A DNA stretch of 43,314 bases from Oceanotoga teriensis (GCF_003148465.1 NZ_QGGI01000020.1:1-43314), one strand, 5' to 3'. Counted from the first letter of the stretch, positions 1-43,314 are shown. The notes: generated by a model from the sequence alone, not told the origin. Made by a program: numbers and translations.

Positions 1-73
1 TTGCTATATCTACTCCCACTACTAATGTTTTTTCATCCACTTGTTTTATTTTATTATTTTGTGTATAATTCAT
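1..73 (-). CDS. IS110-family transposase, N-terminal fragment (cut by window edge)
   Basis: Reading leftwards from the ATG at 73-71 gives 24 residues beginning MNYTQNNKIKQ and ending TLVVGVDIA at the window edge. The VVGVDIA segment is the first strand of the RuvC-like DEDD domain of IS110-family transposases and carries the first catalytic Asp. A strong ribosome binding site (AAAGGAGG) lies a few bases upstream of the ATG, which decides the start. Only the first 5-8 % of a normal protein of about 330-420 residues is visible, so I cannot say whether the gene is intact or whether it belongs to the IS110 or IS1111 group. Family call is from recognition of the motif and the typical N-terminus; moderately strong. 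Confidence 0.8.
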   Translation of the reverse strand, partial: MNYTQNNKIKQVDEKTLVVGVDIA

Positions 74-188
74 TTAGGTTCCTCCTTTGTAAAATATTTG
101 ATGGATTCTTGTTACACTTTTATTTTACGGGGAGGTTCCTTTTTTTTCAACCTCTTTCTTTTTTTATTTCAGGAATGCTCCTAAAAAA
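74..188 (-). mobile_element. Probable non-coding end of the IS110-type element
   Basis: This 115-base stretch lies between the transposase start and the mtnK stop codon. In IS110-family elements one non-coding end encodes the bridge RNA that guides recombination. On the minus strand it contains a small hairpin with arms GAGGTT and AACCTC (132-137 with 149-154) and an 11-base loop. There is no T-run after it, so it is not an obvious mtnK terminator. The outer boundary of the element cannot be placed, because this family lacks terminal inverted repeats. A bridge RNA here is an inference, and the space is shorter than the known examples of about 180 bases. Confidence 0.35.
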
Positions 189-1406
189 TTAAATTATTTC
201 ATACTTACTTGTTAATTCTTCAATTATTGACATCAATTTTTCTATACTTTCAATATCATTTCTATTAATTATTAAAAATTCCCCTATTTTTAAAACTAAT
301 TTTTGAACATTTGCTCTTTTTTTCAAATCTCTAATTTCATCTATATCTTCAACATGTGCAAGACCTACGCACCTTCTCATCATTTTACATGATGAAAATC
401 CTATAGAATCATGAAATAAATTTTCAACATAAATATCTCTAAACTCTTTTGATTTATAATACTTATTTGCTTTTTCATCCCATAATTTTTTAAATTTAAA
501 TTCAAATAAATTCCATAACTCTATTATTGAATTTTTTAAATAATTTCTAAAATCATTTCTAAATTCTTTTGACACATCTTTACCACCCCAAGAAATATAA
601 TTTAAAAGTAAATTTGCGATAACTGCTCCTATATCAAAACTAGAAGGACCATAAAAAGCAAATTCTGCATCAAATATTTTTAAGTCTTTATCATTAATAA
701 AAATAGAACCCGTATGCAAGTCTCCATGTATTAATGATTGTGAATGAGTCATAAATTTTTCTTTCATAATTTCTACATTTGTTATCAATTCATTATTTTT
801 CCAAAAATAATTTTCAAGATAATCTCTTAACTCTGGATTTACATTGTTACTCTCTGAATCATAATAAGGATCTGTAAATACTAAATCTTCAGTTATTTTA
901 CAAAGTTCAGGATTTATAAAATTCATCATCAATTTTTTCTTTTCTACAGGATTCATAAAAATATCCGATGTTTTAAATAAAACTTCAGACAAAAATGTAG
1001 ATAAATTATTTGCAAAATGGTTATATTTTTTACCTGAAATAAGTCCTTTTCTCATTATTTCATAATCAACGAGATCTTCCATAACTATACAACACATATT
1101 AGTATCATATTTATATATTTTTGGACACATCCCATTTGTCAAATCATTTTCTATTTTTAAACATTCAGATTCAAATTTAACTCTTTGTCTTGTTAAAGGC
1201 CAATTATCTCCAGCAACCCTTAAATAATCAAGAGCTTGCTTAACAATTACACTCTTTTTATTTTTTTTATCTCTAATTCTAAACACAAGATTTAAATTTC
1301 CATCTCCTATTTCTTCACAAGATAAAAGATTAATATTTTCAAAAATGTTAGTATTATCATAAACATATTTAATCACTTCTTGATCTGTAAAAGGCTTATA
1401 ATTCAT
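189..1406 (-). CDS. mtnK: S-methyl-5-thioribose kinase
   Basis: This is a 405-residue cytoplasmic kinase of the aminoglycoside phosphotransferase (APH) fold. It phosphorylates 5-methylthioribose at C1 in the methionine salvage pathway. Visible motifs are the nucleotide-loop region EEIGDGNLNLVFRI (about residues 31-44), the catalytic-loop segment SLIHGDLHTGSIFI (about 226-239) with HGD, and the metal-binding IFDAEFAFYGPSSFDIGA, where DxE replaces the DFG of ordinary kinases as is usual for MtnK. Length matches the family (about 400). The ATG is preceded by AAAGGAGGA. No other methionine-salvage gene is adjacent, so it appears to be a single-gene unit with its own promoter and paired palindromic operators upstream. 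Confident assignment. Confidence 0.9.
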   Translation of the reverse strand: MNYKPFTDQEVIKYVYDNTNIFENINLLSCEEIGDGNLNLVFRIRDKKNKKSVIVKQALDYLRVAGDNWPLTRQRVKFESECLKIENDLTNGMCPKIYKYDTNMCCIVMEDLVDYEIMRKGLISGKKYNHFANNLSTFLSEVLFKTSDIFMNPVEKKKLMMNFINPELCKITEDLVFTDPYYDSESNNVNPELRDYLENYFWKNNELITNVEIMKEKFMTHSQSLIHGDLHTGSIFINDKDLKIFDAEFAFYGPSSFDIGAVIANLLLNYISWGGKDVSKEFRNDFRNYLKNSIIELWNLFEFKFKKLWDEKANKYYKSKEFRDIYVENLFHDSIGFSSCKMMRRCVGLAHVEDIDEIRDLKKRANVQKLVLKIGEFLIINRNDIESIEKLMSIIEELTSKYEII

Positions 1407-1432
1407 AAATATTCCTCCTTTAATTATAATAT

Positions 1433-1460
1433 ATTTTATAAGTCATCTGTTGTATTACAA
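1433..1460 (-). promoter_or_regulatory. mtnK promoter
   Basis: On the minus strand, TTGTAA (-35; 1460-1455) is followed after 16 bases by TAAAAT (-10; 1438-1433), then a leader of about 25 bases leading into AAAGGAGGA and the mtnK ATG. The -35 box lies inside the palindrome 1448-1462. Predicted by eye only. Confidence 0.5.
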
Positions 1461-1462
1461 CA
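1448..1462. promoter_or_regulatory. Palindromic operator candidate 1 (mtnK)
   Basis: TGTTGTA-T-TACAACA is a perfect 7-bp inverted repeat around one central base. It overlaps the predicted mtnK -35 box. An 11-base core TTGTATTACAA recurs at 1508-1518 with centre-to-centre spacing of 58 bp. Position and symmetry suggest a repressor site; the cognate regulator is not in this window and the family cannot be named. Confidence 0.55.
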
Positions 1463-1507
1463 TATAACTTTATATAAATTCTATTATAAAAAAATAAAAT
1501 ATTGAAG

Positions 1508-1518
1508 TTGTATTACAA
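1508..1518. promoter_or_regulatory. Palindromic operator candidate 2 (mtnK)
   Basis: TTGTATTACAA is an exact repeat of the core of the palindrome at 1448-1462, without the outer flanking symmetry. The spacing of 58 bp between centres (between five and six helical turns) may allow two regulator dimers. See operator 1. Confidence 0.5.
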
Positions 1519-1691
1519 GTTATGATATTTCAAAATTTCAAAATATACCTATTTAACTTAAATAAATGGTATTTTTCTGTATATGATAACTAATATTTAA
1601 ATTTTTTAAATACTAATATTAAATAATAATTATTGTATAAATTTGCAAAATTATTAATTTTAAAAGTATATATAACATTTTTCTGTTAAAT

Positions 1692-1720
1692 TTGATTTTA
1701 ATATATAAAAAATATATAAT
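1692..1720 (+). promoter_or_regulatory. Promoter of the AAA15-ATPase / RloB operon
   Basis: TTGATT (1692-1697) and TATAAT (1715-1720) are separated by exactly 17 bases. Transcription should begin near 1727, just before the ribosome binding site AGAGGTGAT (about 1730-1738). It is one of the best promoter matches in the window. Confidence 0.7.
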
Positions 1721-1742
1721 ATAATATAAAGAGGTGATAAAT

Positions 1743-3011
1743 ATGATTATTGATTTTAGTTTCAAAAATTTTAGATCTTTTAGAGATCTAACAACATTAT
1801 CAATGGAAACTAATTATTTCGATGAAAATACAACTTTTAATTCTGAAAAATTTAATTTATTAAAAACTTCTGCAATATATGGTCCTAATGCTGGAGGAAA
1901 ATCAAATTTTTTCAAGGCTTTTAAATTTTTTAGATCTTTTATTCTTTATTCTTCTACAAGATTTCAAATTGATGATATTATACCAGTTGAAAAATTCAAA
2001 TTAGACAAAAATTCCATAAAAGAACCTGTTATATTTGAGTCTAAGTTTATTATTGAAAATCATTATTACAGATATGGTTTTTCTATAAATAATAATGCAG
2101 TTGAAGAAGAATGGTTATATCATAGACCAAAAGGAAGAGAAGCAAGAATTTTCGAAAGAACTAATGGAGAATTCATAAGAGGCACATACTTTAATGAAGG
2201 CAAAGATGTTGAAGAAAAAACAAAATCTAATACTTTATTTTTATCTTCTTTGTCTCAATGGAACAGTAAAACAGCTAAAAAAATCTTAGATTTTATTAAG
2301 AATATTAATATTTTAAATACTTCTACAGCTATAGAACCTTTTATTACTATTGATTTAATAGAAAAAGGTATAATTACAAAAGATAATGTTTTAGAATTTT
2401 TAAAACTATCAGACTTTGGTATTAATGATTTTAACATTGAAAATAAAGAAATTGATTTTTCTAAACTCCCTAAAGGCATTCAAGAGTTAATAAAAAATTC
2501 TAGTCCTGATGAATTTAAAATACCTGATAAATATTTTTCCATAAAGATAAACCCAGTTCATTTTTCGTATGATAATAATGAAAAATCGAGTGTAGTTTTA
2601 GATTTTGAAAAAGAAGAATCTGATGGTACTAAGAAGTTTTTTTCACTTATTGGCCCTTTTTTAGCTACTCTAAAAAGAGGCGGAGTTTTATTAATCGATG
2701 AATTAGATACAAGTATTCATCCTTTATTATTAGATAAAATTATAGATCTTTTTAATTCAGAATATAATAAAAACAATGCTCAATTAATTTTTTCTACTCA
2801 TAATACAAGAATTCTAAGAAATCCATCTTTAAACAAAGATAATATATGGTTTATAAATAAAAATAAATTTGGTGTATCAGAACTTTTCTCATTATCAGAA
2901 ATTAAAAATGTTAGAAAAACAGGAAATTTTGAAAATGAATATTTATCTGGTAAATATGGAGCTATACCTTATATTGAGGATATTTTAAACAGAGTTGATA
3001 TTGATGGCTAA
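1743..3011 (+). CDS. AAA15/RloA-type ATPase (ABC-like, probable defence protein)
   Basis: A 422-residue ABC/SMC-like ATPase of the AAA_15/AAA_21 group. Visible are the N-terminal strand with IIDFSFKNFRSFRDL (1-15), Walker A GPNAGGKS (47-54), Walker B GGVLLIDELDTSIHP (about 313-327) and the switch histidine in STHNTRIL (about 350-357). The GTG nine bases upstream overlaps the ribosome binding site, so I start at the ATG at 1743 after GAGGTGATAA. It overlaps the downstream RloB gene by 8 bases, so the two are translationally coupled. Such ATPases paired with TOPRIM-like proteins act as phage sensors or effectors in OLD-, PARIS- and retron-type systems. The defence role here is inferred from family and pairing. 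Confidence 0.8.
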   Translation: MIIDFSFKNFRSFRDLTTLSMETNYFDENTTFNSEKFNLLKTSAIYGPNAGGKSNFFKAFKFFRSFILYSSTRFQIDDIIPVEKFKLDKNSIKEPVIFESKFIIENHYYRYGFSINNNAVEEEWLYHRPKGREARIFERTNGEFIRGTYFNEGKDVEEKTKSNTLFLSSLSQWNSKTAKKILDFIKNINILNTSTAIEPFITIDLIEKGIITKDNVLEFLKLSDFGINDFNIENKEIDFSKLPKGIQELIKNSSPDEFKIPDKYFSIKINPVHFSYDNNEKSSVVLDFEKEESDGTKKFFSLIGPFLATLKRGGVLLIDELDTSIHPLLLDKIIDLFNSEYNKNNAQLIFSTHNTRILRNPSLNKDNIWFINKNKFGVSELFSLSEIKNVRKTGNFENEYLSGKYGAIPYIEDILNRVDIDG

Positions 3012-3618
3012 AAGAAAAAAATTAAGAAAATCTTTAAGTCAAGGTAGAAAACCTGAAAATAAAAATCCTAATACAACTTTTATTATGTTTTGTGAGGGAG
3101 ATACTGAAGTAAAATATTTTAATTCTTTAAACAATCATCTAAAAGATTCAAATATAGTTATTACTACAAAAAAATCAAATAAAACAGATTGTATAGGCAT
3201 CCATAAATACGCTGAAAATTATAAAAACAGTAATAATAATGAGTTTGATTATTATTTTTTAGTATTTGACAAAGATTATAATAGTTTTGAAAATATAGAA
3301 AAAGTTATGTCAAAAAAAGAATATAAAATATTATTCTCAAATCCTTGTTTCGAATTATGGATAATATTGCATTATAAATTAATAGATAAAAAAACTGATT
3401 GTAAAGAAATCATCAAAATGATAAAAAAATTTATTCCAAATTATTCAAAAGGACAAAATGATTTATTTACAAAATTAAAAGATAAATTAACAATCGCTAT
3501 AGAGAATAATAATAAATTATTAGATAATCATTGTAAATTATATAATCATAAAAATTTTATAAAATTAAATCCTTATACTAATATTTTTGAATTATATAAT
3601 ATAATAAAAAAAGCATGA
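3004..3618 (+). CDS. rloB: RloB family protein (TOPRIM-like)
   Basis: 204 residues with the RloB signature: a basic N-terminus, FCEGDTEVKYF (29-39; acidic E of a TOPRIM-like fold), LVFDKDY (86-92; acidic pair) and SNPCFELWIILHY (112-124). RloB proteins are found next to RloA-type ATPases, often near restriction-modification loci, and resemble the TOPRIM nuclease subunits of two-gene defence systems. The ATG at 3004 is preferred over TTG codons at 2995 and 3001; its ribosome binding site is weak, consistent with coupling to the ATPase stop at 3009-3011. The stop codon lies inside the terminator stem. Nuclease activity is inferred, not shown. Confidence 0.8.
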   Translation: MAKRKKLRKSLSQGRKPENKNPNTTFIMFCEGDTEVKYFNSLNNHLKDSNIVITTKKSNKTDCIGIHKYAENYKNSNNNEFDYYFLVFDKDYNSFENIEKVMSKKEYKILFSNPCFELWIILHYKLIDKKTDCKEIIKMIKKFIPNYSKGQNDLFTKLKDKLTIAIENNNKLLDNHCKLYNHKNFIKLNPYTNIFELYNIIKKA

Positions 3619-3643
3619 TACTAATTTTTTAGTATCATGCTTT
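3610..3643. terminator. Bidirectional terminator between rloB and GNAT gene
   Basis: A perfect 15-bp stem (AAAGCATGATACTAA with TTAGTATCATGCTTT) closes a TTTT loop. The flanks are A-rich on the left and T-containing on the right, so the hairpin works for both the rightward rloB transcript and the leftward acetyltransferase transcript. The rloB stop lies within the left arm. Confidence 0.9.
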
Positions 3644-3652
3644 CTTATAAAT

Positions 3653-4156
3653 TTATTTTTTTAATAAATAAGACTTAAATCCTTTAATACCAACAAATTC
3701 ATCTGCTTCAAAAATTCCTACAACTTTAAAACCAACACTCTTATGAAAATTTAAAGATGCCAAATTCCCTTCAGGCTCTTTATTAACATAAACCAAAACA
3801 TTTTTACCCGTTAATGCACTTAAATATTCATAAAAAGCTCTTCCTATACCACAACGTTTATACTTTCTACTAACACCTATTTGCTCTGAATAAACACAAT
3901 CAGATATATCTTCATAAAGAACTGTATTATTTATCATATCATATGGATAATCCCAAGAATACCATAAAAAGCCTGCAAATTCATCATCAACACTTGCTAT
4001 CAAAAAATTATCTATATTATTTTCAACGGTATTCTTATCTAAAACTCTTATCAAAACCCCATTCTCAACATCGAAAACATTCTTATAATTAAGACTTTCA
4101 GATAGATCACATATAAAATCAATATTATTTAAATTTGCTTTAAAAACCTTAATCAT
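3653..4156 (-). CDS. GNAT family N-acetyltransferase
   Basis: A protein of 167 residues with the GNAT fold. Motif A, SEQIGVSRKYKRCGIGRAF, contains the acetyl-CoA pyrophosphate loop R-C-G-I-G-R. The C-terminal NLASLNFHKSVGFKVVGIF is the usual motif B (N-F-H-K-S-V-G-F). It transfers an acetyl group from acetyl-CoA to an amine; the substrate cannot be told from sequence. The ATG at 4156 has AAGGA nine bases upstream, inside the end of the preceding VanZ-like gene; a TTG one codon earlier is possible. It is co-transcribed with that gene (4-base gap to the ATG) and ends at the shared hairpin 3610-3643. Confidence 0.85.
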   Translation of the reverse strand: MIKVFKANLNNIDFICDLSESLNYKNVFDVENGVLIRVLDKNTVENNIDNFLIASVDDEFAGFLWYSWDYPYDMINNTVLYEDISDCVYSEQIGVSRKYKRCGIGRAFYEYLSALTGKNVLVYVNKEPEGNLASLNFHKSVGFKVVGIFEADEFVGIKGFKSYLLKK

Positions 4157-4160
4157 CAAA

Positions 4161-4712
4161 TCATATCCTTTTATCGTTTTCGAAATTTCTTTTCTTTTTA
4201 AAATGTTTAATAATAAAAACTATCAAAAAAATTAAAAATAAAAACAAAGTCCCAGTAACAGCACCAGATAAATCAATCATGACATCATGTAAAGATGAAC
4301 CCCTATCATGAAATCCTTGATTATACTCATCTATTGCAGCAATCATGGTTGGAAAAGAAATTCCCATTAAAAAACTGATCAAATATTTTCTACAATAAAC
4401 AAAAGTAAAAAGAGAAGAAATAAAACCAAGTAACATATAAATGCCAAAATGAGCACTCTTTCTCAATACCGACATTCCAGCAACCCTATCAGTTCCAAAC
4501 CACCATTGTTTCAAAAAACTTTCAAGATTAATAAACCATTCTTTATTAGTTATATCTAAAGTATTATCTAAACTCTTAAAAAATTCATAAACCGCACCAG
4601 ATTGATTATAAGATGTTTGTGTATTTCTCGATCCAAAATAAAAAATTACTCCTACCCAAGCTATTAAAATAATGCCAATAATAAAAAACCATTTCTTCTT
4701 CTTATTCTTCAT
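4161..4712 (-). CDS. VanZ-like integral membrane protein
   Basis: 183 residues with an N-terminal transmembrane helix after a basic stretch MKNKKKKW, a central extracellular segment, and three further hydrophobic segments. The VanZ-family hallmark IDEYNQGFHDRGSSLHDVMIDLSG lies between the last two (written here as IDEYNQGFHDRG plus SSLHDVMIDLSG). Family members have been linked to resistance to lipoglycopeptides in VanZ itself, but most are of unknown role. The start at MKNKKKK is preferred over an upstream in-frame start, because AAAGGTGAA stands six bases before this ATG. It heads the two-gene unit with the GNAT gene. Confidence 0.8.
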   Translation of the reverse strand: MKNKKKKWFFIIGIILIAWVGVIFYFGSRNTQTSYNQSGAVYEFFKSLDNTLDITNKEWFINLESFLKQWWFGTDRVAGMSVLRKSAHFGIYMLLGFISSLFTFVYCRKYLISFLMGISFPTMIAAIDEYNQGFHDRGSSLHDVMIDLSGAVTGTLFLFLIFLIVFIIKHFKKKRNFENDKRI

Positions 4713-4746
4713 ATAATTCACCTTTACTTTAATAAATATATATAAT

Positions 4747-4755
4747 ATTATATCA
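4747..4755 (-). promoter_or_regulatory. Extended -10 promoter for VanZ-like gene
   Basis: On the minus strand TG-A-TATAAT (4755-4747) is a perfect extended -10 element, about 35 bases upstream of the ATG at 4712. No good -35 is visible, which is usual for extended -10 promoters. Confidence 0.45.
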
Positions 4756-4809
4756 AAATAAATTAAAAACAAATGAATTTTTAACGGATATTATAATAGG
4801 GGTGGTAAA

Positions 4810-5010
4810 ATGCAAAATGTAATAGGAATAATTCCAGATCTAATAAAGATGGTTGAAATTCCAGGACATGGAGAAGAAAAAAAAGAAATAGTTATGAATG
4901 CAATAAGAGAAATACTCAAAGCCTTAAAAATATATCATCCAATTTTAGATATTGCATTATCTATAATAATAGATGGACTCGTAAAAATAATATTTCCTAA
5001 AAAAGCTTAA
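4810..5010 (+). CDS. Small hypothetical protein (66 aa)
   Basis: The 66-residue product has GGGGTGG six bases before its ATG, a TATAAT box at 4792-4797 and its own terminator, so it is very likely expressed. It has a short hydrophobic helix (residues 4-16), a charged turn PGHGEEKKE, and a second long amphipathic or hydrophobic helix (about 25-61) ending in a basic tail FPKKA. I do not recognise a family with certainty. The GEEKK turn followed by an amphipathic helix is reminiscent of small phage proteins of the holin LLH type, but this is a weak impression. It stands alone between two leftward units. Confidence 0.6.
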   Translation: MQNVIGIIPDLIKMVEIPGHGEEKKEIVMNAIREILKALKIYHPILDIALSIIIDGLVKIIFPKKA

Positions 5011-5013
5011 AAA

Positions 5014-5042
5014 GATAAAAGCCCAATTATTGGGCTTTTATC
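5014..5042. terminator. Bidirectional terminator
   Basis: A 13-bp perfect stem GATAAAAGCCCAA / TTGGGCTTTTATC closes a TTA loop. It serves the small rightward gene and the leftward secreted-protein gene, whose TAA stop (5040-5038) sits in the right arm. Confidence 0.9.
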
Positions 5043-7245
5043 TAATAGTAATAGAAAAAATATGCATAGTTGGTTTAGATGAAAAAATAATCTTAGAAAT
5101 ATTCTCATCTCTTAAATCAAATTTATTTAAAAACAAATGATTAGAAATATTCTCTTGAATACCTGTATTTCCATATCTATAATCAAAACTCAAAAAAATA
5201 CTTTCATCAAAAAAAGTTTTTTGACACCAATCCGAAAATCTAAGTGATTCTTTTTGAACTAAACCATCATCATAATATATAATAAAATCACTGCTATAAG
5301 ATCCATGATCACTTGCTCCTACAATATACAAAAAATTTCCTTTTAAATCCTCTTTAAACAAAAAAGTTTGAGAGGATAAAACAAAATTATCATTCTCATA
5401 ATTCATAACTTTAAAATAAGAATCATCGAAAGAAAATACTAAATTTTTATCCTTCTTTTTAAATTCCTCATAAGAAAAACTTGCTCCTACAATACCTTCT
5501 GGATTATCAAAATTTCCTTTTTTTCTTTCATCATAAGAAACAATTCCATTATTATTATAAACATCTTTTAAATCTAATAACTTACTATTATTATAATCTT
5601 CATATTCTATAAAAAATGATGAACCTTTAACTTCATTAGAAAATGTATTCATATCAGTTTTTTTAACTTCAAATCCATCAAAAAAATAATTCAAATCATC
5701 TTTTGAAAAAACAAATAAATAATCTTCAGGAATAAGTAAAATCTGATCTATAAACATTTTAGAATCAGAATTAAATGAAAAAGTTATTTTATTAGAATCA
5801 CAATATAACTTACCACCATAATAAAAACCATTATCATAAGTCAATCTCTGTTCAGATTTATTAGATGAAGAATAAACTTTCAAAAAACTTCCATCATTAA
5901 ACTCACCAGAAACATATATATAGTAATTTCCTTTAAGTGATTTCAAAAAATTATTTTTTAATACAATCTTAGAATCTGCTTCAATTCTAACATTATTTTT
6001 ATTATCCATAGAAAAAGAATAAATACCACTATTCAATTTTTCAGCTTCCAAAATTTCAGCAGAATTATATTTTGAAAATACCACATCAGAAAATTTAAAA
6101 TATTTTTCTGGAATATTGAATAATCTTATCTTAGAAAGTAAATAAGAGATTGTAGACTCTGCACCTGAATTACTATTAACATAAACAGAATGCAATCCAT
6201 CAAAACCTTCTCCATTATCCCCATACATAATCAAATTAGGATTATTATTCCCCTCAAAAAAACTATATAAAAAAGCCGTATAATAACCATATTTATCTTT
6301 TTTAGTGATATTATAAAGCTTAGATGCTGTAGAAATATAAGTTTCAATACCATATGATATCTGTTCATAAAGTTTAATAAAATCTTTTGATTCATAAACA
6401 GGGCCAAAAGATAAAATTAAATTAAAAATATTATCAGCATAAAAAATAGCAGAATTTAAATATTTCTCATCTTTACAAATACTATAAAAATCAATCAAAG
6501 CCTCTGCTTGTCTACTACCCCAACTATGCCATAAAAAACTATCTTTAGACTCATTATATGCACCCTTAAAAACTCCACTTTCAAACTGTGTACTCATAAT
6601 ACCATCTGCAACTCTCAAAGCAATATCAAAAGACTGTTTATCATTAGTCTCTTTGTAAAACTCTGTAAGTCCTAAAAGAAAAATAGACGAAATATCACTA
6701 TAACCGTTGATAAGACCGAATTCATTCAAATTATTTTCAAGAACCTTTTCAACACTCTTTGCTGATTTAATCAAAATATTCTTATAATCCCCATCAAACA
6801 TATATAAACAATTACTTATAGCCCAATAAGCTCTTGCAGCCCACCAAGAACCACTTTTCCTACTCGTTACTCCAAGTTTATTAATAGATCCATCATCAAA
6901 AACAAAATTATAAAAATCTCCATCAATATCTTGAAAAGCTAAAACAAAATCCAAAGCTTCTTTAACCCTCATCTTATATAATTCATCATTCTCAATCTTA
7001 TAAAGCTCTGAATAAACTATAGCAACTCTTGCAACATCATCTACACAACTAACTCCTTCTTCAGAAACTCCTTTTTTTATATAATTATTTCCAATATTAT
7101 CTGCATAAATCCAATAACCATAAAATTCTTCATCCTCAATCAAAAATTTATCCCTCAAAAAATCCAAATGATTCAAGTTTAAATCCACAGAAAAAGAAAA
7201 AACAATAATGAACAAGAACATAAAAAAACAAAAAAATTTTCTCAT
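5038..7245 (-). CDS. Secreted (alpha/alpha)6-barrel glycosidase-like protein
   Basis: 735 residues starting with a clear signal peptide (MRKFFCFFMFLF then small residues, cleavage near 18-20). Residues about 20-380 are helical and rich in aromatic/acidic motifs: GVSCVDDVARVA (65-76), SGSWWAARAYWA (131-142), HSWGSRQAEAL (240-250) and NSGAEST (360-366). This pattern is that of six-hairpin glycosidases and related polysaccharide-acting enzymes. The C-terminal half (about 385-735) is predicted beta-rich, perhaps carbohydrate-binding. I cannot assign a GH or PL family. The ATG at 7245 is preferred because TTGGAGG lies seven bases upstream. It is downstream of another secreted gene under a LacI-type operator, so it probably attacks an extracellular polysaccharide. 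Confidence 0.7.
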   Translation of the reverse strand: MRKFFCFFMFLFIIVFSFSVDLNLNHLDFLRDKFLIEDEEFYGYWIYADNIGNNYIKKGVSEEGVSCVDDVARVAIVYSELYKIENDELYKMRVKEALDFVLAFQDIDGDFYNFVFDDGSINKLGVTSRKSGSWWAARAYWAISNCLYMFDGDYKNILIKSAKSVEKVLENNLNEFGLINGYSDISSIFLLGLTEFYKETNDKQSFDIALRVADGIMSTQFESGVFKGAYNESKDSFLWHSWGSRQAEALIDFYSICKDEKYLNSAIFYADNIFNLILSFGPVYESKDFIKLYEQISYGIETYISTASKLYNITKKDKYGYYTAFLYSFFEGNNNPNLIMYGDNGEGFDGLHSVYVNSNSGAESTISYLLSKIRLFNIPEKYFKFSDVVFSKYNSAEILEAEKLNSGIYSFSMDNKNNVRIEADSKIVLKNNFLKSLKGNYYIYVSGEFNDGSFLKVYSSSNKSEQRLTYDNGFYYGGKLYCDSNKITFSFNSDSKMFIDQILLIPEDYLFVFSKDDLNYFFDGFEVKKTDMNTFSNEVKGSSFFIEYEDYNNSKLLDLKDVYNNNGIVSYDERKKGNFDNPEGIVGASFSYEEFKKKDKNLVFSFDDSYFKVMNYENDNFVLSSQTFLFKEDLKGNFLYIVGASDHGSYSSDFIIYYDDGLVQKESLRFSDWCQKTFFDESIFLSFDYRYGNTGIQENISNHLFLNKFDLRDENISKIIFSSKPTMHIFSITIR

Positions 7246-7264
7246 AAAAACCTCCAAATAAAAA

Positions 7265-7294
7265 TATTAGAAGACTAATAAAAGCCTTCTAATA
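7265..7294 (-). terminator. Intercistronic hairpin (attenuating terminator)
   Basis: On the minus strand TATTAGAAG / CTTCTAATA forms a 9-bp perfect stem with a 12-base loop, followed by a short run TTTTTATTT. It lies in the 53-base gap between the two secreted genes. It may lower expression of the downstream glycosidase-like gene relative to the first gene or protect the upstream mRNA. Confidence 0.6.
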
Positions 7295-7298
7295 AATA

Positions 7299-8642
7299 CT
7301 ATTTAATTGTAACTGATTGAATCTCTAAAGATCTATTATTCAAAAATTCAAAAATATTTTTTACATTTTTTGTGCCATAAACAGAATAAATTCTATCAAA
7401 TTCAACAATATCTCCCGCCTTAAATTTCATCATCAAATTATCTCCAATTTCCTGATCTGAAGTACCATTAAATACTCCTTTTGTAGGTTCATACAAATTA
7501 AATTCATCTGGCATCCATCTAAAAAATCCATCTCTAAACTCTCTACTCTCATACATCCATGAACTACCCATTATAAACTTCTTAAAATCAGAATATACAA
7601 CAGGTTTAGTTGGTAAAATTTCTACTGCAGCAATATTAAGCTTATCAGAATAATTCGCCCTAAAATTTTCCATACTACCAAAAAGATAAGATGCTCCCCA
7701 CCATAAAGGACTATTAGCTTCACCAGCATTAAAAGCTATATAAGGAATATCATTAAAAAACTTTATAGAATCTCTTTGTTTCCAATAATCTACAGATCTT
7801 ATACCTAATTGCTCTGCCCAAACAAGTCTTCTAAAAACAGGCAAAATATGCAAAGAAGAATCATCCATAGATAATAATGGATTAGTAGCCATAACTTGAA
7901 GCTTCATCAAATCAACATAATTTGTAAAATAAAACTTATTATTTACAACAACATCTCCTGTATAAAATACAGTAGAAACTATCTCTTGATTAAAACCAGG
8001 AAGATCATCATAAGTCAAAACAGATTTAACACTAATTGACACAGCTCCTGGATCACTAACTTTCAAACTTTTAACAGAAAATCCATTAGAAGTATTTTCC
8101 ACATGCTTTCCTAATTTCCCATCGATATAATAAGAACTTCCTGACCACCCAGCAACTCTTGCAGTACCTATTTCATTAAAAATATTACCTTCATTTCCAT
8201 CAAAAGAAATAAAACTTATTAACCCTTTATTAGAAATTTTAAAAGAAAAATTTTTATTATTGACAATATAAGAATCATCATCATTAAGAACTTCAAAATT
8301 ACTATCAAAATGCAAAACATCCATATCAAAATCATCACTAACGACTAACCTTGCTTCACCCTTAAAACAAAAACTAATCAAATCATCAGAAGAAATTCTA
8401 TCATTAGAATCCATATCAGTTATCTGATAAACAATATCCTTATCATTAACATCTTTAATTCTCAAAGAATACCAATTAGCATCAAAATCTTCACCAAATT
8501 TATCTAAAAGTTCAGAAAAAGTAAAAACTTGTGGAATATCTAAACCAGTTTTCTCATCACTTCTAAACACTAATTCTCTGAACTCAGAAAAAGAAACAAT
8601 AGAAATCAAACAAACAATAAATATTAATAAAAATTTTCTCAT
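7299..8642 (-). CDS. Secreted protein of unknown family, polysaccharide-utilisation context
   Basis: 447 residues with a signal peptide (MRKFLLIFIVCLISIVSFS). The rest is predicted beta-rich, with Trp/aromatic-rich segments such as GWSGSSYY, SPLWWGASYLFG, SSWMYESREFRDGFFRWM and QEIGDNLMMKF. It resembles beta-sandwich polysaccharide-active or -binding proteins (possibly DUF4861-like), but I do not recognise the family. The start at MRKFLL follows AGAGGAGGG; an in-frame upstream start would run through the operator. It is the first gene of a two-gene secreted unit divergent from the lacI-ABC-GH130 operon and has the same operator, so it likely processes the same glycan. Confidence 0.65.
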   Translation of the reverse strand: MRKFLLIFIVCLISIVSFSEFRELVFRSDEKTGLDIPQVFTFSELLDKFGEDFDANWYSLRIKDVNDKDIVYQITDMDSNDRISSDDLISFCFKGEARLVVSDDFDMDVLHFDSNFEVLNDDDSYIVNNKNFSFKISNKGLISFISFDGNEGNIFNEIGTARVAGWSGSSYYIDGKLGKHVENTSNGFSVKSLKVSDPGAVSISVKSVLTYDDLPGFNQEIVSTVFYTGDVVVNNKFYFTNYVDLMKLQVMATNPLLSMDDSSLHILPVFRRLVWAEQLGIRSVDYWKQRDSIKFFNDIPYIAFNAGEANSPLWWGASYLFGSMENFRANYSDKLNIAAVEILPTKPVVYSDFKKFIMGSSWMYESREFRDGFFRWMPDEFNLYEPTKGVFNGTSDQEIGDNLMMKFKAGDIVEFDRIYSVYGTKNVKNIFEFLNNRSLEIQSVTIK

Positions 8643-8658
8643 AAAAACCCTCCTCTTT

Positions 8659-8674
8659 TTGTAAACGCTTACAA
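8659..8674. promoter_or_regulatory. LacI-family operator 1 (leftward promoter)
   Basis: TTGTAAACGCTTACAA, a near-perfect palindrome with the central CG typical of LacI-family operators. It is identical to the site at 8928-8943. It lies between the predicted -10 of the secreted genes and their ribosome binding site. Confidence 0.85.
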
Positions 8675-8693
8675 CAAATATCATGATAAACTT

Positions 8694-8722
8694 TTTATAG
8701 AAAAAAATAAAACCTTAAAAAA
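8694..8722 (-). promoter_or_regulatory. Promoter of the secreted-protein operon
   Basis: On the minus strand a weak TTTTTT (-35; 8722-8717), a 17-base spacer and TATAAA (-10; 8699-8694). Start near 8687, so the operator at 8659-8674 begins about 13 bases into the transcript. The -35 is poor; the -10 and operator position carry the call. Confidence 0.4.
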
Positions 8723-8887
8723 ATCGATTAAAAATCATTAAAACGCTTTAAATTCAATTAATTTAATTTTTTGATATTTTTATAATATTTTAACAACTCT
8801 AATAACACAAAAAGATTCCACAAATCAATATTTAAATATAATCAACTTTATTTACATATAACAAGCCATAAAAACCAATAATTAAAT

Positions 8888-8916
8888 TTTACAAAAAAAG
8901 AAAATAATGATATATT
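8888..8916 (+). promoter_or_regulatory. Promoter of the lacI-ABC-GH130 operon
   Basis: TTTACA (8888-8893) and TATATT (8911-8916) are separated by 17 bases. The start would be near 8923, directly before the operator 8928-8943, which implies autoregulation of the repressor. Confidence 0.55.
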
Positions 8917-8927
8917 TAAAATGATAA

Positions 8928-8943
8928 TTGTAAACGCTTACAA
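8928..8943. promoter_or_regulatory. LacI-family operator 2 (rightward promoter)
   Basis: TTGTAAACGCTTACAA, identical to operator 1. It stands immediately before the AAGGAG ribosome binding site of the regulator gene, so binding would block initiation or early elongation. Confidence 0.85.
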
Positions 8944-8959
8944 AAAGGAGTTAAAAATA

Positions 8960-9958
8960 ATGTCCACAATAAATGATGTTGCTAAGCTTGCCAATGTTTC
9001 AATAGCAACGGTATCAAGAGTATTAAATAAATCAGAAAATGTTTCAGAAAAAACAAAAATAAAAGTTTTAAAAGTAATAGAAGAGCTTGGATTTGAACCT
9101 TCAAAAGATGCCAAAAACCTTGCAACCTTAAAAAATAAAAATATATTAGTATTAACAAGCGAAAGAATATTAAAAATAACAGATCAAAGAAAAGATTATG
9201 GAATCGATGAATTTTATAAAGCAATTTTGATGGGAATAGAAGATGGATTTAAAAACACAAAAACCAAAATAGAACTAAAAAATTATGATCAAATAAATGA
9301 AAATTACATACAAAAATTCGATGGAATAATAATAATAGGATCAGATCCAATACCAAATTACATAGAAAGTATAAAAATACCGATAGTACTCTTAGACAAT
9401 TATATACCTGGAAAAGATTATAACTGTATAGTAAGCAATGGATATGATGGAGCATACTTTGCAATAAATAAAATGATAAAAAGAAATTATAAAAAAATAT
9501 ACCATTTACATGGTTCATTATCTTATTATGGATTCAAAACAAGATATGAAGGCTATAAAAGTGCAATGCAAGATAATGGATTAATGCCAGAAACCTTTGA
9601 ATGTGATGAAACAGAAGAAAGTATAAAAAATGCTTTGAATATACTTTTAAAAAAACAACCTGAAGTAATATTCACTTCAAATGATCCAATAGCTTTAATC
9701 TTAATAGATCTCTTAAAAAAGAAAAAAATAAAAATACCTGAAAAAGTTCAAATAATAGGCTTTGATGACATAATACAATCAAGTATATCAACACCAAAAT
9801 TATCAACAGTAAAAATCTTTAAATATGAAATGGGAAACAATGCAGCTTTAAGAATAAACGAATTAATAAATGGCATAAATGTACATCCAGTAATGTCATC
9901 TGTGTTCACAAAATTTGTTGAACGTGATACGACAAAAAAAGAGGAGGGCAAACAATGA
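8960..9958 (+). CDS. LacI family transcriptional regulator
   Basis: 332 residues. The N-terminal helix-turn-helix TINDVAKLANVSIATVSRVL (3-22) is classic LacI, followed by NKSENVSEKT and the hinge region. The remainder is a periplasmic-binding-protein-like effector domain (for example IQIIGFDD near the C-terminus and VFTSNDPIA-type segments). The ATG at 8960 follows AAGGAG with nine bases spacing; an earlier in-frame start would lie inside the operator. It binds, by inference, the two identical operators flanking the divergent region and should respond to a sugar delivered by the ABC transporter. Its stop overlaps the start of the binding-protein gene (ATGA), so translation is coupled. Confidence 0.9.
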   Translation: MSTINDVAKLANVSIATVSRVLNKSENVSEKTKIKVLKVIEELGFEPSKDAKNLATLKNKNILVLTSERILKITDQRKDYGIDEFYKAILMGIEDGFKNTKTKIELKNYDQINENYIQKFDGIIIIGSDPIPNYIESIKIPIVLLDNYIPGKDYNCIVSNGYDGAYFAINKMIKRNYKKIYHLHGSLSYYGFKTRYEGYKSAMQDNGLMPETFECDETEESIKNALNILLKKQPEVIFTSNDPIALILIDLLKKKKIKIPEKVQIIGFDDIIQSSISTPKLSTVKIFKYEMGNNAALRINELINGINVHPVMSSVFTKFVERDTTKKEEGKQ

Positions 9959-11214
9959 AAAAAAGTATCATTCTTATAACACTCATTTTAATGATGAGCA
10001 TAACAACATTTTCAAAAACCAAAATAGTATTTTGGACAGCTCCAAATCCCAATCAAGAAGTATTTTGGAAAGAAATGGTTGAAAGATATAATTCACAAAG
10101 CAAAGATATAGAAATTCAATGGAGTACAATACCTGCCGCTGGAAGTTCTGAAGAATCCATACTAACAGCAATTGCTTCTGGAAGGGCTCCTGACATATCC
10201 ACAAATATATTTTCAGGTTTTGCAGCTCAATTATCAGAACTCGAAATACTCGTACCTCTAAGTGATATGGAAGGATTTGATCAATTAATAAAAAACAGAA
10301 AAATGGAAAATATAATAAAAACATGGGAATATAATAAAAAATCATATATAATACCCCTTTATTCAAATTCAGTACTAATGTGGTGGAGAAAAGATATATT
10401 AAAAGAATTTGGTTGGGAAACACCGCCAAGAACATATTCAGACATATATAAACTCTCAAAACAAATTCAAGAAAAAGGCAAAAACAACTATTCAATAAGA
10501 GTAATTCAAGGTAGAAATTGGAATGATAGATGGTTTGATTATATAACATATTTTTATGCTGCAACACAGGGACAATCTTATCTTGATTTAAACAAATATA
10601 GAGCCAACATATCTGGAGAACAAGCAAAAGAAATAGCAAAATTCATAGAAACAATGTTCCAAAACAAATGGACAGCCGTCGATCTTGGTGAAGCCGCCTT
10701 TTATAGAGGTTACATTGCAGGAAGTCTTAAAGGACCTTGGGAAATAGCTTATGCAAAAAATCAATTCCCAAAAATATTCGAACAAATAATATTATCTACA
10801 CCACCTGTACCAGACAACTATCCAAAAGATAAACCAGTATACACATTTGCCGATTCTAAAGGATTAGTAATATTTGAAACGAGCAAACACAAAAAAGAAG
10901 CTTGGGATTTTGTAAAATGAATATTCTCACAATCAGATTTCGACAAAAAATGGCTTGAATACACACAAATGCCTCCAGCGAGGGAAGACTTATTAGAAAA
11001 TAATGATTTCAAAGAATTTTTCGAAAAAAATCCATATGCAGCAGAATATGCTAAATATGTAAAATATGCAATACCACCAGCACAAACTACAAAAACAGTA
11101 GATATACAAGACGAAATGACAGTAAATCTAATAGAACCTTTAATGTATGGCACAAAAAATTATGAACAAGCTATAAAAGATGCCACTAAAAATATCAACA
11201 GAATACTATGGTAA
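9955..11214 (+). pseudogene. ABC sugar-binding protein gene interrupted by an in-frame TGA
   Basis: The extracellular solute-binding protein (family 1, sugar type) has a signal peptide MKKSIILITLILMMSITTFS without a lipobox cysteine, then KIVFWTAPNPNQEVFWKEMV and the usual two-lobe domain. The frame stops at TGA 10918-10920 (codon 322) within AWDFVK-stop-IFSQSDFDKKW. It then continues without any other stop to 11214, giving 419 residues, a normal length. Homologues have Trp at this place (FVKW), so one TGG to TGA change explains it. The same gene uses TGG for Trp three lines later. The distal part (from ATG 10969) has no ribosome binding site. Either a real nonsense mutation or a sequencing error; the transporter would lose its receptor C-lobe end. 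Confidence 0.85.
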
Positions 11215-11227
11215 AGAAGGATAAAAA

Positions 11228-12112
11228 ATGAAATCAAAAAATAATCTGAAAAAAAGAGAGGCAAGAAAAGGATTTGCAATATCTTCAATATATATAGTAT
11301 ATGCAGCTATATTTTGGGGCTATCCTTTTGTATGGTTATTCATACTTGCATTTTCAAAATGGAAATACATAGGAACACCCAAATTCTATGGCTTAAACAA
11401 TTTCATAAAAGTTTTCACAGATCCAATATTTTGGCAATCATTCTCCAATGTTATGAACTTTATGATATATTTTATTCCATTGGTATTAATAAGTTCATTA
11501 TTATTTGCCATGGGAATGAAAAGGTTAAAATATGGAAAAACCTTTGTGGGATTAGCCTTTCTTTTAGCCAATATATCATCTGGAGTAGCATATTCGATAA
11601 TGTTTTCAAAATTATTCTCAGAAAACGGCCCTTTAAACCAATTAATAGACAAATTATTCGGAGTTAAAATACCTTGGTTCACAAATCCACAATTTGCTTT
11701 ATTCTCAATAGTTCTAATAGTTCTTTGGAAATTTATAGGATATTATGGATTAATACTATACTCTGGACTAAATGGTATACCAAGAGAAATATATGAAGCT
11801 GCCAAAATAGATGGTGCTACAAAATGGGAAAGCTTTAGATATATAACACTTCCATTATTAAACCCATCAATAGTGATGATACTCGTACTATCTATAACAT
11901 TAAGTTTTGGAATATTCACAGAACCATATATGATAACCGGTGGAGGACCTATGAGAAGCACATTAACACCTATGATGTTAATGTATACAACAGCATTCAA
12001 CAAAATGAACCCAACATATTCTGCAACGATGTCAATAATAATAGCTATCATAAGTTTTGGAATAATATGGTTAACAAGAAAGATAATAGAAAGAGATGTG
12101 AGTCTCACATGA
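11228..12112 (+). CDS. ABC sugar transporter permease (MalF/UgpA type)
   Basis: 294 residues with six predicted membrane helices. The EAA loop EAAKIDGATKWESFRYITLPLL (read as EAAKIDGATKWESF plus RYITLPLL) is the contact site for the ATPase. It belongs to the carbohydrate uptake transporter 1 family and forms the inner-membrane channel with the next gene. AAGAAGGA lies a suitable distance upstream of the ATG. It ends in ATGA shared with the second permease. It is in the LacI-controlled operon. No ATPase gene is present in the operon, so a shared MsmX/MsmK-type ATPase elsewhere must energise it. Confidence 0.92.
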   Translation: MKSKNNLKKREARKGFAISSIYIVYAAIFWGYPFVWLFILAFSKWKYIGTPKFYGLNNFIKVFTDPIFWQSFSNVMNFMIYFIPLVLISSLLFAMGMKRLKYGKTFVGLAFLLANISSGVAYSIMFSKLFSENGPLNQLIDKLFGVKIPWFTNPQFALFSIVLIVLWKFIGYYGLILYSGLNGIPREIYEAAKIDGATKWESFRYITLPLLNPSIVMILVLSITLSFGIFTEPYMITGGGPMRSTLTPMMLMYTTAFNKMNPTYSATMSIIIAIISFGIIWLTRKIIERDVSLT

Positions 12113-12930
12113 AATCAAAAATAAATAGCATAATAATACATATAATAATGATATCTTTAGCTTTAATATGGATATATCCATATGCATGGCTTTTTATATC
12201 ATCTGTAAAACCTGCAGATCAAATATATGATAATTTTATACCAACAAAATTCACATTAGAACATTATAAATTCATATTAAACTCTGCAGAAAAAATGGAT
12301 AGACCTTTCATAAGAGGATTTTTCAACAGTCTATTCGTATCATTAACAGTAACCTTAATAGTAATATTCACATCAGCTTTAATATCATATGCATTAACAA
12401 AACTACAATTCAAAGGAAGAAAACAAATAATAAACTTTATAATATTTCAAATGGTATTTCCATCATTCATGTTCACAATTCCAATGTACATACTAATAAG
12501 AAATTTAGGCCTTGTTGATACATACACATCATTAATAGTACCAAGTATGATAAGTGGATGGGGAATATTCATGATGCAACAAAGTTTCAAAACAACGCCG
12601 AATGACTATATAGAAGCAGCAAAATTAGATGGTGCAAAAGATCTATGGATAATATTCAAAGTGATGATGCCATTAAATAAATCTGCAATATCAATAGTAG
12701 GTTTATTCACCTTCATAGGAATTTGGGACAATTTTATGTGGCCTTTAATAGTAATGAAAGATTACAATAAAATGCCTTTATCCGTATTACTTGCAAGCTT
12801 TAACACACAATACGGAGCATATCTCGGACCAGTACTTGCTGGGTCTGTAATACAAACATTACCTATGGTAATAATATTTATACTATTTAGAAAATACTAT
12901 CTTGAAGGAATATCAATATCATTAAAATAA
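12109..12930 (+). CDS. ABC sugar transporter permease (MalG/UgpE type)
   Basis: 273 residues with six predicted membrane helices, the EAA motif EAAKLDGAKDLWIIFKVMMP and the C-terminal LEGISISLK typical of MalG-type subunits (usually ending xxGxxxGAxKG or similar). The start at ATG 12109 overlaps the previous stop by four bases (ATGA) and has GTGAG seven bases upstream; a longer frame upstream is inside the previous gene. Partner of the preceding permease in sugar import. Confidence 0.92.
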   Translation: MKSKINSIIIHIIMISLALIWIYPYAWLFISSVKPADQIYDNFIPTKFTLEHYKFILNSAEKMDRPFIRGFFNSLFVSLTVTLIVIFTSALISYALTKLQFKGRKQIINFIIFQMVFPSFMFTIPMYILIRNLGLVDTYTSLIVPSMISGWGIFMMQQSFKTTPNDYIEAAKLDGAKDLWIIFKVMMPLNKSAISIVGLFTFIGIWDNFMWPLIVMKDYNKMPLSVLLASFNTQYGAYLGPVLAGSVIQTLPMVIIFILFRKYYLEGISISLK

Positions 12931-12949
12931 TATGTGAGGTGTATTTTGT

Positions 12950-13834
12950 ATGGATCCAATATTAAAGAGACATCCCCTAAGCCCTTTATTTGCCCCTAAC
13001 CCTATGCATTTATGGGAATCAAAATATGTTTTTAATCCAGCAGTTGTATACGATGGAGAACTTTTTCATATGTTGTACAGAGCTCAAGGTGCAGATATGG
13101 TATCAAGAATGGGATATGCAGTAAGTACAGATGGAATAAAATGGAACAGAATGGAAAACCCTGTATTCGAACCAAAAGAAAACAATGAAATGTATGGAGT
13201 AGAAGATCCAAGACTCACTCATATAGATGGAAAATACTATATGACATACACTGCATATTCACCAGAAAATATTTCAATAGCACTTGCATCAACTCAAAAT
13301 TTCATAACTTGGAAAAGACATGGAATAGTAATTCCAGAATCACCAAATAAAGATGCAGCAATATTTCCAGAAAAAATAAATGGAAAATATGTAATGTTTC
13401 ATAGATTAGAACCAGATATGTGGCTTGCATATTCAGATGACTTAATAAAATGGAATAATTATACAAAAATAGCAAGTCCCAGAAAAAATAGTTGGGATAA
13501 TGTAAAAATTGGTGTGGGTGGAACACCAATAAAAACAGAATATGGTTGGCTTGTACTATATCATGGAGTAGGAGAAGGTCCAAGATTAATATACAGACTC
13601 GGATTTATGCTCTTAGATCTAAATGATCCAACAAAAATTCTTAAAAGAAGTGAAACTCCTTGTCTCGAGCCTAAAGAAACATGGGAAAAATTTGGCGGTG
13701 TTCCTTCAGTAGTATTCTCAGATGCAATAGTAGAATATAAAGATCAATACTATGTATACTATGGTGGAGCAGACAATTATATAGCCCTTGCAACGATAAA
13801 AAAAGAAGAAATTAAAAATTGGATAGAAAATTAA
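12950..13834 (+). CDS. GH130 beta-mannoside phosphorylase family protein
   Basis: The 294-residue cytoplasmic protein has a five-bladed beta-propeller pattern. Key motifs are FNPAVVYDGE (28-37), YRAQG, GVEDPRLT (83-90) containing the conserved acid Asp86 of GH130, and repeated WDNVKIGVGGTPI / VLYHGVG / YYGGAD segments. GH130 enzymes phosphorolyse beta-mannosides such as mannosyl-glucose, beta-1,4- or beta-1,2-mannooligosaccharides; some members are hydrolases. At 294 residues without an N-terminal helix it is closest in size to the shorter oligosaccharide-acting subgroups. Last gene of the LacI operon, so the imported sugar is probably a beta-mannoside. GTGAGGTG is the ribosome binding site. 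Linkage specificity cannot be told. Confidence 0.9.
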   Translation: MDPILKRHPLSPLFAPNPMHLWESKYVFNPAVVYDGELFHMLYRAQGADMVSRMGYAVSTDGIKWNRMENPVFEPKENNEMYGVEDPRLTHIDGKYYMTYTAYSPENISIALASTQNFITWKRHGIVIPESPNKDAAIFPEKINGKYVMFHRLEPDMWLAYSDDLIKWNNYTKIASPRKNSWDNVKIGVGGTPIKTEYGWLVLYHGVGEGPRLIYRLGFMLLDLNDPTKILKRSETPCLEPKETWEKFGGVPSVVFSDAIVEYKDQYYVYYGGADNYIALATIKKEEIKNWIEN

Positions 13835-13835
13835 A

Positions 13836-13860
13836 AAATTCCCCTTTAAAAGGGGAATTT
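13836..13860. terminator. Bidirectional terminator
   Basis: Stem AAATTCCCC / GGGGAATTT with loop TTTAAAA. It ends the GH130 operon on the right-going strand and the Kiwa-RNase HI-glycosyltransferase operon on the left-going strand. Confidence 0.85.
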
Positions 13861-13886
13861 ATACTTTAACAACAAAGTTTAAATAA

Positions 13887-15116
13887 TCATTCAAAAAAAT
13901 TTTTAAAAAATAATTCATTATTTTTACTCAGATCATATTTTAATTGCCAAGTTTTTCTACTATTTTCACATAAATTATTATAAAACTCTAAATTACTAAA
14001 TCTATTAAAGATGAAATTAGAAATCTCTTCATAAATTTTTTTATTAAAGGGTTCTCTCAACAAAAAACCATTATCAAAATTAACTATTTCACTTATCCCA
14101 CCCACATCTCTTGCTATAACAGGTATTCCAAAAGACATAGCTTCCATAATAGTAACAGGTATTCCTTCAGAATCACTCATATTTATAAAAAAATCTGCAT
14201 CATATTTTGAATAAAATTCTAAAATTTTAGTATTCTCTACAAACCCTAAAAATTTAAAACTATTTTCAGGAAGTTTAATTTTTGCATAATTTTCCATTTT
14301 ATCTCTTAAATTTCCATCTCCAATATGAATCCAATCAAAATCAAAAGACACCGTCGATAAAAAATCAATTATAAGATCCAATCTTTTATTATAATTTATA
14401 AAAGAACAAGAAACTATACAAATTCTCTCTTTATGACATATTTTTTTCCTTATATTATTATAATTAAAAGATCCCAACCTTGTGACAAAATTTTTAGACC
14501 TTTTATCCTCAGTTATTTTATTATTATAATAATCTAATCCAAATTCAGAAATAAAATGAATCTCATCCAAATTTTTATCTATAAAATCTCTAAAAGGTAA
14601 ATAATTCATAGAATTTCTTTCTGTATACAAATCATATCCATGAGCTCTTGAAACAATTTTGATGATATTAAAATCTTTTTTAAACTTAGAAAAGTTAGAA
14701 ATACAATAAGCACCTCTCGTAAGCCAAAAAGAATATAAATAGATATCATCATCAACAAATTTTTTCATGTTTTTATAAACAAATTCTTTTGTATCTAAAT
14801 AAAAAAGACCATAATAAATAATATAAATAAATCTTTTAATTCCTGTCATACTAAAACTACAATTATTTTTTATCTCTTTAAAAACTTCTTTAGAAAATAT
14901 CCATCTCCAAAAATCAAATTTAAAAATATTCAAAAAAGAATACTTCTTTGAATTATAATATTCCATATCATATTTTTTAGATATAGCTTTAAATTTACTC
15001 TCATCGCCATGATAAGAGATCACTATAACCTTATCAAAATATTTTTTTAAAACCTCTATTTCGTTTTTAAAAAAAATATCATTAAAACTACCTGGAAAAA
15101 CAAATATTATTTTCAT
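13887..15116 (-). CDS. Glycosyltransferase family 4 protein
   Basis: 409 residues with GT-B fold. The C-terminal donor-binding region has SDSEGIPVTIMEAMSFGIPV (E-x7-E motif) followed by RDVGGISEIV. The N-terminal acceptor domain contains SRAHGYDLY. Cytoplasmic or membrane-associated; donor sugar unknown. The ATG at 15116 is chosen because AAAGAG lies about ten bases upstream; a GTG three codons earlier sits within that site. It follows RNase HI by 35 bases and ends at the shared hairpin, so it is the last gene of the DUF1801-Kiwa-RNase HI unit, although its role has no evident link to defence. Confidence 0.85.
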   Translation of the reverse strand: MKIIFVFPGSFNDIFFKNEIEVLKKYFDKVIVISYHGDESKFKAISKKYDMEYYNSKKYSFLNIFKFDFWRWIFSKEVFKEIKNNCSFSMTGIKRFIYIIYYGLFYLDTKEFVYKNMKKFVDDDIYLYSFWLTRGAYCISNFSKFKKDFNIIKIVSRAHGYDLYTERNSMNYLPFRDFIDKNLDEIHFISEFGLDYYNNKITEDKRSKNFVTRLGSFNYNNIRKKICHKERICIVSCSFINYNKRLDLIIDFLSTVSFDFDWIHIGDGNLRDKMENYAKIKLPENSFKFLGFVENTKILEFYSKYDADFFINMSDSEGIPVTIMEAMSFGIPVIARDVGGISEIVNFDNGFLLREPFNKKIYEEISNFIFNRFSNLEFYNNLCENSRKTWQLKYDLSKNNELFFKNFFE

Positions 15117-15151
15117 AATCAACACTCTTTATATTCTTAATTTTAAAAAAA

Positions 15152-15763
15152 TCATAAATAATCAACAAATTCACCTTTAACAATACCTTCCTTAGCAAGT
15201 CTATCTGCAATATCATTATTGACATCATTTGAATGAGCTTTAACCTTAACAAAATCAATATCAATCTTATCCTCAACACTATTCATATAAGATTTATACA
15301 ATTTAGTCAATTCTTTATTGGCTCTCCATTCACCATTAACCCATTTTGCAATCCCTTCATAATCATGATAAATCAATACTTTATCAATAGAATTATTAAT
15401 ACAAAAATCAATGGTAGCAACACAGGCCATAAGCTCTCCAGCAACATTTCTTGAACTTACAAATCTTTCATCATTACCCTTAAAACTCAAAAAATGTTCT
15501 TCATCATCAAAAAACAAATAAACTCCCGAACCATAAATCTTCTTGGCACTATCATAACTTCCATCTATATAAGCTTTCCAACAATTATTTTCATCAAACT
15601 TAATCATAACCTCATCTTCAATAAAATTGTAAGCTTCTATCTCATTATCAAACTTCTTAAAAATAGCTCCTTTAAATCCATCAACTTGAGCTTTACACTC
15701 ATTCCATGTATTATAAACACCTTTAATTCTACCATTTTTTACAGCATAAAAATATTTTTTCAA
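15152..15763 (-). CDS. rnhA: Ribonuclease HI with N-terminal viroplasmin domain
   Basis: The 203-residue protein combines an N-terminal RNA/DNA-hybrid-binding domain (caulimovirus viroplasmin type, KKYFYAVKNGRIKGVYNTW at 2-20) with a C-terminal RNase H fold. The catalytic acids D67 (YIDGSYD), E110 (AGELMA), D134 (YHDYEG) and D187 (NDIADRLAKEG) are all present. It cleaves RNA in RNA-DNA hybrids. The start is a TTG at 15763, fixed by AGGAGG seven bases upstream; no ATG is suitable. It lies 24 bases after KwaB and is probably co-transcribed with the Kiwa genes; whether it contributes to defence or is a housekeeping gene is open. Confidence 0.92.
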   Translation of the reverse strand: MKKYFYAVKNGRIKGVYNTWNECKAQVDGFKGAIFKKFDNEIEAYNFIEDEVMIKFDENNCWKAYIDGSYDSAKKIYGSGVYLFFDDEEHFLSFKGNDERFVSSRNVAGELMACVATIDFCINNSIDKVLIYHDYEGIAKWVNGEWRANKELTKLYKSYMNSVEDKIDIDFVKVKAHSNDVNNDIADRLAKEGIVKGEFVDYL

Positions 15764-15787
15764 CTAAAATCCTCCTAAAAATAATAA

Positions 15788-16741
15788 TTACTTATCATCT
15801 CTTTTAATTTCTTTTCCCTCAGCATCATAATTTACTTTTGTAAGTTCAGATTTGACAAAATTATCATTTAATAATTTAACAAACAAATCTTGTGATTTTT
15901 TAGTACTCAATAAAATCTTATCCTCTTCATCATAATCAAATTCTCCTTTCAAAAAATCATTATTCTTTGAAAACTTTATTATTTCTCTTTTCTTGACCTC
16001 AAAAACTGGAGAATCCACATTTATTTTTGATAATTTTCTTGAAAAAGTTAAATCTCCCTCTTCAATTCTCTTCCTGAGTGGAGCATCTTCAACCAATATA
16101 TCAAGTTTTTTTATTTTATCCATAGACTTCTTGGCATTCTCTTTAATAATAGCATCAAAACCGAAATAAGATTCAAGAATTTTTAAATTAATAAAATATA
16201 ACTCATCATCAACCATAAAAAAATCAACCTTAGTATCAACATTAAAAAGGTTCTTATCTATCTTTCTAAATCTATTTGAATCGGGAAAAATAATAAACCT
16301 TTTATCATTTCCATAAACATTAATTGCATAACTTTTTCTGACAGAATAAAAATTTTCTTTCTCACTACCAAACTTAAAAATATAAAATCCAACATCTTTA
16401 AAATCATCATCTTTAATATCAAAAAAATCTTCTTCATAAAGACTTATATTCCTAATCAAATCCAAAAAAGAAGCAAGTTTATCTGTATAATCAAGATCAT
16501 ACTTAAAAATAGCATTTTTAGTATTTTCAAAAGAACTTATATTAACAATATTCTGACTATCCTTAAAAATTTTCAAACTATCCTCACAAACATTATGAGC
16601 CAAAGATTGTAAACTGTTATCTATCAAATCAATTCTTTTAAGAACTTTACTACTTTTCAAAAAAAAGTATAAATTAACAGAATTAATACCTTTAGGTTTT
16701 TTCAATATTCTTTTAATCTTTTCTAATCCAGATTCGATCAT
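15788..16741 (-). CDS. kwaB: Kiwa anti-phage protein KwaB (DUF4868)
   Basis: 317 residues, soluble, matching the length of KwaB (about 315) and its DUF4868 pattern: an N-terminal segment with SVNLYFFLKSSK, a central DVGFYIFKFGSEKENFYSVR and KRFIIFPDSNRFRKID, then VDFFMVDDELYFINLKILE, and a charged C-terminus. KwaB is the cytosolic DNA-binding effector of the two-gene Kiwa system. Start and stop of the preceding gene overlap as ATGA, with GGGGGGA upstream, so both proteins are made together. The identification rests on both domain pattern and the adjacent four-helix KwaA-like partner. No classical nuclease motif is visible. Confidence 0.82.
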   Translation of the reverse strand: MIESGLEKIKRILKKPKGINSVNLYFFLKSSKVLKRIDLIDNSLQSLAHNVCEDSLKIFKDSQNIVNISSFENTKNAIFKYDLDYTDKLASFLDLIRNISLYEEDFFDIKDDDFKDVGFYIFKFGSEKENFYSVRKSYAINVYGNDKRFIIFPDSNRFRKIDKNLFNVDTKVDFFMVDDELYFINLKILESYFGFDAIIKENAKKSMDKIKKLDILVEDAPLRKRIEEGDLTFSRKLSKINVDSPVFEVKKREIIKFSKNNDFLKGEFDYDEEDKILLSTKKSQDLFVKLLNDNFVKSELTKVNYDAEGKEIKRDDK

Positions 16742-17307
16742 CTATTTTTCCCCCCATATATAATATCATCACTCAAAAGTTGATAAACTATATGGTCATC
16801 TACATGAAGATCATCTTTAGATATCAATATCTTTTTTTGAACTTTATTCTTACTCTCATATTCAACCCTATAAATCTTAAAACCATAAATAGCCAAAATG
16901 GGATTAGAATAATAAAGATTAGTTCTAATATAAATAACACCTATAAAAAATAATAAAATAAAAGTTATTAAATAATTTCTTTTATCTCCAAAATTTACAA
17001 ATATCAATGGCATAATATAAGTATAAAAAAATGACATATACTCAAAATTAATACTCTCAACTTTTTTTAACTCCACTGAAAGATTTCTCTTAACTAACAT
17101 CTTTTTAAAAAGATAAAAAGTAAAAAGCCCAATAAGCATGAAAATAATCAAAATAATTCCATATAAATTAAAAATTGAATCAAGACTTTTTATATTCATA
17201 TCTTTATCAAAGCAATTCAAAACAAAAAATATACCGAATAAAATATCAAGAGATAAAAAATAAAACCCTATTTTATAAAAATAATTAATCTTTTTTGAAA
17301 ATTTCAT
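16738..17307 (-). CDS. kwaA: Kiwa anti-phage membrane protein KwaA
   Basis: 189 residues with four predicted membrane helices (about 11-31, 48-67, 90-107, 111-128) and a cytosolic tail beginning LYYSNPILAIYGFKIYRVEY (131-150), the conserved NPxLAxxG(F/Y) segment of KwaA proteins. KwaA is the membrane sensor of phage attachment or injection and partners KwaB. The ATG at 17307 is fixed by TTTGGAGGG eight bases upstream; an in-frame TTG sits within that site. A four-base overlap links it to kwaB. Sequence conservation outside the tail motif is low, so confidence rests on topology, tail motif and neighbour. Confidence 0.78.
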   Translation of the reverse strand: MKFSKKINYFYKIGFYFLSLDILFGIFFVLNCFDKDMNIKSLDSIFNLYGIILIIFMLIGLFTFYLFKKMLVKRNLSVELKKVESINFEYMSFFYTYIMPLIFVNFGDKRNYLITFILLFFIGVIYIRTNLYYSNPILAIYGFKIYRVEYESKNKVQKKILISKDDLHVDDHIVYQLLSDDIIYGGKNR

Positions 17308-17334
17308 CTTATATCCCTCCAAAGATAAAAAACA

Positions 17335-17679
17335 TCATAAAACAGCTTTTTTAACAATATCTGAAATCTTTTTTTCTGTATTTTCATTCAATTCAGTAAA
17401 AAACCATGCACATTCCATTAAATTATCTTCTTTTCCATCTTCAACAGAAAAATAAGCATGTTCAGTCAAACCAAAAGTCATATACTTATCAGCCCTATGA
17501 AATATTAACACTGGATCTCTTTTAGACTTTGCATAACCCGGCATACCATACCAAAGTCTTGGACAAAGATCGGGCACACTATTTAAAATTATTTCATGGA
17601 CCTTTTTTGCCAAAATTTTATACTCTTCATCCATAGCCTCTATCTTTTCTAATACAGCTAATTCATCTTTACTTTTCAT
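17335..17679 (-). CDS. DUF1801 family protein (YdhG/iron-chaperone-like)
   Basis: 114 residues with the DUF1801 core: helical N-terminus, PDLCPRLWYGMPGYAKSKRDPV, then KYMTFGLTEHAYFS and a C-terminal helix. This small cytoplasmic fold resembles frataxin-like iron chaperones, but function in bacteria is uncertain. The ATG at 17679 has GGGGGA seven bases upstream. It is the first gene of the unit leading into kwaA (27-base gap). No known link between DUF1801 and Kiwa; the association may only reflect a shared promoter. Confidence 0.8.
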   Translation of the reverse strand: MKSKDELAVLEKIEAMDEEYKILAKKVHEIILNSVPDLCPRLWYGMPGYAKSKRDPVLIFHRADKYMTFGLTEHAYFSVEDGKEDNLMECAWFFTELNENTEKKISDIVKKAVL

Positions 17680-17725
17680 CTTTATCCCCCCTATCAATAA
17701 CATCAATATTATATAATATAATAAC

Positions 17726-17747
17726 AAAAAAGCAGGGCAATGCCTGC
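17726..17747 (-). terminator. Intrinsic terminator of the opine/ATP-grasp unit
   Basis: On the minus strand GCAGG-CATTGC-CCTGC forms a 5-bp GC-rich stem followed by TTTTTTG. It lies 16 bases after the ATP-grasp stop codon and separates that unit from the DUF1801-Kiwa operon. Confidence 0.75.
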
Positions 17748-17762
17748 AATTATCTTTGAACA

Positions 17763-18749
17763 TTATTGATTATTTAAAATCTTCAAAAAATCTTCAACTC
17801 TTAAATTAAAACTACCATTTTGATTGAAATATCCTTCTTCAAAAATCCATTCACCATCTTTGAAAAGATATCTTCCGGGTTTTCCATCTATATACATTTG
17901 TGAATTATCATAAGAGCCAAATATAGCTTGAAGTTCATTAACATAAAATTTATTATCTAAAGTTTCAAAAATATCTATATCCATAGATCTAAAACCATTC
18001 TCATCTGTAATTCTTTTTACAAGATTTAATAACTCTTCTGGTGGTTTAACCCAACCCACTTTACCACTACCAGAATGAAACTTACCTTTCGCTAATTTTT
18101 GATGGCCAAAAAAAGACTCTCCTATTCTTATAATTCTCCACTCCCATTTAACATCGAGCTTTTCTTGAAATATTACAAAGTTATACTGTTTATCATCCAT
18201 AATTGGATAACTTAATTTAAATCTCGTTTTATACCATTTAGTATATCCAAAATTAAAAAACTTCCATTTTGTAAATATTTTATTAATAATTTTTTTCGCT
18301 TGATTTTTATTCATAAATTTAATTCCTAAAGCTCCACTACCTATATTAGGTTTAAAAACTAAAGGATATTTATCATATTTTTCTACAAAATTTAAAGCCT
18401 CTTCTTTATCATAAAAAATCCAAGTTTTTGGATGAGGAATATCATTCAATTTTAAAAAATAAGCCATGTTTTTTTTATTTTCATATATAAACAAAGAATA
18501 ATAATCCGGATAAATAGGTTTTTTTAAAACATGAGATATAAAATAAAGTTTTTCATCATACATCCTTTTCCAAACATCTTTAGCAAAAGATGGTCTAACT
18601 AAAAAACCATCACAATTACTTTTTAAAATATTATCAATCCAATCATTTGAAATTATATCTATAATTTCATAATCAACTTTTAAATCTTCACAAGCTTTAA
18701 TATAATTACTCTCATAACCAGAAAATTCCTTTAAAATCCCTAATTTCAA
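17763..18749 (-). CDS. ATP-grasp (RimK-like) ligase
   Basis: 328 residues. After an N-terminal pre-ATP-grasp domain (CDGFLVRPSFAKDVW) come YPLVFKPNIGSGALGIKFM (the lysine and glycine-rich ATP loop), EWRIIRIGESFFGHQKLAKG and DIDIFETLDNKFYVNELQ (metal-binding D and N-E). Such enzymes join a carboxylate to an amine through an acyl phosphate. The start is TTG at 18749, fixed by GGGGGAGG nine bases upstream, a site located inside the last codons of the preceding gene. Six bases separate it from the opine dehydrogenase-like gene, so the two work together. Substrates unknown; amide linkage of an N-carboxyalkyl amino acid is inferred. Confidence 0.8.
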   Translation of the reverse strand: MKLGILKEFSGYESNYIKACEDLKVDYEIIDIISNDWIDNILKSNCDGFLVRPSFAKDVWKRMYDEKLYFISHVLKKPIYPDYYSLFIYENKKNMAYFLKLNDIPHPKTWIFYDKEEALNFVEKYDKYPLVFKPNIGSGALGIKFMNKNQAKKIINKIFTKWKFFNFGYTKWYKTRFKLSYPIMDDKQYNFVIFQEKLDVKWEWRIIRIGESFFGHQKLAKGKFHSGSGKVGWVKPPEELLNLVKRITDENGFRSMDIDIFETLDNKFYVNELQAIFGSYDNSQMYIDGKPGRYLFKDGEWIFEEGYFNQNGSFNLRVEDFLKILNNQ

Positions 18750-18755
18750 ATTCTT

Positions 18756-19697
18756 TTACCTCCCCCTCTTTAAAACATTATAAAAATCCTCTAAGTTTCT
18801 ACTATAAACATGTTTACTAAAAGATCTGCTAATTTCAAAACTTGAATTTCTATAAAATAAAGAAGGAGCATTGTTAACTATATAAAAATAAATTCTATCT
18901 TCCTTATACAACGGATTATCAATACTCGTATATCTACTACCCTCAATTGCATTTCCTGCATCTGCTGCTGCATCTATTATTAAAGCACCTTTTTTTACCC
19001 TTTCAAGATCTTTTTTATTAATTATATGTTTATCAGAATTATCAACTTCTATACCATTTATTATAATATCATAATCATTTATTTCAGAAATAAATTCATT
19101 CATAGTTTTCCTATAAAATAATCTAACATCTGCACCAAGTTTAGAAATAAAACTATAAGCTCCTTGAGAAACATTTCCAGGAGATAATACAGCAACTTTA
19201 GTATTAACATCTGGCATTTTTCCATAAGCCATTAAGGCTTGAAATACAGAAGCATAACCAGCTATAACACTATTTCTTCTTATAAAATTTTTAGGTATAA
19301 AGTCTATACTATATTTATTATTATCATAATAAATAGTTGGATAAATATTATCTAAATCCACTATAACAAGTTTTTTTACATTAGCTTGATTTTCCATAAA
19401 ACCTCTTCCAGATCCCGTTGGATGCGTCCAACCAATTATCATCTGACCCTCTCTTATAAAATCATAATCCTGAGGCTGCATTAATTTCAAATTAAAAATA
19501 GCTTCACAATTATCAAAAATCTCTTTTCTGCTCAATATTTTACAGCCTTTTTTTTCATACTCAACATCAGAAATATCAAGATTATTTCCAAAGCCCCTTT
19601 CAATGAAAATATTCTCTTTAAAATTTTCTATATGTTCTGGTAAAAGTGCAACTCTTCTTTCATTGGGATAATTTGGAATTATAAAACCTAAATTCAT
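18756..19697 (-). CDS. N5-(carboxyethyl)ornithine synthase / alanine dehydrogenase-family protein
   Basis: 313 residues, a length equal to lactococcal N5-(carboxyethyl)ornithine synthase and shorter than alanine dehydrogenase (about 370). The N-terminal half begins GFIIPNYPNERRVALLPEHI, the substrate-domain pattern of the alanine dehydrogenase/PNT family. Next come GQMIIGWTHPTGSGRGF and a Rossmann region KVAVLSPGNVSQGAYSFIS, and finally INGIEVDNSDKHIINKKDL. CEOS reductively condenses pyruvate with the side-chain amine of ornithine or lysine using NADPH. The ATG at 19697 has GAGGAGAGG upstream. It forms a two-gene unit with the ATP-grasp ligase. Exact substrate is uncertain. Confidence 0.72.
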   Translation of the reverse strand: MNLGFIIPNYPNERRVALLPEHIENFKENIFIERGFGNNLDISDVEYEKKGCKILSRKEIFDNCEAIFNLKLMQPQDYDFIREGQMIIGWTHPTGSGRGFMENQANVKKLVIVDLDNIYPTIYYDNNKYSIDFIPKNFIRRNSVIAGYASVFQALMAYGKMPDVNTKVAVLSPGNVSQGAYSFISKLGADVRLFYRKTMNEFISEINDYDIIINGIEVDNSDKHIINKKDLERVKKGALIIDAAADAGNAIEGSRYTSIDNPLYKEDRIYFYIVNNAPSLFYRNSSFEISRSFSKHVYSRNLEDFYNVLKRGR

Positions 19698-19723
19698 AAT
19701 CAACCTCTCCTCTTTATAATATA

Positions 19724-19739
19724 GTTATAATATTATAAC
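19724..19739. promoter_or_regulatory. 16-bp perfect palindrome upstream of opine dehydrogenase-like gene
   Basis: GTTATAATATTATAAC is fully self-complementary and lies 26 bases before the ATG, overlapping the likely -10 sequences. It resembles a Fur/PerR-type box half-site arrangement (TTATAAT-ATTATAA without the usual central base), but in such A/T-rich DNA it may be no more than overlapping promoter elements. Confidence 0.35.
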
Positions 19740-19755
19740 TTAAAAAACATAAATA

Positions 19756-19776
19756 AAAAAGCTTTAAAGCCTTTTT
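19756..19776 (-). terminator. Weak terminator after locus A flippase
   Basis: On the minus strand AAAAA-G-GC-TTTAAA-GC-TTTTTT forms a stem with one bulged G, followed by T-rich sequence. It overlaps the flippase stop codon and probably ends polysaccharide locus A, possibly with read-through into the opine dehydrogenase-like gene. Confidence 0.45.
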
Positions 19777-21229
19777 ATTTTTTAAAATATTTTCTAATTA
19801 TATTCTTTTCATCTTTTGTTGAAAATAAAAAATAAACTAAAAATAATATTCCATAATTAACAAATCCCAAAATTATTAAATATAATAAATTTGTAGAAAA
19901 ATTTCTATCTATATAAAAATTAAAAAAGAAAATTATTAAAGAAATTGGAAAAAGTTTCAAATAACTCTTATTATACGGATTTATTTTAAGTATAAAATAA
20001 ACTTCTAAATATTTTAAAATATTAACTATAATAAGAGAAACTCCTGCTCCAATAGCTGATCCTATTATTCCGTATTTTGGAATCAATAAAATATTCAAAA
20101 ATATATTTAAAACAGCTATAACTATACCATTTATTAATGAATACTTTTGATTTCCCGACATAGAGAGCAAAGATTCATTTGGTCCAACAGAAATAGATAC
20201 AAATTGAGCCAAGGATAAAATTATAAGAGTTTTAAAACCAATAACATATTCTTCTCCAAAAATATTTAAAACACTTTTTGAATAAACAATCATCATAATA
20301 ACAAGAGGCAAACTCAAAAATATAATTATTTTTGTAATATCAGAATAAAGTTTTTCCAGTTCTAATCTCTTATTATTATTAAATAAATCAGCTACATTCG
20401 AAACAAAAATAGAATTAAAAGAAACATAAATAAATATCAAAACTCCAGATAAAATCTGTGAAATAGAGTAAATTCCAGCACTTTCAGAATTTAGAAAAAC
20501 TCCTATAATTATAGTATTAACATATCCCATCATAAACTCTGTAAATCTTACAAACATGAGATAAGAAGAATATTTAAACAATTCTTTAGAATCTTTTTTA
20601 TTCGATTTAAAAATAAACTTTAAATTTGGAATTAATTTAAAAACTCTAAAAGAACTGAATAAAAAGACAAATAAAATTGCCAAAAACATAGCTGCAAAAA
20701 GACTATTTAAAGGATTTAAAAAATATATCAAAACAAAAAATATCACGAGTTTAACAATTCTTAAAAGAATTTCTTCATAAAAAAAGAAAACCGAAGGTTT
20801 CTTTACACCTCTTAATAATCCGCCATTCACTTGAAAAATAGTCATAAAAGGTATTGCAAATGCTATTATAATAATATATTCTAAATTCTCAAATTCAAAT
20901 ACATTCGATATTGGAACTCTTAAAATATAAAACAAAAAACTTGCTATTATACTTATGAAAACACTTATTTTAATGGATTCAGAGTAAAAAGAACTAACTT
21001 TATTAAAATCATCTTTACCATACCACTCTCCCACAAATCTTATAATACCACTATTCAAACCCATGAGACTAAAAATAGTAACAAAAGATATAATAGTATT
21101 TGCAATAGAGTAAACGCCAAAATCTGAAGGTCCTAAAATTCTTGCAAATATAAAAGAATTCAAAAAACCTAAAAAATATCCGAGTATTTTAACTAAAAAA
21201 GTTCTACCTGCTTCTCTAAAAATAGACAT
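19775..21229 (-). CDS. Polysaccharide flippase, Wzx type (locus A)
   Basis: 484 residues with 12-14 hydrophobic segments. The start REAGRTFLVKILGYFLGFLN and ILGPSDFGVYSIANTI are typical of the oligosaccharide flippase (MATE/MOP superfamily) family. It moves the undecaprenyl-linked repeat unit across the membrane. AAAGGTGAA lies about seven bases before the ATG. It is the last gene of locus A, 14 bases after the TupA-like gene. Confidence 0.9.
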   Translation of the reverse strand: MSIFREAGRTFLVKILGYFLGFLNSFIFARILGPSDFGVYSIANTIISFVTIFSLMGLNSGIIRFVGEWYGKDDFNKVSSFYSESIKISVFISIIASFLFYILRVPISNVFEFENLEYIIIIAFAIPFMTIFQVNGGLLRGVKKPSVFFFYEEILLRIVKLVIFFVLIYFLNPLNSLFAAMFLAILFVFLFSSFRVFKLIPNLKFIFKSNKKDSKELFKYSSYLMFVRFTEFMMGYVNTIIIGVFLNSESAGIYSISQILSGVLIFIYVSFNSIFVSNVADLFNNNKRLELEKLYSDITKIIIFLSLPLVIMMIVYSKSVLNIFGEEYVIGFKTLIILSLAQFVSISVGPNESLLSMSGNQKYSLINGIVIAVLNIFLNILLIPKYGIIGSAIGAGVSLIIVNILKYLEVYFILKINPYNKSYLKLFPISLIIFFFNFYIDRNFSTNLLYLIILGFVNYGILFLVYFLFSTKDEKNIIRKYFKK

Positions 21230-21243
21230 TATTTTTCACCTTT

Positions 21244-22140
21244 TTAATCTAAATTTATCCAACTTCCAATTAAATAATCATGTTCTTCTTTATCAAATGG
21301 GGCATAACCAGAACCATCATAAAAAGTTATTTCGCCAAAATAAAGCTTATCATTAACAACAAACCAATCAATTCTAACATGTGCTTTATTTTGAGCTAAT
21401 TTTTCAGAAAGCTCTATCATCCTATCGAATTCTTTTGGTTTTTCTTTTATACTATATGATGAATCTTCATCATATCCTTGAGTTATATCAGTCTTATTCC
21501 AATCAATATCATAAATATCCTGTTTATGGTTGGCAAACCTGTCCATATGAACTTCTATAAGCTTTGCTTTTCCATTAAAACATAACACCTTATAATCATC
21601 AGGAGTCTGATCATTATCAGAAATAAACTGCTCACAAACAATTCTTGGTTTAACATTTTTATATGGCCATTCTCTATGAACCCAATAATAGTTTCTTTTC
21701 AACCATTTTTTTGAATCTTTCTTCAATTGTTCATAATCTATTTTACTTTTATCTTTACAAATAAACACACTACCAGAATCATGAGTATACTTTAAAACAA
21801 ATTTATTAGGTAATTTTGAAAAATCTATATCTTCAAAACTATCCCAAACACCCAATAAAGGAATTAAATATTCAGATCCTATAGTTTCAGCTATATATTC
21901 TCTAACCCCATATTTATCAACTAATTTAGTATATTCAGGTTTTCTATCATATAATTTTAGCCACTGTAATTTTTCATTATAGGTTTGAACATTATCAAAA
22001 TTTAGTTTTTTATTCATCATCAACTTAAATTTTAATTTTAAAAATAATTTATCTGGCAACAATCTAAAAATTTTAAAATAAGAGAGTATATATATAATAC
22101 AAACTTTTGGCTTCTTAAAAAATTTTATAATCTTATTCAA
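21244..22140 (-). CDS. TupA-like ATP-grasp protein
   Basis: 298 residues with the TupA-like ATP-grasp pattern: YNEKLQWLKLYDRKPEYTKLVDKY (as YNEKLQWLKLYDR then LVDKYGVREYI), PNKFVLKYTHDSGSVFICKD (nucleotide loop), VCEQFISD, PDDYKVLCFNGKAKLIEV and KLYFGEITFYDGSGYAPF (metal ligands). In Bacillus the founding member TupA is needed to attach polyglutamate to a polyglucuronate cell-wall polymer. The frame is open further upstream, but TTG at 22140 with AGGA nine bases before it is the best start and avoids overlap with the preceding gene. Neighbours making UDP-GlcA/GalA agree with an amide-forming role on uronic acids. Confidence 0.82.
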   Translation of the reverse strand: MNKIIKFFKKPKVCIIYILSYFKIFRLLPDKLFLKLKFKLMMNKKLNFDNVQTYNEKLQWLKLYDRKPEYTKLVDKYGVREYIAETIGSEYLIPLLGVWDSFEDIDFSKLPNKFVLKYTHDSGSVFICKDKSKIDYEQLKKDSKKWLKRNYYWVHREWPYKNVKPRIVCEQFISDNDQTPDDYKVLCFNGKAKLIEVHMDRFANHKQDIYDIDWNKTDITQGYDEDSSYSIKEKPKEFDRMIELSEKLAQNKAHVRIDWFVVNDKLYFGEITFYDGSGYAPFDKEEHDYLIGSWINLD

Positions 22141-22172
22141 AATAAATCTTCCTACCTTTAAAATATAATATT

Positions 22173-23252
22173 TTATTCCATAACTTTTAAAACATAATCT
22201 TCCCAATCTTTAAATATTTTATCGGGAGTAAAATCCTTAGATTTTATTTTCAAATTATTAGAAAATTTATCTAATAATTTATCATTTTCAAGTAATTTCG
22301 TTAAATATACTACAAGCTCTTCAACATCTCCAACTTTAAATAAAAAACCATCTTCCCCATGATTAATAAGATACTTTGGACCACCACAAGGACAATCAGT
22401 TGAAATAACAGGTATATTCAAAACCATAGCTTCCATTAAAGCATTTGGCATACCCTCATAATCAGAAGAAAGAACAAAAATTTTAGCATTTTTTATCTCT
22501 TCCTCAATATTTTCTTTAACTCCCATAAAAAAAACTCTATCTTCTAAATTCAAACTCTTAACAAGATTCATAAGCTCTTCTTTTTTATCTCCATCACCAT
22601 ACAAAAGTAATTTTTCATCTGGAAATTTATCCACTATCTTTGAAAAAGCTTTGATCAAAATATTATGATTTTTCTGTTCTTGAAGTCTACCAACTGTAAC
22701 TATATTACTTCTTTTCTCATCATTTTTGACATTATAAAATTTTTCATCAACTTGATTCAAAATTATTTTTGACTTTTTTTGAATCTTTTCAGAAAACCAA
22801 CTCTTAGCATCTTCAGTTTGAAAAACACATCCATCTGCTTTAGGATACAAAATCTTGGCAAAAAATCTATAAACAAAATTTGGATATTCTCTATTTGGAT
22901 CATTTCTAACAGAAATTATATTTTTTACCTTCAAAAATCTTGTAGCTAATATAGACCTAAAGTTTGGTTCTGCTAAAAATGAAATAACTAAATCCGGATT
23001 TTCTAATTTGATAATCTTTCTCAATCTAAAAAGTCTTCTCATATTTTTAGCAAAAAAATTTCCACCTTCATCGCCATCTTCAAGATTCAATCTTTTAATA
23101 CTTTTCTTTAAATCATATTCTTTAACAGTTTCAAAAGAAGTTGTAAATACAACATCATAATTTTCCGAAAATCTATTGGCAAGATTAGTTAAAACTCTCT
23201 CAGCACCACCACGATTTATAGTATTCATATAAAATAATATTTTTTTTCTCAT
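22173..23252 (-). CDS. Glycosyltransferase family 4 protein (locus A)
   Basis: 359 residues. N-terminus KKILFYMNTINRGGAERVLTN (the N-R-G-G-A-E-R acceptor-side signature), NIVTVGRLQEQKNHNILI at the start of the donor domain and SSDYEGMPNALMEAMVLNIP with the E-x7-E motif. The motif set is that of HexNAc- or galactosyl-type transferases of capsule loci. The ATG at 23252 has GAGGT six bases upstream; the ATG two codons earlier would overlap the previous stop as ATGA but lacks spacing from that site. Adds one sugar of the repeat unit. Confidence 0.88.
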   Translation of the reverse strand: MRKKILFYMNTINRGGAERVLTNLANRFSENYDVVFTTSFETVKEYDLKKSIKRLNLEDGDEGGNFFAKNMRRLFRLRKIIKLENPDLVISFLAEPNFRSILATRFLKVKNIISVRNDPNREYPNFVYRFFAKILYPKADGCVFQTEDAKSWFSEKIQKKSKIILNQVDEKFYNVKNDEKRSNIVTVGRLQEQKNHNILIKAFSKIVDKFPDEKLLLYGDGDKKEELMNLVKSLNLEDRVFFMGVKENIEEEIKNAKIFVLSSDYEGMPNALMEAMVLNIPVISTDCPCGGPKYLINHGEDGFLFKVGDVEELVVYLTKLLENDKLLDKFSNNLKIKSKDFTPDKIFKDWEDYVLKVME

Positions 23253-23254
23253 AC

Positions 23255-24373
23255 TCATACCTCAAAATAAAGATTTTTATAAAAATCATATAATTCTTTA
23301 ACAGAATTTTTGATATCAAAACCACTATTTTCAACATATTTTTTCATATTTTTTCTTTCATGATTCCAAAAAGATAGAATCTTATCCGCCCAATATTCAG
23401 AACCCTTCATCAAAGACTCTGAAATGATATTAGGTGTTATAAATACCTCTTTTGTAACATTATCAGAAACTATACAAGGCAAACCAGATGCTTGAGCCTC
23501 TATAACAGTAACTGGAAGTCCTTCCCATAAAGAAGGAAAAACAAAAACATCCATTGCTTGCATATAATCATATACATTAGAAACAACACCAATAAAAAAA
23601 ATTTTATTCAAAATATTCAAATTCTCAGCTTTCTTTAAAATATTATTCTTTAACTTTCCATCCCCCAATAAAAGCAAGACTGAATTCGATTTTTTCTTCA
23701 AAACTTCCAAAAAAACATCTATTAAAAAATCATGGTTTTTAGGCTCTGTAAAACTTCCAACATGACCTATCACAAATTTATCTTTCAAATCCAAAGAATT
23801 CCTAAAAAAATTTCTCTTATTTTCATCAAATATATATTTATCAGTTTCAATGGCATTTTTTATCACCTTATAATTATTTCTCTTTATTACATTCTCTCCA
23901 AAAAGCCATTTACCAGAATCATCAGAACAAGAAAATAGATAATCGGCTATATTCCTAATAGGATATTGCATAATATCCTTGACTTTTTTCTCTATAAAAT
24001 TTCCTCTTGATGATGTACTATGACTGTGAGATATTGTCATTAATCCATATTTTTTAGCAATCTTCAAATAAATAGAAGCCGTACTTCTCATATGGCCATG
24101 AACAATCCTATATTCTGAATGATTAGAAAAAAAATCATTCCATGCTTTTTTATATATGAAATGATTCTTTCCATTATATCTTGGGACAGAAAAAATTTTT
24201 CCACCAAGATCTCTTATTTCATTATTAAAATCACAATCTTCATCAGTATGAATAACAAAATCAAACTGAATCTTCGATCTATCCATATTTCTATATAAAT
24301 TCATAACCATGCTTTCGGCTCCACCTCTATTTAAAGCCCCTAAAACATGTAAAACTCTTATAATATCAGACAT
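23255..24373 (-). CDS. Glycosyltransferase family 4 protein, EpsF-like (locus A)
   Basis: 372 residues with IRVLHVLGALNRGGAESMVM at the N-terminus, HGHMRSTASIYLKIAKKYG and HSHSTSS in the acceptor domain, FVIGHVGSFTEPKNHDFLI, and PSLWEGLPVTVIEAQASGLP carrying the E-x7-E motif. This pattern is close to EpsF-type transferases of exopolysaccharide loci. The stop overlaps the next gene's possible first ATG. The ribosome binding site AGGTTAGGTTAA is weak. Confidence 0.88.
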   Translation of the reverse strand: MSDIIRVLHVLGALNRGGAESMVMNLYRNMDRSKIQFDFVIHTDEDCDFNNEIRDLGGKIFSVPRYNGKNHFIYKKAWNDFFSNHSEYRIVHGHMRSTASIYLKIAKKYGLMTISHSHSTSSRGNFIEKKVKDIMQYPIRNIADYLFSCSDDSGKWLFGENVIKRNNYKVIKNAIETDKYIFDENKRNFFRNSLDLKDKFVIGHVGSFTEPKNHDFLIDVFLEVLKKKSNSVLLLLGDGKLKNNILKKAENLNILNKIFFIGVVSNVYDYMQAMDVFVFPSLWEGLPVTVIEAQASGLPCIVSDNVTKEVFITPNIISESLMKGSEYWADKILSFWNHERKNMKKYVENSGFDIKNSVKELYDFYKNLYFEV

Positions 24374-24396
24374 AATATTAACCTAACCTTTTAGTT

Positions 24397-25563
24397 TCAA
24401 TCCCTTGAATATAAATCTCTTGTATATATCTTATTCTCAACATCTTTCAAATCATCATTCATTCTATTTGTAAGTATTATATCAGATATACTTTTAAACT
24501 CTTCTATATCTCTTATAACCCTCGAATTAAAAAATTTATCTTCTTTCAATGTAGGTTCATAAACCACTACTTCAATACCTTTTGCTTTTATTCTTTTCAT
24601 AACTCCCTGAATAGAAGATGCTCTAAAATTATCAGAATCTGTTTTCATAGTAAGTCTGTATACGCCAACTATTTTTGGCTTTTTCTTTATTATTGCATCT
24701 GCTATATGATCTTTTCTTGTACTATTTGAATCTACTATAGCTCTTATCAAATTATTTGGTACATCTTCATAATTTGCAAGCAGTTGTTTTGTATCTTTTG
24801 GTAAACAATATCCTCCATATCCAAATGATGGATTATTATAGTAATTACCTATTCTTGGATCTAAACAAACTCCTTCTATTATTTGCTTTGTATTCAATCC
24901 CCTTATTTCAGCGTATGTATCAAGTTCATTAAAAAATGAAACTCTCATTGCTAGAAATGTATTTGCAAATAATTTTATCGCTTCTGCTTCTGTTGAATCT
25001 GTAAACAATACTTCTATATCCTCTTTTATCGCACCTTCAACTAATAAATCAGCAAATTTTTTCGCTCTTTCACTTCTTTCTCCTACAACTATTCTCGATG
25101 GATAAAGATTATCATACAATGCTTTTCCTTCTCTTAAAAATTCTGGAGAAAATATTATATTTTCTGTATCATATTTTTCTTTTATCTGTTTTGTATATCC
25201 CACTGGTATAGTTGATTTTATTATCATTACCGCATTTGGATTTATTTTTATTACATTTTCTATTACATTCTCTACTGTTGATGTATCAAAATAATTCTTC
25301 TCTGGATCATAATTCGTTGGTGTTGCTATTATTATATATTCTGCATCTTCAAAAGCTTCTTTTTCATCTAATGTTGCTTTTAATTTTAATTCTTTACTTT
25401 TTAAGTAGTCTTCTATTTCTTTATCTGCTATTGGTGATTTTTTATTATTCAACATATTTACTTTTTCTTCTATTATATCTAAAGCTTTTACTTCATTCTT
25501 TTGTGATAACAATACTGCCAATGATAACCCAACATACCCAGTTCCCGCTACAGCTATTTTCAT
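24397..25563 (-). CDS. ugd: UDP-glucose 6-dehydrogenase family protein
   Basis: 388 residues, the length of the short capsule-type enzymes. [15 protein letters not shown] (7-21) binds [12 protein letters not shown] (116-124) and FSPEFLREG (138-146) line the active site, and C253 in [14 protein letters not shown] is the catalytic cysteine. It oxidises UDP-glucose twice to UDP-glucuronate. It precedes nothing but glycosyltransferases downstream and follows the epimerase that would use its product. Substrate could be another UDP-hexose, but the epimerase next door supports UDP-glucuronate. Confidence 0.92.
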
Positions 25564-25580
25564 CTTTTTATACCCCCAAA

Positions 25581-26591
25581 TTACTTATTATAATATTCTT
25601 TATACCATTTAGCAAAATTAGCCAAACCTTCGTCAATTGTTGTTGAAGGTTTAAATCCTATTTCATTTTCAAGATCTGTTGTATCCGCATAAGTTCTAAA
25701 AACATCTCCTGGTTGCATATCCATATATATTTTTTCAGCCTGTTTTCCAATCTTATCTTCAAGAGTGTTTATAAAATCCATGAGTTTAACTGGTTTATTA
25801 TTCCCTATATTATATATTTTATACGGTGCAAAACTTGAACTCAAATCATCTTTAGTTTCATCCCAATTTTTATTTTTTTGAGGTATTTTATTCAATAATT
25901 TATATATTCCTTCAACTATATCATCTATATATGTAAAATCTCTTTCCATATTTCCATGATTAAAAACCTTTATAGGCTTTCCACTCATTATATTGTTTGT
26001 AAACGAAAAATATGCCATATCTGGTCTTCCCCATGGACCATATACAGTAAAAAATCTCAAACCAGTAGTAGGTATATTATACAAATGACTGTATGTATGA
26101 GCCATTAATTCATTACTCTTTTTAGTTGCTGCATATAAACTAACTGGATGATCTACATTATGATTAGTAGAAAATGGAGCAACTTTATTCCCGCCATATA
26201 CAGAACTTGAAGATGCATAAATAAGATGTTTTACAGGATTATTTCTACATGCCTCAAGTATATTGACAAAACCTATTAAATTTGAGTCCACATATGCATA
26301 TGGATTCTCTATTGAATACCTAACTCCTGCCTGTGCTGCAAGATTAATTACATAATCAAAATTATTTTTTTCAAATAATTCATCTATATTTTTTTTATCT
26401 TTTAAATCCATCTTAATAAATTCATAATTCTCTTGTTTTTCAAGAATTTTAACTCTATCTATTTTTAAATTTACATCATAATAATCATTTAAATTATCAA
26501 TTCCTATTACATTATATCCATTTTTTAATAATAAATTACTAAGATGAAATCCTATAAATCCAGCTCCTCCAGTTACTAATATTTTATTCAA
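25581..26591 (-). CDS. UDP-glucuronate 4-epimerase-like SDR
   Basis: 336 residues of the extended SDR family: GGAGFIG (8-14), SSSSVYGG (127-134) with the catalytic Ser/Thr region, and Y153-x3-K157 in [12 protein letters not shown]. Further down [13 protein letters not shown] and the [15 protein letters not shown] segment are typical of UDP-GlcA 4-epimerases (LspL/CapI type). It makes UDP-galacturonate from the Ugd product. The start codon is TTG at 26591, overlapping the previous gene by 8 bases, with GGGAG/AAGGA sequences upstream; no ATG is near. Confidence in the family is high, in the exact substrate moderate. Confidence 0.88.
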
Positions 26592-27885
26592 TATCCTTCA
26601 TCTCCCGATCATTTATTTTACTTCTACCAAAACCTAAAGTTGCTATAAAAATAATTAAAAACCAAATTTGAATTTTAAATCTTGTACCAGTTCCAAGATT
26701 CTGTGGCGATACTAAAGAATAAACAGAACCCCAAATAAAAATATATATTAAAACTGTTTTAATTAAGGCCTTATAATTGAAACTTTTGTTTTTATCTTTT
26801 GATATATTTCTAATACCTTTTATAAACAAAATAAAAACAATCCAATTTATTAAATCTGTTAAAAGTATAAATGGATTTCCCAACATTATAAGTGGTCTAA
26901 ATATAGTAGTAAACCATAAATAAGGGAAATAAATTATAAAATCTTTAAGTCCCGTAAGTTCAACTCCAGAAGTACTTCCACCACGATTCCAATCACTTGA
27001 TAAACTAACTATAATCTCATTTATAGCTGAAATACTTGTAACACCTACAATTTTCATTCCAACAAAAATAATTCCCAATAAAGCAGGAAATATTATAAAA
27101 TAATACCTTCTCTTTATTTTTCTATTAAAAATTAAAGTCAAAAATAAAGAAAGACCTAAAATAGGAATCATCCAAAGTCTAACAAATAAAAAATAACTAA
27201 AAAATATCAAAGAAATAAATAAATACCTCAATTTATCTCTTTTTAAATATAAAATAACAAAAGAAACATGCATAACCGTACTACTAAGAGCTAAAGGATC
27301 TTTAGAATATAAAGAAGTAAAAATAATACTCATTGGCTCTATTAAAGTAAACAATAAAAAAAAGTACTGCTGTTTCTTATTAAATTCTTCATTAACAACT
27401 TTAAAGAAAAAATAAATAGATAAAAAAGTTATTCCGCTCAAAAATATTTCAATATTTTTGAATCCAAATCCAAATAATCTTTGAAAAAATAAAAATATAT
27501 AAGAAATATTATTTGTTCCACGCTTAATAGACAATTCAAAAATTTGATTTCCTTCAAAATAATCTCTTGAAAGACCATAAAATTGCTTTGCATCCCATCC
27601 TTGATAATAGTTTTCAACATATGGAAAAATAAAAACAATAAAAATTATTCTCAGTAAAAAACCTAATAAGAGAATATTTTTTATTGTCTTTTTTTCTTTT
27701 AAATTTAAAATCACATAAACAAAAAAAATAGTCATAAAAGTAGAAAAAACTATATCTAAAACAGAACTAACTTTTAAATTAATCATATCATGCAACTCTA
27801 AAATATAATCCATAGAAAAACTCAATAGAAAAAAAGTTGCGATAAATATAAAAGCACCGAGCATAAAGTAATTAATTTTTTTCAT
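26584..27885 (-). CDS. Polysaccharide polymerase-like membrane protein (Wzy candidate, locus A)
   Basis: 433 residues with about eleven hydrophobic segments and a large loop in the middle (SSDWNRGGSTSGVELTG) before the last helices. No family signature is obvious, as is usual for Wzy proteins. Position in a locus with an initiating transferase and flippase but no other polymerase candidate makes it the Wzy. The ATG at 27885 is placed six bases after GGGTGAA, five bases after the preceding stop. It could instead be a DUF-type membrane glycosyltransferase; its C-terminal half resembles EpsG-like proteins only loosely. Confidence 0.6.
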   Translation of the reverse strand: MKKINYFMLGAFIFIATFFLLSFSMDYILELHDMINLKVSSVLDIVFSTFMTIFFVYVILNLKEKKTIKNILLLGFLLRIIFIVFIFPYVENYYQGWDAKQFYGLSRDYFEGNQIFELSIKRGTNNISYIFLFFQRLFGFGFKNIEIFLSGITFLSIYFFFKVVNEEFNKKQQYFFLLFTLIEPMSIIFTSLYSKDPLALSSTVMHVSFVILYLKRDKLRYLFISLIFFSYFLFVRLWMIPILGLSLFLTLIFNRKIKRRYYFIIFPALLGIIFVGMKIVGVTSISAINEIIVSLSSDWNRGGSTSGVELTGLKDFIIYFPYLWFTTIFRPLIMLGNPFILLTDLINWIVFILFIKGIRNISKDKNKSFNYKALIKTVLIYIFIWGSVYSLVSPQNLGTGTRFKIQIWFLIIFIATLGFGRSKINDREMKDIE

Positions 27886-27890
27886 ATAAT

Positions 27891-29012
27891 TCACCCATTC
27901 AAATAAACAGAAATTATATTTTCTATAGTTTTATTTTCATCAAACTCATCCTTTGCAATAAGTTTTGCATTATCTGAAAACTCTTTCCATTTATTACTAT
28001 CATTCAAAAGTTCATAAATTCTTTTAGCAAAATTCTCTGAATCACCTAATTTAACAAGATAACCATTTCTATTATTTTTTACAACTTCATTTGTACCAAT
28101 AACATCTGTAGCAACTATTGGAACTCCCAATGCACTTGATTCCATAAGAGCTCTTGGTTTTCCTTCTTTAAAAGAAGTCAAAACAGATAAATCACTATCA
28201 TATATTTCAGATATAATATCTTCTCTATCTAAAGTTCCAATAAAATTTATAACATCATTTATATCCATACTATTTGCTTTTTTCTTTAAATCTAATTCAA
28301 GAACACCTTCACCATAAAGATTCAATTCAAAATTAGTAAATGAATATTTTTCTTTTAAAATTTTAATACTATCAAAAAGCATAGCATGATTTTTTACACC
28401 TTCCCATCTTGCTGTACATGCTATTCTTTTTTTATCAAAATTAAATTTTTTATCTTTTTTTATATAATCTTTAAATTCTTCAAAAGGAATACCATTGCCT
28501 ATATATCTTAAAACACTATTTTTTTCATATCCATTATCTTTACAATAATTATACTCATCCATATTTTGAAATAAAAGTATGTCACAATATTTGCTGAGAT
28601 ATTTTTCAACAAATTCATATATTTTTCTTTTAATACCTTTATACTGAGTAAAATGAAATCCATGAACTTGATGAATTATAAGAGGAACATCAGCTTTTTT
28701 TGCCGCTATTCTTCCGGTTGCTCCTGGTTTAGAAGCATGAGTATGAACAATATCTGGTTTATACTCTTTAAAAACTTTAACTAATTCTTTTATCTCATAC
28801 TTAATATCAGATAATTTCATAGAATTAGATAAATTAACATTAATAACCTTAATTCCCATTTTTTTCATCTTATCAGACCAAATTCCATCAGGACATATTA
28901 AATAATTTTTAAATCCCTTTCTTTTATCTACCTTTTCAACTCTCGTTCTTAATAATCTATATGCTCCATAATCTGTATTAAAAAGATCTATAACCATCAA
29001 ATCATTATCCAT
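27891..29012 (-). CDS. Glycosyltransferase family 4 protein (locus A)
   Basis: 373 residues with the Wbp/PglA-like pattern: KPDIVHTHASKPGATGRIAA, IIHQVHGFHFTQYKG in the acceptor domain, KRIACTARWEGVKNHAMLF and LTSFKEGKPRALMESSALGV in the donor domain. The HTHASKPGxxGRxAA signature is shared by transferases that add the second sugar onto the lipid-linked first sugar. It lies four bases after the initiating transferase, as expected for that role. AAGGT is the ribosome binding site. Confidence 0.88.
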   Translation of the reverse strand: MDNDLMVIDLFNTDYGAYRLLRTRVEKVDKRKGFKNYLICPDGIWSDKMKKMGIKVINVNLSNSMKLSDIKYEIKELVKVFKEYKPDIVHTHASKPGATGRIAAKKADVPLIIHQVHGFHFTQYKGIKRKIYEFVEKYLSKYCDILLFQNMDEYNYCKDNGYEKNSVLRYIGNGIPFEEFKDYIKKDKKFNFDKKRIACTARWEGVKNHAMLFDSIKILKEKYSFTNFELNLYGEGVLELDLKKKANSMDINDVINFIGTLDREDIISEIYDSDLSVLTSFKEGKPRALMESSALGVPIVATDVIGTNEVVKNNRNGYLVKLGDSENFAKRIYELLNDSNKWKEFSDNAKLIAKDEFDENKTIENIISVYLNG

Positions 29013-29016
29013 TAAA

Positions 29017-30297
29017 TTACCTTGCCCCTCTCATACCAAGCATAGTTTCAACTGTTTTCATCATTATTTGAATATCTAAAAGTAAATTCCTATTCTTCAC
29101 ATAATAAAGATCATATTCAGTTTTTATCTTATAATCCTCTAATGTTGTAGTATGCTTATAATTTATCTGTGCCCATCCAGTTATTCCAGGCTTATAATTA
29201 AGTCTATACATATAATAAGGAATATTATCAACCATCTTATAATGAAATTCTGGCATCTCAGGCCTTGAACCCACTATAGACATATCTCCTTTTAAAACAT
29301 TTATAAACTGTAAAGACTCATCTAATCTTGTCTTTCTCGAAAATTTACCTATTTTTAAAACTCTTTCTTCTAACCCTTCATTTGGATTATCCTTATTTAT
29401 TGGTACATGTTTTAAAGATCTAAATTTCATCAAAGTAAAAGGTTTACCTCTTTCGCCTATTCTTCTTTGTTTAAATACAACAGGAAATCCATCTTCTAAC
29501 AAAACACCCAAATAAATCAAACCCATAAAAGGAGAAAATATAATAAGCAAAAATACTGAAGTAATTATATCGAGCATTCTCTTACTTGGAGAATTTTCTA
29601 TTTGCTTTTCAAATTCAACTTTATAATAATTTTCAAACTTACATAAAACATCTAAAGGTATCTTCTTTAAAGTTTTTTCAGCAATATGTGGAAGATATTC
29701 AACGGGAACACCTTGAAGTTTATAATTATCTATCTCAAACTTTATCTCTTTTTCGAGTTTTGGATCTGTAACCAATATCTTATTAAAAGTTCTCTCATCC
29801 TCTAAAGAAAGTGAATAATGGTCATCCATGAGCATTGTGAACCTTTGTGGAGAAGGATTTATATACTCCACAAATTTCATCTTGCCTTTAGTAGATTCAG
29901 AAATCTGCGAAAGAACCTCGCCTATCTCTTTTTCCCTACCTATTACAAGGTATTTATTTACAGGGGCATGTTTCCTATAAAGATAATACTCTATCTTATG
30001 AAGAAAAGGAATCAATACGAGTGAAAAAAGAAGATTGAAAAGATATATTTTGGCAAGATTATAATCAAAAACAATTGCAAAAATTGTTATTCCAACAAAT
30101 GAAATAACATTACCTGCAAATACTCTTATAAAAGTTTCATTCATACTTTCCATATTTTCTATATCATATACTCTAAAAGCATATATCCCTATAAATACTA
30201 AAAAGCTTACAATAACAGATTCAACAATATTTAATCCCATAGCAATATTAAACCCAAAAACAAATATAGAATCTATAAATTTAACAATTCTCTTCAT
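29017..30297 (-). CDS. Initiating sugar-1-phosphate transferase (polyprenyl-P, WbaP/WcaJ type), locus A
   Basis: 426 residues. N-terminal membrane helices (about 9-110), a central CoA-binding-like Rossmann domain (YLVIGREKEIGEVLSQI), and a C-terminal catalytic domain with the re-entrant helix (KRMLDIITSVFLLIIFSPFM), FKQRRIGERGKPFTLMKFRS, TRLDESLQFINVLKGDMS and the YKPGITGWAQINY motif. It transfers a sugar phosphate from a nucleotide sugar to undecaprenyl phosphate, starting the repeat unit. The usual VGPRP is VGSRP here. AAGGTAGGA precedes the ATG; it is the first gene of locus A, behind a good promoter. Clear paralogue of the transferase at 41297-42592. Confidence 0.92.
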   Translation of the reverse strand: MKRIVKFIDSIFVFGFNIAMGLNIVESVIVSFLVFIGIYAFRVYDIENMESMNETFIRVFAGNVISFVGITIFAIVFDYNLAKIYLFNLLFSLVLIPFLHKIEYYLYRKHAPVNKYLVIGREKEIGEVLSQISESTKGKMKFVEYINPSPQRFTMLMDDHYSLSLEDERTFNKILVTDPKLEKEIKFEIDNYKLQGVPVEYLPHIAEKTLKKIPLDVLCKFENYYKVEFEKQIENSPSKRMLDIITSVFLLIIFSPFMGLIYLGVLLEDGFPVVFKQRRIGERGKPFTLMKFRSLKHVPINKDNPNEGLEERVLKIGKFSRKTRLDESLQFINVLKGDMSIVGSRPEMPEFHYKMVDNIPYYMYRLNYKPGITGWAQINYKHTTTLEDYKIKTEYDLYYVKNRNLLLDIQIMMKTVETMLGMRGAR

Positions 30298-30321
30298 CTG
30301 AAGTCCTACCTTCTATTATTT

Positions 30322-30350
30322 ATTTTATATTTCAATTGATATACTATCAA
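30322..30350 (-). promoter_or_regulatory. Promoter of polysaccharide locus A
   Basis: On the minus strand TTGATA (30350-30345) and TAAAAT (30327-30322) are separated by exactly 17 bases, about 25 bases before the ATG of the initiating transferase. One of the strongest promoters in the window. Confidence 0.7.
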
Positions 30351-30449
30351 AGAAATATTAATTCATAAAATATATTAGTTTAAAATTAACCTAAATTATA
30401 ATACTAATCATATTATAACTTGAAATCATAAAAAAATCCATAAAAAAAT

Positions 30450-30475
30450 AACTCTTACAAAGAAATGTAAGAGTT
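30450..30475 (-). terminator. Terminator of polysaccharide locus B
   Basis: AACTCTTACA / TGTAAGAGTT forms a perfect 10-bp stem with a 6-base loop. On the minus strand it is followed by TATTTTTTTAT; on the plus strand by TTTTAATTAA. It lies between the locus B flippase and the locus A promoter and makes the two loci separate transcripts. Confidence 0.88.
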
Positions 30476-30544
30476 TTTAATTAATTAATTATTTATTTTT
30501 GAAATTTTTTCTTAAAAATATTAATTATATATTTAATATCATTT

Positions 30545-31969
30545 TTATTTATCTGATGATTTTTGTATTTTAAAATTAATTATACTTTTTATGTAATAAA
30601 AAGCAGACTTAATATCTTTAAAAGTATAAATAACTATTAATATAAAAGAAAAGAAATTAATAATAAAATTATTATACATTATAGATAAAAAAGCAAAAAA
30701 TATCATCATAATAGTAGAAATAATATGTCTTTTAATATTCAATTTAACCCATAAAAATCTGCTAATTATAGTCCTAAGCCAAAAAAATATAATATAGCTA
30801 ATACCTGTTGATATAGATGCACCAAGTGCTCCATATTTTGGAACCAGTAAATAATTTCCAAGTATATTTATACCTCCTGATACTCCAGTAACTATTATAT
30901 TATAATATGTTTTTCTGCTAAAACTTATACCCATTTGAGTAGTTTCTGAAAGAGTATACATTATAGGGTAAAACATTAAAAATGGTATTATTACAGAAGC
31001 CTCAGAATATTCTGGAGACAAGATTTTAATTATAAAATCTTTAAATAATATAATAAATCCAAACAATAAAATCATTATGCTATTTAATTTATTACTTACT
31101 ATTTCATACTTTTCTTTAGCAACATTATTTTCATACCATCTATAAACTGTTGGTGACCAAAAAGTAGCAAATGCTTGTTGTACTATTATTATAATACCAA
31201 CTATTTTAAATGCTGCTGAATAAAGACCTATAGATTCAAAATCAGACCATGCTCTTAAAGCTATTTTATCCATAGAATTAAGTATCCAAGACATTATAGA
31301 AGCAGGAATTAAAGGCAATCCAAATAATATAATTTTTTTGAGCAATTTTTTATTAAATTTTAATTTATATTTCCAATCATTTATATTTATAAAAGTAGTT
31401 ATTATTGATATGATAACTATCGATAAAAATTGCGATTGGATTACTCCTTTAAAATTTCTATTAAAAAAGACTAAATTAATAACAATAACACATAAAAGAA
31501 TTAATTTATTTAATATTTCAATTAATGAATATAATTTGGCTTTTTCTTTCATCCTGATATTTAGTATATTAAATCTATAAATTACAGAAAAAGGCAAGGA
31601 TAAAGCTAAAATATTTATTATTAGTTTTTCTTCAGAACCAAATAACAAATTAGATATTTGTTTGTAAAATATCAAGTAAATTATCATTACTATTAAAGAA
31701 AATATAAAAGGTATTATAAAAGAATTCCATAATAAATTTTTTTTATCTTCTTCAGCATTGTATTCTCTTACATAAGATTGATCGATTCCTAAATATATAA
31801 ATAAAGAACTTAAACCATAAGCCATAGTATACATAGATGCTTTCCCGAGTTGAGTCGGATCTATAAGCCACGTTTGCACAGGTACTATTATAAAGCTTAT
31901 AAAAGCTCCTATAATTGGTCCCAATGAAAACCCAGCTAATCTCTTTAAAAATGTATTTTTACTTTCCAT
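30545..31969 (-). CDS. Polysaccharide flippase, Wzx type (locus B)
   Basis: 474 residues with 12-14 hydrophobic segments. The N-terminus FLKRLAGFSLGPIIGAFISF and LIDPTQLGKASMYTMAYGL are those of the oligosaccharide flippase family. It differs strongly from the flippase of locus A, as expected for Wzx proteins that recognise different repeat units. AGAGGTATATA precedes the ATG. It is the last gene of locus B and follows the fused pseudogene by 12 bases. Confidence 0.9.
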   Translation of the reverse strand: MESKNTFLKRLAGFSLGPIIGAFISFIIVPVQTWLIDPTQLGKASMYTMAYGLSSLFIYLGIDQSYVREYNAEEDKKNLLWNSFIIPFIFSLIVMIIYLIFYKQISNLLFGSEEKLIINILALSLPFSVIYRFNILNIRMKEKAKLYSLIEILNKLILLCVIVINLVFFNRNFKGVIQSQFLSIVIISIITTFININDWKYKLKFNKKLLKKIILFGLPLIPASIMSWILNSMDKIALRAWSDFESIGLYSAAFKIVGIIIIVQQAFATFWSPTVYRWYENNVAKEKYEIVSNKLNSIMILLFGFIILFKDFIIKILSPEYSEASVIIPFLMFYPIMYTLSETTQMGISFSRKTYYNIIVTGVSGGINILGNYLLVPKYGALGASISTGISYIIFFWLRTIISRFLWVKLNIKRHIISTIMMIFFAFLSIMYNNFIINFFSFILIVIYTFKDIKSAFYYIKSIINFKIQKSSDK

Positions 31970-31981
31970 TATATACCTCTA

Positions 31982-32452
31982 CTATTTGTAATTTTTCTCA
32001 TAAAAATCTAAATATTCGCCACTTATAACAGATTCCATCCACTCTTTATTATTCAAATACCAATCTATAGTCATTTTTATTCCTTGTTCAAACATAATAG
32101 TTGGTTCCCAATTAAGCTCTTCTTTTATTTTAGTTGGATCTATTCCATATCTTCTATCATGTCCAAGTCTATCTTTTACATATTTTATTAAATCTTCATT
32201 TATTTTTTTATCTCCTGTTTTTTCTTGAAGATAATTTATTAAATAATCTATTTCCGAACCAAAAATTACTCCTTTAGTAATAATTATATATTTTGAAGTT
32301 TCAAAAAAAATTTTATCATTTTCAAATTTTTTTATAGTTCTTCTTTCTAAATAATATTTGAAATTTTTTCATTTAATAAATTTGATTTTATTATTTCTCC
32401 AAAATTTTTTTTTTACTTTATTTATGTTTAATTCTCCTAAAAATCCTAGTAT
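31982..32452 (-). pseudogene. Chimeric remnant: unknown N-terminal piece fused to rfbB C-terminus
   Basis: One reading frame, broken by a single TGA (32371-32369). Its last ~85 residues are the C-terminus of dTDP-glucose 4,6-dehydratase: YVKDRLGHDRRYGIDPTK, EELNWEP, IDWYLNNKEWME, ISGEYLDFYEKNYK, ending in TAG 31984-31982. The upstream part reads ILGFLGELNINKVKKKFW ... KFENDKIFFETSKYIIITKG and joins the dehydratase near GSEIDYLINYLQEKTGD. It looks weakly like the start of an asparagine synthetase-like amidotransferase. An AGGTGA site precedes an ATA where an ATG would be expected. The Rossmann and catalytic parts of RfbB are missing, so it is non-functional. A deletion that fused two former cargo genes is the simplest explanation. 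Confidence 0.8.
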
Positions 32453-32468
32453 AAATTCACCTACTTAA

Positions 32469-33542
32469 TTAAGATAGTCCGAAATTTCTAAATTTTTCAT
32501 ATTCTTTTAAAGTACTTTGATATTTATCCCATTCTCCTATATCAAACCAAGATTTTTCACTAACTGGAAAATAAGATACTTTTTCCTTGTTTTTTATTAA
32601 TATTTCAATTAAATCTGTCATATTAAAAAATTTGTCCTCGGGTATATATTCAATAGCTTTTTTATTAATAATATACATGCCAGAATTAATCAAATAATTC
32701 CTATTAGGTTTTTCATTTATTTTTTTTACATTACCTTTATCATCATTTTCAATAACTCCATAAGGTATACTTTCATTTTTTAATACCCCTACTATTGTAA
32801 GAATGTTTTTATTTTCTTTATGATAACTCAACAATTCTATATAATCTTGATTTATTAAAATGTCACAATTAGTTATGAAACAATCTTCTTTAATATTTTT
32901 ATTCATTAATCTTATACTACCTGCTGTTCCCAGAGGCTTATCTTCTTTAATATAATGAATTTTAACATCTTTTATTATTTTTTTTGATAAATAGTATTCT
33001 ATTAATTCATGTTTATAATTAACAGATAAATGAAAATTATATATTCCATACTTAAGAAATTTTTCAAAAATAATTTCTAAAATAGTTTTTTCTCCAATTG
33101 GTATTAATGGTTTAGGAATAACATTAGTAATTGGTTTTAATCTTGTACCTTTTCCTCCAGCCATAATAATTACAGGAATATCAATTTTTTCATTATTTAT
33201 ATTAATTGTATTTCCAAATAATTCTTCCCAATAATATATTTTATATATTTCTCCATTATCTATAACTGGTAAAAATTCCATTCTGTATTTTAACATCATT
33301 TTTTTTATTTTTTCAAAACTATATGATTTTTTCGCAACTTTTATATCTTTTCTAGTAATTATATAAGCCGGACTACTTAAATCTATGTTATTTATTATAG
33401 CTCTTTGTATATCTCCTATGCTAACTAAAGAATAAAATTTATTATTTTTTTCTAAAATTAATAGTTTTCTATTAATTTTATCCATTCTTTTAATTACCTC
33501 TATAATAGTTGAATCATGAGCTATTTTAATAGAAATATCCAT
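32469..33542 (-). CDS. CBS-domain nucleotidyltransferase (PtmE/sugar-1-P guanylyltransferase-like)
   Basis: 357 residues. Two CBS repeats (about 1-115) precede a nucleotidyltransferase domain with PVIIMAGGKGTRLKPIT (123-139), PKPLIPIGEKTI, GTAGSIRLM and NCDILIN (metal-binding D). CBS-linked enzymes of this kind activate GlcN-1-P or related sugar phosphates with GTP in legionaminic acid pathways (PtmE). AAAGGA precedes the ATG at 33542; an earlier ATG three codons upstream sits too close to it. Follows the SDR gene by 14 bases. The sugar and nucleotide cannot be fixed from sequence. Confidence 0.82.
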   Translation of the reverse strand: MDISIKIAHDSTIIEVIKRMDKINRKLLILEKNNKFYSLVSIGDIQRAIINNIDLSSPAYIITRKDIKVAKKSYSFEKIKKMMLKYRMEFLPVIDNGEIYKIYYWEELFGNTININNEKIDIPVIIMAGGKGTRLKPITNVIPKPLIPIGEKTILEIIFEKFLKYGIYNFHLSVNYKHELIEYYLSKKIIKDVKIHYIKEDKPLGTAGSIRLMNKNIKEDCFITNCDILINQDYIELLSYHKENKNILTIVGVLKNESIPYGVIENDDKGNVKKINEKPNRNYLINSGMYIINKKAIEYIPEDKFFNMTDLIEILIKNKEKVSYFPVSEKSWFDIGEWDKYQSTLKEYEKFRNFGLS

Positions 33543-33556
33543 AAAAATCATTCCTT

Positions 33557-34351
33557 TTATATATCATAAGTTATTTTATAGTCTAATTCATCCATTAATG
33601 CTTTATTATCAACATTTAAATCTTTACTTCTATAAGAATTGTTATCTATAATTTTTTGTTTTAATTTTTTATTGTATTTTTTTTCTAATTTTTCTATTAT
33701 TTCTTTTAAATTATAAGATTTTCCTTGTGCCACATTAATAGTTTTTTTTATTTCATTTTTACTCAATTTGAGAGATGCTTTGTAAATTATTTCTGCAACT
33801 TTTTCTAAATGCATATAATCTCTTTTTGTTTCTAAACTACTTAACCATACTTCAAACTCTTCATTTGATTTGAGTTTTTCTGTAATTATTCCAATCAAAT
33901 TATTTTTATGATCTGAATATATATTAGTGGGTCTTAAAATATAATAATTTTTGTTTTTCAATGTTTCAACAATTATTTTTTCTGATATAAATTTTGAAAA
34001 ACCATAATAATTATCATAATTATATGGTGATTTTTCTGTAATTACTTCATCTTGTAACCCAAATACTGATATAGATGATACATATATAATTCCTTTACAA
34101 TTTTTTTGAAGTGCAAGATTATTAACTACATTACTTGTAGCTACAATATTATTTTTAATAAGTTTATTTTTGTTATTAGATTTCTCTCCTGCTATATGCA
34201 AAATTATAAATTCTTCATCATATATTTTTGTAAAATTAGAATTTTCAGATAAATCAAAATTTATTTCTTCAATTTTTTTATTATTTTCTAAAAATTTTTC
34301 TTTTACTTTTGAACCAACATAACCCTTAGCACCTGTTATTAAATATAACAT
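33557..34351 (-). CDS. NAD-dependent epimerase/reductase (SDR)
   Basis: 264 residues, shorter than usual extended SDRs (about 310). LITGAKGYVGSKV (4-16) is the NAD(P) loop, SSISVFG (91-97) and YYGFSKFISEKII hold the catalytic Ser and Y-x3-K, and LRPTNIYS follows. It lies between a LegB-like dehydratase and a nucleotidyltransferase, so it may reduce the 4-keto sugar made by the dehydratase. Reductase or epimerase activity is an inference from position. AGGAGG precedes the ATG. Confidence 0.8.
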   Translation of the reverse strand: MLYLITGAKGYVGSKVKEKFLENNKKIEEINFDLSENSNFTKIYDEEFIILHIAGEKSNNKNKLIKNNIVATSNVVNNLALQKNCKGIIYVSSISVFGLQDEVITEKSPYNYDNYYGFSKFISEKIIVETLKNKNYYILRPTNIYSDHKNNLIGIITEKLKSNEEFEVWLSSLETKRDYMHLEKVAEIIYKASLKLSKNEIKKTINVAQGKSYNLKEIIEKLEKKYNKKLKQKIIDNNSYRSKDLNVDNKALMDELDYKITYDI

Positions 34352-34363
34352 TATTAAAACCTC

Positions 34364-35335
34364 CTACACATTGTAAATATCTGTTTTAAAATAATGTAGG
34401 TTATTTTTTATCCATTCAATAGTTTCTAATAAACCTTCTTCAAGAGTATATCTTGGAACCCATCCCGTTAAATTTCTTGATTTATCTGAGTTTGATAAAA
34501 GCCTTTCAACTTCAGATTTTTCAGGTCTTAATCTTTGGGAATCTGTAATTATTTCAACTTTTTTGCCAGTTAATTTTATAATTTTCTCAGCTAAATTTCC
34601 AATAGATATTTCTTTTCCAGTACCCAAATTATAAACATCCCCAATAGTTTTTTCATTTAATCCAACTTCTAAAAATCCTGCCGCAGTATCTTTTACATAA
34701 TTCAAATCTCTTGTTGGATTCAAATTTCCCAATTTAATTTGTTTCTTACCAGCAAGTATTTGACTTATAATTGTAGGAATAATAGCTCTTGCTGATTGTC
34801 TTGGTCCATATGTATTAAAAGGTCTTACTATGGTAACTGGAGTTCCAAAAGACCTATAATATGAAAGGGCAAGATGATCAGCTGAAGCTTTACTTGCAGC
34901 ATAAGGAGATTGCGGATTATATGGATGTTTTTCATCTATCGGTACATATTGTGCTGTACCATATATTTCACTTGTAGATGTTTGTACAACTCTCTTAATA
35001 CCTATTTTTCTTGCAGCTTCGAGAACATTATAAGTACCTTCAACATTTGTTTTTATATAAGCCATAGGAGAAAGATAAGAATAAGGTATTGCTATGAGTG
35101 CTCCAAGATGAAAAACAGCTTCTACATCTTTTACAGCATCATAAACACTATCAAAATCTCTTAAATCTCCAGTATAAACTTCAATATCTTTCTTATATTT
35201 AGAATTTTCAAGCCAACCCCAATTATTATCAGAATTATATCTAACAAAACCTTTAACATCATATCCTTTTTCAACTAATTGCTCTGTTAAATGCGAACCT
35301 ATAAAACCTTCTGACCCAGTTACTAATACTTTCAT
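34364..35335 (-). CDS. legB: NAD-dependent 4,6-dehydratase, LegB-like
   Basis: 323 residues with the LegB pattern: VTGSEGFIGSHLTEQLV, NNWGWLENS, HLGALIAIPYSYLSPMAYI, QTSTSEIYGTAQYVPI (T121, E123), Y145-x3-K149 in SPYAASKASADHL and RPFNTYGPRQSARAIIP. LegB removes water from a nucleotide-activated GlcNAc-type sugar to give the 4-keto-6-deoxy derivative. The other legionaminic acid genes (legC, legG, legH, legI, legF) are not in the window. GGAGGAA, inside the end of the preceding gene, is the ribosome binding site. Confidence 0.85.
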   Translation of the reverse strand: MKVLVTGSEGFIGSHLTEQLVEKGYDVKGFVRYNSDNNWGWLENSKYKKDIEVYTGDLRDFDSVYDAVKDVEAVFHLGALIAIPYSYLSPMAYIKTNVEGTYNVLEAARKIGIKRVVQTSTSEIYGTAQYVPIDEKHPYNPQSPYAASKASADHLALSYYRSFGTPVTIVRPFNTYGPRQSARAIIPTIISQILAGKKQIKLGNLNPTRDLNYVKDTAAGFLEVGLNEKTIGDVYNLGTGKEISIGNLAEKIIKLTGKKVEIITDSQRLRPEKSEVERLLSNSDKSRNLTGWVPRYTLEEGLLETIEWIKNNLHYFKTDIYNV

Positions 35336-35339
35336 CTAT

Positions 35340-36425
35340 TTATTCCTCCAATAATTTATTATATACTTCTATCCAACTTTTTATATTATTTTCCCAACTT
35401 GATCTTTCATGTATAATTTTTTTATTTATTTTAGACTTTTCTTTTAATTCATCAAAATTATTAATGATATATTGAATTTTTTCTGATAAAGTCCCTTTTT
35501 TTAACTTATCAATTGTCTCATAATATGCTCCATCTTCTAATAATTCACTATATGGAAGCCAAGAACCATTGATTACTATATTACCAGCATAGAGACTTTC
35601 CTGCATAGAAGCCGACATTGCATCAGTATCTTGAATATTTATCATTATATCATTAGCTTTTCTTAATTTAGCAATTTCTTCATTTGTCATATAATCTTCC
35701 AAGACTTTATAATTTATATCATATTTTTTGAAAGTGTTATCACATAGTTTTTTAATTTTTTCTTTATGTTTTTCATTTCCGTATGTTAAAGGGATAAAAA
35801 TAAATATATTACTTCTTTTTTTTGATAATTTAATTATTTCATCAATCATATATTCATGATTTTTTCTTGGATCAGAAGAATATCCTAAAGTAATAATATA
35901 ATATTTATCAGGAATATGATACTTTTTCTTAAAATCATTTATTTCATTTTTATTTATTTTATCTATTTGATCAAAATCTATAGGTAACCCAAATCTTGTT
36001 TCATAAATTGGTTTATTTTCAAAACCAAATGTTTCATGAAAAACTGGTATCATTTTTTTATTTACAACAGTAATAATATCTGCATTGTTTATAATTTTTT
36101 TTTGTAAAAATTTAATCTTTTTTGAACTATTTGGATATCTATACAAATCAGATCCCCAAAAAGTTACTATTAATTTAGTATGTTTAAAAAAACAATTATA
36201 TAAAAAATAACTTGGAGTTAAAAAATTTATATGAACCAAATCAAAATCTTTGATTGTTTTTTTTAATTTTAAAATCATATTAATCTTATTAAAATATTTA
36301 TTTTTTAATTTACTTCCAAAAAAATTTACAATTTCTATATTCTTAGAATTAATTTTAATTTGATTTTCATATTTTTTTGAATAAATACTATCATTAATTG
36401 TTAAATTTAATATTTTATTCTTCAA
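35340..36425 (-). CDS. GT-B glycosyltransferase (locus B)
   Basis: 361 residues with a GT-B pattern: DLVHINFLTPSYFLYN, VTFWGSDLYRYPNSSKK in the acceptor domain, YYIITLGYSSDPRKNHEYMI at the donor-domain start, and MSASMQESLYAGNIVINGSW near the C-terminus in place of the usual E-x7-E. Relationship to GT4 is likely but remote. The start is TTG at 36425 after AGGTG with six bases spacing; a GTG three codons earlier sits within that site. It begins four bases before the wecB-like remnant's stop, i.e. directly after it. Confidence 0.75.
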   Translation of the reverse strand: MKNKILNLTINDSIYSKKYENQIKINSKNIEIVNFFGSKLKNKYFNKINMILKLKKTIKDFDLVHINFLTPSYFLYNCFFKHTKLIVTFWGSDLYRYPNSSKKIKFLQKKIINNADIITVVNKKMIPVFHETFGFENKPIYETRFGLPIDFDQIDKINKNEINDFKKKYHIPDKYYIITLGYSSDPRKNHEYMIDEIIKLSKKRSNIFIFIPLTYGNEKHKEKIKKLCDNTFKKYDINYKVLEDYMTNEEIAKLRKANDIMINIQDTDAMSASMQESLYAGNIVINGSWLPYSELLEDGAYYETIDKLKKGTLSEKIQYIINNFDELKEKSKINKKIIHERSSWENNIKSWIEVYNKLLEE

Positions 36426-36426
36426 A

Positions 36427-36645
36427 TTAATCACCTAAATAATCAATAATTTTATTACCAATAAGTTCTTCTGCATTACCTTTTCCATATATATTTTTAA
36501 ATAGTTTGTTTTTATTTTTTCTACTATTTTTTTCATATAGATTTTCTTCGTTTGTTAGTTCTTTTCAACTGTATCTGGCTTACATTATTACTATTACTTC
36601 TTTTTGTAACCCTACACTATCAGTTATTACTTTTTTACTATTCCA
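36427..36645 (-). pseudogene. Remnant of a UDP-N-acetylglucosamine 2-epimerase gene (wecB-like)
   Basis: On the minus strand the C-terminal part of a UDP-GlcNAc 2-epimerase can be read. KKVITDSVGLQKEV matches the conserved TDSGGxQxEA segment. KPDTVEKN in the adjacent frame matches the (R/W)PETVExx segment, and NLYEKNSRKNKNKLFKNIYG followed by KGNAEELIGNKIIDYLGD ends at TAA 36429-36427. Two stops, one frameshift and missing stretches show it is dead. It was presumably part of an earlier repeat-unit pathway (ManNAc-type sugar). Confidence 0.75.
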
Positions 36646-36693
36646 AAAAAAGTTCTAAATCTTTTTTAGTCCAGAACTCATAAATTTTATATC

Positions 36694-36801
36694 TCAATGT
36701 ATTTTCAATACATAATAATTATCTTCAATTTTTAAGTTTATTGATTCATTAAATATATCTTTAAAATACTCTAAAATATAATGAATAATTTCATATTTCA
36801 T
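36694..36801 (-). pseudogene. 35-codon open frame with perfect ribosome binding site, probable remnant
   Basis: ATG at 36801 stands six bases after AAAGGTGA, and the frame reads MKYEIIHYILEYFKDIFNES then INLKIEDNYYVLKIH to TGA 36696-36694. Past the TGA the frame continues DIKFMSSGLKKI to a TAG. It looks like the N-terminus of a lost gene whose body was deleted up to the wecB-like remnant. I do not recognise the family. It could be translated as a short peptide because its initiation site is intact. Confidence 0.5.
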
Positions 36802-36805
36802 AAAA

Positions 36806-37897
36806 TCACCTTTCACAGTTAAATAAATTTTCAAAAAAATTTTTATATTCTAATATTTTATTATTTTTATTAAAGATATTAAAATTAACATTATAAATAA
36901 TTTTACAATTTTTTTTCATTTTTTCTATAAATTTATCTAAAGTTAAAAAATCTTTATAAAACATAACTTCAATATTTTTAAAATCATCAATTAATCCTAT
37001 TTTTTTTGATATAATTGGCTTTTCATAATACATTCCTAACAAATATTTGCTAGTTAATCCAAAATAATTTAATTTATAACTATCTTTATAAGGAATAAAT
37101 ATAAAATCTGAATATTTTATATAAGATTGTATATTTTCATTCTTCATATATCCAAGATATTTAAAATTTTCATTTTTAAATAATTTTCTTTGTTCTTTTT
37201 TAGTAAACAATTTAGGACCTATAAAATAAAAAGTTATATTTTTAAATTTTTTTAAGACATGATAAACATCTTCAAATGATAACGGAAATAATCCAAAATA
37301 TAACGCTTTTATATTTTTTTCTTCTTCATAAGGATTTTTTAAAGATATTTGTTTTTCTTCATTTAAATCAAATCCATTTTTTATCAGACATATTTTTTCT
37401 CCATAAATAATTTTTAAATTATTATAAAAATATTTATTTACTGTAATAACTTTTTTACTTCTTTTTATTAGTTTTTTTTCATATAAATGAAATAAAGAAT
37501 TTTTACTAATAATAAACTTAACTGAATCTGATTGTCGATAAATTATAGGTATATTCTTAGGTATAATATCTATTAAAAATATAGGTTTTCCACTTTCTAA
37601 AATAACATAATCATATTTATTAAAATTAAAATTTAATAATGGTTTAATTGTTTCGTTTATAAATAATTGGGTTACTTTTTTAGGTAAATTTTTCATTATT
37701 TTTTCATAATATGAAATTAATTTTGGATTAGAACCAATTTCAATAAAATTATTATTTTTAATATAAAATTTTTTATTACTCGGAAATGTCAAATGAGTTA
37801 CTTCATAATTCATTTCAATTAATGATTTAGTAATTATATCTATTCCTCTATTTGATTCTGTATATTTAATTGATGATATTATTAATATTCTTTTCAT
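36806..37897 (-). CDS. Glycosyltransferase, GT-B fold (locus B)
   Basis: 363 residues with RILIISSIKYTESNRGIDI at the N-terminus, YDYVILESGKPIFLIDIIP, YRQSDSVKFIISKN, KVITVNKYFYNNLK and, in the donor half, KALYFGLFPLSFEDV, YFIGP and YSDFIFIPYKDSYKLNYFGL followed by SKYLLGMYYEKPIIS. The pattern resembles GumK-type (GT70) glucuronosyltransferases and distant GT4 proteins. The E-x7-E motif is replaced. AAGGAG precedes the ATG. Donor unknown. Confidence 0.72.
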   Translation of the reverse strand: MKRILIISSIKYTESNRGIDIITKSLIEMNYEVTHLTFPSNKKFYIKNNNFIEIGSNPKLISYYEKIMKNLPKKVTQLFINETIKPLLNFNFNKYDYVILESGKPIFLIDIIPKNIPIIYRQSDSVKFIISKNSLFHLYEKKLIKRSKKVITVNKYFYNNLKIIYGEKICLIKNGFDLNEEKQISLKNPYEEEKNIKALYFGLFPLSFEDVYHVLKKFKNITFYFIGPKLFTKKEQRKLFKNENFKYLGYMKNENIQSYIKYSDFIFIPYKDSYKLNYFGLTSKYLLGMYYEKPIISKKIGLIDDFKNIEVMFYKDFLTLDKFIEKMKKNCKIIYNVNFNIFNKNNKILEYKNFFENLFNCER

Positions 37898-37911
37898 TAA
37901 AAATCTCCTTA

Positions 37912-39030
37912 TTATTCTATTTTTAAAAAAAGAGGAAATAAAAATATATATGGAAACAAAAATATCATTGGATTAATAAATGAAACAAAAATTATAGATA
38001 TAATAATATTTAATAATATTCTATAATCAGGATGATTTTTTCTTTTTAATAAAAAAATAACTTTTTTTATTAAAATTATTATTATTATAGAAGTTACTAT
38101 AACTCCATAATTAATATATATTTGAAATATTGAAATTTCTACTTTTTTATATTTTTCTAAGTTTCCTAAAATATGCTCTATTAAACTCATATTCTTTATA
38201 TCTTCAATAAAATCTAATCTAGAATTAGCTGATAATTCTGTTCCAGAAAAAAAATTAATATATCTTTCAAAAATTAAAAAGTAATCCGAAAAATAATGAA
38301 ATAATATTATAAATAACATTAATATAATAGATATTGTAAACATAACTTTTAATATTTTTTTTACATTTTTGATTTTAATAATGTTTATCCATAAAAACAT
38401 AAAAATTAAAGTAAAAAAAGAAGACATTGATGCAGAAAAAATAACTATTAAAATAGAAAATAATAATTTTATAAAATCTATTTTAATATTGGAATAATAA
38501 TATGAAAAAAAACATACTCCAGACAAACCAAGAATATTTGGTCCTCCAAAATTACCTATAAATCTTGAAAAAATACCATAAATATAAAAAGGACTTTTTA
38601 TATTAAATAAAGGCAATATAAAAATCTCTAATAAAAGAGTTATAATTGTTATAAAAAAACTTATATTAATAACTTTTTTTAAATTTAAATTTTTTATATC
38701 TACTTTTGGGATTAAAACATAAAACAGAAAAAAACTTAGACTTTTAAAATAAAGCATATCAAATCTAAAAATAATATATTTAAATAATGCAAATATTAAT
38801 ATATTTAAAATTGTAAATTCTTTATAAGAAAATTTTATTTTTAAATGTTTTATATTATATAATCCAAATATTATAAATGGAATTATTAATTGAAGTATTT
38901 GATATAAAATAGGAGCAGATGATTCTATCGTCCCACTTTTACCTATCCAACCAAATAATAAATATGGAATATAATATACAGATGAAAATATTATTATTAA
39001 TTTTATATTATTTTCTATTTTTTTATACAT
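37912..39030 (-). CDS. O-antigen polymerase-like membrane protein (Wzy, locus B)
   Basis: 372 residues with about ten hydrophobic segments. The loop RFIGNFGGPNILGLSGV is typical of Wzy/O-antigen ligase-like proteins, followed by SASMSSFFTL and a second large loop around FSGTELSANSRLDFIED (periplasmic loop with N-S-R). It would join repeat units into the polymer. GAGGTAGTT precedes the ATG. The sequence is extremely A/T-rich. Confidence 0.8.
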   Translation of the reverse strand: MYKKIENNIKLIIIFSSVYYIPYLLFGWIGKSGTIESSAPILYQILQLIIPFIIFGLYNIKHLKIKFSYKEFTILNILIFALFKYIIFRFDMLYFKSLSFFLFYVLIPKVDIKNLNLKKVINISFFITIITLLLEIFILPLFNIKSPFYIYGIFSRFIGNFGGPNILGLSGVCFFSYYYSNIKIDFIKLLFSILIVIFSASMSSFFTLIFMFLWINIIKIKNVKKILKVMFTISIILMLFIILFHYFSDYFLIFERYINFFSGTELSANSRLDFIEDIKNMSLIEHILGNLEKYKKVEISIFQIYINYGVIVTSIIIIILIKKVIFLLKRKNHPDYRILLNIIISIIFVSFINPMIFLFPYIFLFPLFLKIE

Positions 39031-39080
39031 AATTTAACTACCTCAAATTTTTGAATATAAAGTTGTGTTTCTCAATAAAT

Positions 39081-40169
39081 TTATTTATTATTAACAATAT
39101 TTTCATATAATTCAAATAAAAAATTTATTTCTTCATAATTTTTAAATCTAAAAAAATTTTTATTTGTTCCTTTTACTAATCTTTTATAAAAATTATCATT
39201 TTCTATAACTTTTAATATTGTTTCATAAATTTCTTTTTCACAAAATTCGTTGACTAATACACCACCTTCTTTAACAACTTCTTTAATAGATGAATTATTA
39301 GAAGCTATAGTTGGAACACCAAAAGAAAAAGCTTCTAAAGGAGGTATTCCAAACCCCTCATATTCTGAAAGAAAAATAAACAAAAATGCATTCTTGTATA
39401 TTTTATATAATTCTTCATCATTAACATTAGTTAATTGAATAAAATTTTCTTTATTGTTACATTTTGATATTTCTTTATCAATATAATCATATTCTTCAAA
39501 TTTTCTACCTACAATATAAAATTTGTAATTTGGATAAATATCAAATATATCATCTAGAACTCTAATCGTTGTAGTTAAATTTTTATGTTTTTTTCTATTC
39601 CCCACATATAAAAAATATTTTTCTATTTTTCTTTCTGTTGAATAATTATAATCTAGCATAATTTTTTCATATATAATTTCAATATTTTCATTATGAATCT
39701 TAAAAACATTAATTAAATCTTGTTTTGTCGATTTAGAAACACTTATTATTTTTTTAAAATTATTTTTATTCCAGTTTAAGATAAAATATAACCATAAAGA
39801 TTTTAATTTATTAAAATATTTTTTCAAAATGATTGGAATTAGATCGTGAATTGTTATTATGGATTTTTTTGGTACAATAAAAGGTATATTTGTATGAGTA
39901 AAATGTATCAAATCATATTTTTTTGACATCTTTTTGAAAAATAAAGTACCTATAAATATTTCTTTTATTGATAAAGGTTTTATATTAATATTTATAATTT
40001 CTTTTATATTTTTATAGTTTTTAAATTTATCAAGATTATTATTATAAGAAACAAGAGATATTTCAAAAGGTACTTTTTCTTCATTTATTATTTGTCTTAT
40101 TAAATTTTCAGTATATCTTCCAATTCCTGACATACCATACATTCTACAGTCAATTAATATTTTTTTCAT
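39081..40169 (-). CDS. Glycosyltransferase family 4 protein, mannosyltransferase-like (locus B)
   Basis: 362 residues. MYGMSGIGRYTENLI (G-I-G-R-Y signature), IHFTHTNIPFIVPKKSIITI and HDLIPII in the acceptor domain, ISVSKSTKQDLI, YFLYVGNRKKHKNL and FLSEYEGFGIPPLEAFSFGV with the E-x7-E motif. This combination is typical of GT4 mannosyl- or rhamnosyltransferases (MtfB/WbaZ-like). Its ATG overlaps the previous stop (ATGA). Confidence 0.87.
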   Translation of the reverse strand: MKKILIDCRMYGMSGIGRYTENLIRQIINEEKVPFEISLVSYNNNLDKFKNYKNIKEIININIKPLSIKEIFIGTLFFKKMSKKYDLIHFTHTNIPFIVPKKSIITIHDLIPIILKKYFNKLKSLWLYFILNWNKNNFKKIISVSKSTKQDLINVFKIHNENIEIIYEKIMLDYNYSTERKIEKYFLYVGNRKKHKNLTTTIRVLDDIFDIYPNYKFYIVGRKFEEYDYIDKEISKCNNKENFIQLTNVNDEELYKIYKNAFLFIFLSEYEGFGIPPLEAFSFGVPTIASNNSSIKEVVKEGGVLVNEFCEKEIYETILKVIENDNFYKRLVKGTNKNFFRFKNYEEINFLFELYENIVNNK

Positions 40170-41296
40170 TTTTTAATCACACCAATAATTTTTTCTTCAA
40201 CATTTTTTTCAAATTTTTCAAAAGAAAAATCTTTTGCTCTATTTATAATATTTTCTTTTTTATATTTTTTTGGATTATTCAATATTTCTTCTATAGCTTT
40301 TGTTAAATACATTGAATTTTTGGGCTCTATTACTTTTCCAGTAATACCATCAAAATTATGAAAACTAGTTCCAGTTCCTAATTCAGTAGTAATAACAGGA
40401 ACTCCACAGGCCATTGCTTCTGTAACAACAAGTCCAAATGCTTCTCCTCTATCAATAGAAGGTAAAACAAATAAATCAGCAGCTGAATAGTATTCAGGTA
40501 ATTCTTTGTAAGTTACATGATCTAAAAATAAAATTTCATTTTCTAAATTTAATTCATTAACTTTTGCTTTTAATTCTTCTTCTTTTGGTCCTTTACCTAT
40601 TATAACAAGTCCATTTTTTTTGTCTAATTCTTTAAAGGATTCTATTAAATAATCTAAACCTTTATACCTACCTAGTCTTCCAATATATATTATAATTTTT
40701 TCTTTTTTATTTTTTAGTTCATTTATTAAAAATTCTCTTTTATTTTTTTCTCTATAATAAAAATGATCTGTATCCACAAATAATGGAATGACTTCTATTT
40801 TATCTTGAAATTTTTCTAAATATTTCGAACTAATTTTCATATTTGGTGATGTAACTATTATTTTATCCATTTTCTTTAAAAAATTATGTGTAATTATTTG
40901 ATTATATATATTACCTATAAAACCTCTACCAACTATATCAGCATGATAAAAACAAATTTTTTTTGCATTTCTATATTTGTTTCTAAATAATAAATCTATT
41001 TCAGGCTGAAAAGAAGGGAAATGAAAAATTATTATATCACTATTAACTGATTCTTTTTTAATACTTTTTTTATATTTATTAGACCATCTTACAGGACCTT
41101 TTTGAAATATAGTTGGAAGTCTTTGTACTTCAATTTCATCAATAATATCATTTCTAAGTTTATTTATATTATTATAAGTTAGCACTTTTGATTCATAATT
41201 ATTTTTCTTTAGTAGTTTTGCAATAGATTCTGCTACTATTTCAACTCCACCAATTTCTGGTCTATACATTTTATTAACTGTTAAAGCTTTTTTCAA
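40166..41296 (-). CDS. Glycosyltransferase family 4 protein (locus B)
   Basis: 376 residues with NKMYRPEIGGVEIVAESIA at the N-terminus, FHFPSFQPEIDLL, FYHADIVGRG in the acceptor domain, IYIGRLGRYKGLDYLIESF, and SIDRGEAFGLVVTEAMACG in the donor domain (E-x7-E). The HFP/HADI signature is seen in GT4 enzymes that act early after the initiating transferase. Start is TTG at 41296, directly after the previous TAG, with AGGAG eight bases upstream; no alternative ATG exists. Confidence 0.87.
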   Translation of the reverse strand: MKKALTVNKMYRPEIGGVEIVAESIAKLLKKNNYESKVLTYNNINKLRNDIIDEIEVQRLPTIFQKGPVRWSNKYKKSIKKESVNSDIIIFHFPSFQPEIDLLFRNKYRNAKKICFYHADIVGRGFIGNIYNQIITHNFLKKMDKIIVTSPNMKISSKYLEKFQDKIEVIPLFVDTDHFYYREKNKREFLINELKNKKEKIIIYIGRLGRYKGLDYLIESFKELDKKNGLVIIGKGPKEEELKAKVNELNLENEILFLDHVTYKELPEYYSAADLFVLPSIDRGEAFGLVVTEAMACGVPVITTELGTGTSFHNFDGITGKVIEPKNSMYLTKAIEEILNNPKKYKKENIINRAKDFSFEKFEKNVEEKIIGVIKK

Positions 41297-42592
41297 CTAT
41301 ACTGCTCCTCTCTTCCAAACAACCGCTTCGAATGTCTTTAATATTATTTGAAGATCTAATAGTATATTTCTATTTTTTACATAATATAGATCATAACTAA
41401 GTTTAACTTTAGTCTGTTCTAATGTAGCAGAGTACTGATACATTATCTGAGCCCATCCTGTTAAACCAGTTTTTAATTTATGTCTTGCATAATACTGTGG
41501 CAACATTTCATTATATTCTTCTACAAATTTTACTTGTTCTGGTCTTGGTCCAACAAAAGACATAGCTCCACGAAGTATGTCATAAAATTGTAATGTTTCA
41601 TCCAATCTTATAGGTCTAATAATTTTACCTATTTTAAGAACTCTATCTTGTTCATCAGTTGCAAATTTTGCTTCTTCATTTTTTCTATTTTTCATACTTC
41701 TAAATTTATGCATTTTGAATGATTCCTCATGCAAGCCAACTCTTTCTTGAGTGAAAATAATAGGTAATTTATCTTCAAAAAATATCATAAGAGCTATTAT
41801 AAGCATAAATGGTGAAAGTATCACCAAAGCAACAGAAGATATTAGTATATCCAATATTCTTTTGGTTGGAGTTTCTCTGACATTTTCAAAAGTAACTCTA
41901 TAATACTCATTAAATCTATCAAACACTTCAAGAGGTATTCTTTTTAAATGTTTTTCAGCCATATTAGGAAGATATTCTATTTTTATTCCTCTTCTTTTTA
42001 ATTCTTTTATATTGTCAAAAACTAAATTTTCAAGTTTTGGATCTGTAACAACTATGGAATTCAATTTATTAGTAGATATTGTATTCAATATTCTATTATT
42101 TTCAAAATCAAATTCATCTGTAAGAATCTCTATCAATTTTTCAGATGAGGGGTTTATATATTTCACAAACTTATACTTACCATGAGTTTTTTTGCTTATT
42201 TCATCGAGTATATGACCTATTTCATTCTTTCGTCCTATTACAAGATATCTTTTTTCTGGTGCTTTTTTTATATATATCATATATTCTATTTTATGTATTG
42301 TTGGAATCAATATTATGTTGAATATAAAATTATATAAAAATACTTTTGAAATAGAATATCCCAATATAGAATGAAATAGAGTAATACCGATAATAGATAC
42401 AAAATTACCGGCAATTACTCTTATTATTGTTTCATTTAAGCTATTCATAGTTTCGGTGTCATAAGTTCTGAACGCATATATTCCTATGAGAAATATTGAA
42501 GATATTATAAGTGAAGTGAGCGGGTTTAATCCAATTATTAAGTTGAAAATAAAAAACAAAATAAAATCGAGTATCTTTACCAATCTTTTCAT
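41297..42592 (-). CDS. Initiating sugar-1-phosphate transferase, locus B
   Basis: 431 residues, clear paralogue of the locus A enzyme: same start (MKR(L/I)VK), IIGLNPLTSLIISSIFLIGI membrane region, YLVIGRKNEIGHILDEI, and a catalytic domain with KRILDILISSVALVILSPFM, FTQERVGLHEESFKMHKFRS, IRLDETLQFYDILRG, VGPRPEQV and LKTGLTGWAQIMY. It puts the first sugar phosphate on undecaprenyl phosphate. The ATG at 42592 matches the paralogue's start; an ATG five codons earlier has no ribosome binding site, whereas GGGATG weakly serves this one. First gene of locus B. Confidence 0.92.
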   Translation of the reverse strand: MKRLVKILDFILFFIFNLIIGLNPLTSLIISSIFLIGIYAFRTYDTETMNSLNETIIRVIAGNFVSIIGITLFHSILGYSISKVFLYNFIFNIILIPTIHKIEYMIYIKKAPEKRYLVIGRKNEIGHILDEISKKTHGKYKFVKYINPSSEKLIEILTDEFDFENNRILNTISTNKLNSIVVTDPKLENLVFDNIKELKRRGIKIEYLPNMAEKHLKRIPLEVFDRFNEYYRVTFENVRETPTKRILDILISSVALVILSPFMLIIALMIFFEDKLPIIFTQERVGLHEESFKMHKFRSMKNRKNEEAKFATDEQDRVLKIGKIIRPIRLDETLQFYDILRGAMSFVGPRPEQVKFVEEYNEMLPQYYARHKLKTGLTGWAQIMYQYSATLEQTKVKLSYDLYYVKNRNILLDLQIILKTFEAVVWKRGAV

Positions 42593-42702
42593 TTGTACAC
42601 ATCCCATGTTATTATAAATAGTTTATAAAAAATAAAATGAATAAGTCCAAGCTAAAATTATTTTATCATAAAATTTATTTTAAATCATTACTTTACAATA
42701 TT

Positions 42703-42731
42703 TTGACTGATTATTTATAAAAAATTAATAT
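42703..42731 (+). promoter_or_regulatory. Rightward promoter candidate in non-coding region
   Basis: TTGACT (42703-42708), a 17-base spacer and TAATAT (42726-42731). It points away from locus B into a stretch with no protein-coding frame, so it could drive a small RNA or be a chance match in A/T-rich DNA. Confidence 0.4.
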
Positions 42732-43027
42732 ATCATATGAACTGCTAATAATAAGCTATAATTAAGGTTTTAAACTTTCTATTTTATATTATATCATTTT
42801 TTTTTTGATTTTGTAAGTTTTTATTAATTATAATGTTCCTAAACATTAACTGAATATTTTATGTTTATTTTTTTATTTTATTAACATTTCTTAACAAAAA
42901 TATTTTTTTTTAATTTTATATGAGATTAAAATTATTTGTATATATTAATGTGAAAAGAAATAAAAAGTATTAATAAGTTTCTATGAGATTATTATAGATT
43001 TTTTATTTTAAAATTGAGTATTTATGA

Positions 43028-43082
43028 GTATACCTTTTTATTAACTCTTAATCATGGTATACAAAAGTATATTTAAGAGTTA
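43028..43082 (+). ncRNA. Interlocked inverted repeats, possible pseudoknot RNA element
   Basis: Two inverted repeats are arranged A-B-A'-B': GTATACC (43028-43034) with GGTATAC (43056-43062), and TAACTCTTAA (43042-43051) with TTAAGAGTTA (43073-43082). Both are perfect (7 and 10 bp). Loops of 7, 4 and 10 bases would allow an H-type pseudoknot; alternatively the two helices are mutually exclusive, or each is a protein-binding palindrome. The second arm is followed by TAATTTTT. No family recognised. Confidence 0.4.
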
Positions 43083-43138
43083 TAATTTTTAATGAATGTT
43101 TTAAAGAGACGGACTTTTTTTATTCTATAGTGACTTGA

Positions 43139-43302
43139 AAAATAGAGCAATAAAAAAGGGATATGAAATAAAAAACAAGTAAATGAAAAGCAACAAAAAT
43201 AAAAACAAGAAAAAAAAGAAATAAAAAGCGATAAAAAAGAGAAAAAAGAGAAGGGAAGAAAGAAAAAAAGATAGCAAAAGAAAAAGCTTAGAAAAAGCTT
43301 TT
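43139..43302 (+). repeat. Purine-rich low-complexity tract ending in a hairpin
   Basis: About 160 bases consist almost entirely of A and G on the plus strand, with stop codons in every frame. At its right end AAAAGCTT (43282-43289) pairs with AAGCTTTT (43295-43302) over a 5-base loop. Read leftwards this hairpin is followed by a pyrimidine run, so it may terminate a leftward transcript coming from beyond the window. Confidence 0.5.
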
Positions 43303-43314
43303 AATAAAAAATAT

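Follow-up and report, generated by a model that had tools for sequence, protein, structure and literature searches.

An opine dehydrogenase and a LysX/ArgX-like ligase in a bacterial polysaccharide locus: a predicted route to opine-uronamide side groups

Free ornithine and lysine are the substrates of the characterized N5-(carboxyethyl)ornithine synthase (CEOS). Carboxyethylated lysine is also found in bacterial glycans, and the O-polysaccharide of Proteus O13 contains N-ε-(1-carboxyethyl)-N-α-(D-galacturonoyl)-L-lysine. The same residue is present in Providencia rustigianii O14 (PMC10609480), so that the Providencia O-antigen precedent invoked in a preliminary description of the DNA analysed here is borne out for O14. 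The O-polysaccharide of Shewanella fidelis KMM 3582 is reported to contain N-ε-[(S)-1-carboxyethyl]-N-α-(D-galacturonoyl)-L-lysine (Kilcoyne, 2004, via PMC11087588); this strain is the type strain and is identical to ATCC BAA-318 (PMC6722870). The chemistry of carboxyethyl-lysine amides on galacturonic acid has thus been known since at least 2003–2004, and the genes are unassigned in the open literature that we searched. Within that literature (subscription journals, in which most O-antigen genetics appears, were outside its scope) we found no described gene pair or system for opine uronamides and, as the preliminary description had supposed, no described system with the gene set reported below.

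The window is a 43,314-nucleotide stretch of DNA, and domain and profile searches place a polysaccharide island on its minus strand. In the direction of transcription the island includes an initiating sugar-phosphate transferase (29017..30297; PF02397, 191 bits), a GT4 glycosyltransferase (27891..29012), a membrane protein with weak PMT_2 similarity that is possibly a polymerase or a glycosyltransferase (26584..27894), an NAD-dependent epimerase (25581..26591), a UDP-glucose 6-dehydrogenase (UGD; 24397..25563), two further GT4 glycosyltransferases (23255..24373 and 22173..23258), a TupA-like ATP-grasp amidoligase (21244..22206), a Wzx-type flippase of the MOP family (19775..21229; PF13440, 95 bits; PF01943, 80.5 bits), an opine dehydrogenase of the CEOS type (18756..19697, 313 residues) and an ATP-grasp amide ligase (17763..18749, 328 residues). 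UGD, which makes UDP-GlcA, matches PRK15057 with 674.5 bits and TIGR03026 with 346 bits, over the cutoff of the latter. The epimerase is a probable UDP-GlcA 4-epimerase yielding UDP-GalA; its solved matches are headed by PDB entry 5u4q (468 bits), followed by 6zl6/6zla (177 bits), which we take to be the Bacillus cereus UDP-GlcA 4-epimerase, and it has a homologue in the S. fidelis locus described below (475–485 bits).

All of the genes named in the preliminary description (CEOS-like, ATP-grasp, TupA-like, UGD and epimerase) are therefore present on the minus strand, with the dehydrogenase, the ligase and the TupA-like gene each found in a single copy in the 2.79 Mb genome. The ligase has a TTG start, and its ribosome site overlaps the stop codon of the CEOS gene. 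A hairpin with a T-rich stretch lies after the flippase gene and upstream of the CEOS gene (19751..19780, minus strand; −11.1 kcal/mol, z of −2.9), and a GC-rich hairpin with a T-run lies immediately after the ligase stop codon on the same strand (17732..17747; fold z of only −1.1); both are probable terminators. Because of these two elements, the CEOS and ligase genes probably form their own two-gene transcription unit. The TupA-like gene lies in the UGD/epimerase operon, as proposed earlier, but the CEOS/ligase pair is likely to stand outside it.

The reading frame of the dehydrogenase may begin at a TTG (18756–19703) or at an ATG (18756–19697); the ATG is preceded by a good ribosome site, GAGGAGAGG, and yields exactly 313 residues. 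The protein is of the CEOS type by sequence: it is 50–54% identical, over 97–99% of the query, to proteins annotated as N(5)-(carboxyethyl)ornithine synthase in Lactococcus and Vagococcus, and the same range of identity is seen with an unnamed Enterococcus protein and with a relative from the same order as the window organism. It carries the AlaDH/PNT domains PF05222 and PF01262, and residues Arg17, Lys73, His94 and Asp248 are invariant throughout the CEOS alignment; their roles are presumed from the AlaDH/PNT superfamily. A predicted structure built from four sequences, of moderate confidence, matches the folds of alanine dehydrogenase and transhydrogenase. A plain alanine dehydrogenase would have refuted the preliminary description, but this candidate was ruled out on score (60.4 bits against TIGR00518, with a cutoff of 391.85), on length (313–315 residues compared with ∼370) and on identity, the alanine dehydrogenase matches being weak and partial. 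The CEOS-like protein of 313 residues that had been proposed is confirmed; an NADPH-dependent activity on pyruvate and ornithine or lysine is inferred.

The Lactococcus enzyme (ceo) shares the 313-residue length and the active-site residues as well as the full-length identity. Unlike the window gene, the Lactococcus, Vagococcus and Enterococcus copies are plasmid-borne and solitary, with no ligase or polysaccharide genes adjoining them, and are mostly found beside stress genes; one same-order genome also has a solitary copy. A single-sequence CEOS query against genome contigs gave no match, and no CEOS relatives were found in the phages searched. On another contig, a CEOS gene with 61% identity is immediately preceded by an open reading frame that appears asparagine-synthase-like by eye (L041:1054–2520).

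The ligase was modelled from 19 relatives, giving an ATP-grasp fold with a pLDDT of 90.8. The best structural match is to ArgX (PDB entry 3vpb; E = 1.1 × 10⁻¹³), with ArgX and LysX being nearest overall, and the structural alignments with LysX/ArgX show 16–21% identity. Lys133, Asp259, Glu272 and Gln274 are invariant in the family, as required of the nucleotide- and metal-binding residues of an ATP-grasp enzyme. The family differs from the LysX, ArgX and RimK ligases, with which it shares this fold, in having its own conserved motifs (YENK, EWR and NELQ) and in scoring far below the curated cutoffs: 33.4 bits against TIGR02144 (cutoff 275.6; a weak LysX profile match), 29.5 bits against TIGR00768 (cutoff 143.4) and 18.8 bits against the RimK domain PF08443 (cutoff 21). 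It thus resembles the RimK/LysX ligases in its working, yet is not a filed member of any of these families, all of whose cutoffs it misses. The preliminary description had called it a RimK-like ATP-grasp ligase coupled to CEOS; the coupling is supported by the overlapping ribosome site and the ATP-grasp fold by the model, but the likeness to RimK by sequence is weak. LysX and ArgX couple a carboxylate to a free amino acid at its α-amine, and a LysX/ArgX-like fold thus offers the chemistry needed for an N-α uronamide. We predict that the ligase joins the α-amino group of an opine to the carboxyl of a uronic acid; its substrates are inferred from the fold model, the conserved motifs and the opine dehydrogenases that neighbour it in unrelated genomes.

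When GTDB genomes were scanned with a three-sequence ligase alignment, 19 loci emerged; they belong to Bacillota, Bacteroidota, Cloacimonadota, KSB1, Patescibacteria, Campylobacterota and Pseudomonadota. Further sampling added L062–L065 and L074, and the family now stands at 27 loci from at least seven phyla. It is rare, being present in 2/346, 4/348 and 2/395 sampled genomes (the genome at the centre of each sampling is counted), and no relatives were found in the viral contigs and phages searched. In 17 of the 27 loci the cluster includes an opine dehydrogenase, which in 16 is directly adjacent to the ligase and on the same strand. These partners are far apart in sequence: they are CEOS-like in the window, L028, L030, L033 and L063, of a divergent AlaDH/CEOS type in both Escherichia coli loci, L024, L037, L040 and L062, and octopine/nopaline dehydrogenases (PF02317) in L026, L029, L034, L035, L036 and L038, the last group itself splitting into two subgroups that are only ∼15–18% identical. 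Among loci with at least eight genes adjacency was observed in 11 of 12, compared with 1.6 expected from random placement within the locus (P ≃ 10⁻⁹), and the type of dehydrogenase switches ∼12 times across the ligase tree if 'none' is counted as a type. The case for function rests mainly on one ligase family being found, again and again, next to opine dehydrogenases of different kinds. The preliminary description would also have failed had the pair been widespread away from uronate polysaccharide loci; wherever enough sequence is available the pair is seen only in polysaccharide loci, and a UDP-sugar dehydrogenase is also present in ten of the 12 pair loci with at least ∼13 kb of sequence.

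The E. coli plasmids p2017-01-4CC_1 and ES7 resemble the window in carrying the ligase (44% identical), a dehydrogenase, a flippase, an epimerase and UGD in one cluster, together with a WecA-like transferase and EpsG; they differ from it in that the dehydrogenase gene, which overlaps that of the ligase, encodes a divergent AlaDH/CEOS-type protein of ∼371 residues with 24% identity. An E. coli chromosomal relic also has the ligase, the dehydrogenase and a TupA-like fragment amid insertion sequences (L019:9448–19401), in which the ligase and dehydrogenase frames are open and the nearby TupA and flippase genes are broken by insertion sequences.

One of the ligase loci (L034) belongs to S. fidelis ATCC BAA-318, which allows the genes to be set beside a published structure. 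The locus encodes an SLBB export protein, Wzz, an initiating transferase, a dehydrogenase, the ligase, Wzx, a Wzy-type protein, UGD and an epimerase; like the window, it thus holds an opine dehydrogenase, the ligase, UGD and a UDP-GlcA epimerase in a single Wzx-type locus. The ligase family, UGD and the epimerase are shared with the window, but the dehydrogenase is of the octopine/CENDH type and not CEOS. It is homologous to the solved N-(1-D-carboxyethyl)-L-norvaline dehydrogenase (PDB entry 1bg6; E = 2.7 × 10⁻³¹) and is the only match to the octopine dehydrogenase profile in the S. fidelis genome. The solved family member places a D-carboxyethyl group on the α-amine, whereas the S. fidelis group is reported to be (S) and on the ε-amine. 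We regard S. fidelis as a case of genotype–structure agreement and not as proof. Through this type strain the gene set is connected with a galacturonoyl-carboxyethyl-lysine structure in the literature, which supports the earlier suggestion of an opine-type amino acid on uronic acid carboxyls. The S. fidelis and P. rustigianii O14 polysaccharides are of the same class as the product predicted for the window, the polymer of which is undetermined.

We consider it quite probable that the window dehydrogenase makes carboxyethyl-lysine or carboxyethyl-ornithine and that the ligase amidates this opine onto GalA or GlcA before export. The CEOS-like enzyme would join pyruvate reductively to lysine or ornithine at the side-chain amine to form N-(1-carboxyethyl)-lysine or -ornithine, while UGD and the epimerase would supply D-GlcA or D-GalA. 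The ligase would then activate the C6 carboxyl of the uronic acid and form an amide with the α-amino group of the opine, in the cytoplasm, on a nucleotide sugar or a lipid-linked repeat, before export by the Wzx flippase; the end product would be a surface polysaccharide bearing zwitterionic opine-uronamide side groups. The gene identities, their coupling, the fold and the recurrence with different opine dehydrogenases are observed, as is the fact that a strain with a matching published structure carries the set. Counted against this reading are the ten ligase loci that lack a dehydrogenase, the mostly solitary CEOS relatives, the mismatch of stereochemistry and amine in S. fidelis and the apparent transcription of the window pair apart from the UGD operon. 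The solitary plasmid copies beside stress genes, together with the probable terminators around the CEOS/ligase unit, would suit a free-standing metabolic CEOS (maintaining a free opine pool as an osmolyte or nitrogen store) that is merely a chance neighbour of an unrelated polysaccharide ligase; we hold this to be highly improbable given that the adjacency is repeated in many phyla with several dehydrogenase families and is found again in S. fidelis, a strain with a matching reported polysaccharide.

The order of the two steps, like the substrates and the sugar acceptor, is inferred without biochemistry, and the same product would result if the ligase first attached an ordinary amino acid such as lysine or ornithine and the dehydrogenase then carboxyethylated its side-chain amine. 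Ten of the 27 ligase loci have no recognizable opine dehydrogenase in the available sequence. Two of these are on short contigs (L025 and L039), and the genome of L039 has a 61% identical CEOS at the edge of another contig; the others are L027, L031, L032, L064, L065, L074 and the window ligase's two closest relatives, L022 (61%) and L023 (56%). Flippases, glycosyltransferases, EpsG, CapA (L027), other ATP-grasp proteins (L032) and a deacetylase and an asparagine synthase (L074) were seen in such loci, and no substitute amino-acid enzyme was found by the ligase in them. The ligase itself does not require an opine dehydrogenase partner, and because of these ten loci it may also attach unmodified amino acids. 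The reverse order is favoured by the other eight dehydrogenase-free loci and by the occurrence in bacterial glycans of uronamides of plain lysine and ornithine (PMC10609480), but the solitary plasmid CEOS genes imply that free amino acids are the substrate. The characterized enzyme likewise uses free ornithine and lysine, and we judge the reverse order to be unlikely, if still a possibility to be kept in mind. The TupA-like protein is the basis of a further rival reading: it matches PF14305 with 220.9 bits (cutoff 25), its closest known counterparts being the teichuronopeptide ligase TupA and TupA-like ATP-grasps, and it might amidate the uronic acid or provide the polymer with a further amino acid or peptide, leaving the LysX-like ligase to act elsewhere. 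Its position within the UGD/epimerase operon and the fragment in the E. coli relic, which also holds the ligase and dehydrogenase, favour this, but when the remaining ligase/dehydrogenase loci, among them that of S. fidelis, were examined for relatives of the window TupA, only that fragment was found. This leaves a TupA-based route distinctly unlikely, and the role of the protein unresolved. On the loci examined, TupA-like ATP-grasps were rejected as a conserved partner of the pair; of the three genes whose co-occurrence in other genomes was to be checked, the dehydrogenase and ligase recur and the TupA-like ligase does not. Its assignment to the same system was not upheld, and there is no evidence for decoration with a short peptide. 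An Asn_synthase-family protein is encoded near the ligase in L074 (5647–7518); any relation to amide decoration is unknown.

Returning to amidation of a preformed opine, we lean towards a modular 'opine uronamide' decoration system in at least seven bacterial phyla, in which one LysX-like ligase family works with at least three interchangeable kinds of opine dehydrogenase in polysaccharide loci; the window would be its CEOS-type version, possibly in Thermotogota. The 16S sequence of the window's genome (L068:41–1573) looks Thermotogota-like, and the group sizes are in keeping with Petrotogaceae. To our knowledge, opine-uronamide glycans are undescribed in Thermotogota, and a surface location in the window organism is inferred. 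Chemically, the product class is already known; the open literature that we searched appears to contain no description of the gene assignment or of the interchangeable dehydrogenases. These dehydrogenases, together with the ligase family and the S. fidelis type strain, allow the assignment to be tested directly. With it, zwitterionic opine-decorated surface glycans would have a sequence marker across many phyla, and CEOS-type enzymes would gain a role beyond free opines.

Other genes in the window were noted. Two long open reading frames at 5038–8684 (739 and 461 residues) have no Pfam or NCBIfam match. Towards the opposite end of the window, an AAA_21 ATPase is followed by an RloB-like protein (1734–3618), and the two are probably a defence pair. 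At 32469–35335 there are genes for a LegB-type GDP-sugar 4,6-dehydratase (TIGR04180, 488.7 bits, over cutoff) and a CBS/nucleotidyltransferase protein, suggesting part of a legionaminic acid-type pathway in an adjacent cluster. The polysaccharide island also contains, downstream of the CEOS and ligase genes, a complete Kiwa anti-phage pair (15788–17322), with both KwaA (16738–17322) and KwaB (15788–16741) over their NCBIfam cutoffs.
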